Assembly: GCA_037833965.1 (NCBI GenBank)
Contig: AP031357.1
Span: forward strand, 12,792,001 to 12,856,000
Length of the DNA stretch: 64,000 bases
Direction of reading: 5' to 3'
Origin: Marchantia polymorpha subsp. ruderalis
Taxonomy: Eukaryota; Streptophyta; Marchantiopsida; Marchantiales; Marchantiaceae
This document shows positions 1 to 64,000 of this stretch, in pieces (the stretch's first letter is position 1; the number at the start of each line of letters is the position of its first letter). The position numbers and the translations under genes are program-made. Below the pieces are notes generated by a model. The model saw only the letters and a program-made list of their open reading frames with translations. It was not told the DNA's origin and did not search any database.

Positions 1-3000
1 AGAGGTGACACACTGAGATAAAAATAAATAATAATGAAGACCGCATCCGCAGTGCGAGGATGAACCCGAACGGTGAAATGAAGGTCGACTCCAGTAGCAT
101 CGCCGTCTGAAATATATACTGCGTCCCATGGAATACGTGAAATGGTCTTCTAACAACGGCGCAGGGCCCTTTTGGATTTGGTCAGTAGCACATACGGTCT
201 GAAATGATAAGCTCGAGTGTGCTGATTTACGACCATGTAAAAGTCGGGGTTTGTAATTCTAAACAGCTCTCCACGCTCCCATATGCTCATACACAGTGGC
301 TGTTGCGCTCCAGTCGCCCGCCCGAAAATGAAGGATTTGGTGGAGGAGCCGCTAGAATAACGTGCTGTTATTACCTCCGCCAGGCAGTAAGTTCGTGCTT
401 GGAGTACTCTGAAGAAGTCTATCTTAATATAGCGGTGACCCCTACGAGCCACAGAAAGGTTGCCCTTCATAAATAGCTTTCTGAGGCCTGGTGGTACCCA
501 GTTCAGCCTGAGATCGCCGACGTCGACCAGAATCGCTCTCCACTTAGCGACTTCCACATCCGTTCAAGTTTAGCAGGATAAGCCATTTCGGGCAGACCAG
601 CACCGGCGGACTTATGTCCCGACTCCCGAGCCATGGCGAGGTAAAATTAGAAATTTCCACGTGCCGTACCGGTAAACTTTCATTACTGCCGATAAAAAGG
701 GACGAATTGAACACCGATTACATAAATAGAGCGCAATGTCATTGGCGCATGTGGTTCAACCCGGTAGCTTCTAGAGGGTAGGATTGAAAAGGACCGTCGG
801 CTATTTTTCTGAGCCCCGTCTGGCCCACCCTTACTTTTCCGCTGTGCATCGGCTCCCGAGGCTGCATGCGTGCGGTCGCGGCGAGACGAGACCGGCGGGG
901 ACAAAGAGATGATGGACGAACGGTGAGTCGAGATCAAACAACGACGACGGGGCTCGCCCCGACCCTGCCGGTGACAGTAACCCTCGGTCACGGTAACATG
1001 CCTTCCAATTGATTTCTCACAGGCTTGAGTTCCTCGTCCATACCATGAGAAATGCATGGAAAGGGCAAAGGACTACCTGCCTGATCCTATGCGTTAAATA
1101 AAGTGGATGGGATGCGATGGGATGGGATGAGAGGGACCTAGCATTGAACACTGCAGCTCGCAGGCCTGGTGATGGGTAGTAGATTTTTTCCCTGTTTCTA
1201 CTGCTGCCAGTTGTTTTTACTGTCAGCGTTTTCCGTAAAGTGATCCGGCGAGCAACATAGCGCATCTCTTTCGCGGACTCAAGTTCTATCCGCCTGGTTC
1301 TCGATGCTTTTCACCGTGCCCTACGCTCGGAAGCTCTCGAAATCAGTCAACTGAAGAACGCATTTTTGTTTCTCGCCCCGTTTTTAGCAGAGAGCTGCCT
1401 TTTTCGCTTAAAAAAAACATACATCAAACTTCCACCATATTAGCCCGGACTAGAAAATACATTGTATAATCCCTCAGCTCCCCCATCCGAATATTGTGTG
1501 AATGACAACATTCGGATCCACGCAAAACTAGAGCTGCGAAGCGTTCCGGCGTTCTTTCGTTTCTCTCAGTGGAAATCGCTTTCTTGATAAGGACTTTCCT
1601 TGGTGGGCCTATTGTTGATCCATGGTACTCAGGATAAGAAGATTATTTGCAGAGTCTAGCAATCTGTGGATATTTGCCTTTGAGCACATCACATATGTGG
1701 AAATGAATATTCCAGATTGGCCTATTTGCGTTTGCAATGTACCAATAGAAGTGAACTCGTGAACAGACCTTTTTGAGTTCATATTTTATTGATACTCAAA
1801 AGTAGTCGCTCACTGCGGATCCCTTCTCTAAGATTGGACACTGACATTCTGATCCAAGGATAGTATTACGATTTACCAGCAAAGCTATCTTCGTTTATAT
1901 TTTAATATGTATAAGATTAGATGAGATTGGAAGAGAACTTTATGTTTATGGCTCACATCAGGTCCTGTCAAAATTTGTGTGATTGCGTTGGTAGGGTTAT
2001 TCCATGTAGCATGCACGCCACCGAGAGTTTTTCAACATTACTTTTCAACCAAATCAAGATAGGCTCGGAAGCGTAGATGATTGAACAGCGAGTATACCCG
2101 ATCTTTAGCACAAGTAGTTGTTATCACCCTATGTGCATCATAACGCATGTGAGTACACCTGAAGTGATTATTGACCATATACGTATAGAAATAACGTATA
2201 CAGGTCACCTAACTTCACATCCTCCTTAACACTTGATGCACAAATTATATGTGGAAGTAGGGAAGTAAAAGCGTGGTTTCGAGTTTCACATTTTTTCTCC
2301 TATGGCTACTTTAGGCATAGCTATACTTTAAATAAGTGTCTCTAATTCGAATGCATGCTAGCTCTGGGACCGCAGCTGGATGGACGATAGATAGATTTTC
2401 AAAGGCAAAAGAAGTGGAGGAAAAATATCTGTGCGACGAGCATGGAATGACATCTATAATGTGTATACCAACCACTCTATACATACGAGGAGGCTGGCAT
2501 TAATACGATGTACCGTTGTCATTGTTGTGTCGACCGTCTCTCCGTGTCCAGTACTGTACATGGTGTTACCATCTTCATCACCATGCCTACATGAGCTAGG
2601 GTATAAAGCCTAGATTCACTTTCATCACCACATTACAGAGTAGGCAAACCGGTAGAATTGGTCAATAATAACTTTGAGTTCTCTGCACTGCACAATCGTC
2701 CACACGCGTACAGAATATCCATGTATACATGTATATCATTTTCTTCGAGCAATGATTAACGGAGTGTATACGTGCTTGCCTTACTTAGATGATCGCAATA
2801 TACCACATTAGTTTCTTTTTTTTGTGCCAGCCAACACAACCACTGTAGCCTGCTCTTTGTTGTGTGTGTACTTTCAAAGTTTGATAGACAGAGTACATCT
2901 TATCTCTACAAATCAGGTCAGTATATCTATTCCACGTGGATAAGTTACTACGTCTCCGAGGGACGGGAATGAGCAACCAACTTGTCAAAAGGTAGGCAGG

Positions 3001-3150
3001 GCCGACTGGACAAAGGGTCAAACGTAATAGCCCAGAGAATCGCCTCGTTGGATGTTGTGAAGCTTCCACAGGTTGATTTCCTCCCTACAGAGGGCGAGAA
3101 AATAAAGCCCTTTTTCTCCCTCCTTTGGGTAATAAAAGTTTCGATATATA
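1..3150. other. Moderate-GC region, no gene recognised
   Basis: Base composition is clearly higher in G+C than the block that follows. The longest open frame (minus strand, 150-557, 135 codons) has no motif I recognise, no obvious splice partners, and a plus-strand frame open across the same bases. A short imperfect GATGG-rich run lies near 1105-1130. I see no retroelement domain and no RNA gene. It may hold introns or intergenic sequence of a gene whose exons I cannot see. Confidence 0.4.
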
Positions 3151-6100
3151 CTTCTTCAAACTCTTATCCATTTATATAGTAGTTATTTCATTCTAATTCA
3201 AACAAAAAAAGTATTAGATTACATCCATCGAGTGGAGTTTATCTGCTCGCTCGTATGTACCAAGCAAGATGGAGAATAGATGCACGGTGTTATGAATTGC
3301 TTCACGGCTATAGCGATAAGATCAAGAGTGGATATCTTACACCTAGCTATTCGTCCTCCTTGAAACAATTGTCATGCCCGGTTTTTCAGCGTGTTTGTTT
3401 TATCTGAATACCCTCATATCACTCGGTTTTTTTAATACTTAACAAAAAGTTAAGCTCCATTAGTGTCATTCTCTTTATGTAGATGTTTCTGAACAGCCTT
3501 TAATTCTAAAATCGGATGCTAAATATATAGAACCAAATTTATTTTGAAAAAAAACGGAATTTAAATTTTATTTACAAAATCAATTTGAAAAACCTGAAGA
3601 AAAAACGCTACTGCATTGATAAGAAAAAATTTCATAAAAATAGAAAATTATCAAACACATATGACCCAGCAGTAGTACTGTACATCTTCAGCCCCCAAGT
3701 TAATGGCTTGATGTTGAATTTTCTTCTCATGCTTCTCAATGTGAGATAATAATAAAGCATTTTTGCCACAATTCATAGCCGTAGAGTCTTGGTATTCACT
3801 GCAAGTTTCATAGCATAATTTGCTTCACTTTGACAACGTTCTGCTTGGAATTAAAAAATATTCGCAATGTTCCCTCCATTTGCAGCTCTTTCTCTCTAGT
3901 TCATTAATGCATACTTGATCTATTATTCATCAATTCATGTTTGAGCTAATTGCAGCTTTACTTCAAAAAAAGTCTAGAGTATGGCTTTGAAATAACCTTT
4001 TCATATTGCATATCTTTCTTTTATCAATGCAGAGGAGCACTCATCCTCTTGTTATAATTGATGGTCTTTTTATCATAATGATTACACAAATGATTAATCT
4101 TTGATATGTTGTAAAAATGAACTCAACACGTGAAGTGATTCTCTTTGATCATTCAATACCTCATGGAGAGGAATAGAATTTTGATTGTATTATAAGATCA
4201 TGAAAAGCATCAACGTGATCTCATGATTTTGAAGCTTATCAGTTTTAATAATTGTGTAGAGGCAATCTAACCATTGAAATAATTATAATTTGTTGAATAT
4301 TATCTTTGTAATCACAATCTCTTGATGAAATTATAATAAAGATGTAACATCAATGTGTTTATATTACCCTTTTAGTATGTTCTTTCTTTCTTCTTCTGTA
4401 TTTGACATCACATCAGGAAGAAATAAATTTGGTGGCTCACAAAATTGTCACAAATTGAGCAATTTTTTTCTCAAAAACTTTAGCTTTTAGCATTTTTTTT
4501 TAGCTAACGTTCACATAGAATAATATGACAATGTCTACTGCACCTAAAAATATAAAGTCTATATAGATATATCTCTCTTTTAGATGACTTTTCTTCATCT
4601 ACTTATCTAATCGTAATTCAATCTTCTTTTGTAAAACATAAATGACAAACTACTTCTTTGATGTAATTCTACACCAACATTTTGTTATCTTTAGAAAAGC
4701 TATGAGCACAAAGTGAAAAAAATGCTGGAGTTTGACCATTATTTTGTTGGCCTACACTCCAATTTATTTTGTAAACGTGACTCCACACTTAAAATTTTTC
4801 ATGATAGAAATCCTTTTGTATAAAACCAAACCTTTTTTAGCCTTAATCACACTACTCTTTGATCTTCTTCTATATCCCTTGCTCTTGCTTCTTCTAGTAA
4901 AATATACATGCTTCAAAGTTTGCAAAATTTGAATATTATTTTTTAGTTAATTTGTGTCTCAAATTTTTATTAATAGAAAATTAATATTATTTTTTAAAAA
5001 ATTATTATTTTAGTTACACATTAAGATCATTGTCAGTGTTTTTTAGTTCAATGAATTTCAACACTTCAAGAATATGGCTTGATTTAAAAAGTTGATTACA
5101 TTGTTAACTCTGATTGTGTTGTCGTATAGTCTTCCAGAAAAATATGATACTAACTTTACAATCTTCAATAAAGATTTGATAACATTCATTATGAATTTGT
5201 AGTATTCTGAATGCAAGTTAATTTTTAAGAAATTCTGGATTGACTTTTAGATAAGCAGCACCAATGCGTTGCCTGTAATTCTTTCTTAAAAATATGACTA
5301 TGGATTTCATTGCTTATAACCTCTTTACTCAATGTATGGTTTCACACTAGAAAAAAATAATAGTGTAGATTTTGAAACTACATAATTATTTTGATTATAA
5401 AATATTGAAGATTGTGAAAACAAGGATGATGATTTGTGAGAGTCTTATCATGTCTTATCACTTATTATGTGACCAAAGTCGAGGATCTTATGTAGAGTCA
5501 TGCATTGAGCTCCAAAATTTTACCCATACTCAACTCATATCATAAGTGGATCAACTATAACCACCCATTACCCATGAATACTTATCCAACTCATATCCAT
5601 GAATACAACACCAAATAAAGTTACTTAAAAACATTTGAAGTGTTTTTAAAACAAGTGACACGCCAATGATTTATTTTAAATAGTTAAATACAAATGTCAC
5701 AATTAGAACGAGAAAAAAATTTGGACACTTGAAGTTTCACTTCAAGCTGTGAAATTGTGTTCAACCAACAAGTCGATAAGAACATGAATAGCTTTAGCAG
5801 AATCATCAACAGATGGAACGAGAGAAGTACAAATGATGTGACAAGAGTTTTATGATCAGAATTTTGAGAAGAAATTTCTGGAAGTATAAAGTTTCACTTC
5901 AAGCTACAAAATTGTGTTTAATCAACAATATGATAAAAACATGAACAAGTGATAGATCTACAATCAGTACATAATGTCACTATATGCAAGTGAGCTCTTC
6001 AAACACGTAACATGGCCATTGCCCAAACAGAATGTTCCATGATTTTTGGATGTAGTCTCTTGATTGACTCCATTTGTCGACCCCGGAAAAGTTGCGAAAG

Positions 6101-7039
6101 AATTTTTTCTGAAGATGGACATCACAATCCTGCATTGGGTACCCAATACACACTCACGCATCCTAGCCCATATTCATTATCCATCCATTTACCCATGGGT
6201 ATGGGTGGATATTCGGTACACATTGCAAGAATCAAGTATTATGATAACACTGGAACTCAAAGCAAATAATCACACAATTAGGCTATGTGTTTTGATCACT
6301 AGTTGATGAGTATGATCATTATCATAAAAATCTTCATACATTTGCTAACACTCATTTCTATTGTTGTATTAAGTTTTTTCATTCTCTCACACTATAAGAT
6401 TTTTCCATAAAAATTGCTGCTAGTGACTACTTTCACTTGGTAATATCTTTTGAAATAAAAAATTTAAGAGTAAAAAATAATTTATACTTTTAAAATATCA
6501 GTCTTTTTATTTCTCTTTGAGAACTTTGATACTACATTTTATAGATGGCGAAAAAATGCCAAAATAAAAGTACTGTAGAAGTAAAATAAAAATTATCGTT
6601 TATCTCAATGAGCTACATTCAATAAAGAATAAACATTAATTGAATCTGTATTATATCATGAATTATGAAAGCTAACTTTAGCTTTCATATTTTACATAGT
6701 CTAAGAGAAAATTTTGATAATGATAATAATCAAAATAATCAAAAAAAAAATAAAAATTAAGTTGATTTTTATTAAAAATTTGAATATATAAACATATATG
6801 ATTGTTTTCATTTATACATTATAATATAATTATGCAATAAATATATATTTATAATATTAGAATAAAATTATTTTAAACTAAACATAAGAAAATTTTAAGA
6901 TTTTGAATATTTTGAGGAAAATCTAACATTTTTATTTTTAAACTATAGTTAACTACAAATAATTCGTAGCCAAAACAAGATAGAATAAAAAAGAAATATA
7001 TTAACTCTATATATAAAAAAATAAAGAGGTAATGAAAAT
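3150..7039. other. AT-rich block, first part; no gene recognised
   Basis: The sequence is strongly AT-rich with stops in all frames. Two diverged copies of a roughly 65-base segment lie about 150 bases apart (about 5726-5795 and 5880-5950); both contain a short palindrome built on ACTTCAAG/CTTGAAGT. Around 5510-6220 there are several CCCAT/ATGGG words, again without a readable protein. Because the neighbouring stretch resolves into decayed retroelements, this part is probably also old transposon sequence, but I cannot show it. Confidence 0.4.
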
Positions 7040-7560
7040 GATACAAAATGCTAACTGAGCTCTTGATGCAAAACTTGCAATCTAGCATAACATTTTGTAA
7101 AAATCTTCACCAGAATAATTTCATTCAACACATCAGATACATCAAGTGTATTGTCAATCTTGACATGCTAGTTCTTTTAACAGATGTTTCATCAAATGAT
7201 ATTTCATGTCAATGTCTTTCACTTTACATTTCTTAATTTCTAGCAAAATTTAACTCATTTTGACTATGAAAATGAAGATTGATCACCTTGTGTTTCATTC
7301 CCAACTCAATGATAAACCTATTCAAATGAATAATTTTCATTGCTACTTTTGTTGCCACTATATATTCAATTTTTGTTGCGGATTGAGCTACGCACTTCAA
7401 CAAAATACATATACAATTAATACATCAATTATAAAAAGTGAACACATTTAGCTTTTCTTAATTCAACATGTATCTATTCATGTTGCTCATAGTTAGAGCA
7501 ATGTCAAATTTTGTGCATACCATCAAATACATAAACCTTTTCACAATTTTATCATAAAAA
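7040..7560 (-). pseudogene. Decayed Ty1/copia RNase H region (antisense)
   Basis: Read on the minus strand, fragments of the C-terminal half of a copia polyprotein appear in the right order. Around 7540-7450 there is a segment like the RT/RNase H connection (…MYLMVCTKLDIAL…). Around 7395-7340 is VAQSATKIEYIVATKVAMK, the degenerate form of the copia RNase H block that normally reads VALSTTEAEYIAA. Around 7290-7240 is LHFHSQNELNFARN, normally LHCDSQSALHLAKN; the first catalytic-type Asp is now His. Further down, a trace of the RTKHIDVRYHFIR block is visible. Stops interrupt every frame. This is an old dead element; only the RNase H end is legible. Confidence 0.7.
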
Positions 7561-7689
7561 AAGAATGAGATTTTTTTTTCACAACTATAACTATTTTTAA
7601 TTAGTTGAATTAGAACAAAAAATTACTCAACAAAAATATACAATTATAATATGGTGAATTATCTATAGTTGCTATGCCAACAATTCATG

Positions 7690-7966
7690 TGTTGGTGAGG
7701 TAAGTTTTGAGTGTGTTAGTTAATGTATATATTTAGAGCAACACTTTAGCCGTTAGTGGGCTTGTGGAAGTTATACGTCATGTCATCAATTCACTAGAAG
7801 TGTATTGAATGATGCAAAAAAATCATATATTATTGTACTTGTTTGTAAGGTCTATATAAAATAGAGCAAAATCATTATAGGTTTCATCTCTAGAGTTGTA
7901 TATGATTATTGATTGATCTACTTTCTTAATTTTTATTGTTACAATGATATCATTGTTAATATCACA
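7690..7966 (+). repeat. Decayed gypsy 5' LTR and primer-site relic
   Basis: This stretch aligns by eye with the LTR-like sequence at about 34030-34380. Shared landmarks in order are GAGTGTGTTAGTT, a block ending in GTGGGCTTG (GTGTGCTTG in the other copy), TTGTACTTGTT, and a TATA-type GCTATATAA/TCTATATAA. Near 7952-7966 the sequence resembles a degraded initiator-Met primer site. The position, about 2 kb upstream of a gypsy RT relic in the same orientation, fits a 5' LTR. No matching 3' LTR was found. The copy is much richer in A+T than its counterpart. Confidence 0.5.
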
Positions 7967-10008
7967 ATGAACGATTTTCAATTTGTTTGATATTCATTTT
8001 TTTACAAGAAATTTTTTATATATATACATTGTGGCATATTGGATTGCAAATTTTCAGATTCAAATGATGGAGTCAAAAGTGTCATTGATATTTTAAAGAA
8101 GATTTAAAGTGTGAATTGTATCATATATTGTATCATCTACTATACATATTAGATGTTTGATGTATTTAAAGTGTGAATATATTTTTTTATTCAATTCAAA
8201 CAATATATTCAGTAGAAAGAAATTTTATTGTAAGAAATTAAGATAAATTATTATGAAAGCATTTTTAGTTCTTTAAAAATTGAATAATCATGATATTAAT
8301 CTTATAGTAGAATTAGTGAGAAAAACTATGATAACATCATTTGACATAAAACAAATTTTATCATGATTGAAATTATGTTGTTGAGTTGAAAAATGCAATA
8401 ATAAAATAACACACAAAGTTATGGAAGATAAGATATTTGTAGTAGAATGTGAGAAAGAAAAGAGTTTTTAAGTTAAAGAGATGGAGATTGAAACTAAAAC
8501 ATTCAAGAATCAAATTTAACTAGAATCAAATCCTATTAATATTAAAGAATCAAATACCAAAAAATTTCAAACAAATTAAAGATAAGATTAATCTCTTGCT
8601 CCCAATGGAAAAGTCATGTAAGGTGAAAATTAACAAGAATAGTAGAGCAATGGAGAGTTAAGAAGTTTGGATCATACAGATTACTCTACATTTGTCTCAA
8701 TACCATGTTTTAAGTTTTATTGCATGAATGTTTATGAAATTTATATCATGAATAAGTTTCTCACATAATACAATTCATGGAAACTAATTGCTATCAAAAC
8801 AAGGTAGTACAATTTTGTGGAGTAAAATGTAGGAGAGATTTTTAAAAATAATAATTTTAATTGTTGATTTTTTTAACAACAAAAATAAATTTTTGAAATA
8901 GAAAGTAGACAATATAAGCAAAGCAAAAACATAAGATGTGAGAATTTCAATTTCCTTCAAATCATCATCTAACTCTAGATCAATGAAAGTTAATTGAAGA
9001 TTGATATCTTTGACGTCAAAAATCTATACATCACCACAAGAATCAACATCAAGATTTACAAGTAAGACTAGACAATTATTGACTTCAAATCTTGAAGAAT
9101 GATGTGCAAATAGTGAAATGGTTTTAAGAAGCAAAAGTTTGTGATATTATTAATAACATGCATACAAGAGAATGAGTCATATTGCTAAATCCTGCCAAAC
9201 TTGATAAAAAACACAAGGAGAAATTCCAATGCAATAACTTTATTATAATAAAGTGAAGAACGCATAATATAATGAAACTAAAAAAGTTGTTTTAGAAAAC
9301 AAAAATCATCAATAAACTTATATTACGATCTTATCGATTTCACAAAGCAAAGAAAAGTCAGAAAAAGAAAAGAGACAATGGTTGGAAACTTGTTAAGGAT
9401 AAAAAAAATCCAATTGATTGTCATTGCAATGATTGAAAATACAAGATGAAAGTTTTGAGCAACAAAAAACATTCCATCACAAACCGTTGCAATGAAATTA
9501 GATATTGATGAAGAATATGAATGAAGAAAAATATTGCCAAGGAGCAAATTAAAGCAATAAAAACATTATCACAAAATGTAAAGTTAACATAAATTATGTA
9601 AACACAAATAGAAGATTAAATTGTGATTTATTTTTTTAGCTCAATATGATATCATCTTATGAATGCCATGAATGTAGCAAATTAATATGAAGATAGATTG
9701 AAAAGAAGAGTGAAAATATCATAGAGTTCAAATTATAATTCAAATAGTAATTTATTACTTTTTATGATGAAGTGATATATGTTTTCTAAGACTTATAAGA
9801 ATTTGTGTTGAAATCAAAGATATATTTTGAATTTCTAAAATGATAAATTTATGAAATCTAAAGATGTTTTATCAAATGATATACCTATGTAAATCATCAA
9901 AAAGTTGTGTAAATCACAAGATTAAAATAATATCTAAAATCATGCAAACTTGCAAAAATTCATATTGTTAAGTTTCAATTGAAAGAATGAAAAGTTCAAG
10001 CAGAATAG
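7967..10008 (+). other. Probable decayed gag region of the gypsy relic
   Basis: AT-rich with stops in all frames. It lies between the LTR relic and the RT relic of the same orientation, which is where gag and protease would be. I could not read any gag, zinc-knuckle or protease motif, so the assignment rests only on position. Confidence 0.25.
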
Positions 10009-11450
10009 ATGTTGAACAAAGGTTTTATTCAACCAAATGTTTCACCTTGTGAAAGCTCTAGTGCTATTCATAAAAAATATTAATGTGAACATGAGATTGT
10101 GCATTACTTATTATGAATTGAATCAACAAACAATGAAAAGCAAGTATATATTATCTCCTTTGAAGAACTTGTTTGATCGCCATTAGAGAGCAAAGTAGTT
10201 CATCAAACTGGATTCAACAAGCAATTACAACTAAATTCAAATTGCAAACAAAAATATTCACAAGATCATATTTTATATTAGTTATTATTACTTTGAATAT
10301 CAGATGATGCTTTTTGATTTTATAATACATTTGTTAAATTCAAGAGTTTGATGAATGATGTTTTTTACCTATCTAGACAATATTGTTCCTAACTAAATAG
10401 CTCTTTAGGATTCACTGTTCTTTCACAAATTTATGAAAGAGATTATTCATGTAATTTAAGTCTTGAAATTTATTCTAGACAAAGATCAAATATGAAGATG
10501 AAAAATAGTTTAAGAGTTAGTTTTTCAAACATTTAAAGATGTTTTATTATAAGCATTTATTTTTAAATAGTACAATTATAATTGATCTATCAAGTAAACT
10601 ATTGATGTGTCAAATATAACAATGGTTGAAATATTTGATTAAAAATAAGAGCATATATGAGATCTAGTTGTTTTTTTTCTCAAGAATTGATGGTAGCAAA
10701 ATAAAATCACCACACAAACAAACAAGACAAATCATCTATTTTCTTGCCAAGAAAACATTGGAAACATTATTTGTAATTGTATATCCATAAAGTATTCATG
10801 ATGGTGATATACAATAAATCATTCATTTATCTAAGAACTGAAAAGAATTTGTTTAAACAAAAAACTTCATATTCATAGTGGATGAAAGCACCGCAGCACA
10901 TATAAGATATGTGAAGGGCAAAAACAACTTGCAAATGCTTTTTATAACAAGATAAATCTCAATTATGTTGCAAAACTGAATATTCAAATTGATAAGTGAA
11001 TCAAAATGAATAATGCCACAAATGAGGATGAACATATTATGAAAATATCATATGCGAGACAGGTGGATACTGCTTATGGTTTGACGTTTCACAAGTAGCT
11101 TAAATAGATTCCGTAAGACCAAGAGTAACACACAATCAAAAAATTCTGATACATTTAGAAGTGGTAAATTTCTTGAAGAGCATAAAATGAATGTATTGTT
11201 GCTGTAAAAAACTATATGATGTAAAGAATATGTTAACATTTTGTAGCTTGCCAGCCGGTTTATTCTATCATAGACAACAATAGGAACATGTCATCTTGGA
11301 TGTTGTATGTGAATTACAAAAAAATTGGTTAAAAACTGATTCAATAGCGGTTTTTGTGTATAAATTGAACAAGATAATTCACATCTAGCATATAAAAAAA
11401 CAATGACAAGGCCATTACTTGTTCAACTAATATATAGATAGGATAAAAAT
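10009..11450 (+). pseudogene. Decayed Ty3/gypsy pol (RT to integrase)
   Basis: Several conserved gypsy pol blocks appear in order, in shifting frames. At 10009-10070 LNKGFIQPNVSPCESSS matches the RT block that usually reads LL.KGFIRPS.SPWGAPV. At about 10085-10195 degenerate forms of LCIDYRALNK.T.KN.YPLP..DDLFD are readable (LCITYYELNQQT…NLFDR). At 10300-10385 there is a trace of the FG/NAPATF…MNDVF…YLD block just before the catalytic aspartates. The RNase H part (10450-11200) is not legible. At 11235-11400 the integrase entry reads SLPAGLF…EHVILDVV…TDSIAVFVYKLNKIIHI, keeping the first catalytic Asp. The last segment matches a much less decayed fragment at 34396-34450. The element is long dead. 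Confidence 0.75.
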
Positions 11451-14400
11451 AATTTTATTTATCTTTCATCTTCAAACTCGTATTTTATTTTTGAATGAAA
11501 TTTTCTTTTAAACTCTAATGTTACATCAATTGCATCAATTAGATATTGGAATGTCACTAGTTTGATTTAAATTAGTAAAAAATTCATGCTTTTCTATAAT
11601 TGTCCATGTTGAATTTGTCAAACACACGTTTTTGACTTGATTCAATTATAGTTTAAATTTTTTTGACTTTTTAATCCTAGTATTTTTGTAAAGTTATTCA
11701 AATATTTTATTTGTATGACACACTTCAGCTAAATTTTGAATCTGTTGACGTCAAATTGATTCTTCGAAATAATAAGCATGTTGGTCACGTAGAGCATCAT
11801 CATAACAAGATTGAAGATCTTATCATTCTTATTTTTTAACTATACACATTGATCAAACACACTCCAAAATCTAGATGTCCGGCTTGATATCGTGCAAAAC
11901 CAAATTTGACTCGTCGTAGCTACTGAAGGGATAAAGCATCATTTGATTGCTACACACAATTATCTAGATTATTACTTAATTTTTTTGGTGTATCATTTTT
12001 TATCCAGCGTCTTTCTTTGAGTTTTTTTTGAAAGAAAAAACTTTTCTTCTCATCAGAGAGTTATCTACACGAGGTATGATTTTTCATATTTTGCACGCTC
12101 AAGAGATGGAATGGAGCCATGATGGAATCAAGATGTTATCTTATAGAGAAACATATGAATTGTCTTCAACATCAATCTAACTTTGATCAACAAACGCATT
12201 GATTGCACAAATAAAAACAACAATCAAGTTTTATATGATCATTTTTGTCTTCAATCCTAAAGTAAATTCATTATCCCAAAGGCTTTAAAATCACATTTAG
12301 TGTTATAATCTTTATAATTGTGATCATTAGACAAGCGTGAGTGTTGTTGGCCCAAATTTGCGCCTTGTCGATCACCATAGTTGTAGTCTGCCAAACACAA
12401 TATTGTCATTGAACTTTGAGGCAAATATACATCTTACCATGTTCAAAAACCTGATGTTTATGCGGGAGCAAAGGATGATTATGATGTATCTTTATAACTA
12501 CAATCAAATCACGATCGTGTGCACCATCCATTGTGGATTCAAATTCGATCTGATATCAATCCTAAAAGCAAGATTAAGCAACCAACACACATAGATACAC
12601 AATGTTGAGCCAACATACATGGTTCGTCACTTGCACGTGAACCATAAGATTTTTACTGAAATCTACAAAATGTTTGATGCGCGCTATGGCTTGCTTTACT
12701 TTACATATTAGAAAGTAAAATTTTAATCCTAACTCTGACTATGATCAAGTTAGGTAGATAAGAATTTAGGTTAATCATAGTTAGGTTTAGCTAAACTAAC
12801 TTGAATTAATTTGAAATTTGAAGTAATACTAACAAATATTGAAGTAAAGAAATTTTGTAGATAAAATATATGACAATTCAATCCTTACATAATATTTGAA
12901 AATAAAAAGTAAATAGGTTTGAACAAAGTTGAACAATTAATATACAAAAATAAGAAATAAATATAATTGTTATAATATATAGTTTGATTGTCATCAAAAT
13001 ACATCATAAAAATGAATAGAAGGAGATTTTTTATTAAATATGAAATAAAAGATTAAAAATTTCAACTGGTTTAGAATAATATTAAACTTTTTTTCAAATA
13101 AAATCCATATTTTCTTAAAAAATCATATAAAAATTCAATATAGTAAGTTTAAATAATATATCTTTTCAACTTTTAGTCAAAATGCATCTTAATTTGCGAC
13201 AAGTCAAAGAATAAGCTTGAGTTTGTTAAGTAAAGTATGAGTTTGTTGGCCGCATAAATAACTTTATCTCAAATTTTCAGTTTTTAATTTTATGATTTTT
13301 TTATATAAATTATCGTAAGATTAAAAAAATTATAAAAGTGTTGGATTTTAAAGATAGATGAAAATCTTGGATTATGGATTGGAAAAATACCTTGTAAAAC
13401 ATTTAATTTTTAAAAAATATATAAGTAAAGAAATTGTAAATTAAATTAAATTAGATTAATCAAATTAATTGAAAAGATTATGTAAGTTAAGAAATTTTTT
13501 CAAACAAAACTCTTAAATTTCAATCAATCAAACATTTTAATTAACTTTAGCTTTTTCAAGTTATCAACAAGCTTCAATAGTTTTTTTATACAAATTATAA
13601 GAAATTTAAATAAAATGTCAAAATAGGTATACTTTACTGCAGTGAAATTAAAATCTAAAAAATTATCATAAAAAATAATAACTTTCATTCCATATTTTTT
13701 CTTGAAGTGATAAAAATATTATGAAAATGTATCATGAACTCAATTGCTGCTTTTTTAAAGAAATGTAGCATCATCAATGAGATGTTAACTCTAAAAAAAA
13801 TATGATTTAAGTCTATAGATTTTGTAAAATATAAGGTAATTTTGATACCTACATCGGTTAAATATAAATGTGAATTAATTTTTCTAAAAAATATTATTTA
13901 AGAAAAAAATCAATAAATATTTGATATATTGGTTTTTAAATCTATGAAATTAAAAAAAATTGGATATATAATTGAATTTTATTAAAAAATTAATATATTA
14001 AATTTTTATAAATTCAATTTTTTTATACTGAAAAATAAGAGTAAATCTATCAAAACCATATCTTTCAATAGTTGTCAAACATATGAAAAGCAATCTAATA
14101 TAAATTTATATTTAGAAATTATTTCTAGCAAATATTTAAATTTCAACTATCGAAATAATATAGTTTGTATATTTAATATCATCTCTTAATTTCATGAATT
14201 GTATTTTTTTACTTAAAAAAGTCATCATTACTGATTAATTTATTACATTTAAGTGATTTATGTTTATATTTATTTTATTAGATAATCCAAAATTTATGGA
14301 TGTAGAGCAATGGCTATTTAACGTGAAAATTTATTATTGTAATTTGAACAAATTTGCTCTATCAGTATGAATTCAAAATTTTAATATTGTATTAAATTTG

Positions 14401-16763
14401 AAAAATTTAACATGAGATGATTTTATTTCTATTTTTATAATCAGAACTTGAATCATCAACTGTAATATTTAAAATTCAAAAATATATACAGAAAGCTTGA
14501 TAACCATGCTATATCAAATTATTTCAATTATGTGCATGATTACTTGTGAAAACTATTTAGATTTGTTGTATGTTAAAATTTTAAACTCTGTTTGTTATAT
14601 GAACTTAGATCTGATTTAAAAAAAGAATGCATAAAAACTTTTACTATTCTAATGTTCAAATAAATGCAAATATTAGAAAAGATAATGAACATAAACAGCA
14701 AATCAAAAACTTGGTCTAAGTTTATAATAAAATGAATGTTGTGTGACTTGTTTTTTGACAATTATATGGAAAATAAACCATTTATTTATATTTATTTGAT
14801 AATGTATACTTCAACATAATCTACAGTCAAACTGATTACAAATTGTTGCATTTGAATGCATCTTACATTCACATATAAATTATAATATTCTTCTATATTA
14901 TATATAATTTTATAAGCTCAAATAATATTAATTTTATTCTTGAAATTTCCAAATTCACAAAACAAATCAAATTCCTGAATAATAGATTATTTTATTGTGG
15001 AAGTTGTACCTAATTGTAAATTTTTAGTGTGCATCAAAACACAAATAATAATAGCTCTTTTGTGATCATAATATGATCATGAATGTTGTACATTGGTTTT
15101 TATCTTAACAAGTGTATGTATGTTATTAAAAATTCTGTTTGTATATAAATACAATATTTTTCAGTACAAAATCAACTTGTCAAACAATCTTTGTGGGTAT
15201 ATGTATAAATTTTTATCACGCTTTAGAAAGAGTTTTAAATAATTTCACTTTGATTTATATATATTAGGGTTTGCATTATTTATCTGTAATGAATTTCTTT
15301 ATATGTTATATATATTTTTGGTTAAATAGCAAGGAATTAATTAGATTTTTAGAATATTACATTACAACTGATTGGCAACAAGTCAATTAAATTTGTATTT
15401 TGCTCACTATATCATTAAAGTAATTTCCTTCATGATGAATCTTGAACTAATACAATATCAATACCTTACACATTTTTAAAAAAATGCTCTTTATGAATCC
15501 GTCAAGCACAAAACTCACTTCAAGTTATAGTTTCAACACTATCATATCAGATTGCTATTGCATGCTTAAATATAAAAATTTGTATCTAGAATATAAACAT
15601 TTTCATGTGACATATCCATGTCATATATTTTTTTTGGAGCACATGTGTTTAAATAAAAATTGAAAAGTTCAAGATATATTTTATTCATTTCATGTTGTAG
15701 AGTATTCAAATAAACTCTCTATGTATAAATTTGCCATGATATGTTAATCCAAAATAATATCAACCAAAGTGCATAAAATTTAAAATATAAAAAATTACCT
15801 CATTTCATGCTTTATTTCGATTTACAAATATAATTAAATGAAAAATTACATTGATGACTATACAAGTAATAATTTAATCTCATGTTCTGAAGATGTTTAC
15901 TTTACAATTTTAATCAATATTTTTTTTATCGTATGATGAAAAAAATATATAACATGAAAAAATATATTTATTACAGGAAACATCAAGTCACGTAAAAAAT
16001 TAAATATCAAAACATAATTAATAAAAAAATATTTGTTTGAAGTAACCTATGTACTAAACACTATTATTTTTTATGAGTGTATTTAGTCTTATTTTTAAAA
16101 ATCTTGTTACTCTTGTAAAAGTTTAAAGTTTCATACAAAAACTTATTTAATTTTTTGTCTATGAAATTGAATTTATTTTTAAATATTAAATAAAATTATT
16201 ATAAAACTTGACATTATATTGTGTTGAGTTATATGAATGTGTGCGTGTGTGTGTCTATATATATATATAATCTGTTATATTATTAAGTTGAAAGTTTATG
16301 TTTCAAAAAAACTTGATATTTATTTTACCTTGGAAAATGTCAATTTAAAAAAAAATTCATAAAATTATGCTGCATAATGTATTTAGTATGATAAATATAA
16401 AATTGCATTATTTGCAAGTATTGAAATTCAATTTTAACGAAAAAATTATTTTGATTTGATTTTTTTGAATTTTTGATTTCGCTTAAAAATTTAAATTTTA
16501 TATATAATTTATACAAAATTATTTTATTTTTTTTTAAACTCCAGTTCAAAAAAGTGAATCATACTCATCTTATCTACATGATATTTTTACATGTGAGATT
16601 GCATTAGTGATAAATATTGTTAATTACTCAATGTTTTGAATGACCTGTCAGACATGATCTCTTGCAGGTTAATTAAAGTTATTGTTAATTAATTAATTTA
16701 AATTAAGTTTTTATCTGTTGCAAATTATAATGATTTATGTTAATTATGTCATAAATAATGAAT
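11451..16763. other. AT-rich block, middle part; no gene recognised
   Basis: Extremely AT-rich, with long A and T runs and stops in all frames. The 3' half of the gypsy relic should fall in the first kilobase, but I cannot read its end or a 3' LTR. No splice-consistent coding sequence, tRNA or other RNA gene was seen. A GT-rich then TA-rich microsatellite lies at about 16238-16270. Confidence 0.4.
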
Positions 16764-16965
16764 TGGTAAATGGTAAATGGGTTTTGGCACCTGTGTTGCC
16801 CAAAGCTTTTGGTTCTAGTGTTCCCCATGGCAGGTTATGGCAGGATTTTGTCACCCCGCGATACAAGACAGCACCGGGTGTCGGCATATGTTGCCTAATT
16901 AACCCATGACAGGTCAGCCCTCGCCTTTCGTATCGTCTTCTGCCCACTGGGCGGCAAAACAAAAA
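16764..16965 (-). mobile_element. Short GC-rich insert carrying the LINE 3' tail (SINE-like candidate)
   Basis: About 200 bases of conspicuously higher G+C interrupt the AT-rich block. Its left edge (16764-16782) is two units of TGGTAAA, the reverse complement of the ATTTACC tail that ends every LINE copy in this window. The sequence next to that tail is not the LINE 3' UTR, which in antisense would continue ATCAAGCCC. So this is not simply a truncated LINE. A short element sharing only the 3' tail of a LINE is what a tail-dependent SINE looks like. I could not identify convincing polymerase III A and B boxes or a clean target duplication. It could instead be an unrelated fragment with a chance match. 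Confidence 0.4.
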
Positions 16966-19715
16966 TATTATTTCTTTTCAGTTACACTAGTATCACACGC
17001 TGAATAGTAGAAAAATGCAATTTCAAGAATTAAAACATTTCATTTCTATACAACAATGACATAAAATCACAAGATAAAATAGAATTGATCATAGAATTAC
17101 ATCATAATTCGAAAATTTTATATTCCAAAAATTATCTTCTATATTTAATATATATAATGTTTCCTGAAAATTTTATATCACATTGAAATTTCACCTGAGA
17201 TAAAACTTTCAGTTTTCTAAACAAGCAGCAAAAAAACAATTTTGTAAGAAGTATTTTTCATGTTGATATAATGACAAGTTTTATATAACAAAGTTAAATT
17301 GATGGATATTTTTTAATATTATTTCAAAATTTATATAAATTATTATAATGTTATACATAAAAATTTATATATATACTTGAAACATTATTCTGTTTCAAGT
17401 ATTTTTCATATTGAGCTTATAATACTTATATATTAAAATCAATTTGAATTCTTATTATTTATTGTGTATGATAATATTTTATTCATTATGTGATGAAATT
17501 GTGTTTGAGTTAATTTATATCTTTTTGAACTTTTGCATTATAGTTAGTTTTAATTTCTATGTTTTTGTCTAAAATAAAAAAATAATTTTTTTCTGATATT
17601 AACAATAATTCATGTAAATTTTTTTTGTTGAACGTGTCTGCATGTCCATTGCTTGGCGCATAAAACACACATATTTTATGTCAATGATTGTAAAATAAAC
17701 ATGTTAATAGCTTGTTGACATCTTATGTCAACTAATTATTTTACTCATGACATTTTAATTTTCAACAGTCATATCAATCAAAGTAATAAAATAATTGTTT
17801 GTATCTTACATAATTTAATATTTCAATGTACAATTTTTATGTTGTACAATACCATAAAGTAGAGGTGGGTCAATAAATTTCAATAGTTCTTGTTCATAAC
17901 GCACTATGTTCGCACTAGCGACGGCTTTATCATTCCTGGTTAACATAATAATTTTATATAATATCAATAATCAAAGACTTTTCATGTATTAAATTTTCAT
18001 TAATGTCATCTATGACTCAAGAAACTTTTTTGAAATTTGTGATTTTTTTCTATTTTGAGTAAAAATAAAATAAAGTATGTTATAATTGAAAATGACAAAA
18101 TATGCTCCTATGTTACTGCTTTTTTTGAAGCTTTGATGTCTTGCTTATACATTTATTTTTACTGAACTGAAATTGTCCATATTAGTCACCTCAAAATATC
18201 ATCACTTTACAATTGTTTGATTATCATAGATAAAAATTCAATGCATAAAAATAGACTTATTTTATATGCATCTAATCTAAATCTAAACATAATGAGTTGA
18301 TCATAGCATATATCCCCCTGCAGTTCACTCTATATGTCAAGACGTCATGCTCTGAAAGAAGTACAGCCATATTCATAGTACTTTTCGTTCAACTTCAACA
18401 TTTATCTCATTCATGTTAAAAATTTCAATTAAAAAATTTCTTTGTTATGTATTAAGGATATCCAAGGAAAATTTCACAATCCATTTTAAACAACTAACCG
18501 CTTTAGAAATATCTTTGTGCAAAGTTTTTCATTCGGGATAAATGCATTGATTTGAAGAATGATTTTTGGTACAATTTAATGATAAATACATCGCAACTAA
18601 AATCGTGATACAAATATTGATGGTGCATTTTCAATTCTATTATCTTGCTTCATTATGTAATTATTGCAAATTACAGAAGTATAACTTGTGGCAATAAAAC
18701 ACTCAACTTTGAATCAGATGCATCCAAAAATCTGTAATCAAGCTTGCAATGTTACAAAATGTAGATATATACATGGGACTGAGATAATTGTTGACTGATG
18801 TCGTTTCATTTTGGATATTGCATATATTTTTGGAAAATATCATATAATAAAAAATTTTTAAATCAAAGAGGTTGTCAAACAGTCGATCTATTTGTGGTAA
18901 TCAGTGCAAAGCATGTATGATGATTGAAACAAATGTTTTCCATAAATTATACTAAAAAAGTGTGAAAAATGAAATCGATCTACACTTGAAAATCTGAAGC
19001 CAAATCTTATTTCATGTTTGAGCACTTCGGTGTACAACTAAAAATCCAAGGTAAATAATTATTCAAAATCTAAGAACGTAATAATATTTTACATGATACA
19101 GAGAGCGTAAGGAGAAGTCATTTGCACAAAATGCCATGACGTATGATGTACATATATTAGATTTAAGCTAATTGTTCTAATCCAACCTTATTTTGAGTAT
19201 TCATAACTCATTAAACAAATCTTCTACGTTCACTTTATCTATCCAAGATTAATATATCTACAGATTTTTTCAAGAATCTTGATACGAGAAGCTCTATTTG
19301 AATTGAATATTCATTACTGTCGATGAATCGTTCATTTTATGTGATTTACTCAAACTTGAATCTAGAAGAGATTGAATCCTAATGACTTTCATGAATTAGC
19401 AAAGCAGCGGACTTTTCTCTGAATGCAAAATGCTAAAGAGCAGGTATATTGTTGCAGTTATGGAGTTTTTGTACTCATCTATGAACTATCTGATTGCATT
19501 TGAACTATAGCTTGCGATTGTGTAGAGTACGCTATGAAAATTTAAAAGGGGGTTTAAAGCGATTTCATCAAAGAGTTGCATTTCAGGAAGATTATCTAGG
19601 ATTAGCCAAGTCCACATCTTATAAAGTTCTGTTTCATAATGCATTGGCAATTTTTAAAAGGTGCAGTTATTACATTTTCATATATATATATATATATATA
19701 TATATTTGTAACTAA
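16966..19715. other. AT-rich block, last part, with TA microsatellite
   Basis: No coding sequence recognised. A perfect TA dinucleotide run lies at about 19680-19704. G+C content rises at about 19400-19500, marking the right edge of the AT-rich block. Confidence 0.4.
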
Positions 19716-21118
19716 AGTTGTAATTATTCAGTAATCGTTTATGAAATAAAAACCTCAACATCACTTAGTGAGGCTATGGTTACTTTTCTTTTACAGACTG
19801 CAAAATGTACGACGAATATTGGCAAGCAAACCCAGATGTCACCAAATAATTGCAGTATCTTCAGGTGCTTGGAATTTCTTCAGACATTGTCTACAGCATA
19901 TTGTGCAAAAGGAATATTCTCTACATAGTGCATCTCCGATACAATGACAGATGTAGGCTTTCGGTTGAGAGAACAATCCGTCAAACTCTCTCGAGTATTA
20001 CTTGGCACTAACGCAGCTAACTTACTGCTGGTCATGTCTTGCTGGAAATGTGTGAAAAGTTGCGAATATACCCGTCGATACTCTCCATATCCTCGCAATG
20101 CAATGGGAGTTCTGACAAAGCAGTTTTCTTCTTGTCAGTCTCCAGTCGCGAATGCTTGTTCAATCTTGTGGAGAACTCCATGCCAAGGATAATACAGAGG
20201 TATTCCCCGTGTGACACCTGCCGATGACCAGGAACCCATGGGGCTTCCCTGACCTTGCGCTCAGAAGTCAGGAGAGAATTGTCCGCCTTTGATTCTCATT
20301 GAGGAATTTGAGATAGCGCAGGAGAATGGTTCCTTTGTCGGCGCTTGTGACCAGTTCCGTGAGGTTACACTTCGGTCCGAAGACCTGAAAGACCTATCCG
20401 CTTCGCAAGCAGCGAGGATAATAGTGGACGCGGACTCCATCTTCGACAAGTACCGGACTTATATACTCTACAATAAGACTTACTTGGTGCCCCCTCTACA
20501 AAGAGGCTTGTTCCACATAGGAAGTGAGTAGATGCTGCGCCGAACTTATGAGTAAACTCCGCTTCACACGCCGTGGTTTATCCTTCCTCTAGCTAATGCA
20601 CCAATCAATTAAGTTACGAAGAAAGATGTCCAGAACAAAGATGCACTTTCAACTACTACTGGTGTGAACCTATATCCATTCTCGAAAATTTCGTGTCAGT
20701 AGCTTGTATCCATTTGCTATTTTTAAGCTATATTGCCATCTGACAGCATTTTCGAAGGCCCAAATATCGGTGAAAAAAGATCAGATCCATGCAGAACAGC
20801 ATATATCTTGCTCATGTTTTTGACATTTGCTGATAACAAGAAAGGGCGATGCATGGAGTTTGACTCGTTCAAAATGTGGCATAGACAGCCGATCAGAAAA
20901 GAACTTCGCTTGTCAAACTTTCAGACCTGAAACTTGTACCTTGTTTGTGGACATTGAGATTTATGTGGCATGTATTGTACAGTTATCTTCATTGAAGATA
21001 TTCAGAGAAGACCGTTAAATTTTTGATCCGGTGAGCAAGTACACAAACAATTTGTGTTCTAATACATTAAATTTGGACTAGCATGTCATAATAATTCAAA
21101 AGACATATTTTTAAATTA
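19716..21118. other. Moderate-GC region; possible unidentified exon
   Basis: The plus-strand frame 20289-20531 (80 codons) is acidic, polar and protein-like (…EEFEIAQENGSF…), ending in a hydrophobic-aromatic stretch. I recognise no family. No confident splice sites tie it to neighbouring frames, and other frames overlap it on both strands. It may be an exon of an unidentified gene or chance. Confidence 0.25.
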
Positions 21119-22290
21119 AAAATGGTAAATAAATCAAGCCCTTGGGATCCAAAGTATAAGAAAGCAAGCCAAAAATCACAAACAAACAAAAAGACCGTAA
21201 AGATCAATATCTAACTAGGGCCAAGAGCACTATAGCAATAACTAATGACGTTCCTAATATAACAACCTAAATCAAAACATACTAACTGTTATAAAGAATA
21301 AATTCTCCACATCTATATTATGAGCAAGTCTAATCTATTTTTAACTAGTACAAGTAACAAATACTTGCTGTTCATCTTCAATATGTCCATTGATGCATAC
21401 CCTACAAAGAGGTTAATTACTATTGATATTAAAACAACGTCATTCCTGAATTCCAAGTTTATGAGATCCAATTCTTTGCCTAGCAATAATATGATGTACG
21501 GATGTAGAGATCCATGCAAGCATGTATTCTTGTTCATTGTACACAAGCATAGGATTCACATGAAGTTGATAAACTTGCATTTTGGTGATTCGTCTACTCC
21601 AAATAATGTTGAAAATTTCCTCCTTTACAGGCTGGCGGAGTGCCATGGGTTGAAGATGAAGACGAGAAGCATCAAGAGATATCACACTTCTGATGTAAGT
21701 GATGATCAAATATAAAGGTTTGGACTCTAGAGGTAGACAACATATTTCCGCAAAAAAAATAGCATATGGAGTTTGGTTTCTTACATCCAAATTCTCCTCG
21801 TAGAAAGATCTCGTGTTCTCTCTCCACAAGTTCTCAACCTGTCTATCTATAACTAGGATTCCATACTTGGTCCCATATAAGATTACCGGTAGCACTAAGC
21901 TTCTAAATAAAAATTTCTTAAGACTTCATGACACTAGACGAGCTCTTCTACAATGATTTAATAATGAATATAGAGCTTTGTACCAATTTCTACTCTCTTT
22001 TGCATTCAAAGTGCCCAATTTTAATCATTAGAGAAATCAATACCTATATATTTCTAACTATTCACTTCTTCTAATTGTAGATATTTGTAAAAAATTGAGA
22101 ATTGGATTTAGTGCCGACTGTCATGACTTTAAACTTTTCCAAATTTATCTCCATTTGATTTTCGGTACAAAATCTTGCCAAAGCTTCTCGGTGTTTTTTG
22201 TAAACTAATAGCATATGATGCTAGTAATATGATATCATCCTATACAATAGAGCTTTGATGACAAAGTTTCCAATGTTGATTAGAACAAAG
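21119..22290 (-). mobile_element. Antisense LINE fragment, 3' end to RT core
   Basis: The left edge is a worn TGGTAAA tail followed by ATCAAGCCC, the antisense of the LINE family 3' UTR. Minus-strand translation then gives, in broken frames, the ORF2 C-terminus, the conserved QLHVNPMLVY and HIIARQRIGSHKLGI segments (about 21440-21620), the LDASRL block, and near 22215-22270 the remains of the ALLYADD catalytic motif. The 5' end is truncated upstream of that motif. It is more diverged than LINE-1 and LINE-2 and has many stops and small indels. It lies about 2 kb beyond the 3' end of the villin-like gene and belongs to the same family as the copies at 40-59 kb. Confidence 0.85.
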
Positions 22291-24363
22291 TTAATGTTAA
22301 AAATTTATGTTTGACTTTAAACAATAACTCAACCTGGATGAGATGAGAGGAATCGCCAAATTCGACCTTTTCCAAATGTTTGTTTCTGAATATCGCTGGT
22401 GATCCAAGTGCTTAACAAGATGTGAAGACATTTTCATCTTGTGCCAGTAGTCAAAAAGTTAGATAGAGGTGTAAGGAAGACTTGTTTCCTATTTCCTCTA
22501 GGACTAGTGATCCTTCTAGAACATCAGATCAAACGAAGTTAAAATGACCCAGGAGAAACCGGCTTGCGTTTTTTCACAGTGAAACAGCGTTTTCTTTACA
22601 ATTTACAGAAATTGCTCATTGGAGCTAGGTTTAAATAAGGCCTAGTACGCATCACAGATCCAACAATGAAGTCCTAAGTGGAGAATCTACCTGTTTTTTC
22701 AAGAGGTGAAATAGCCATAATGAAATGACGTGGAGTCGAGAGGAATCACTCGCAGTCTGGACAATTATCCTGTCTCTACCTACTGCCAAACCTTTCTAAC
22801 TTTATCCAGATGCCCAAAGGTCTCTCCATGTTAGTGAGTGATGGATATCTTGCTGGCTAACTTTCGGCATAGACGCAAGACACCTAGTTATTCTCATGGG
22901 GCGATGGAATAGAATTTTAGATTCTTTTGCAACAGCCGCATTAGGAGGTGCCTCTGATTTGAAGGTAGTGGGCGAACAGATCGAATCGCAAAAGGTAAAT
23001 CTTTGGTTGTTCTTTCAGAGCGGTCTAGCTCCAATAATAGGCACTTGAACGTCAGAAGTCAAGCCAACAAAGATTGATGAGTTTTGTTTTGCAGCAGTCT
23101 GGAGGCTCTTTTATAAGCAAAGTTATGGCATAGATCAACAGCCGTAGCTGGCCATCCAATTGGGCTTCAAGAGAAGAACGCTTTTGATGATGGTGGGGAC
23201 CTGCTTCTTGTCTAAATGACAAACAGACAAGAACTGAAGATTTATCTTCGTCCACTCGATCCCGATATGCATCAAACACTGAAACGTAAGACCCGTCTGT
23301 AAGGAATACAGGTTGCTGCCCACGAATATGCACGGTACAGCGGCTTTTCTTGGAGGTCCTAGGAGATGTCGTCCACCGTCCAAGTTGATCTTTCTCAGCT
23401 CTTTGTAACTACCAGATTATCTAGCGACTGCATTGCGGGACGTTTGAATTACTAGTAACCTAACGACTTTGTTGGAAGAAGACGACGCAGTTCGATGTCG
23501 AGCATGCAAGAGTTGCATTTATTCCAAATTGCCGTATAAAGTGGTCACGCACAGTGAACGCAGGGACGTATCTTGCTTGCAGGCTGTAGACATTCTGACC
23601 ACTGAAGGACTAAGGATTCGCTGTATACAGCCACAGATATATAATTAGCCTTGCTAGCAGTCTCCGAACACACAGGATCGCACAGCAACCTGACGGTTGC
23701 AAATGCTTGTGAATGCACAGAATTGTATTTCCCCGTTAGTGTACTCTAAACAGGGAACACGTTCCAGAATATTCGAACGGAGACTGATATATTCCCTGCA
23801 TTTTGTAAGTCGAGTATCCAAACTTTCCGTTTTCCGTAAAATGAAATCTCACTTGTAATGTTTCGATTGATGTTTTTGATTTTGAAATTAGGTTAGTTGA
23901 AAAAACAGCTTCTTTAATTACGCTCTTACCCGACGTCAATATTGGTCTTGATCGAGAACACAACAAGAAAACCCAGAGACGAGTGGTGGTGCCCTAGAAC
24001 AGAAGACTGTTTCATTAGAGTCGGAAAGGGCTCATATGTAAACACAGCTTTGACCAGCTTGAACCAGTCCTTTCTAGATGGTCAACAAGCGTAAACCTTT
24101 AACGAATGGAGTCCTGTCTGGTCTAGGCCAGCACCTGATAAAATTTTCACACTAATAATGAGGAGCTCCTAATATTGACCAATACGGTGAACCAGAAATA
24201 TTCCATTCGGGAGTTTGGATCTGCCTAAAAAGCCCTGCCTAAAAAGCTTCGCATAAGTGACGAGTGCTTCCACAAGAGAACACGCTGTAAATCAATGAAA
24301 TGCCATCGAAGTCAGGGATGACCAGAATTGCAACCTCCCACGAAATAACCTTGTAAGCAGCCT
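22291..24363. other. Region 3' of the villin-like gene; no exon recognised
   Basis: I searched the minus strand here for gelsolin repeats 4-6 and the villin headpiece and found no readable motif. A minus-strand frame at 23052-23400 is open and polar (…GQQPVFLTDGSYVSVFDAYRD…) but unrecognised. The stretch probably contains the 3' UTR of the gene and intergenic sequence. Confidence 0.35.
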
Positions 24364-27300
24364 TCACTCATCTGATTCCGTTTGAGACCATTCTTGAAAG
24401 AAAGACTTGAACACAGGAAGTTCATAGCCCTCTGTAACCCTCGTGATACGGGTAAAAGAAGGCCTCTTTTGGCTTGAAATGATTTTCTGAACAAGCCACA
24501 CAGAGAAATTAGTAAACCGTTTGAGATGATAAGGCATGAAGGCATGAAAATACCAAAGTATTCCAGCAACCCGATATCACGTTCGCCGTTAGACCTGAGT
24601 TCTAGCTAGCAAGGTCGGGTCTTCACCATCTTTCCTAAGCTCTTGTGCAGCATAAGCTTTGTTTTAGAAAACCAGATCACAGCTCAGCCATGATCGGGTC
24701 TTTGACAGACAAGAATAATGTCGACAATATGAAAACTAGAGTCCAAAATAAACAGAGAACATCGATTGGACACTTGCCTCGGCAGCTAGTGTGGCAGCCT
24801 TCTTTTCTTGAAGAGTGCTTCCCCGACCGAGCCACACATAAACATCACTCCCAGTATCAAGTAAATAACAGCTCTGGGTGTCTAAGGTATCTTTTGTCAG
24901 AGTAGCCTCTTCAACTTCCTTCAAATCTCCATCTACAACACTTCACTCAGAAAAAAACACACAAACGCGTAATAGTCGAGTCAGAGCAATAACGTGAGTG
25001 GTGGAAACTACAGTAGATTCCCCTACGACACGCTCTAATGTTCAGGTGATGAAAATAGTACAAATGTCCTGCTTATTCTACTTAGGAGCAGTGATCAGAT
25101 CTCACACAACAGACGTTGCAGAAACTCTAATATAAGGACTTAAACCTCACATATTGAACCACGATTCGAATCTGCAACAAAATTTCGTAATTGGAGACAG
25201 CTTAGAACGAAGGTTAGTAAATAGACGACAGTGCTACAGACCCTAGCTTGGAAAGCAAGGAGATTGCCTTCGCATATGCAGGGAAATGAGACCAGTGATA
25301 CACATAGCAAAATTACCTTTGTCGATACATGCCTTCTGTATGGAATATGAGATGCAGAATTTCATACCAGCTTGCATCCCATAAGTTCAAAGCACTATCA
25401 TCCGACAACTGAAATGTACAGACAGACATGAGAAGAAAAGAGCGGCGGAAGTATTACAGTGAAAGCTTCACTGGACCAGCTGCCTCCTCGGTAGATTTCT
25501 CTCCTATTGGACCAACACCTCCGAAAACAGCCCAAAATTGCTCTGCTTCAGCTTCCGCTCCATCTTCATCTGATATTTTAGCGAGTAAGCTTAGAGATCT
25601 ATACGCGTTGCCTTCAACTCCAGTGAAGATTTATTAATATCCAGCTGAGGTTCCTCCAAGAAATAAAGTTCTAAAGAACGTACCAATAAGAACAACATCA
25701 CAGCTGCCGTCATGATTCGTGTCCTTCAACTGCTGGACAACTTCCATAGCTTTTCCCCTTTCTGAAATGCTCGACTTTTCTCCATTGAACTGGAATATAT
25801 TGTCTTTTGTGTCCAGAATAAATACATCATCATGAGTGAGAGATTCTCGAGCAACGGGTACCTGAAATGCATGCACTCGGATGTTACATCAAGCAGTCTA
25901 GGTTTCCACGTCCGAGCTTAAGTAGCGTTGCACAATAGTCAGAGTCAAAGAAGGCCACTTCCATTGAGCTTGTCTGAAGACGATTAGTCTAGAGTTTCAA
26001 AAGGCTTCTATGTTCGTGTGTTCGTTCCCAAGGATAGACATATGCATAGTGATATTAAAACGCACATACAACAAACACAGGCAGGCTTCGAAAGTCATTA
26101 TTCGTATGACAAGGCTTAGTTACTAACCTGAGTCACTCGCGTGTTAGCTCGGGTTCCTTTGATGACAAAGAGCTTGTTTTCAAATACCTCAGCTTCTACC
26201 TTTTTAAATCCTGATGCAACGCCTCCATCAAGCGGAATGATGGGAGACTTGAAATAAGACAGAAAGAGATCACTTTCGTGACCCTGACATTCCCTGTACT
26301 GTACTGCTTTATCTCCCAAGTGTGTATCTAACTCCACAGTCTTAATAGCTGCGGTTCCAGCCTCATCCTTCAACACATTACAACAAGATTAGACTGTAGC
26401 GCTGTTAAGTGTTCAGCTCCCCAACTCTTCATAGGTAATTTCCATCAACCAGACCACGATAGCGTCAGATATTGCCCTTCCTGATTCTACCATTGCATGA
26501 GCTTTCGGCACAAATATGATCAAAGCTAAAGAAAAAATCGTCTGACCTCCTCGGAAGAAAACATTGATCTGTGTAGCTCGAGTTCTAAATGTAATAAACT
26601 GAACCTATCTCATGAACTGAAGAATAATCTCAAGTTCAAAAAATCCATTGAGTATTTGATCCAGTTGTGGTTCGAAGTCCAATTAGGCTTGAAAAAACAA
26701 TTTTTACGAAAATGAGCAACGTTGAGTGGAGAATGTCGTTGGAGAAAGGAGCACTTAACATATACTGCGTCATGATATGATAGACTCAAGATTGCTCTTA
26801 CAGTCTCACTCGAAAAGTTAATGGATCCAATCTGAGGTGATCAAGTCTAATGGCCACTGGACTAGTCCAACCGAGACAGCTGAAAGATAAAAGCGAGGAC
26901 CACGCTTATATTTCCATATACGCAGCAGAAGTCAACGCATGAGAAAGAAGAACCCAATAGCCTCAACAGACTCAACAGAGTACAAATCGTGAATTTTGAT
27001 AATTTTCCCTAACCTCGCCCCTATGATAACTTTCAAGGACTGAACGAACTCGTTACTTTTCCATATCATGGTCATAGACCTCGGCCCTGGCTGACCGCTG
27101 CTTCTAATTACAGAGTAGGAGGAAGAAGTAAGATGAGGTAAAGAAGGAGGCGAATGAGGGCTCCTCTTTTAGTAGGATTTCCTACATAAATGAAGTTCGT
27201 TCGAAGCTTCCGGCTGTCAACAGATTAGCAATTCACCAGCTCATCCACCTGTAATAGTTGTTGACCTTCAAAGATTTGATTCAAAACAGCAGCAGATTTG

Positions 27301-28827
27301 AGCTTTGAGTCGAGGCTTAGGAATTATGAGCACGTTTCTATTGCCACCAGGTGAACATGGTTGTGGTGCACGCACAAGTGCTGCACTTAACCAGACTATG
27401 GATAAAGGTTCGATCTCTACACCAAAGAGTGTGCAGGTAGCGGACTGGTTATTCATCTTGCTCTTCTTGTTGGTCTGAGGGATGGCTTCCGTCCGTTGAT
27501 TAAGTCTTAGCCCTGTGCTTAGGCAAGGAAAATCCTGCTGAATTTTTTGTATATTACTGGTTCAGGGCATATCGTGGACAGGGAGAGGCCAGATTGTGTT
27601 TTGATTCCTCCCAGCCAAATTTTCCGAGAGCACAGATAAAACTTCCCAAGATGAAGTTTCCATGTAACGCAAAAAAATTACGAAAACTCAAGACTGGAGG
27701 TCTGAAACAAATAAATACTAACTCCAATTTTCTTAGCGTGACTGCGACAAGCGCACTTCGTGTACTAGCATAGAAGCAAAGTCAAGCATTAAAGTGCACA
27801 GAAGTTTGCACACAGAAGCTCAGAAGCAGAAAGAGCAGGAAGGGTAGATATGACTAGATTACCTGACTGGTATCTTTACCAAGCCAAAAGTGTAGATCGT
27901 ATTTCAGAGCTCCGCTGCTCGTTTTGGTTGTCTGAAGAGAAAACTTTCAATTTTCAATGAGCTGCACACTAGATTTTCATCTCAAATATCCAATGCCATC
28001 TACATAGCTCTTGTTTGCCTTCAAACTCAGACGTCAGCCATTGACAAAAAGAGTCATCATATCTGTCACTTTCCAAAGCTTCACGGGTACCTCTTCTTGA
28101 TGACTAAGTAAATACCGGACACATGAAAAGCAAAGATTTGAGAAGAAACGCGTTTTTGAACACCGATAGAATCAGCCCTCACCTGCAGGAAAATGTAAGA
28201 ATCTCCTGTATAGAACTTTCCGTAGTCAGCCTTAGGTAGAGGTACAGGAGAGAAGTCTTCGATACGCCATATCTCCGTTCCACTAGAAACTTGTCAAGGA
28301 TGTTAATATGTTTGAACTTCACTGTGAACCAATTGTGAGGAAAAATGTTAACTTTGTGCTTTTGTGGTTATCTTTTTTTGAAACGTACTCGCCGTAACAA
28401 AAATATAATTTGAAAGCAAAGTGTGAGAAAGATTACTACAGAATACAACTTTGGGAAGGAGCTGAAGCATAAGAAGAAACTTGTAATCAAAACACTTATT
28501 TTAGCTGAAGACTCAAGCAACATTGACTTGACAACAGGGAAAAGCATGAAGTACAAGGTCAAAACGTCTAGCGCACGAATACGCTATTTTATGCAAGATA
28601 TAAACAGAACTAAGATCTGGAGTGATCGTGCTTATAACAAGTAAATGTGAGTGTAGAATATCTGGCCTGAATGGTTATTATTCGATCTCACGACGCTTAG
28701 ACTGCATGTAAGAAGCGCCTGAATAAGAGTTTTATCAAAACGTTCAAACATCATGAACATAACAACTTGTTCGAGGATACGGTGCTTGACCAGCTCCTTC
28801 GAACGCAGCATCCACAGCATACTCCAT
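24364..28827 (-). CDS. Villin/severin-like actin-binding protein, three gelsolin repeats
   Basis: Eight exons join in consistent phase into 343 codons: 28827-28781, 28282-28183, 27931-27863, 26367-26128, 25861-25684, 25569-25458, 24940-24778, 24486-24364. The ATG at 28827 gives an N-terminus ending AAFEGAGQ, the plant villin start. Repeat G1 follows (residues about 18-115: [46 protein letters not shown]), then G2 (about 128-230: [22 protein letters not shown]) and G3 (about 255-335: [29 protein letters not shown]). Family members bind, sever, cap or bundle actin filaments, often under Ca2+ control. Plant villins usually have six repeats plus a headpiece and exceed 900 residues. Here the frame meets TGA directly after the G3 terminal helix (FKSFFQEW), as in severin/fragmin. 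A GT at 24367/24366 could instead be a donor to unseen exons. Intron 7 has a GC donor (GAG|GCAAGT); intron phase supports it. Confidence 0.85.
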
Positions 28828-28967
28828 CAAGACTGATTGTCTTAAATACAGTCGATATCTGTTCCAGTATAGACCTGGCAACCTGCGGGAATTTAACGCA
28901 CGTAAGGCCTCTCGACAACAAGCTAAAACCACATCGCAGCCAAGACTTCTTCATTATACTTTCTGAG

Positions 28968-28980
28968 TTATATAAGTGAG
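28968..28980 (-). promoter_or_regulatory. Possible TATA box of the villin-like gene
   Basis: On the minus strand the sequence CTTATATAAC lies about 145 bases upstream of the chosen ATG (28827), a plausible spacing for a plant TATA element plus 5' UTR. There is no other support. Confidence 0.3.
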
Positions 28981-31975
28981 CTCCGAGCTCAGAAGTAAAA
29001 CTGATACGGTGACAACATTCGGAGTATACCGCTGTTACTAGAGGAAATGAAAATTCTGACACGAAGGTACAAGCATGCGCTTTTTCTCTTTAGGACAAGG
29101 ATACTTTCCAGCCCCCTCGTAATAGCCCCCTCATTCCTTGGCAACATCAAATTCTAGCTTAAAAAGTTTCGAACGTCTCGATATCCATCTATTGTCTCGA
29201 AATTGACTTGGAACTCATGTTATGGACCACAATGTACAAAGGCACATCGAGTTAAACTGGTTCATTCCAGCAAAGCGCCCGCCATATAATATTCTTTTCA
29301 TTCATTACAGTCCTACGTTCTCGACCTGATAAAAACTTTCATCCCTTTAGACACTGGAGGGGCGAGTGGGTTAACATAATACTAAGCCGAGGCTACTCAC
29401 GGCACGTAGTGCTTCTTTCTCAGCCGTTTCGACGAAGTTTCCGTTGGTCGAGTTTCAAAAAAAAGATTTTTGACTCTTCCCGAGCACGTGGCGTCTCTCT
29501 CTAAGGTCTAGGCTACAACTAGAATTCTAGGGTACTTGCTTTCAGCAATTTTCTGCCTCACCGATGGTGGGGATATCAAGATCTCAAGCGTACAAGTATA
29601 CTAACAACAACCAAGGAAACAAAGGAGGTGACTGAAGACTCGATCACGATAGTCAGGTCACCGCGTAGCAAGGTGTTAGCTCTATGACCTACTAACTTCT
29701 GAACAACACGAGCTTCAGTGCACGAGTGCTGCTCCTGTATTCTCGGCATTAAAACCATTCGTAGCTTCCTGATAAGGGTTTTATTACAAGACCGACTGAA
29801 ACTCACAAGTCCGCTCAGCGCTGTTTAAGGGTTATTGCACATCTAGTTTGTCTGATCTGCAGAACAGAGATGAAGCATTCTTCTGAGCCGATCAGGTCCA
29901 AGGTGTCCAGATATTGAAACCTGGACATCTCGTTTGAACTTGAGCAGATCGGCACTATCGCAGATCGTGTCCACTATCTAGCCTCAGATCAGTCAAGTAG
30001 ATGAATCAGAACAGCCGCCAAGGCGACATTCACAACTGTTAAGTAACGAATTATCCGAGCGACTCAAAGTTTCTGTATCTCGCGTAGACTCCATTCAATG
30101 AAGAAATTCAGAGCTAACCGCAAAGTATCTACTGTAAGCAATTATCTAGCTTGCTTGAGCAAATGCTTCTAACGTAAAGTTTACATGCTGTTTTATCACA
30201 CATGAACGATCATTCCCGACTACAATTGAATGAATCATGCATTAATTTTCGGTAACTTCTTCATCCACAGTTAAGGCCTCTGAGAACTGACCTCAACTGA
30301 AAGCAATCGAGGCAAGACTTTGAAGCGATCGAGTCAAAGTAAATGTGATAGGTCACTCTCCCAAAGGAATTGAATAAAAGTTAGACATTCTCACGATAAC
30401 ATTCATACACAACAAAGCTCAAAAAATCACCAAAATCACTTGAAATGCTTCATCGAATGTGATCAAAGGACGTCTCAGTGCACCTTGTTTCGTTTCTGCA
30501 ATCGATCTCTGATGCAGAGGTCTTCGTCTTTAGGATCACTAGCTGAGTTGCATTGTTCTTTAGAAAAGAAACTGAACATAGAAACTAGCAGCTGTAGGAT
30601 CAGAAATGACTTCGTCGACATCACTACCCGGCCCCACCAATGCCAATCAGATCTGCGTCAAGCTGCAAAGATTCGAAGGAAGATGCGAGGACCAAGCTCA
30701 AAGTGAAAACAATAATGGCTTCCACGATCTCAATGTCCACTCCGTAACATAGTGGGTACCAAAATAGCAGAGAGGCAACTAAATTCTGAAACTGCTGAAC
30801 ACCACCCCGAGGTCGTGCTCGGTCCCCTCTGTTCTTGAATAGACAGACGAGGGCAAGATAAATTTACTGAGTGACCACGACGATCTGACCGTTCGATGGG
30901 CCAAAAGGTGGTCGATCTATCTTTGCAAGTCTCGGAGCACAACTACGAGCGTCATGAGTGCAATGTCGACAAAGTCTGTAGATATATCCACCGTTGATTT
31001 TTATGGGATACAATGCACAGTACTGTAACTGGTGAACAAATTTACATGGGATGGGAATTCCATATCTAGCCCCACATGGATGAAATCAAACATCTCACAT
31101 GGCTAGTAGACCAATGTCCGAAAATATCATATATTCCACAAAAAAATATATTTCGTTTTAAAAACCAGATACAAACAACACATCGATAAGAGAAACACTA
31201 CCTAACGCGATTGATTCTTCATGGATAATACCATCTAATGCTCCATATAAAACAATGATGCGGCTAACACAAAGACTGCAATACAGGTCTTTATAGGCTT
31301 TATTTTCTGTCGCAACAACGGCAAGTGGAACCCGCAACCGTGCCTGCGGGTGGGGCATTCATTCTCCGATAATTTAAAGGAGTGGTTAGTTATCACCCAC
31401 TTAAACCTAATTATCATTCACAAGAGAGATCTTTGATTGGTCTGTACCATGCAAGGAGACATAAAACGTGCGAGGGAAGAAATAGTGTTGAAAATGGGAA
31501 GACTAGCCTAGGGAGAATCAGAGTTAATTGAGTGATAACTAGCCGCTACCATATTTAAAATAGTTTTTTCACATAGGATAAAACAAAGTTATACTTAATG
31601 CGAGTTGATATTGTTTTCTCTTGTACATTTCCCACAAACATGTAAAGATAACATAGACATCTCTGAATTACTCCAAGGATAATGCAACAAAGAATTTGTC
31701 TTAATGTCCATTAATGTGCAATATTTCCTATAACAAGAGGATAACTGTTTTTGAAAACTACATCTTTAAGTAGTAAATATAACTTTTACCAAAATTTTAA
31801 TTTCTAGTCAAAATCATGAATTTGTATGCAATAAAAATACTATAAACTATGTTGTATTATATCCAGATTATAGCATATGTTTAAAAGATGTGCCGGTTTA
31901 TAACCATCAAAGAAAATAACAAAAGATTATGTAGATTAACAAAATATTGGTAAATGATAACTAGAATTAGCTCAA
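28981..31975. other. Moderate-GC region upstream of the villin-like gene; nothing recognised
   Basis: Open frames here are short, overlap on both strands and show no family motif. The longest plus-strand frame is 30440-30706. No repeat, RNA gene or retroelement domain was recognised. From about 31130 the sequence becomes more AT-rich. Confidence 0.35.
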
Positions 31976-32190
31976 AGATCAAAGGCTAAAAAACACAATA
32001 CAAGTCAACACATTCACTCACTAGGAAAAATATACTAAAGATCAACCCTAGCTAGTAGTAAAAGCACTATAATGATGTCCCTAATATAACAACCTAAATC
32101 AAAAGTCCTAGTTGTAAATAAGAATTACAATTATTTATATTAAAATTATTCATATATATTTTATGAGCTAGTCTAATCTCTTCGTACCTA
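31976..32190 (-). mobile_element. Antisense LINE 3' UTR fragment
   Basis: The words GGCTAAAAAACACAATACAAG, CTAGCTAGT and CCCTAATATAACAACCTAAATC occur in the same order as in the antisense LINE at 40290-40420. They represent the 3' UTR and the last codons of LINE ORF2. The tail is missing or unreadable and the fragment is truncated after a few dozen codons. Confidence 0.75.
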
Positions 32191-32879
32191 GAACATGTTT
32201 GATCTCAGCAGCAAGTTTGTTCCTAAACGACCAATATGTCCTTCCATCAATGCTGCATTCTCGGACATCCAAAAACTTCAACAATCTCAACTTGACTCCT
32301 TCCGCAACAGTTCTCTCAAACTCGTTCTAGGAAAAGCCACATGAGCTCATACACATCAGCTCTGCCCCTCTGAACCCACTAAACTCGTTGTACCATCAAA
32401 GCTCCAAAACCCCATGCTACCAGCCACTTGAGACTCTGAGGTCCCTTTCAAACAACACGAGTTCTACTACTAAACCTGTAGTCGGGGCTGGAAATCGAAG
32501 CTCTTATTGCAACTCACACTTAACGAGCGACAACTCAAAGAGGACAGCACATTTCTCCACCAAATCTAGGATTTCAGAATCCTACAGACTTTGATCCAAT
32601 AATCAGACCATTATTCATCGGAACATCCGAACTAATGATCGTCAAAACTTCATCAAGAATCAGGTCTAATCCAAATCTTGAGAACGCCTTGCCTTGAGCC
32701 AAATCGACTCAATTTCATGCATTAATCTCCATCATTGCAGAAGAAAAACACAAGCACTTGCTGTTGAAACATCATGCAACTCGTACTCTCGAAGCCTGCA
32801 ATCACTGAATAGATCTGTTTATCAATTCCTCGCTCAAGAAATGGCACTCACATTTACTTTCTCGGCTAACTCTAGTTAG
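32191..32879. other. Unresolved stretch before the copia LTR
   Basis: No protein motif recognised in either strand. Part of it may be the 5' end of the copia LTR. A TGTTGAAACA at about 32762 could be an LTR start because the LTR ends TTTAACA, but no second LTR exists to confirm this. Confidence 0.3.
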
Positions 32880-33163
32880 CTTAACCTTAGTTAGGGACTA
32901 GCTTATGTTTGGGTTGCTTGCTATATAGGTGAGTCTGTGTGAGCTCACTAGCTAAGAGATAGAACACTCGTTATGTATGAGTGCTTCATGGAGAGCGTGA
33001 GAGCTTGGAGAGTAGAGACTCGGTACGACTATGGCTTATATACTTAGTAAAGTTCTCATTGTTCCCATGGACGTAGCCTAAGTGTAGGTGAACCACGATA
33101 TCTCTGGGTGTCGACTTCTCACGTGCGTGTATGTCTCAATGTGTATGCCGTTTATGTTTAACA
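32880..33163 (+). repeat. Copia 5' LTR, 3' part (start uncertain)
   Basis: The sequence ends TTTAACA immediately before a primer-binding site and contains TATA-type motifs (TATATAGG near 32921, TATATAC near 33030). It also has the GTGAACCACGATATCTCTG type of segment common near the ends of plant copia LTRs. The left boundary cannot be fixed because the 3' LTR is missing from the window: the element is cut off at 39337. Confidence 0.55.
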
Positions 33164-33165
33164 AA

Positions 33166-33180
33166 TGGTAGCAGAGCCCA
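33166..33180 (+). promoter_or_regulatory. Retrotransposon primer-binding site (initiator Met tRNA type)
   Basis: TGGTAGCAGAGCCCA differs slightly from the standard plant initiator-Met primer site (TGGTATCAGAGC). It lies two bases after the LTR terminal CA. It would prime minus-strand synthesis for the copia element whose gag starts at 35422. Confidence 0.7.
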
Positions 33181-33719
33181 CCTGGATGGTGACGGGTTTG
33201 TGAGTGCTCCTGCGAGCAGTTAGTTGACAATTTGAGATTTTTTCGGAGTTTCGTCACGTGAATGTGAGAAAATCTTGGATAATCGGAAAGCTTAAGTCGA
33301 GGGCGTTCTAACGATACTTGAACAAGATCAATTGGAGTTCTAAGCGCGGAGTTATTGAGATTAGGGTATTTCCGATGGTTTCATGGTCGAATGTTTTAAG
33401 ATTTTACCGACGGTTTTTATGTGAAATTGATTTCTTGATTTCGGGAGAGTCACAGTGTGTTGTGAACATGCAAGCTTGTGTGGAAAACGTAGATCGGGGC
33501 AAGCCGGTTGCATTAACGCAAGACTAGTTGAGTTTTGACTTGCGGGTGGAAAGTTATGAGCCGAAAACAATTTCTGGAGTTTCTGCCGACTATGGACATT
33601 TAGGACCGGCCTCAAACTCATTTTTCATTGTGGCGTTTGGTTGGTGAAAAAAAGCGGGATGAAAAGTAAAGCAATGAAGACATCAAGCCGGCGCGGTCGA
33701 TTTGCTACCAGAATTGCGG

Positions 33720-33953
33720 TCTACGGTGAACGAGAAAGCGAGATGCGAGTCGAGTTACTTTTTCTAACGAGACTAAAATCCCTAACAGGCCTGTCGTAGT
33801 GACGGAAGAGCAAATTTGGAAACATTCTCAATGTTCACGTTCCGTCTTTGTGGTTGAAAACGCGGTTTCAAAGATCAAGTTTAAGTGTAAACTTAAAGTT
33901 AAAACACTTAACTTTTCTTTGGAGAAAATTTGATTCCTCCCCCTCCCCCCTTC
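33720..33953 (+). repeat. Direct repeat copy 1 in copia leader
   Basis: This segment (from TCTACGGTGAACGAG to the polypyrimidine run CCCCCTCCCCCCTTC) recurs almost base for base at 34588-34822, with scattered substitutions. The two copies flank 634 bases of gypsy-derived sequence. It contains a perfect inverted word, TTTAAGTGTAAACTTAAA. Confidence 0.8.
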
Positions 33954-34587
33954 TTGTGACAATCTTTCGTCAGTTAGAACTAAAGTAGAGATTACTTTAA
34001 ATATTGATATAGATACTTTAGTGTGCACTAGTCATAGCTATCACGTCAGCGATCCGCGCGCTTGGTAGATACATAGTGGATGTGTTAGTTGACAGTGCCA
34101 CGTCAGCAATCCGTGTGCTTGTAGGTAAGGATTGAGTGTGTTAGTTAGTGTGTTAGTTGAGAGCGCCACGTCAGCGATATGTGTGCTTGTTAGGGTTAAC
34201 CATCACCTCATCCATCCACTAGGAATGGGATGGATGGTGGGGATAATATCTTATCTCTTTGTACTTGTTGGTGAGAGCTATATAAGGGAGAGGAGAACCA
34301 TTGTTGGTAACTCTCATCTTCAGAATTTACATTTTTATCTTCAAGTGAACTTCTCTCAAAACCGTAGTATTACAACTCGAATGGTGTTAAGACATGATTC
34401 AGTGGTGGTTTTTGTGGACAAATTGAACAAGATGATTCACATTAGGCCAACCACAAAAATAGTAACAGCTCCACAACTAGCTCAATTGTATATAGATGCA
34501 GTTTTTGTGAATCATGGCTTAAGCAAAGTGTTAATTACGGATAGAGTTACTCACTTCACTAGTTTTTTATTTTATTTTCACTTAGTT
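33954..34587 (+). mobile_element. Gypsy LTR plus integrase fragment inside the copia leader
   Basis: From about 34030 to 34380 the sequence looks like a gypsy LTR: three diverged copies of a CACGTCAGC-containing unit (about 34042, 34095, 34162), a TATA-type GCTATATAAGGGAGAGG near 34276, then a weak primer-site-like stretch. It is followed without gag, protease or RT by an integrase core fragment (about 34390-34570: DSVVVFVDKLNKMIHI, then ITDRVTHFTS, which keeps the second catalytic Asp). The LTR matches 7690-7966 and the integrase piece matches 11337-11450. This is a deletion derivative of that gypsy family. Confidence 0.7.
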
Positions 34588-34822
34588 TCTACGGTGAACG
34601 AGGAAGCGAGATGCGAGTCGAGGTACTTTTTCTAACGGGCATGAAATTCCTAACACGCCTGTTACAGTGACAAAAGAGCAAATTTGAAAACATTCTCAAT
34701 GTTCACGTTGTGTCTTTGTGGTTGAAAACGCAGTTTCAAAGATTAAGTTAAAGTGTAAACTTAAAGTTAGAACACTTAACTTTTTCTTTGGAGAAAATTT
34801 GATTCCTCCCCCTCCCCCCTTC
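34588..34822 (+). repeat. Direct repeat copy 2 in copia leader
   Basis: Second copy of 33720-33953. The remainder of the leader continues to gag at 35422. Which copy is the original leader sequence cannot be decided from this window alone. Confidence 0.8.
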
Positions 34823-34835
34823 CACTTCGTTTAAC

Positions 34836-34875
34836 TTTCCCTTGTAATTTTTGAAAAAATAAATTACAAGGGAAA
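34836..34875. repeat. Perfect 15-bp inverted repeat in copia leader
   Basis: TTTCCCTTGTAATTT at 34836-34850 and its exact reverse complement at 34861-34875, with a 10-base A/T-rich spacer. In RNA it would form a stable hairpin in the untranslated leader upstream of gag. Confidence 0.7.
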
Positions 34876-35421
34876 TCCCTAAATTTTGACTCTGTCGAGG
34901 CCATGTCGAGGTCTTGTGACATGATCTGTCTCCCTGTGCGACTGGGCCTTACACCCCCTGTCACGGAATCTTCCAAAAAGTTTCCAAAACACAGAACGTC
35001 ATATTCTGGCCATTGACGGTGGATTTGGAGGAGCAGACGGTGCCCGTTTTCGGCCTAAATTTTTTGTGCGCATTTGTCACAAAGTTAGCTATCTTTGAAG
35101 ATCCTTGGAGAAAATTATTTCCACTTTCAAGATTCTCCGGGGAGGTCAAAACGGGGAAGAAAAGTAATTTTTGGCAATTTTGATCTTCCCAACTTAAACG
35201 GTAAATAAGTTTTCACTCGGAGGTTGGGATTGCAAATTTTAAAGTATCAGATTGGTTATCTTGTGGGCTATTTTCCAATGGTCCTGGATTTTCTCATGGA
35301 ATTCATTCTTGAGGGTAATTTTTCCACATTTACTGCTATATATCAAGGGGGAGAGAGTTTGGAGAACCATATTGACATTGAAATAGCACCGTAGGAATGT
35401 CAAGAGACCAGGTGAGGCATC

Positions 35422-36230
35422 ATGGGAACAATGAAGGTCGGTGGCACCAAGTTTGAGATTGCCAAGTATGATGGACGTACGTACTACTTGTTGTGGGAAC
35501 AAAAAGTGAAGGGCATGTTGAAAGCTACCGATTCTAGTAAGCTTTTGAAGACGAAGCCGGAAGATGTGCCTGTAGAAGACTGGAACGACATGCAAGAAAG
35601 GGCGGTGAACACAATCATGCTCCAGTTACAACCCCATGTGATACGGCAGCTTGAAAAGTATGGAGATTGTTCGTCGTTGTTCGAGGCTCTCCAGAGGAAG
35701 TACCATCAAAAAGAGTTGTCCAATCAACTCTATACATTTTTGAAGCTGATGAGTTTTAAGATGAAGGATGGTAATATGAAGGTACAAGATCACACTGATG
35801 CTTTCAATGATCTTGTGTTGGATTTACAAAACCTTAGTGAGGAATTGAGTGACGAGAGGAAGGCTCTTCACCTGTAGAGTTCACTACCTCCTTCATACAA
35901 GAATCTATCTCAAGTACTTCTACATCGAGATAGAAGGACCATCACCTACAATGAGGTGGTGAGTGCATTGAAGACAGATGAGCTTCAACAAAAGATGATG
36001 CAGCAGTCTCTATCCTCTACATTGTCCGGAGTGGCGCTGAATGTGAACCGAGGTAGGTCACAAAAGCAGACGACGGGTGGAGACAAGCAAAAATTCAGAT
36101 CTAAGTCTCGAAGGAAGTCTCAAAACAAGAAGACCTTGCTATGTTAAAAGTGTGGCAAGGCTGGCCACATGAAAAAGGATTGTCGTGGAAAAGCAAGTGA
36201 TTCATCCTCTGCAAATGCAAATGTTGCAAG
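35422..36230 (+). pseudogene. Copia GAG (broken)
   Basis: The first 151 codons are open and show the plant copia GAG core (residues about 13-25 KYDGRTYYLLWEQ; about 45-50 WNDMQE; then a region matching the LW..L...Y). A TAG at 35875-35877 interrupts the family's …LLSSLPPSY segment, which continues in the same sense. A basic stretch follows, then a CCHC zinc knuckle (KCGKAGHMKKDC, about 36148-36185) whose first Cys precedes a TAA. The protein normally forms the virus-like particle and binds element RNA. It lies about 2.2 kb downstream of the primer site, and the leader is lengthened by the inserted gypsy fragment. Confidence 0.85.
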
Positions 36231-37745
36231 TGCTGACCTTGAGTATAATTTGCTTAATGATGATTATGCTTTATGATGCCAGAAGTATGCACTCTGCACA
36301 TGATCTGAAAGAAGAGATGATGAATGGATTCTTGATGTGCTTGTTCATACCATATATGTCACAATAGAGATTACTTTAGTTCTTACCTTGCATTGAACGG
36401 TACATTCTTGATGGGAAATGATCACCCCTGTCAAGTCGTCGGTATTGGATCTATGAGGATTATGATGTTTGATGGAGTAGTTCGTACATTGACGAATGTG
36501 AGATTTATTCCTGAGATGAAAAAGAACTTGATTTCTCTTGGTGTATTGGAGACTAATGGTCATCGATGATCCGTAGCTGATCGTGTACTTCAAGTCAAAG
36601 CTAGGGATAAAGCTGTCTTGAAAGGTAACAAGCATAGAAATCTATATGTATTAGAGGGTAATACTGTGTGCGGGGAAGTCAATGTCACTAGATCTCGGCC
36701 TGAGATGGCTCAGATTTGGCATTCCATAATGGGCCATATGAGTGACAGGTATTTGACTTTGCTTCGCAAAAAGAATCTGTTACCCGGTTTGGGTAAGATT
36801 GATTTAGGTTTTTGTGAGCATTGTGTTATGGAAAAGCACCATAGAAAGCCTTTTGGTGTTGGAATTTATAGCTCCAAGATGATTCTTGAATATGTACATA
36901 GTGACGTGTGGGGTCCCTCTCCAATAGCCTCACTATCTGGCAAGTGGTACTATGTAGTTTTCATTGATGACTACTCAAAATTTGTTTTGGTTTATTTTCT
37001 CAAGGAAAAGTCTGAAGTCTTTGCAACTTTCAAAAGTTAGAGAGTCCAAGTTGAGACTCAGACGGTGCACAAGATGAAAGCCTTAAATGTGCGAGTGAGA
37101 TATTTGCGTTCGGACAATGGCGGGGAGTATATCTCCAAGGAATTTGAAGAATATTGCAGAGCAGAGGGAATTACTTGCCATCTCACCACGGTTTATACTT
37201 CGCAACAAAATGCTGTTTGTGAGCGATTCAATCGAACAGTGTTGGAAAAGGTGCAAAGTATGATGAGCCAATCAAGTTTACCATATAAATTTTGGACTGA
37301 AGCTGTGAATACCTTAGTGTACTTGGTAAATCTTTCTCCTTCAAGTGCAATTGATTTTTCAACTCCGTTTGAATTGAGGCACAAGCAAGTTGCTGATTAC
37401 AGTCGATTAAGGATATTTGGTTGCATGGCTTACCCTCTTATACCTAAGAAGCATATGACCAAGTTGGATACTACTTCCAAGAAATGTTGCTTTCTTGGTT
37501 ATGCAAGTGGTGTGAAGGGTTATAGGTTATGGGATCATGTAGCTTGTAAGGTGATTGTTAGTAGGGATGTATCTTTCGACGAGCCCAAATCGTTGAAAGA
37601 GGGAGAGAATGCTCATGCTCCCTGTACTGACAAGGGCAAATCTTCACTTCCCAATATTGTTGAGGGGGAGATTGATCATTATGGATTTAATGATAGGCCA
37701 CAAGGAGAGCTTCCGGAACAATCGGAAGGTGTTTCTCATCAGTAG
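36231..37745 (+). pseudogene. Copia protease and integrase (broken)
   Basis: The protease start is damaged: near 36325 the usual WILDSGCSYHM block reads only WILD before a small deletion shifts the frame. Integrase is better kept: the GAG-pre-integrase HHCC finger (WHSIMGHMS…FCEHCVMEKHHR, about 36717-36850), first catalytic Asp in YVHSDVWGPS (about 36893), second in LRSDNGGEY (about 37108), and Glu in QQNAVCERFNRTVLEK (about 37203-37250). A TAG at about 37038 and several frame changes break the polyprotein. Integrase would insert the DNA copy into the genome; this one cannot be made whole. Confidence 0.88.
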
Positions 37746-39337
37746 GAACTAGAGGAGCAAGAAGTCATTGATGAGCCTCTTATTAGAGCACCAAATGATC
37801 GAGATCAGCCAAAAATGTCTACTCGGAGATCATTATATGGTGTGAGTAGAGCTCCTACAAGGTATGGTTCATGGGTCAATTCATTTAATCTTCACGACCA
37901 AGAGCTTGAAGATAGAGATGATGATGGTAATGCGTTGATCTTGGAGGAAGGAGAACCTTCTTCATATCGTGAGGCTCAAGCTTCTACTGATAAGCTTGAG
38001 TGGGATGCTGCAATGGAGAGAGATGCAATCTTTTAATGACAACAAGACTTGGAAGCTAGTTAAGCTTCCACCTGAATAATAAGTGGTGGACTCTAAATGA
38101 GTTTACAAGCTGAAAGATAGTTTGACGGAGAGTGTGGGGAAAATCTATAAGGCCAGATTGGTGGCCAAAGGATTCACAAAAGAGAAAGGCGTGGACTATA
38201 ATGAGGTATACTCATCAGTCGCAAAGTATGACACTATCAAATTACTTTGTGTACTTGTTGTGTTATTTGATCTTATACTAGATCAAATGGATGTTGTCAC
38301 AAATTTCCTCTATGGTAGCTTGGATGAGATTATCTTCATGAAACAACCAATAAATTTTGTGAAGAAGAGCCAAGAGGAATTGGTCTTTAGATTGTTAAAG
38401 TCTTTGTATGGACTAAAGCAAGCTCTAAGACAATTTAACAAGCGGTTTGATGATTTTATGTGTGCACAAGGTTTCAAACGGAGTTCGTTTGATCCATGTG
38501 TATACATGAAACGTATGAGTAATGAGATCTTTGGTTTTGTTATTCTAGTACTCTATGTGGATGACATGCTTATCGCGGCTAGAGATGGATCTGAAGTGGA
38601 TAATCTCAAATGTCTTTTGAGTTTGGAGTTTAGAATGAACGATCTAGGAACGGCCAAGAGGATCTTAGGGATGGAGATTCATTGAAACAAAAATGGCAAG
38701 CTATGGTTGACTCAAAGCAAGTATGCTGAAAAGGTACTTGCACGATTCAACATGGAGAATTGTAAGCTAGTAAGTACTGCATTGGCTCCCCATTTCAAGT
38801 TGTCATCAGCTCAATGTCCAACAAATGTGACAACAAAAGGGTTGATGTCCAAGATCCCTTACGATAAGGCGGTTGGAAGTCTAATGTACTTGATGATTTC
38901 CACAAGACCTGATATTGCCATGGCGATGGTCAAGGTTAGCAGGTACATGTCGAATCCAGGAAAGATGCATTGGGAGGCAGTGAAATGGATTTTCAAGTAT
39001 CTAAAGGGTACGATGGATTATGGTCTATCTTTTGATGCAAAGTTACTCAATGTCAAATCCTTGATTGGCTATGTGGACGCTGACTATGGACAAGATGGAT
39101 GGAAGAAAATCTACAACTGATTATGTATTTACACTTGGAGGTGGGTGCATAAGTTGGAGGTCTACTTTGCAGAAGTGCGTAGCTCAGTCGACTACAGAGG
39201 CCGAGTATGTGGCAGCAGCTGAAGCAGCGAAGGAAGCTATTTCGTTGGATAGGCTTGTTGCGGAAATGGGATTGTCACATGATATTGTGAATCTTCATTG
39301 CGACAATCAAAGTCTCTTACACCTTGCTGTAAATCAG
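37746..39337 (+). pseudogene. Copia reverse transcriptase and RNase H, truncated
   Basis: The RT start contains two stops (about 38078-38100), then 187 open codons with ARLVAKGFTKEKGVDY, QMDVVTNFLYGSLDE (first catalytic Asp kept), SLYGLKQALRQF and LYVDDMLIA, the copia YVDD pair. A TGA interrupts GMEIH. The connection region follows (SKYAEKVLARF…SLMYLMISTRPDIA), and after a frameshift near 39100 RNase H (AQSTTEAEYVAAAEAAKEA, LHCDNQSLLHLA). Homology stops at about 39337, where an antisense unrelated element begins. The rest of RNase H and the 3' LTR are absent, so the element was cut off. Confidence 0.88.
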
Positions 39338-39339
39338 GT

Positions 39340-40229
39340 GATGAACAGTCTCGCCTGATGCGAATCACTCTCAGGTGCTGTGCCGTCCGATGTAGCGATT
39401 ACGGCGTCGTCTGAACTTATATCTGCTCCTAGTCTACGCAAAACGTTTACAATCTCTAACTCTACATTCTGTCGCGCCTCATCTAATCCCTCAGAAAATG
39501 TCTTAACTATCTCTACAATCTGATCCTGTCATGCAGATCCGCTGGCCTTAGTGCTCATCAATCGTCGCTCGAGCGAATCTAACTTCAGCCACTTCACCGT
39601 TTGCAATCCTCACATCGCGAATCTGCGTAGGCATTTCTCTACACGCAATCTCAATTCATCGGTTGTCTCATCCCGCAGATGACGGTAGTCCTCCTTTGAC
39701 TTGTCCATTTTCCTTCGCGACTCTCGCGATCTCATATCCGCCTTACCTAACTGCTCCCGTAACCGTCGACATTCCGATTCAACCTTTAATTTACATTCGA
39801 CCTCCGAAGACTTGGCCGATTCGCAATCTGCCAATTTCTTGATCCAATTTGTTAACTCCTCTTTGTGCTTCTGGAATCCTTCCGACAGACTTGCCGATAG
39901 CTGCTCCGCGCGTCGGAATCCTATGTCACACTTACCCGCAATCTTTGCAATCTTACTACAAAGTTCCTCTTCAGCCGTCTTTGCCTCTGCAATCTTCCTC
40001 CAAAGTTCTTTGGCAATACGAACTTCTTCGGCTATTCGGGCTTCGGCTTTATCGAGCGTTTCAGCGTGCGTCTTCTCCCGCCTCTCTGTGGTCGTGATCA
40101 GCCTCTCTGATCGCTGGAATGCCACCGCGTATGCCTCCTTCGATTTCTCCAATCTTGCGAGCAGATCGACTGTCATATTCAGTGCATTTTCATTAGAAAC
40201 ACGAAGTCCGCCAAAGGTCTCCTCTAAAA
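39340..40229 (-). pseudogene. E1, C-terminal coiled-coil part of a gag-like transposon protein
   Basis: On the minus strand the frame from 40229 down is open to about 39607 and then continues to the copia junction through two in-frame TGA codons, each at a place where CGA (Arg) would fit. It encodes a long charged coiled coil (heptad-rich Lys/Glu/Ala segments, about 40150-39680), a C-terminal RLRVEKCLRRF motif, and then VKWLKLDSLERRL. I recall the same arrangement from unclassified gag-like proteins of moss and lycophyte retroelements, but cannot name a family. Its probable N-terminal half is at 57404-58076 in the same orientation. It abuts the truncated copia on one side and the tail of LINE-A on the other. 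Confidence 0.55.
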
Positions 40230-40763
40230 TGGTAAATGGTAAATGGTAAATGGTAATAGATCAAGCCCGGGGGACCCAAAGGGTCAAAAGGCTAAAAAAC
40301 ACAATACAAGCGACAGCCACAAACAAGGGAAAAGACCCCAAAGGCCAAACCCTAGCTAGTGCCAAGAGCACTAGAACGATAACTAATAATATCCCTAATA
40401 TAACAACCTAAATCAAAAGGAACTAACTGTAACAAAGAATAAAAATTCTCTACATCTATATTATGTGTCACTCTAATCTCTGCATATCTAGTACAAGTAA
40501 GAAATACATGCTCTTCATCCTCAACTTCTCTTCCATCACATAGCCTACAAATATTCACTCCTATCAATATTAAGCCAACGTCCTTCCTCAATTCCAAGCT
40601 TATGAGATCCAGTTTTATGCCTAGCAATAATATGACGTAAGGACGTAGAGATTCCTGCAAGTAGGTAATCCTGTTCACAATAAACAAGCATAGGATTCAC
40701 ATGAAGTTGATAAAACTGCATCTTGGTGCCGCGCTTGCTCCAAATAATGTTCAAAAACTCCTC
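40230..40763 (-). mobile_element. LINE-A, 3' part (antisense, split by LINE-1)
   Basis: Begins with four antisense tail units (TGGTAAA, 40230-40258), then the 3' UTR, then the ORF2 C-terminus on the minus strand: the Cys/His finger region (ICRLCDGREVEDEEHVFLTC), LGIEEGRWLNIDRS, and the QLHVNPMLVY segment up to EEFLNIIW. Frameshifts and stops make it inactive. It breaks off at 40763 in the codons for KEEFLN and resumes at 45289, the two parts being separated by LINE-1. The bases CCTC occur at both junctions (40760-40763 and 45289-45292), the expected short target duplication. Confidence 0.88.
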
Positions 40764-41207
40764 GTATACATATGCCGGGCGCACATACCTGCGAATTTTC
40801 AACCCCAACGGAGCTGCTGTCAAGAAGTTGTCATTTCGAAACTTTGAGTTTAGGGATTTGAGCATGAATCTTGCGGGGGCCATATCTTCTTGCTGGAGTG
40901 TAAACAGGAGCTGAGATTTGATGGGCTTGTTCAAGACGGCCGGGCGCACATACCTGCAAATTTTCAGCCTCAACAGAGCTGCTGTCAAGAAGTTGTCATT
41001 TTGAAACTTTGAGTTTAGGGATTTGAGCATGAATCTTGCGGGGGCCATATCTTCTTGCTGGAGTGTCAACAAGAGCTGCGATTTGATGGGCTTGTTCAAG
41101 ACGGCTGGGCGCACATACTTGCAAATTTTCAGCCCCAACGGAGCTGCTGTCAAGAAGTTTTTGTTTCAAAACTTTGAGCTTGTGTAACATCTTGCAAAGT
41201 TGGGTTC
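40764..41207 (+). promoter_or_regulatory. LINE-1 5' UTR with tandem monomers (about 165 bp)
   Basis: Units starting at the word GGGCGCACATAC recur at about 40776, 40941 and 41106, a period of 165 bases, with about 2.6 units in total. Each contains GGAGCTGCTGTCAAGAAG and GAGCATGAATCTTGCGGGGG. The array ends just before the ORF1 start at 41208. Tandem promoter monomers in a LINE 5' UTR are known from rodent L1. Promoter function here is inferred from position only. Antisense open frames across this array are by-products of the repeat. Confidence 0.7.
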
Positions 41208-41945
41208 ATGGTGGATTCTGAAAACAAACTTCTCAATCTTGTGCAAACGGTTTTGGAGGAATTGAAAGTGCTACGCCAAGAATTCAAGGCACAAAATGTT
41301 GCCTTGGCTGCTGCAAAGAATGAAATCAGGGAGTTGAAGATTTCTCACAAAAGTTTTGAGAAGATCATGCTCCAAATCTCTGGATCTGTTGAGGACATTC
41401 AAGACAAGGCTGGTTCTCAAGCTTCTACTGTTACTACTCCTGCTTTGCATGAAGTGGTTGAAACTCTAGAGGTGAAAATGAAGTCCTATGCTGAAGCTAC
41501 CAAGTCTGCTCATATCTCTTTCTATCAAGAGCAAGAGATTGAAAAGGCTAATCAATTTGCTCGTATGAAGAATGTGAGGATTTCGGGTCTACCTGAATCT
41601 GAGAAGGAAGAGGTGAAGAGTGTGGTCACCAAGTTTTTGACTGAAACACTTGATGTTCCTAATCCGGATTTGGCTCATGCTTATCGTGTTGGCAACAAAG
41701 GCGCACAACCTCGTGCCATTATTGTTAAGTTTGTGGATCAAGCTCAACGTGATATGGCTTTAGCTAACAAGGCCATTCTCAAGGGACGGAGGATTTGGTT
41801 GGATCCAGATCTTACACCTCTTCAAGTTGAAGCAAGGAGGAAGGAGCTTGCAAAAGTCAAAGAAGCTCAAGATGCAGGTTTTGTAGCTTATCTACGTGAT
41901 AGTCAAGCTATTATCACCAAGAGGAGGAGACAATCATCAACCTAG
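41208..41945 (+). CDS. LINE-1 ORF1 protein (coiled coil plus RRM-like)
   Basis: 245 codons. Residues about 3-60 form a coiled coil (LLNLVQTVLEELKVLRQEF), followed by a linker and second helix (about 80-115). From about 122 there is an L1 ORF1p-like RNA-binding domain: KNVRISGLPE as first strand, and RAIIVKFVDQAQRDMAL as the RNP-like strand. It ends with the C-terminal segment containing RRIWLDPDLTPLQVEARRKEL. Such proteins form trimers, bind LINE RNA and act as chaperones in the ribonucleoprotein. The frame ends in TAG at 41943-41945, and ORF2 continues in the same frame. The start used is the first ATG after the monomers (…GGTTCATGGTGG). Confidence 0.85.
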   Translation: MVDSENKLLNLVQTVLEELKVLRQEFKAQNVALAAAKNEIRELKISHKSFEKIMLQISGSVEDIQDKAGSQASTVTTPALHEVVETLEVKMKSYAEATKSAHISFYQEQEIEKANQFARMKNVRISGLPESEKEEVKSVVTKFLTETLDVPNPDLAHAYRVGNKGAQPRAIIVKFVDQAQRDMALANKAILKGRRIWLDPDLTPLQVEARRKELAKVKEAQDAGFVAYLRDSQAIITKRRRQSST

Positions 41946-41951
41946 CAATCC
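41943..41951 (+). promoter_or_regulatory. Candidate stop-readthrough site, LINE-1 ORF1/ORF2
   Basis: TAG CAA TCC separates ORF1 from ORF2 in one continuous frame. Codons after the stop (QSKRLRVLMWNIRG) run straight into the endonuclease. TAG-CAA is the core of the tobamovirus-type readthrough context (UAG CAA UUA); the last base here does not fit the CAR-YYA rule. LINE-2 has the same nine bases at 47656-47664. Confidence 0.55.
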
Positions 41952-44900
41952 AAGAGATTGAGGGTGTTGATGTGGAACATAAGAGGCCTATCTACAACTA
42001 AGTATGTGAGTGCACATCCGATTTGGAAGATGGCGGACATCCTCAATATTGTTGAGACTTGGGAGCATGAAAGTAATGTTATTGGAGAGATACAAGGGTT
42101 TACTCTGGTGGGATCTACTTGGAACCATAGAAATCGACGAGCAGGAAGAGGTTTTGGAGGCATTGCTACTTTCATCAGATCTGAACTTCTTCCTATGATA
42201 CATTTGGAAAGCCAAGATATTGGGAAACAATATCATTGGCTTCGTCTTGGATCGATTGGAGGATCTTACAGTTATTTGGCAGTTTGTTACTTTGCACCAT
42301 TATCCATGCAAATCTACTCCACAAGCACTTGCAATCGAAGTCAACCATTCCATCGGCTCATAGGAGATGTTCTCAAATATCAAGACAAAGGTGAAGTTTT
42401 TCTTGTTGGAGACTTCAATGCCTGCATACGTTCCACTCAATTTACACAATTTGATAGTTCCTTGTCTTCTCACTCTTTTGAAGAAAGTAGAGATAGTTTG
42501 TGGTCTAGGGTCTCTTGTGATCCTTGTACAAATGATTTGACTGAGCATTTCTTGACTTTTGGAGCCACTTGTAATCTGAAAGTTCTTAATGGTGTTTCTT
42601 TCTTTCCCAACTCTCACTCCAATACATGTTTTTCCTCTACTGATGTTAGCACTATAGATTATCTTTTGTCCTCAACCACTTATAGTTCATTTATCTCAGC
42701 GTTTGATATTCTAGAGCCTCAACCAGAATCAGATCATACACCTCTTTTATTTACTCTTTTGTTGTCAACGTCAATCCCTCTCCCTACATGTCATTATGTT
42801 TCTACTTCCCCCAAGTTTTGTTTAGATGCTAGTAAGAAGCAACTTTATAGTGAACATTTCCAAGACCTCTTGACTTGTACTACTTGGAGCCTTGATCCAC
42901 ATACATCTAGTTTGCAACTAAAAAAGTTGCTCCAAAACTCTGCTTCTAAGTTCTTTTTGAGACATAAGACCAGAAGAGCTAACAGTCTTCCTTGCAATGG
43001 ATGGTTTGACTTTGATTGCAAGCAAGCGAGGGCGAGATCACTTGATAAATCCTTGGATCTTCACAATCGGTTGATTATGACAAGACTTTACAAAGACTTG
43101 GTGAAGTCCAAGAAACGAGCATTTTTGAGGCAGAAGCAAGAGTGCTTGACAAAGGAGCTCTTGGAGAATCCCAAATCCTTTTGGAGGCGGTTGGCAGTAC
43201 GATCTTCTAAACCTACTCTTGATCCCAAGTCTTTGATTTCTTTTGCTGAAAAGCTTTATTTCTTTCCCAATGTTGCATCTATGCCACATTGTGAAGGAAA
43301 TCCAGGCTTATTTTCAGAAGTTGAAGTGATGACTCAACGCAAACAATTGGCAAATGGTAAATGTGACGATTTGGATGGGCTTTCCATTGAACTTCTCAAG
43401 TGGGAAGAAGATGCTATTGGGCCTATACTCACGAAAGTGTTAGAGGATGCTGCTATTCATGGCTTTCCTTCATCTTGGTCTCTACGGAAGATTGTTCCTA
43501 TTCACAAATCTGGAAGCAAGGCCTTGGTGACAAACTATCGCACTATCATGGTGGGTAGTATTTTTGCCAAGTTATTTGGCAAATTGGTGGAGTCAAAGTT
43601 GAGCACATGGGCTGAATCTTGTCAGAAGAGAGCGCGGTTCCAAGCTGGTTTTCGTCCTACATTCAACACTATAGACCATATCTTGGTTTTACGTGTTCTA
43701 TGGGAGAAATCCAAGGGTAATGGAAAAGCTTTGTTTTGTGCCTTCATTGATTTCAAGAAAGCTTTTGACACAGTACCTCGTGAGCTTTTATGGCAAAGAT
43801 TGCAAACTATTGGAGTACCATCAGTTCTCTTGGCAGCGGTGGCTGCATTATACCACTCAGTTCGGGCCAAGATCAACACTTCTCAAACCGAAGAGATTAT
43901 TAGCACCATTGGAGTCATTCAAGGTTGTCCTCTCTCTCCCACTCTCTTTGGAGTTTTCATAGATGATATAGAAAGGTGGTTGGAGGATTGTGATAGCGAA
44001 GGTGTTAAACTTGGAGGCTTTGTCATCAAAGCTCTTTTGTATGCAGATGATGTCATATTACTAGCACGTGATGCCACTAGTTTACAGAAACACCTTGACA
44101 CTTTGGCTAGCTTTTGTACTCAAAATCAGATGGAAGTCAATTTGGAGAAGTCCAAAGTCATTCTTGTGGGCACTAGATCCAAGCTCTCTTTCTGTTACAA
44201 AGGATTAGAGTTGGAACAAGTGAAAAGTTACAAATATTTGGGCATTGATTTCTCATCTGATTATAGTTGGGCACTTTGTGTGCAAAAGAGGGTAGAAGCT
44301 GGTTTCAAAGCTCTATATTCATTGCTAAATAGATGTAGAGGAGCTCATCTAGTGTCTTGGAGTCTTAGGAAATTCTTATTCATGAGCTTAGTGTTTCCCG
44401 TTATCTTATATGGAACACAAGTGTGGGGTCCTGGTTGTAAGAAGACAGGTTGGCAGTGTTTGGAGAGGGTGCAAAAGATCTTCTTACAAGAAGAATTGGG
44501 TGTGAGGACCCAAACTTCTTATGCAATTCTTCTTGCGGAAACAGGTTGTCTACCTCTTGAGGCTGAAGCTCTCTTTTTGACTATCACTTACGTCAAAAGA
44601 GTGAGATCTCTTGATGCTTCTCGACTTCCTCTTGAAGCTTTGCGTGCCACACGTTCCAAGGGTTGGTTTGCAGATGTGGTGACTTGGTCTTTGAGGTGGA
44701 ATGTGACGGAACTCGATTGGAATTTGCAACCTATTGCCCTACGCGAGCGTATTAAGGAGGAATTTCTCAGCATTATGTGGAGCAGACGAGGCATCAAGAT
44801 GCAATTTTATCAACTTCATGTGAATCCTATGCTTGTTTATTGTGAGCAAGGATATTTACTTGCAGAGATATCTACTTCTTTACGTCATATTATTGCTAGA

Positions 44901-45170
44901 CATAGAACTGGATCTCATAGTCTTGGGATTGAAGAAGGGCGTTAGTTGAACATTGATAGGAGTGAACGTATTTGTAGGCTATGTGATGGAAGAAAAGTTG
45001 AGGATGAAGAGCATGTATTTCTTACTTGTACTAGGTATGTAAAGATTAGAGTGGCTCATAAAGTTGTAGTTGAGAATTTTTATTCTTTGCTTCAGCTTGA
45101 ACCTTATGATTTAGGTTGTTACATTAGGGATGTTATTAGTTACCGTTCTAGTGCTTTGGACACTAGCTAG
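41946..45170 (+). pseudogene. LINE-1 ORF2: endonuclease and reverse transcriptase, one nonsense codon
   Basis: APE-type endonuclease at the N-terminus: WNIRGLSTTKY, the catalytic Glu in VETWEH, GDFNA, and SDHTPLLFTL near residue 260. RT core: IVPIHKSG, QAGFRP, FIDFKKAFDTV with the first catalytic Asp, GVIQGCPLSPTLF, LLYADDVILLA with the YADD pair (about 44026-44062), and YKYLGIDF. A C-terminal Cys/His finger follows (ICRLCDGRKVEDEEHVFLTC). The enzyme nicks target DNA and primes cDNA synthesis on it. The only break seen is TAG at 44943-44945, where LINE-2 has TGG (Trp), so the last 75 codons including the finger are lost. There is no ATG ahead of the endonuclease except the Met inside VLMWNIRG, so it probably needs ORF1 translation. 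The copy is inserted in LINE-A. Confidence 0.9.
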
Positions 45171-45290
45171 GGGGTTCTTTTGGTTCTCTTCTTGTTTGGA
45201 GTTGGATTGTTTGTATTGTGTTTTTTAGCCTTTTGACCCTTTGGGTCCCACGGGCTTGATCTATTTACCATTTAGCATTTAGCATTTACC
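45171..45290 (+). mobile_element. LINE-1 3' UTR and heptamer tail
   Basis: About 90 bases of 3' UTR, including the self-complementary GACCCTTTGGGTC, then a tail of ATTTACC/ATTTAGC units at 45262-45290. The variant unit ATTTAGC occurs twice here and not in LINE-2, showing sequence change within the tail. After the tail the antisense LINE-A resumes. Confidence 0.85.
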
Positions 45291-45692
45291 TCCTTTAGAC
45301 GTTCACGTAGTGCTATAGGTTGTTTTTCCCAATCGCGTTCCGTCACATTCCACCTCAAAGACCAAGTTATCACATCCGCTAACCATCCGTTGGCACGTAT
45401 GGCACTCAAAGCCTGAGGAGGAAGGCGAGAAGCATCAAGAGATCTCACCCTTGTGATGTAAGTGATGGTCAAGTATAGAGCTTCAGCCTCTAGAGGTAAA
45501 CAACCTGTTTCCGCAAGAAGAATAGTATATGAGATTTGGTTTCTCACACCCAATTCTTCTTGTAGAAATATCTTCTGCACCCTCTCCACACGCTCCCATC
45601 CTGTCTTCTTACAACCAGGACCCCACACTTGGGTTCCATACAATACTACCGGCAACACTAAGCTTCTGAATAAAAATTTCCTCAGACTCCAA
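45289..45692 (-). mobile_element. LINE-A, 5' remaining part (antisense)
   Basis: The minus-strand frame encodes the ORF2 segment from WSLRKFLFRSLVLPVVLYG through KKTGWERVERVQKIFLQEEL, AETGCLPLEAEALYLTITY and SLDASRLP to ALRERLKE. That is exactly the part that precedes the EEFLN seen at 40763. The two parts therefore belong to one older LINE interrupted by LINE-1. At about 45692 it meets the first monomer of LINE-2 with an AAG shared by both sequences. LINE-A is 5'-truncated here or was cut by LINE-2. Confidence 0.88.
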
Positions 45693-46902
45693 GCTGAAAA
45701 TTTGCAGGGGCGTGGAGTTGGGTTGCGCGCTCCAGCCTGCAAAATTTCACGCATTTTGGAGTTGCGACGCCGAAGTTCACGGATTTCTCAAGTTTCGAGT
45801 TGGAGTTTTCGAGTGTTGGGGTCGAGATTGTTTCTTCGCGTCTGAGTGTCCACGGAAGCTGAAAATTTGCAGGGGCGTGGAGTTGAGTAGCGTGCTCCAG
45901 CCTGCAAAATTTCACGCATTTTGGAGTTGGGACGCCGAAGTTAACGAATTTCTTTAGCGAAGAGTGTGAATTGCGAGTGTTTCACGTGGTCACAAAAATG
46001 TTCAGACATTTTTATCTTTTTGAAGAATTATGATCTGAGGCTGAAAAGTTTTGAAGACTTGAAGAATAATATTCGGCAGTAGCATAAAAAGTTTGAAGGT
46101 TAACGGACGCTTGATTCAGAAGTTACAGCCCATTTGGAGTTTCGACTTTTTGTTTCGAGTGTTCCGGTGGTCACAAAAATGTTCAGACATTTTTATCTTT
46201 TTGTCGAAGCATGATCTGAGGCTGAAAATTTTTGGGGACTTGGAGATTAATATTTGGCAGTATTATAAAAAGTTTGAAGGTTAACGGACGCTTGAGTCAG
46301 AAGTTACAGCCCATTTGGAGTTTCGACTTTTTGTTTCGAGTGTTCAGGTGGTCACAAAAATGTTCAGACATTTTTATCTTTTCGACGAAGCATGATCTGA
46401 GGCTGAAAATTTTTGGGGACTTGGAGATCAATATTTGGCAGTAGCATAAAAAGTTTGAAGGTCAACGGACGCTTGAGTCAGAAGTTACAGCCCATTTGGA
46501 GTTTCGACTTTTTGTTTCGAGTGTTCCGGTGGTCACAAAAATGTTCAGACATTTTTATCTTTTTGACGAAGCATGAACTGAGGCTGAAAATTTTTGGGGA
46601 CTTGGAGTTCAATATTCGGCAGTAGCATAAAAAGTTTGAAGGTGAACGGACGCTTGAGTCAGAAGTTACAGACCATTTTGAGTTTCGACTTTTTATCTCG
46701 AGTGTTCAGGTGGTCACAAAAATGTTCAGACATTTTTATCTTTGCGACGAAACATTATCTGAGGCTGAAAATTTTTGAGGACTTGGGGATTGATATTCGG
46801 CAGAAGCTCATCAAGTTTGAAGGTGCATGGACGCTTGAGTGAGAAGTTACAATATTTTTTGGTGTTTCGACCTAGAATTTAGAGTGTTTCGGTTGATACG
46901 AC
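45693..46902 (+). promoter_or_regulatory. LINE-2 5' UTR: seven tandem monomers (165-182 bp)
   Basis: Units begin with a GCTGAAAA-type word at 45693, 45858, 46040, 46221, 46402, 46583 and 46764. The first two are 165 bases apart, then 182, then four steps of 181. The 181-base units share TGGTCACAAAAATGTTCAGAC and GTTTCGACTTTTTGTTTCGAG and differ by only a few bases. The first two are a diverged monomer type (GGGGCGTGGAGTTG, TGCAAAATTTCACGC). Short open frames of about 63-82 codons repeated here are products of the array, not genes. The array leads directly into ORF1 at 46903. Confidence 0.85.
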
Positions 46903-47658
46903 ATGGCTTCTCAAGACGATATTTTTCAGCTTCTGCAAACAATTTTCGAAGAATTGAAGGAACTTCGACATGAATTCAAGATGCAACAGGCTGCTTTAAC
47001 TCTCGCACATAATCAAATTCGAGAGTTGAAGGGATCACAGAAGAACGTGGAGAAGGTGTTCAAGGATAGTGTGGGTGTGATGTGGGATGTATCTAAATCT
47101 GTGGATGACATCCAAGGGAAGGTATGCTCTCAGATGACAAGTGCGGATAGTCCTAGATTGCATGAGGTGGTCGAAAGCTTAGATTTGAAGATCAAATCCT
47201 ACGCTGAAGCTACAAAGGCTGCTCAAATCTCTTTTTGTCAAGAACAAGAGATTGAAAAGTCCAACCAGCTTGCACGTAGGAAGAATGTGAGAATTTCAGG
47301 TTTACCTGAGATAGAGAATGAAGATGTCAAGAGTGTTGTCACCAAGTTTTTGGATGAAACACTTCAGGTTTCCAATGCGGAATTGGCTCAAGCTTTTCGT
47401 ATTGGAAACAAGGGAGCTCAACCTCGTGGTATTATAGTGAAGTTTGTCAATCAAACTCAACGTGATGTTGCCTTGGCTAATAAGGCTATGTTAAAGGGAC
47501 GAAGAATATGGTTGGATCCTGATCTGACTCCTCTACAAGTGGAAGTTAGGAGAAAGGAGCTTGCGAAGGTAAAAGAGGCTCAAGAATCGGGTTTTGTTGC
47601 TTATTTACACGATGGGAGAGCAATCGTTACTCAGAGGAGGAGGGTGTCGTCAACATAG
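46903..47658 (+). CDS. LINE-2 ORF1 protein (coiled coil plus RRM-like)
   Basis: 251 codons, uninterrupted. Coiled coil at residues about 5-60 (IFQLLQTIFEELKELRHEF), a second helix at about 85-120, an RRM-like core beginning KNVRISGLPEIENEDVK at about 128, and the C-terminal segment RRIWLDPDLTPLQVEVRRKEL. It is collinear with LINE-1 ORF1 and clearly diverged from it along the whole length. It starts MASQDDIF; the LINE-3 ORF1 at 58948 starts MASQDN, which supports this start. The predicted role is RNA binding in the LINE particle. It ends at TAG 47656-47658 in frame with ORF2. Confidence 0.88.
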   Translation: MASQDDIFQLLQTIFEELKELRHEFKMQQAALTLAHNQIRELKGSQKNVEKVFKDSVGVMWDVSKSVDDIQGKVCSQMTSADSPRLHEVVESLDLKIKSYAEATKAAQISFCQEQEIEKSNQLARRKNVRISGLPEIENEDVKSVVTKFLDETLQVSNAELAQAFRIGNKGAQPRGIIVKFVNQTQRDVALANKAMLKGRRIWLDPDLTPLQVEVRRKELAKVKEAQESGFVAYLHDGRAIVTQRRRVSST

Positions 47659-47664
47659 CAATCC
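47656..47664 (+). promoter_or_regulatory. Candidate stop-readthrough site, LINE-2 ORF1/ORF2
   Basis: TAG CAA TCC again, the same nine bases as at 41943-41951, with ORF1 and ORF2 in one frame and no other stop between them. There is no ATG in that frame between the stop and WKMADV, about 27 codons downstream and inside the endonuclease. Initiation at ORF2's own ATG would therefore remove the first conserved endonuclease strand (VLLWNIRGL). Confidence 0.6.
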
Positions 47665-50600
47665 GAGAAGATAAGGGTGTTGCTGTGGAATATCCGAGGA
47701 CTTTCAACAACAAAGTATGTGAGTGCTGCTCCGATTTGGAAGATGGCTGACGTCATCAACATTGTGGAGACTTGGGAACATGAAAGCAATACTATTGCTG
47801 AGTTGGAAGGGTTTACCTTGGTGGGGTCGACATGGAACCAGAGAAGACAACATGCGGGAAGAGGTCAAGGAGGTATTGCTACTTTCATCAGGTCTCATCT
47901 TCTACCTCTCATACATCTAGAAGCTCAAGATGTTGGTGGACAGTATCATTGGCTACGTCTCGGGGTGGTTGGAGGATCTTATTGCTATTTGGCAATTTGT
48001 TATTTTGCACCATTGTCCATGGGTATCTACTCAACACGCTTTTGCAACCGAAGTGAACCATTCCATCGGCTTATTGAAGATGTTCTTAGATTCCAAAGTA
48101 AAGGGAATGTCTTTCTTGCTGGAGATTTCAATGCTCTTATACGTTGTGCTCAATTTACTCAATTTAGTGATCCCTTGGCTTCTTCTATGTTTGAAGAAAT
48201 TTACGATAGTTTGTGGTCTAGAACCTCTTTTGATCCTTCCACAAACTCTTTGACAGAGCACTTTTTGACATTTGGAGCCACTTGTAACTTGAAGGTTCTC
48301 AATGGAACCTCTCGCTTTCCCAACTCTCAGTCCAATACTTGTTTTTCCCCTACCGGTGCTAGCACAATAGATTTTCTCTTGTCTTCCTTGGTTAGTACCT
48401 CTCTGATATCCAATTTTGATGTTTTGGATCCTCAACCTGAATCAGATCATGCACCTCTTTTGTTCACACTTTCAATGTCAAAATCAATCTCTACTTCACC
48501 TTGCCAATCTCTTTTACCTTCTCCCAAGTTTCGCTTAGATCCTTGTAAAAGAGACCTTTATGCAGAACATCTACAAGATCTTTTGACTCACACCATATGG
48601 AGTCCAGATTCGCATACCGCTAGTTTACAGCTCATAGAATTGCTCAAAACTTCTGCATCGAAGTTCTTTTTGAGGCATAGTACTAGGATTGCTAAGGGTC
48701 TACCTTGCAATGGATGGTTTGACTCCGAATGCAAGCTAGCAAGGGCAAGGTCTGTTGATAGGTCTTTGGATATTCAAAGTCGGCTTCTTTTGACAAGGAT
48801 ATACAAAGACTTGGTGAAGTCTAAGAAACGAGCTTTCTTAAGAAGAAAGCAAGAATCCTTGACAAAGGACCTGATGAAGGATCCCAAGTCCTTTTGGAGA
48901 CGATTAGCTACGCCACCGTCAAAACCTTCTCTTGATTCCGAGTCTTTGGTAGCTTTTGCCGAAAAGCTCTATTTCTTTCCAGAAGCCACATCTATGCCAT
49001 ATTGCGAAGCAACACCTGGATTATTTTCGGAAGGAGAGGTGATGACTATTCTCCGAAAATTAGCAAATGGCAAATGTGAGGATTTAGATGGCTTGTCCAT
49101 TGAACTTATCAAGTGGGGAGGAGATTGTATTGGACCGGTTCTCACTAAGCTTTTGGAAGATGCTATGGTTCATGGTTTTCCATCAACTTGGTCCATGCGG
49201 AAGATTGTTCCTATTCATAAATCAGGAAGGAAGGACGTGGTGACAAACTATCGCACCATCATGGTTGGTAGTGTTTTTGCCAAGTTGTTTGGGAAGTTGG
49301 TAGAATCGAAGTTGAGCACATGGACAGAGGATTTTCAGAAGAGAGCAAAGGCCCAAGCCGGTTTTCGTCCTACATACAACACTATTGACCATATTTTGGC
49401 CTTACGTGTTTTATGGGAGAAATCCAAGGGCAATGGGAAAGCTTTATTTTGTGCCTTCATCGATTTGAAGAAAGCTTTTGATACTGTTCCTCGAAAGCTT
49501 TTATGGGAAAGACTACAAGACATTGGAGTACCGGCTAATCTACTCGGAGCTGTGGCCACTTTATACGCTTCAGTTCGAGCTAAGATTGATGCCTCTCAGC
49601 CTCAAGAGATCTCCAGCACCATTGGAGTTATTCAAGGTTGTACTCTCTCTCCTACTCTATTTGGAATATTCATAGATGATATAGAAAGGTGGTTGGATGA
49701 TTGTGAGAGTGAAGGAGTCAAACTTGGAGACTTTGTGATCAAAGCTCTTTTGTATGCAGATGATATCATATTACTAGCACGTGATGCAATTAGTTTACAG
49801 AAACACCTTGATACTTTGGCTAGCTTTTGTACTCGAAATCAGATGCAGGTCAATCTGGAAAAATCAAAGATCATTCTTGTGGGCACTAGATCCAAGTTCT
49901 CTCTCTTTTACAAGGGACTAGAATTGGAGCAAGTGAAGAGTTACAAATATTTAGGCATTGATTTTTCTCAGAATTATAGTTGGGCACTTTGTGTACAAAA
50001 GAGAGTAGAAGCTGGTTACAAAGCTCTATATTCATTGTTAAATCGATGTAGAAGAGCTCATCTAGTATCTTGGAGGCTTAGGAAATTTTTATTTAGGAGT
50101 TTAGTGTTGCCGGTGGTTCTATATGGGACACAAGTGTGGGGTCCTGGCAGTAAGAAGACAAGTTGGGAGCGTGTGGAGAGGGTGCAAAAGATCTTCTTAC
50201 AAGAAGAGTTAGGTGTAAGGAACCAAACTCCTTATGCTATTCTTCTTGCGGAAACCGGTTGTCTACCTCTTGAGGCTGAAGCTCTCTACTTGACCATCAC
50301 TTATATTAGAAGGGTGAGATCTCTTGATGCTTCTCGACTTCCTCTTCATGCTTTGCGTGCCACACGTTCCAAGGGATGGTTTGCAGATGTGATGACTTGG
50401 TCTTTGAGGTGGAATGTGACGGAATTGGATTGGGATCTGCAACCTATGGCCCTTCGCGAGCGTATTAAGGAGGAGTTTCTCAACATCATTTGGAGGAGAG
50501 GAGGCACTAAAATGCAGTTTTATCAACTTCATGTGAATCCTATGCTTATTTATTGTGAGCAAGGGTACCTTGTTGCAGAGATTGCTACATCTTTACGTCA

Positions 50601-50883
50601 TATTATTGCCAGGCATAGAACAGGATCTCATAGGCTTGGAATTGAGGAAGGACGTTGGTTGAATATTGATAGAAGTGAACGTATTTGTAGGCTATGTGAT
50701 GGGAGAAATGTTGAGGATGAAGAGCATGTGTTTATTACTTGTACTAGATATATAGAGATTCGAGTAGCGCATAAAGTAGATGTCAAGAATTTCTTTTCTC
50801 TGCTTCAACTCGAGCCTTATGATTTAGGTTGTTACATTAGAGATATTATTAGTTACCGTTCTAGTGCTTTGGGCACTAGCTAG
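47659..50883 (+). CDS. LINE-2 ORF2: intact endonuclease and reverse transcriptase
   Basis: 1074 codons without a stop when read on from ORF1. Endonuclease domain (residues about 5-270): VLLWNIRGL, VETWEHES, AGDFNAL, PESDHAPLLFTL. RT domain (about 500-800): KIVPIHKSGRK, QAGFRPTYNTIDH, CAFIDLKKAFDTVPRK, GVIQGCTLSPTLFGIFIDD, LLYADDIILLARD, YKYLGIDFSQ. After the thumb comes a family-specific region (LRHIIARHRTGSHRLGIEE) and a CCHC-type finger (ICRLCDGRNVEDEEHVFITC, about 50684-50745). All catalytic residues I can check are present. Together with the open ORF1, full monomer array and tail, this is the best candidate for a recently active element in the window. It shares about 99% of bases with the 3' copy LINE-2b. 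Confidence 0.92.
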   Translation, partial: QSEKIRVLLWNIRGLSTTKYVSAAPIWKMADVINIVETWEHESNTIAELEGFTLVGSTWNQRRQHAGRGQGGIATFIRSHLLPLIHLEAQDVGGQYHWLRLGVVGGSYCYLAICYFAPLSMGIYSTRFCNRSEPFHRLIEDVLRFQSKGNVFLAGDFNALIRCAQFTQFSDPLASSMFEEIYDSLWSRTSFDPSTNSLTEHFLTFGATCNLKVLNGTSRFPNSQSNTCFSPTGASTIDFLLSSLVSTSLISNFDVLDPQPESDHAPLLFTLSMSKSISTSPCQSLLPSPKFRLDPCKRDLYAEHLQDLLTHTIWSPDSHTASLQLIELLKTSASKFFLRHSTRIAKGLPCNGWFDSECKLARARSVDRSLDIQSRLLLTRIYKDLVKSKKRAFLRRKQESLTKDLMKDPKSFWRRLATPPSKPSLDSESLVAFAEKLYFFPEATSMPYCEATPGLFSEGEVMTILRKLANGKCEDLDGLSIELIKWGGDCIGPVLTKLLEDAMVHGFPSTWSMRKIVPIHKSGRKDVVTNYRTIMVGSVFAKLFGKLVESKLSTWTEDFQKRAKAQAGFRPTYNTIDHILALRVLWEKSKGNGKALFCAFIDLKKAFDTVPRKLLWERLQDIGVPANLLGAVATLYASVRAKIDASQPQEISSTIGVIQGCTLSPTLFGIFIDDIERWLDDCESEGVKLGDFVIKALLYADDIILLARDAISLQKHLDTLASFCTRNQMQVNLEKSKIILVGTRSKFSLFYKGLELEQVKSYKYLGIDFSQNYSWALCVQKRVEAGYKALYSLLNRCRRAHLVSWRLRKFLFRSLVLPVVLYGTQVWGPGSKKTSWERVERVQKIFLQEELGVRNQTPYAILLAETGCLPLEAEALYLTITYIRRVRSLDASRLPLHALRATRSKGWFADVMTWSLRWNVTELDWDLQPMALRERIKEEFLNIIWRRGGTKMQFYQLHVNPMLIYCEQGYLVAEIATSLRHIIARHRTGSHRLGIEEGRWLNIDRSERICRLCDGRNVEDEEHVFITCTRYIEIRVAHKVDVKNFFSLLQLEPYDLGCYIRDIISYRSSALGTS

Positions 50884-51002
50884 GGGGTTCTTTTGGTTCT
50901 CTCCTAGTTTGGAGTTGGATTGTTTGTATTGTGTTTTTTAGCCTTTTGACCCTTTGGGTCCCACGGGCTTGATCTATTTACCATTTACCATTTACCATTA
51001 CC
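50884..51002 (+). mobile_element. LINE-2 3' UTR and heptamer tail
   Basis: The 3' UTR is nearly identical to those of LINE-1 and LINE-2b, including TTTTTTAGCCTTTTGACCC and GGGCTTGATC. The tail ATTTACC ×3 plus ATTACC covers 50977-51002. The shortened last unit ATTACC is also present in LINE-2b and in the tail-only remnant at 60928-60949. Gypsy sequence starts at 51003. Confidence 0.88.
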
Positions 51003-52380
51003 ACTGTGGAGTTCGTGCCAGACACTACAGTTGAAGGCTGATAGGTTGGTGAAAAAGGCTTGGAGTGAAGCCTCTTTACCAGCAGAGCCGGAGAGGGCTT
51101 CAGCTGATCGGCTAGTTGGTGGTTCTAGCGCATTTTCTCCATTGGTTACTACACCTATTGCATGGGAGTATTCCCCAGAGGGCATTTGTTTGCTGGATCT
51201 TTTTGGTGGGATCAGCACAGGTTTGGCTGCGGTGTTGCAATCAGGTATTCTCGTACGGAGATACTTGAATGTGGAGAAGGACGAGACTGCACGTCGAGTC
51301 TCTTCACGACATGTTGCACAGTTGATGCGGCGTTTTCCTTCGTTATTGCCGCGATCAGCTGTCCGAGGATTCCAGAAGGCGTTGCCTTCAGACATTTTAT
51401 TGCTGGGGGCGCCAGACCTTGACCGCGTTGGCCATATTGATATGGTGATTGCGGGCTCGCCATGTTAGGGACACACACGTGTTGGACATGGGACAGGGTT
51501 GCATGATCCCAGATCTCGGATGTTTTGGGAGATGATGCGAGTGTTACGTCATCTCCAGGTGCAGCAGACACGTTCTCTAGCATACATTCTGTAGAACGTA
51601 CCATTGTTTGGTGACACTCGGGCCCAGTTGATGGCGAGTGTTCATGAAGTCCGAGCATGGATTGGATCAGCAGTATTGTTGGATGCTGCGAGGGTTGGAT
51701 CACGTGCTCATCGTGCACGTTTATGGTGGACCAACCTTTTGCCACGTGAGATATTGCGTCGTGCCTATGATTCTGTGCAGCGTGATCTTACACTCACCAT
51801 TGACAGTATCTTGGATGTTTTCCAACACTCTCAGGTGGTGAGAGTTGCTGATAGGTCGCATATGGCGTTGGTGAACCGCGTAGGTCAGCCTCAAATGGCT
51901 TTACCTACGTTGCTCAATTATCCGGCATCACATGCATATCGTGATGGTGGACCTAGACTACTGTGGGATAGTACAGTACATCAGTTGGTGGAGCCCAACG
52001 CTGATGAGAGAGAGCGTGCGATGGGATTTATGACTGGTGTGACCGCAGTTGCTTTAGTTTCAGAGGCTTCACGTCGTCAGGTTTTGGGTCAAGCTATGGA
52101 CTTAAACTGCTTGACGTGGATTGTGAGCTTGGGTTTGGCGGAGCAACGTCGTTTGCGCATTGATTTAGTGGTTAGTACACCACTTGTTAGCTCATTGCCT
52201 ACCGGGACGGTAGTGGCAATGGCTGGGGGCGACAAGCGAGATATTCGTCATCCTTGGAGTTTATGGGACGTGACGAAAGGACTTGCCAAAGTTGTAGCCC
52301 ATGCAGTTGGAGAGGATTCTCATGTGGAGGTGGCTACGAAGGAGGGTATGAAGAACCCTTCTTTGCATGATGTAGCGTAG
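51003..52380 (+). pseudogene. Gypsy polyprotein segment: C5 cytosine DNA methyltransferase domain
   Basis: One frame runs through with two in-frame TAGs. C5-methyltransferase motifs appear in the usual order: motif I LLDLFGGISTG (51189-51221), which binds S-adenosylmethionine; motif IV AGSPC with the catalytic Cys (51463-51465), where TAG follows in place of the expected Gln; DPRSRMFWEMMRVL; motif VI, where ENV reads stop-NV (TAG 51592-51594); motif VIII-like VGSRAHRARLWWTNL (about 51694-51738); then NADERERAMGF and LGQAMDLNCLTW for motifs IX/X. The order is not permuted, so it is DNMT3-like rather than DRM-like. The enzyme would methylate cytosine. It joins the gypsy RT downstream with only a small gap, so it is part of the element. 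Sequence upstream (gag, protease) is lost at the LINE-2 junction. Dead as it stands. Confidence 0.87.
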
Positions 52381-52802
52381 CAACCATTGATAGTGTCGTC
52401 TCCCTCTAGTGTGTCTATGGAGGAGGAATGTGAGCCATTGATTGGTTCCCAAATCACACGATGCGACGATTGACACGATTCCTACGAGACTATAGAAGTT
52501 GTTTTGCCTTCAGTATGAAGGAGTTGGGTGCGTTGATTGGACCCGGTATACGGATAGAATTGGCTAGTGATACGCCAATCTTCCGTCATCCTTATCGATA
52601 CAGTGAGATGGAGAGAGATTTGATTCGGAGTAGGACGTTGGACCTACTAGAGGCTGGATTAGTGGAGTTATCGCATGGTGAGTATGCGTCAGCCATTGTC
52701 ATGCCGGTGAAGAAGGATGTACATGGCAACTACACGGATAGGCGCATGTGTGGAGACTACCGTCCTATCAATCGGCAGACGAAGTCCGATAAGTATGCCA
52801 TG
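52381..52802 (+). pseudogene. Gypsy reverse transcriptase, first part
   Basis: After a frameshift between 52381 and 52461 the RT begins: HPYRYSEMERDLI, LLEAGLVELSHGEYASAIVM, PVKKD, RRMCGDYRPINRQTKSDKYA. It stops in the codons for KYAM because LINE-2b is inserted there. The domain resumes at 53995. No aspartic protease motif is visible between the methyltransferase and RT. This pol type (GLVELS.SEYAS, RRMCGDYRPIN) is common in gypsy elements of early land plants and streptophyte algae, as far as I recall. Confidence 0.9.
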
Positions 52803-53994
52803 ATACTTTGGCTAGCTTTTGTACTCGAAATCAGATGAAGATCAATCTGGAAAAATCAAAGATCATTCTTGTGGGCACTAGATCCAAGTTCTCTCTCTTT
52901 TACAAGGGACTAGAATTGGAACAAGTGAAGAGTTACAAATATTTAGGCATTGATTTTTCTCAGAATTATAGTTGGGCACTTTGTGTACAAAAGAGAGTAG
53001 AAGTTGGTTACAAAGCTCTATATTCATTGTTAAATTGATGTAGAAGAGCTCATCTAGTATCTTGGAGGCTTAGGAAATTTTTATTTAGGAGTTTAGTGTT
53101 GCCGGTGGTTCTATATGGGACACAAGTGTGGGGTCCTGGCAGTAAGAAGACAAGTTGGGAGCGTGTGGAGAGGGTGCAAAAGATCTTCTTACAAGAAGAG
53201 TTAGGTGTAAGGAACCAAACTCATTATGCTATTCTTCTTGCGGAAACCGGTTGTCTACCTCTTGAGGCTGAAGCTCTCTACTTGATCATCACTTATATTA
53301 GAAGGGTGAGATCTCTTGATGCTTCTCGACTTCCTCTTCATGCTTTGCGTGCCACACGTTCCAAGGGATGGTTTGCAGATGTGATGACTTGGTCTTTGAG
53401 GTGGAATGTGACGGAATTGGATTGGGATCTGCAACCTATGGCCCTTCGCGAGCGTATTAAGGAGGAGTTTCTCAACATCATTTGGAGGAAAGGAGGCACT
53501 AAAATGCAGTTTTATCAACTTCATGTGAATCCTATGCTTATTTATTGTGAGCAAGGGTACCTTGTTGCAGAGATTGCTACATCTTTACGTCATATTATTG
53601 CCAGGCATAGAACAGGATCTCATAGGCTTGGAATTGAGGAAGGACGTTGGTTGAATATTGATAGAAGTGAACGTATTTGTAGGCTATGTGATGGGAGAAA
53701 TGTTGAGGATGAAGAGCATGTGTTTATTACTTGTACTAGATATATAGAGATTCGAGTAGCGCATAAAGTAGATGTCAAGAATTTCTTTTCTCTGCTTCAA
53801 CTCGAGCCTTATGATTTAGGTTGTTACATTAGAGATATTATTAGTTACCGTTCTAGTGCTTTGGGCACTAGCTAGGGGGTTCTTTTGGTTCTCTCCTAGT
53901 TTGGAGTTGGATTGTTTGTATTGTGTTTTTTAGCCTTTTGACCCTTTGGGTCCCACGGGCTTGATCTATTTACCATTTACCATTTACCATTACC
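52801..53994 (+). mobile_element. LINE-2b, 5'-truncated LINE inserted in the gypsy RT
   Basis: Starts inside ORF2 just after the YADD motif (DTLASFCTRNQMK) and runs to the tail. It matches LINE-2 (from about 49808) almost base for base; by eye fewer than ten differences over about 1.2 kb, mostly C to T or G to A. One of them turns CGA into TGA at 53036-53038. CCATG occurs at both ends (52798-52802 and 53993-53997), the target duplication. With the insert removed, the gypsy reads KSDKYAMPTPKEIFD, the expected RT sequence. It lacks endonuclease, most of RT and any promoter. Copies of this kind are products of incomplete target-primed reverse transcription. Confidence 0.93.
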
Positions 53995-55066
53995 ATGCCT
54001 ACACCTAAGGAGATCTTCGATGTGGTGGGACATGCGAGGATTTTTAGTACTTTGGATCTTTGGGCAAGATACCATCAGTTGCCAATTCGGGAAGAGGACA
54101 AAACCAAGACAGCGTTTTGGGGCGTCAACTTCCACGGCAAGGATTGTTTGTATCAGTGGCGATTCCTCCCCTTTGGGTTGAAGAATGCACCTGCCGAGTT
54201 TCAGAGGGTTATGGACAGAATCCTAGCGGGGCTGGATTTTGTCAGATGTTACATTGATGATATCTTGGTGTTTAATGACACTGTGGAGCAACACCAAATA
54301 CATTTGCAGATTCTAGATTGTGTTTGAGCGATTGAGGGTTCATGGTTTGAGGTTACATCCTAGGAAGTGTAAGTTCTTCCATGAGAAGGTTGAGTACTTG
54401 GCTCATGTGATATACCCAGGTGGTTTAGGAGTTCAGCAAGCAAAGGTGGAGGCTATTGCACACATCCCTCGTCCCACGGATGTGAGTAGAGTTCGTGCAT
54501 TCATGGGTTTGGCGAACTACTACCGGAGGTATGTGAAGGGGTTCAGTGCTATAGCCAAGCCTTTGAACCAGTTGCTGAAGTCAGATCAGGAGTGGCAATG
54601 GGGAGATGAGCAGGATAGAGCTTTTGTTGAGCTCAAGGCCAGGTTGGTGGCCGCTCCCATCTTGAGGAGACCTATCAGAGGTCGTCCATACCAGTTGCAC
54701 ACTTATTGGAGTATGTTGGGACTTGGAGCGGTGTTGACGCAGCGTGATGATGAGAGCAAGGAGTTTGTGGTTGCGTACGCTAGTCGTTCGAACAATGCAT
54801 CGGAGTCGCGGTATAGTTCGTACGGGGAAGAGTGCTTGGCAGCGGTGTGGGCTGTGGCACACTTCAGGTGTTACTTGTTTGGTACGCAGTTCACTCTTGT
54901 TACTGATCATCAACCGCTCAAGTGGTTGATAGAGTCTGACAAGCTTACAGGGAAGCTTGCACGGTGGGCTGTCATCTTACAGGAGTACGACTTTCAGGTA
55001 GTGCATAGACTTGGAGTTGCGAACCTAGATGCCGATGGTTTGAGTCGGAACCCATGCACTAGCTAG
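53995..55066 (+). pseudogene. Gypsy reverse transcriptase second part and RNase H
   Basis: RT continues: MPTPKEIFDVVGHARIFSTL, KTAFWG, LYQWRFLPFGLKNAPAEFQ, and the catalytic CYIDDILVF (about 54247-54273). A frameshift near 54320 moves the frame for FERLRVHGLRLHPRKCKFF, VEYLAHVIYPGGLG and the connection RAFMGLANYYRRYVKGFS. RNase H follows: the first catalytic Asp block, usually LHTDWS, reads LHTYWS (Tyr at 54704-54706). Then VVAYASRSNN, EECLAAVWAVAHFR, TDHQPLKWL and ADGLSRNPC before TAG. RT and RNase H copy the RNA into DNA and remove the RNA. The frameshift and the Asp change show it is dead. Confidence 0.92.
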
Positions 55067-56475
55067 GAGGATGACACTGGAGCTAGATGGCATGGTGAGG
55101 TTGACAAGGAGATGGTGCCTGGTTGGCATGCATCTGCCTTCATGTGTTGGTTATGTGGAAATTTAAGCAGAGAGAATCATCTGACATCTTACTCTAGTCA
55201 GAGAATAGATGGTCAATCTTCAGATCCTGAGATTGAGGATGGTGGTGTGGATCAGCGTGATGTTCACGATGATGCATTGGTGTTGGAGTTCCTACGGACC
55301 AGCATGGTGCCAGGCACAATGGGTGCCAAGGAGCGTGATCGTATTCTACAACGGGCGAAGAGATACCGATTGGAGGGATCACATGTTCTCCGAGTCTGGG
55401 AGGACGGTAGGTTACGAGTAGTACCACATCTAGCTCAGAGAGCACGCATTGTGAGGCATGCTCATGAGGAATTGGGACATTTTGAAGTGAAGCGTACATA
55501 TAGCTTACTCCTTGGTCAATATTGGTGGCGTGGTATGCATACTCAAGTACAGTAGTTGATATCACGTTGCATGGTTTGTGATCGGGTGAGGGCATCATTC
55601 AATGCCCCGACACCAGTGTTACATCCATAACCCATCATGGGATTGGGTTACCGTTGGAGTTTGAACTTTGCTGGACCACTATCTTTGACTGTACAACATC
55701 ATCGGTATGTGTTGGTGATGGTGGAGCATTTCTCCAAGTGGATTGAGTTGGTGGCATTACCTAACAAGGTCAGTGAGGGAGTAGCGTATGCTTTCCTTGA
55801 CAGAGTGCTTAGTCACTATGGTGCACCGGTTGAGGTGTTGACCGATCAGGAGACGGAGTTTCAGGGTGAGTTTCAGGTCTTGTGTGACAAGGCGCTGATT
55901 GATCATAGGACCACATCGCGAGATCATCCAGAGGCGGATGGTTTGGCTGAACATGTTGTACAGACGGTGAAGAGGGCGTTGCGCAAGTATGGCCTACAGA
56001 AAGGTCATCTTGGGGACTGGGATATCCAGCTACCGTGGTTGGCCATGGAATACCGGTTCAATCGTCAAGCATCCTTGGCTTCCTTCTCACCATATTTTCT
56101 ATTGTACGGCCGAGATCTAGACTTGTCAACATCGATTCGTCGTGAGTCTAGCGAGGTGGTGAACCTTGATGACCGAAATATGTGGGTGAGAGTATGTTCT
56201 CAACGTGCAGAGCTCTTTCGGAGAGTTATGCCTGCAGCGTTTGAGAATCTTGCGATTGCTCAACATAGAGATACGCTGCGATATGCAACCATTCGGGGAG
56301 GAGATTATCGACCATCGATTCGTAGATTCCATGTGGGAGACTACGTCTATCCACAGCAGACTGCACCGACGACATTGGATGTGACGGCGGGACGCACAAT
56401 CTTGCGAGTGCGGGAGGTGTTACCTTCTGGAGTTCTCATGTTGAGGGTCGTGACGGAGTTGTTTGGAAGGATCAT
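55067..56475 (+). pseudogene. Gypsy integrase (broken)
   Basis: The zinc-binding HHCC part is readable at about 55440-55590 (RIVRHAHEELGHFEVKRT, YWWRGM, then TAG at 55553, then RCMVCDRV). The core from 55637 gives WSLNFAGPL, where the first catalytic Asp is Asn (55664-55666, AAC for GAC). VLTDQETEF keeps the second Asp and ADGLAEHVVQTVKRALRKYG keeps the Glu. The GPY-like C-terminal region ends VLPSGVLML. A frameshift near 56450 moves to the frame reading VVWKDHVRNCAPCHLPNVDG, which leads into the PHD finger. Integrase would insert the DNA copy; three independent lesions make this one inactive. Confidence 0.9.
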
Positions 56476-56691
56476 GTGCGCAATTGTGCGCCATGCCACC
56501 TCCCAAACGTAGATGGCCCTATGGACCCAAGCTTAGCGATAGTACGTGCTGGCTTGAGGTGCATGCTGTGTGGGTCAGTTGGTCAGGCGGCTCGTATGTT
56601 GGTGTGTGATAGGTGCTCTAGGGGATGGCACATGTCGTGCCTAACTCCGCCTATCGATGTTATTCCGGCTGGACGATGGGTTTGTCCTTGA
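56476..56691 (+). pseudogene. PHD-type zinc finger at the end of the gypsy polyprotein
   Basis: Reads LRCMLCG, then MLVCDRCSRGWHMSCLTPP, then GRWVCP before TGA. This is the PHD pattern C-x2-C, C-x2-C-x4-H-x2-C, with the conserved Trp two residues before the next Cys. The last Cys of the finger falls one codon after the stop (CP-stop-C; CGA to TGA would explain it). In chromatin proteins PHD fingers bind histone H3 tails. At the end of an integrase it may play the role that chromodomains play in chromoviruses, steering insertion to certain chromatin. That role is inferred. It follows the integrase C-terminus after an earlier frameshift. Confidence 0.8.
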
Positions 56692-56861
56692 TGTACTTTA
56701 GAGGGGTAGATGACTTGATCTTCACATGTTATGAATTGCTGATAGGCGACTAACGATGGGGCGACATAGCACCCGGCCTATTGGTTCGCGCACCCACGAA
56801 GGTGTATAGCATGTAGTTGTAGATAGGGCTACCTGGGAGTTAGAGGGACCTGACCGCCGGC

Positions 56862-56873
56862 TAGGGGGGCGAG
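56862..56873 (+). promoter_or_regulatory. Polypurine tract of the gypsy element
   Basis: AGGGGGGCGAG lies directly before TTGTGACATTT, the start of the terminal repeat. It is imperfect (one C) but in the right place for plus-strand priming. Confidence 0.5.
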
Positions 56874-56874
56874 T

Positions 56875-57403
56875 TGTGACATTTGATTGTGTACTCTCTC
56901 GCGCCTTATATGTGTGTATGTGTGTGCGTATGTGTATGTGAGTAGCATGTCAGCGATGTAGACTGTATGGCGATATGTATTCGCACGACAGCTGTCATGT
57001 AGTTACGAGTCGGCTCACTCAGTCTGAGCACTTACTATATTTAGACTTGAAGTTAGGGTTCGGGTCACGAGGGGTATACAGTCGGGGACGGCTCGAAGAA
57101 CGTTAGTTCTTTGAGTCGAGCCTGAAAGCGTCGGGAGCGTAGAGCGACTTTCCCCTTTGCATCGACCTGGATTCTCCGAGTGTGGAGTGGGTTGGGCTTG
57201 ACTCATGTTTGTGACGGTGACGGTTTGTTGCCAGTAGGGTAATCGACCGACGGGAATTCCAGTGGAGAATCTCCCGTTTATTTCAGTTGTGACATTTGAG
57301 TGTGTACTCTCTCGCGCCTTATATGTGTGTATGTGTGTGCGTATGTGTATGTGAGTAGCATGTCAACGATGTAGACTGTATGGCGATATGTATTCGCACG
57401 ACA
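56875..57403 (+). repeat. Gypsy 3' terminal region with two 116-bp direct repeats
   Basis: The 116-base segment from TGTGACATTTGA to GCACGACA occurs at 56875-56990 and, with a few substitutions, at 57288-57403. Each copy begins TG and ends CA. They flank 297 bases with no coding content. The first copy follows the polypurine tract; the second ends exactly where antisense E1 sequence begins. Either the whole 529 bases is the 3' LTR with duplicated ends, or the LTR is 116 bp and the middle is leader of a second, deleted copy, or it is a small terminal-repeat element. No 5' LTR remains to decide. Confidence 0.6.
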
Positions 57404-58076
57404 CAACCGCTAAGATTTTCCGCTCCCTCGGAAATCGCTTCTCCTCCTCCCTTGTAAACAATCCCATGCCTCGATAGAAATTCACAAGGAATGGAGTCAA
57501 GTGATTCACCAACGACCATGTCCACCGGGAGCTCGCATTTACCCACACAAGATCGTAAAAAAATCTTGCCCAATGCACTCGCTGTTACTTCATGACTCGT
57601 TCGAAGAATCCCACTTGCCACGCCGTGACATAAGTCGTTCGCGCTGGTCGTAGGATGTGCATAATGCCAAACGCTATTGCCCGTCTTTTCGGATCATTGT
57701 AGTCGGCAGTCTTCCATCCATTCGTCCCCGACCTCCCATTATTGAAGAGTGGCCCGTAAGATTATTCTTCCATTCGAGTAAGGTTCACGCTACTCTTATC
57801 GAGCAGGAGATCCCCGTCACTTCCTATACACGGCCCCATCACTCTCGCCCAATGCTCCATCGTTCACAGCATTGGATTGCTTCGGAGATCCTCGCCCTCA
57901 GTCTGGTTCTTGTCTATAATCTCCTTGTAAATGCAAGGAGAGATGCAATTCCAATTCCATAAGAGGAAATCAAGACACAATTCGTTGAGCTCGTGCCTGA
58001 AGGGTCACAATTCCTCGTAGGCTACCTTCAAGGGAACCAAATTTCGCACCTTGTCACTCTTCTTGGGCGGTGCCAT
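57404..58076 (-). pseudogene. E1, N-terminal part of a gag-like transposon protein
   Basis: On the minus strand an ATG at 58076 opens MAPPKKSDKVRNLVPLKVAY. The frame then continues, with at least four in-frame stops, to 57404. The best-kept block (about 57565-57410) reads HWARFFYDLVWVNASSRW, then LVNHLTPFLVNFYRGMGLFT and an EEE-containing tail. I recall this L.PFL..FYRGMGL.T.EEE pattern at the N-terminus of unclassified gag-like proteins in which a coiled coil follows. That coiled coil is probably the piece at 39340-40229. The gypsy/LINE block now separates the two. No function beyond a probable structural gag role can be given. Confidence 0.5.
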
Positions 58077-58494
58077 GTCTCCAATTCGCGTCATCATGGA
58101 AACAATGTCGATCGATCTCTCCGTTTCTCTATGCGCTCGCTATCGTTCAGTATCGCAATGTCGGCGCACTTGCTTCTGCCTTCGCCTTTCCCTCGATGCT
58201 CTAACATTGCCTCCTCCGCGCCCAATAGAATTCTCGATGCGTGCGAACGTTCTCCGGCCTGTTGCGCATTTCAAATTGATTTCGACGTCTTTGCCGAAGA
58301 TCCAGATCTTGCACTGACCAGAAAAGGTTGCGCCGAAGATCTGAAGTTCCGAAGATCTTCGGCCGAAGGCGAATTCTAACTAATTCTATCATAAATCCTC
58401 TAGATCTACTCTTTCTAAGTTGTATGTCTACCTTCTACACAACTATGTTTAAGTCTTGTTGATTTTTGAAGAAAGACAAAAATACTAGGCACCA
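58077..58494 (-). other. E1 upstream sequence and junction to LINE-3
   Basis: Probably the 5' leader of E1: GC-rich to about 58380, containing a repeated GAAGATC(T)TCGG word (about 58320-58360), then AT-rich sequence up to the 3'-truncated LINE-3. No LTR or primer site was identified. Confidence 0.3.
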
Positions 58495-58948
58495 TAGAAC
58501 ATCAAGTGTTTCAGCCAAAAACTTGGTGACAACACTCTTCACCTCTTTTTTTTCAGATTCATGTAGACTAGAAATTCTTACATTCTTTCTACGAGCAAAT
58601 TGATTAGCTTTTTTCAATCTCTTGCTCTTGACAAAAAGAGATATGAGAAGACTTGATGGCTTCACTATAAAATTTCATCTTCAATTCTAGACTTTCAACC
58701 ACTTCATGCAATCTAGCATTTGCAACTGTGGAAGCTTGAGAACCAACTTTCTCATGAATATCCTCCAAGTGTTCCGAAATATCAACCATAATCTTCTAAA
58801 ATCTTTTCTGGGAGAGCTTCAACTCTCGAATTTCATATTGAGCTATAATTAAATTAGAACTTTGTACCTTGAATTTTGCATTGAGTACTTTCAACTCTTC
58901 CAAAACCGTTTGCAGAAGATTGAGTATCAAATTGTCTTGAGACGCCAT
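58495..58948 (-). pseudogene. LINE-3 ORF1 (antisense, 3'-truncated)
   Basis: From 58948 the minus strand reads MASQDN and a coiled coil (LLQTVLEELKVLNAKFKVQ), a stop near 58796, LHEVVESLELKMKFYSEA, then KNVRISSLHESEKKEVK and VVTKFLAETLDVL, where homology to ORF1 ends at about 58495. The RRM-like domain is thus cut in half and ORF2 is absent. Because the break is at the 3' side, this is not ordinary 5' truncation. A deletion or a later insertion removed the rest. It is more decayed than LINE-1 and LINE-2 and independent of LINE-A. Confidence 0.85.
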
Positions 58949-59337
58949 CATGTGAATGCCTCTCAAAAACTCGAGACTGAAATCTGATTCAACTTCAACC
59001 TCCAAATTGCGTTCAGTCTCAAACTTTGCAAGCTTGTGCTTCCTGCCCAGCTCCAAGGTTCCAAAAAGTTTCAGGTCCAAAGCACACTCCAGCTCGAAGT
59101 TACGGCCCTTGCAAGATTCGGCTCTCCCCTCTCAAAAAACTCAAACCTCCAAGACGTGTCAACTTCTTGTTTCGAACTGCGTTTGGTCTGAGATTTTTCA
59201 GCTCGTGCGCCTTGCTCAACTTCATACTCCCACAAAGTTTTGGCTCAAGAGCACACCCAAGCTTGAAGAAACAGCTCACGTAAAAATTGACTCTCTTGCC
59301 TTCAAATCTTGAAACTCGAAGCTCGAAACTCAAAATT
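58949..59337 (-). promoter_or_regulatory. LINE-3 5' UTR monomers (about 160 bp, two units)
   Basis: Two diverged units, about 58956-59112 and 59113-59290, share in order CTCTCAAAAA(A)CTC, TCAACTTC, GCGTT(C/T)(A/G)GTCT, AGCTTGTG/AGCTCGTG, AAAAGTTT/AAAGTTTTGG and GAGCACAC/AAGCACAC. They lie immediately upstream of the antisense ORF1, the same place as the monomers of LINE-1 and LINE-2 but with unrelated sequence. Confidence 0.65.
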
Positions 59338-61250
59338 GTACGCTAAACAATGTAATGTGATTGTTGACTTTTGCTGCATATGAATTTAATTAACAAATAT
59401 TAATTGAATAAAAAAAATTCACTTTGCTAGAATTTCAAATTTTAACTTTTAAATCTAAATTTTATAGTTTGTTTAAATTATCATCATAATACAAAATCAC
59501 AAACACACTTTGGCTACTACTTCATAGAAATACTTAAACTTTCAAAGAATGCTTTCTTATCCTATTTTGTATATATCAAAATTCAACATATTTGGATGAC
59601 AATATTTAAGTAAACAGAAAAGAGTATAATTTTTAATATAAAAAATTAAAATTAATAGTAATTGATAATAAATACTAAAGAATATAATAAAAATTATAAA
59701 TATTACAAGATCAAACATTTGATGTAATTAATTTCTGCATAGCATTTCTTCATCTTCATTCGGAAAAGAAATTATCATTCAATTAATATGTAGGCTATCA
59801 TGAGCGTCATGATGATTTTGAAATGATAAAATGATCACTCTTTGCTTGATTGGACTAACATTACAACATGAAATTTTTAAAATGCAATTTTTTATTAATA
59901 TTCTGTTATTGTATCAAATTTGGTAATCACACATGCTCAAATTGCATTCATGTTGAAGCATATTAATGATTTCTTGTTTTTTTAACATCAAATAAATTAT
60001 TTTCACTTGAATTTTCCAAAATTGCTACCAATTTATTTTTTGAAAAAACTATTATGTAGATCAACACATTTTATTGAATGTGTTGATAAATTTATTGCAA
60101 AATCCATAATTCAATAATATCTTAGAATAGAATTTTAAGTCACTTCAAAAAAAAATATCATTATAATGAATGTAGATCAAGACTGTTCTATATTCAGTAA
60201 TTTAATTTGTACAATTTGTTCCAACTTAAATAATAATCAAATTTCATCTTTGATAAGAAATGATAATAATGAAAGTTCAAAATAATCAGAAATGATCATG
60301 ATCATAAATTGGCTATTTTTAATTTACTAAATATAAATATATTTCATATCATAAATGCATTTTAAATTAATATGAATTTTTAATTTTTGTATAAAAATAA
60401 GTGCAATTAAAGCAATCACTTGCATTGCTCAAAATGTTTAGATAACCTTTTTTCTATATGTTTTTATAAATATAGAAAATCAAAATAATATAGATTAAGA
60501 TTGATATAGGATATTTATAAAAATATGAATGATAAAACCATATGTAAATATTATGCATATGTAATGTATCATATATGTAATATGATAATATGCATGAAAT
60601 GTTATTAGAAACTATGAAGTTATCAATCATAAGATTTGAATTTTATTGGAGATTAAATTCTTTCTTCATCTTACAAAGTGAACATACATAAAAAACATCA
60701 AAGATTATAATGATGGAATATTAAATTTAGATAAAGATTGAGGTCCTTTTGATTGATTTAAATTCAAGTTTCATTTTATAATATTTATTTATCAAATTGC
60801 TTGCATATGATAAAATGAAATTTTAAACCTTATTTTGAATATGTATCATGCTTTATATGATTCAGTATTGAATAATCGTGTCATAAGATTAGAGTTTAAA
60901 ATATAATTTTTAAGATTCAATACAATTCTATTTACCATTTACCATTACCTTAGCAAAATTTTCTCAAATGGCGAAAAAGAACTGCAAATTTTTTTCAAAT
61001 TAGCCAATCAAAATACTTAGCTCGCTAATTTATGTTTTAATCATCTGAGCAAGAATTTATAGCATTAATTTTGACATAATCTTTATTTCACGATGAAGAT
61101 CATGCCATTACTTATTGTCCGAGATCCGTCTCATGTCAAGTTTTGTAAAACTTATTCACAAAATTTTGATTGTATGATGAAAATGTGATTCTATTGAAGT
61201 CATCTTATACCTCTAGTTTCATACATGTATAATTCATGGGCTCTTCCATC
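59338..61250. other. AT-rich stretch; no gene recognised
   Basis: Composition like the 3-19 kb block, stops in all frames. It contains a tail-only LINE remnant at 60928-60949. Nothing else was recognised. Confidence 0.4.
60928..60949 (+). mobile_element. Tail-only LINE remnant
   Basis: CTATTTACCATTTACCATTACC matches the last bases of LINE-2 exactly, including the shortened final unit ATTACC. The sequence before it (ATACAATT) is not LINE 3' UTR. It looks like an insertion that stopped within the tail, or one from another element using the same tail. Confidence 0.5.
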
Positions 61251-61316
61251 TGTTGAGAGAGTGGGAAACCGAATACTCCAGCCTGCTAGATTATTCGGTT
61301 TCCCACTCTCTCAACA
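61251..61316. repeat. Perfect 25-bp inverted repeat (hairpin)
   Basis: Arms at 61251-61275 and 61292-61316 are exact reverse complements (TGTTGAGAGAGTGGGAAACC…), with a 16-base loop (CTCCAGCCTGCTAGAT). Perfect pairing over 25 bases is uncommon by chance. It could be a foldback element, a small-RNA precursor or a recent local inversion-duplication. Confidence 0.75.
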
Positions 61317-64000
61317 TACATGGTGACGTGTGATTAGAAGATTTGATAGTGTGAGACATGCTATATTCCCTTATTTGTTATCTTTTACCTTCTTGCTCTG
61401 CCAACTTACAGTATGAAGTAGTCGTGTTCCTTGTTTGCCTGCCTGCGTCATATTTTATTTTAGCCATGCGTATCCCCCCTTCAGGTCTTCCTATACAATG
61501 TGCGAAATTTATTTAGTTCTCAATTTGGGTGTCTCACATCGCTAACTCCACTACAACGGTAAACATAAGAATTTGAGTAATATGAAACCAACACATTTTT
61601 CATTCAAAACTAGAACCTGACCGTGCTACACTCATTTAGCGGTGGGGCTCAGTGAGATATATTTGGACTTCGGGGCTCAGATCTATACAATCCACTAGGT
61701 AGGTCGCTCCACGTACGACAGTACGTGGAGCGATTGTGTGGTGGAGCGCAAGATAATATAGAGTGTTAGAATCGATTGGTATGCATGATTGCGGGAATGA
61801 AAACCACCGTTCAGGATACCGGATGAAGTTGGGCATAATAATGTAACAAAGGAAGATTGCTTGTCTCCATCAACCAAGTAAACCCGTTGTGTTATGTCTG
61901 AAACTTGAGTGGGATGAAGTTTTCTGCGGCCGCCTTGGTTTTCTCATAGTCTCAACACGTATTTGACTTCTGTGACCTACGGTGCTTCATGGATTCTCAC
62001 TACAGTCCAGCGGAGACTAAGGCCAATGCGGTTGACTTACGGAAAGACTTCAGCCCCGTCATTGAGGCACGAAGGCGAATATAGTCAGTTGCCTTCAGAG
62101 TACACGGCCATCTAAAAGTCATAAGTTATGACTCATAACTATAGACAACGCAGTTTTGCAGATCTGATCGGTGGAAAACTTCTCTACTCGAGAACAAGCT
62201 CCATTCAGGGTAGCACATGAAGGTCCTTGCTTCGATAAAACTTGATAATTGGGGTTCGTGTTCGCAGAGTCGTTGACAAGTAACACAAGGCACAATTGTA
62301 AATTTGTACAACAACCTTCGTTAATTGTCTCGTCCAGTTCTCTAATACTGTATAAGGAATCGCCTAAAGTTTGTGTTCTTTAATTGGTGCCACACCTGGG
62401 TCTGAAGATCTGTCTTCCATGAAGCAGGTTTAAGACCATATCCTTCAGTATTGCAAACAAACGGCTGTCGCAATTGATGCCTCATGAAGCATACCAATCT
62501 CACTCGCATGATTCCGAGGTCCAAATCGCATTTCGCTCATCTGTTTGTCACATGCTGTAGTCGCATGCATGTTAACCTGTTTTAGTGACAGAAAATCTAG
62601 CCGAAGGTGAAGCCTTCGTTGGCGGAACGAGCCTCTTGACTGCATCATCAATGCGTCGTATCTAGTGCGTCCTATCCTGCGAGCGATGCACACAGTGTAT
62701 AGAGTCAAACAAGGCAAGGTTGACTGTATCGCATGTGAATTTCCCGGCACAGACAGGAAGCGTCATGTTTTGCTAAACCACATTACACCCTGGTGGGACC
62801 GATGTTTCGTAGTGATTCCCTCTGTGAGTACGGGACATTGGAGACAACACACAGACATGTAAATGTGCAGCACTGTGGTGTCACACGAATGAGGACCAGG
62901 CTTCCTAAACCGGGCCCACCCATTGGCATTCAGCGCTTGACTATATTGGCTCCAGGGTTGGGGAATGCAATGATCTCTGTGGTACAGAACTGGGTCTGCT
63001 GTCAGTCACTAGCTTGCTTTCAGAAGTCCTTCGCTGAGAGATAGAATTCACTCACCCCTCGCGTTCTGGCATCGGCTGAACTTTACCGACAGCTAACGAA
63101 AACGTGTGCATAGTGCCGCGAGAGGTGAACCATGTCGTTATGACTTTCGATTGCTCCGCAATAGTTTCAAGGGAGGGACTAACCTACTGTCGCTCGCTCC
63201 CGTCTGTTACCAGAACTTTGCAGATGATGAGAGCTGCTGTAGACCTTGGCTTTACATCTTCACAACCGCAGGTTGCCGAAATGAGGCAATTGTCCAAACT
63301 GCCCTGCAATCTGGATTTTTTTCTCAAACCAAGCAATCCCTTTGGTCAACACTGACGACTATTTCAATATCGTCTGTAAAGTTGAACTGACCAATTGACA
63401 GATTTGTCTAAATGCTCTTCACAGACTCCTCAAGAGTTTCACAGCCTCTCGTAGCATAGCTGACTTGATCGCAGATAACCTCTAGTCTCCGATATGATTA
63501 AGGAATGTATATATATATACAAACGTATATACTTATATATTTCTCTCTCTCTCAACAACGCTTGGATTTTATTCAGCTTTTCCTCGATGGAAAATGTGAC
63601 CTGGAGCAGGAGTTGCAACACAATGGGGCGCAGGATGGAACAGGTCCGATTTAGACGCTAGAATTGATTATCTTCAGGGATGCCAGTGGGAAAATTGACA
63701 AGTTGAGAAGATGAATGGTATAATTTCGCTGTCTCTAGTTTCTTCCTACAACTTACACCATTTTCTCGTAATTTCTACGCGAGCTTCTGGCAGCTGAACT
63801 TTTTACTGAGGCTGAGGACATTTGTTAAAAGCCAAGGACCAACTTGGGGTTGACAGTTGATACTATGCGATTGCTGGCAGGTTCCTTCTGTTTTTCTGCC
63901 TCGTCCGAACGAGAGAAGACTAAGCTCTGTGAAATATTAGTCTTGAAAGGAATTCCATGAGTTTAAATGTCTGGCAGTAAAGGTGGGTGCCAGAAGATAT
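61317..64000. other. Moderate-GC region, no gene recognised
   Basis: No open frame longer than about 100 codons and no motif recognised. A perfect 13-bp hairpin with a 4-base loop lies at 61704-61733. TA and CT microsatellites lie at about 63507-63553. Composition resembles 19.5-31 kb, so unseen exons are possible. Confidence 0.35.
61704..61733. repeat. Perfect 13-bp hairpin
   Basis: TCGCTCCACGTAC and GTACGTGGAGCGA are separated by GACA. It is GC-rich and would be a very stable stem-loop. There is no run of T after it on either strand. Confidence 0.7.

Follow-up and report, generated by a model that had tools for sequence, protein, structure and literature searches.

A Ty3/gypsy retrotransposon family in Marchantia polymorpha that encodes a DNMT3-like cytosine methyltransferase

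Capture of DNA methyltransferases (DNMTs) by retrotransposons has been described for LINE and DIRS elements of dinoflagellates and for a gypsy element of Klebsormidium (PMC5890265), and DNMT3 in retrotransposons of streptophytes and dinoflagellates is mentioned elsewhere (PMC12344493). A Dnmt3-bearing gypsy with DIRS-like repeats is already published: in the text against which we compared it, KnitGypsy-Dnmt3 of Klebsormidium nitens is an intronless LTR gypsy element with DIRS-like repeats whose polyprotein includes, in the Pol ORF, a non-rearranged Dnmt3 under purifying selection (PMC5890265). The Symbiodinium elements SymbioDIRS-Dnmt3 and SymbioLINE-Dnmt also hold a captured C5-methyltransferase, in the DIRS case a Dnmt3 inside Pol, and represent other element classes (PMC5890265). 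In the self-primed elements Tf1/Sushi and Tcn1, the primer site is complementary to the element's own RNA (PMC6317226), and the plant LTR elements Bs1, Veju, and BARE-2 carry host or foreign sequence inside the element (PMC13317346).

Here we describe a Ty3/gypsy family of the liverwort Marchantia polymorpha, one copy of which lies in a stretch of 64,000 nucleotides (the window; contig AP031357.1, positions 12,792,001 to 12,856,000), the coordinates of which are used below. A sequence-only reading of the window had cited methyltransferase capture in dinoflagellates and charophyte algae as a precedent; this was correct and the precedent closer than stated, the charophyte case being a Dnmt3 in a gypsy Pol (PMC5890265). 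The Marchantia element shares the features of KnitGypsy-Dnmt3 given above, except that its DNMT lies in the gag-protease frame before a putative leaky stop rather than in the Pol ORF. It also has a PHD finger, whereas the main text on KnitGypsy-Dnmt3 contains no word beginning with PHD, and a liverwort host and apparent host mRNA in its leader further set it apart from that element as described; the circle-based explanation offered below for such repeats is absent from the parts of that paper covered here (PMC5890265). It has a DDE-type rve integrase where SymbioDIRS has a tyrosine recombinase (PMC5890265), has a DNMT, a PHD finger, and permuted repeats, unlike Tf1/Sushi and Tcn1 (PMC6317226), and, unlike Bs1, Veju, and BARE-2, carries a sublineage-specific cargo between primer site and gag (PMC13317346). 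Among the papers listed in searches of an open-licence library, no title or abstract opening names a bryophyte DNMT-bearing retrotransposon, its PHD finger, or its leaky stop. To the published picture, the present analysis adds liverwort copies, relatives spread widely over the green lineage, and a second layout, separated from the first in both RT and DNMT trees; as read from sequence, it also adds a putative leaky stop, a PHD finger, permuted-LTR repeats with 4-bp duplications, and a leader with apparently spliced host mRNA pieces.

The window copy and its genomic family

The window copy is a dead, 5'-truncated, LINE-interrupted Ty3/gypsy element encoding a DNMT3-like methyltransferase, with all of its parts on the forward strand. 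The remnant of the methyltransferase domain and its C-terminal spacer occupy positions 51028..52377, within a segment (51001-52802) that is 93.7% identical in DNA to the intact copy e5. Its translation contains what we take to be C5-methyltransferase motifs I (LLDLFGGISTG, 51190..51222), IV (51445..51471, in which VIAGSPC at 51445-51465 is followed by TAG where intact copies read WPCQG), VI (YIL-TAG-NV, 51583..51612; YILENV in intact copies), VIII (ARVGSRAHRARLWWTN, 51688..51735), and, within 51997..52107, IX (51997-52029) and X (52069-52107). The canonical order of these motifs, reported earlier from sequence, is confirmed over 51190-52107. They do share a frame as claimed, but two in-frame TAGs (51466-51468 and 51592-51594, in the translation of 50950-52470) prevent it from being open. 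When the stops are read through, at least 96 proteins match at E ≤ 0.01, with a best E of 8.5e-179, so the motifs are not a product of chance. The suggested Pfam check had a divided outcome: neither half of the TAG-split domain reaches PF00145 alone, whereas intact copies and homologues do.

Downstream of the spacer lies a conserved stop, TAG plus CAACCA (52378..52386), that matches the type I leaky context UAG-CARYYA. The modules that follow are an N-terminal part of a gypsy RT (52527..52799; unrecognised by Pfam alone), the remainder of the RT (53993..54327; PF00078, E 2.2e-18), the RT end with RNase H (54317..55066; PF17917, PF17919), the H2C2 integrase zinc-binding domain (55067..55555; PF17921), and the rve integrase core with a C-terminal part (55631..56512; PF00665, E 4.5e-11), an order that places the element in Ty3/gypsy. 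The described placement of the DNMT upstream of and collinear with RT, RNase H, and integrase holds for order and strand. It does not hold for continuity, as the RT is in a different frame (the change falls between 52387 and 52527) and is split by a 5'-truncated LINE (about 52798..53995). The earlier description left out a PHD finger (56554-56688) and 3' repeats (56872-57403). The finger (56554..56688; PF00628, E 2.6e-10) is the last part of the Pol frame in intact copies. The repeats follow a polypurine tract (AGGGGGGCG, 56863..56871), which precedes B1 in both subfamilies, and consist of B1 (56872..56990), A2 (56993..57284), and B2 (57285..57403), whose GACA forms the right end of the element; the palindrome GACAGCTGTC (56987..56996) marks the B1/A2 junction.

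With two intact copies as queries, gag, protease, and the 5' repeat A1 were all absent from the window. The queries match at 51001-52802, at 53993-57403, and in the 3' repeats, and otherwise only in a single 32-nt stretch at 19676-19707; as these matches cover only the 3' portion, the copy lacks its 5' half and is dead. On its 5' side the DNMT remnant adjoins a full-length LINE that is not part of the element (46850..51010, forward strand; ORFs at 46897-47658 and 47659-50883). A 181-bp tandem repeat (45974-46851) lies on the 5' side of this LINE, and a 165-bp tandem repeat (40774-41178) is also found upstream of LINE ORFs; both are perhaps LINE promoter repeats. Elsewhere in the window, Copia-like gag, integrase, and RT pieces were seen by eye in the ORF list at 35416-39120, and the region 4000-20000 is AT-rich (GC 21-30%), with no Rfam match and no long tandem array.

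A protein search of the same genome (241 Mb, 9 contigs) returned 586 candidates, of which 146 were scored. All 146 match, giving a family of at least 146 genomic copies, 25 of which have a gag-protease-DNMT frame of 1351-1365 aa with no stop in the match. In ten fetched copies (e1-e10), ORF1 spans 1355-1365 aa, comprises gag with CCHC boxes, a protease (DSGA), and the DNMT, and ends in TAG, so that the upstream gag and aspartic protease typical of Ty3/gypsy are present in intact copies and absent from the window copy. The CCHC boxes and the DSGA motif were identified by visual inspection of the e5 and e7 frames; Pfam found no protease in two intact ORF1s and Retrotrans_gag only below its cut-off. 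Eight of the ten (e2-e7, e9, and e10) continue after the TAG with 1042-1045 in-frame codons of RT-RNaseH-integrase-PHD that no other stop interrupts; e1 has one additional stop in this frame, and in e8 the long frame resumes only past an interruption. These copies, the wider family of at least 146, and the homologues bear out the proposal of a non-permuted DNMT3-like enzyme between gag/protease and RT. Repeats A1 and A2 are identical at 98.8-100% of aligned bases in nine copies (in e7 with 17 gap positions), which indicates mostly recent insertions; this genome contains a recent, multicopy family of the element.

The stop codon, the enzyme, and its relatives

In intact copies, gag-protease-DNMT and RT-RNaseH-integrase-PHD are two in-frame ORFs divided by a conserved UAG-CAACCA. 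CAACCA directly follows the TAG in 30 of 30 loci and in nine of the ten fetched copies; e9 reads CAACAA, which departs from CARYYA. UAG-CARYYA is the type I leaky stop context of plant viruses (PMC5382211). The conserved stop divides DNMT from RT and thereby rules out, for the fetched copies, the single DNMT-RT-RNaseH-integrase ORF that had been anticipated. We propose that most ribosomes would terminate after the DNMT while a minority read through, and that the enzyme would be made at a Gag-like rather than a Pol-like level and enter the particle.

The stop could also be an ordinary terminator, with RT and integrase coming from internal initiation or another RNA, which we regard as unlikely. 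Readthrough is argued from sequence context, and some relatives (P0130, P0131, P0132, P0134, P0146, P0238, and P0240) have DNMT and RT in one ORF, so the stop is not required in every member. An ordinary terminator nevertheless fits poorly with a TAG and hexamer invariant across the 30 loci, with the uninterrupted in-frame RT side of the eight copies, and with the second subfamily (e7 and e8), which keeps the same hexamer despite nine different bases before the stop.

By sequence and predicted fold, the enzyme is DNMT3-like. Against the PDB, homologue P0003 matches DNMT3A best (E 6e-12), then DNMT3B and 3C, ahead of DRM2 (1.6e-4) and bacterial enzymes (3.5e-4 upward), which makes DNMT3 the closest of the solved C5-methyltransferases. 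An AlphaFold2 model built from 18 sequences has a mean pLDDT of 72.7, with values under 50 at residues 1-28 and 265-303; when it was searched with Foldseek, 50 of 50 titles among the matches listed name DNMT3. The motif order I-IV-VI-VIII-IX-X is the non-rearranged one of DNMT3, and the rearranged order of DRM was not found in the window domain. ADD and PWWP domains were not found by Pfam in two intact ORF1s, whose lists hold PF00145, a sub-threshold gag, and, in one of the two, a sub-threshold unrelated match.

The DNMT is under purifying selection. Between the two subfamilies its dN/dS is 0.123 (dS 0.29), compared with 0.067 for RT, 0.076 for the integrase core, 0.115 for the PHD finger, 0.148 for protease, 0.152 for gag, and 0.65 for the spacer before the stop. 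These ratios come from open-frame copies (e1 and e8 excluded for ORF2) and are lowered because e1-e10 were chosen for open frames. Within one subfamily, the values are noisy and based on small numbers (DNMT 0.21; the region before RT 2.05, from about 2.6 changes).

We gathered 241 relatives, from 7993, 7985, and 3722 candidates scored; the counts that follow are among the matches listed. The order RT-RH-DNMT-INT-PHD (layout B) occurs in 71 of the 241, and partial forms of it in 19 more (7, 6, 5, and 1); 16 have DNMT-first orders with RT, as in Marchantia (DNMT before RT, layout A), 116 have the DNMT alone among the modules sought, and 19 have other partial sets or none. Hosts among the matches listed include Marchantia, Calypogeia, Sphagnum, Riccia, Closterium, Monoraphidium, and Cymbomonas; no Klebsormidium nitens protein is named among them. 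Many are annotated as Marchantia polymorpha and reach up to 96% identity across the full length of the DNMT query. Of 41 proteins examined, 31 contain no module other than the DNMT and terminate 56-167 aa beyond it, as expected under a shared stop at that point, and some of these ends may be contig ends. P0215 carries both PF00385 and PF00628. An unnamed extra C-terminal region follows the PHD finger in P0133, P0136, P0139, and P0143, in which the DNMT lies between RNase H and integrase. Two relatives filed as bacterial, P0041 (Obscuribacterales MAG) and P0210 (Minisyncoccia MAG), are probably misbinned eukaryotic contigs. A profile scan of viral contigs gave 26 pattern matches, none confirmed; plasmids gave no match to the element, and Rfam gave none.

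Layouts A and B fall on the two sides of one branch in both trees (SH-aLRT 98 for RT and 96 for DNMT; built by a quick method, no bootstrap). The RT tree has 46 rows, namely 6 layout A proteins, 2 genome copies, and 38 layout B proteins, the last taken from 72 of sufficient completeness, with 34 of these 38 picked at random; the DNMT tree has 57 rows through 11 additional layout A domains. In the DNMT tree, P0146 has a long branch and an uncertain position. The trees, which contain no host DNMT3, fit one joint history with one relocation of the enzyme; on trees of this composition there may alternatively have been two DNMT captures.

Terminal repeats and host sequence in the leader

Chromoviruses are gypsy elements whose pol carries a histone-reader module, a chromodomain, after the integrase. 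The Marchantia element has its PHD finger where chromoviruses have the chromodomain. In the PDB, the neighbors of this finger are KMT2D, CHD4, DPF2/3, PHF21A, and KDM5, a set that we take to include readers of the unmodified H3 tail. We suggest that the finger would steer integration.

The outer anatomy of the element is Ty3/gypsy-like at its ends and DIRS-like inside. A1 adjoins the left flank and starts with TGTC, and B2 ends the element on the right with GACA. Where both ends were scored (seven copies), the 4-bp flanks are equal in every case, the ends read TGTC/GACA, and GACAGCTGTC forms the internal joint, giving the TG..CA ends and short target duplication of Ty3/gypsy; e7 shows the same arrangement of ends and joint by eye, e3 was scored without its right end, and A1 was not found in the stretch fetched for e1. 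Instead of two complete direct LTRs there is a permuted arrangement, A ... B-A-B, which rules out the standard two-LTR anatomy and corresponds to the split direct repeats of DIRS elements. In eight of nine copies, the sequence directly after A1 (mostly ACTCGAAGAACT) matches the reverse complement of 11-13 nt within A; in e4 the complementarity is just 6 nt. In eight of the nine copies printed, the A2-B2 joint connects the U5 end to the first base past the polypurine tract; e3 differs. With the post-A1 bases and the polypurine tract taken as primer sites, a classical LTR would be B-A, and A ... B-A-B equals that LTR in circularly permuted form.

The match of about 12 nt inside A to the reverse complement of the sequence that follows A1 leads us to infer that reverse transcription is self-primed, in which case the RNA would start at AGTTCTTCGAGT inside A. 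The ends of the cDNA would then be joined into a circle, the end of A to the start of B, and the integrase would cut the internal palindrome GACA-GC-TGTC between B and A, with loss of the GC, to yield A ... B-A-B. A circle is one way to explain the repeats, and the same structure could also arise by a DIRS-like template route.

The leader between primer site and ORF1 differs among sublineages. The leaders of L031-L050 (for example L039:577-3420) are mosaics containing pieces of host genes, some without introns. We searched the genome with five of the ten leaders (e6, e5, e3, e2, and e9), and each contained pieces that abut or nearly so in the leader and lie apart in the genome. In e5 there are six from C8:424060-426298, two from C8:10533111-10533746, and two from C2:16619631-16620284; e2 has five from C7:8670463-8672109, and e9 has four from C4:17219302-17221775 and two from C8:345309-345725. 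The e6 leader has three pieces (78-86% identity) from C8:17049734-17051111 that lie 4-51 nt apart in the leader, and e3 has two from C2:23975488-23976395. Among the captured frames are part of a Sec63/Brr2-type helicase (E 6.6e-35) and part of an AAA ATPase (E 3.3e-7).

Six gaps between host pieces were read. Four (two at C8:424-426 kb, one on C7, and one on C4) fit GT..AG introns within a 1-4 nt overlap of the pieces, and a fifth, on C7, does so only given a one-base slip. In three of the five searched leaders, then, the gaps that were checked between host pieces are compatible with intron removal, and pieces in either orientation are represented. The e5 and e2 pieces are antisense to the element, which makes capture of spliced mRNA the simplest reading; the e9 piece is sense, and splicing of the element's own RNA could also account for its missing introns. 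The simplest route of capture would be template switching in the course of reverse transcription. We rejected e3 as a case of splicing: neither strand of its 276-nt gap offers a GT..AG, and the missing stretch persists in a sister copy (C2:30887380-30887690), where it agrees with the host locus at 298 of 301 bases, so that e3 lost it by deletion. Leaders are specific to sublineages rather than private to each copy: among the five searched, the complete e5, e6, and e3 leaders turn up again at one or two further loci, while full-length matches to the e2 and e9 leaders came from the locus of origin alone. Strict growth beside the primer site was likewise rejected, given a piece of about 370 nt in the middle of the e5 leader relative to two other loci.

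Possible roles of the methyltransferase

The explanation that we favor, by a modest degree, is a DNMT-bearing gypsy element with a leaky stop that primes itself, integrates from a circle, methylates its own DNA, and is steered in its integration by the PHD finger. Before or at integration, the DNMT would methylate the element's DNA de novo, and the element would enter chromatin pre-marked, that is, tolerated, quiet, and less visible as foreign. Some DNMTs of DIRS retrotransposons confer de novo CG methylation in yeast (PMC5890265).

Decay of the genomic copies bears on methylation by the host. In the window copy, counted on both strands, C-to-T changes affect 39 of 389 CHG, 19 of 434 CG, and 40 of 1545 CHH sites, compared with 17 of 2168 for changes of the A-to-G type (CHG over CHH, p 2.5e-9). 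Across 27 copies, a count that leaves out L001, L012, and L023, the values are 62/8018 at CHG, 48/7749 at CG, 105/29157 at CHH, and 36/42494 at A/T sites. The 30-locus count, which includes non-belonging sequence (L001 and L012), shows a weaker CHG excess (102/8938 versus 266/31508 at CHH and 248/45402 at A/T sites). With decay in the order CHG > CG > CHH, the copies have probably been methylated in the germ line, most at CHG; this pattern therefore indicates host CHG silencing and not a CG enzyme of the element, and the scars say nothing in favor of the element's own enzyme.

Two other roles for the domain appear improbable to us, and to the same degree. One is that the main targets of the DNMT are the host, whose silencing it would alter, or competing elements, which it would repress, rather than the cDNA of the element itself. 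Its position before a leaky stop predicts much DNMT per particle, and because the published list of five Marchantia methyltransferases (MET, CMTa/b, and DRMa/b) has no DNMT3, the element would supply an activity missing from the host (PMC5784723). Against such a role, a part of the polyprotein would be expected to be packaged with nucleic acid, and Klebsormidium nitens, the genome of which carries such elements, has a land-plant-like methylome (PMC5890265). The other is that the domain is kept for a non-catalytic role in nucleic-acid binding or particle assembly, or for RNA methylation. The Klebsormidium enzyme produced no methylation in yeast, a result called inconclusive in that report, as human DNMT3B failed too (PMC5890265), and in domains that follow RNase H the catalytic cysteine of motif IV is often preceded by WE and not WP (WECQ in 25 and WPCQ in 24 of the 59 motifs found among 88 complete domains). 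Opposed to this are the 55 complete domains with no RT or RNase H before them, some of which may be truncated proteins of the other layout: motif IV was recognized in 45, 35 of them with WPCQ, EN(V/T/A) in 52, and HRxR in 45. DNMT3A is, moreover, the best PDB match for both layouts, more weakly so for a layout B domain (E 8.7e-7).

That the methyltransferase is a separate host gene merely beside a gypsy fragment, as the flanking LINEs and the frame difference from RT in the window could suggest, or a chance match, is ruled out with near certainty: the genomic copies contradict the absence of any other methyltransferase beside this RT type, which had been named as the refuting outcome, and in the fetched copies the DNMT is followed by the element's own stop and RT side (with an A repeat on both sides in nine), 4-bp target duplications bound all seven scored copies, and relatives hold the DNMT within single polyproteins.

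A more encompassing reading joins five parts, and we offer it tentatively, as doubtful in its entirety. An old green-lineage gypsy clade would have taken a DNMT3-like enzyme and relocated it once, to a place before RT or between RNase H and integrase; in liverworts the enzyme would lie before a leaky stop and be made like a structural protein; the element would integrate from a self-methylated two-LTR circle cut at the palindrome; the PHD finger would target chromatin; and the leader would collect host mRNAs, some of them spliced, in successive sublineages.

If this is true, the PHD finger and the methylase together would rebuild, inside a retroelement, the pairing of histone reader and methylase found in DNMT3. 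Retroelements are usually targets of DNA methylation, and a methylase under selection in an element that multiplies raises the question of whether self-methylation is of benefit to it. Marchantia is genetically tractable, and as its published methyltransferase list is without DNMT3 (PMC5784723), effects of the element's enzyme could be observed free of any DNMT3 activity from the host. With this repeat anatomy, integration from a circle by a DDE integrase becomes open to testing, and the leaders would record the host transcripts that the element has met.
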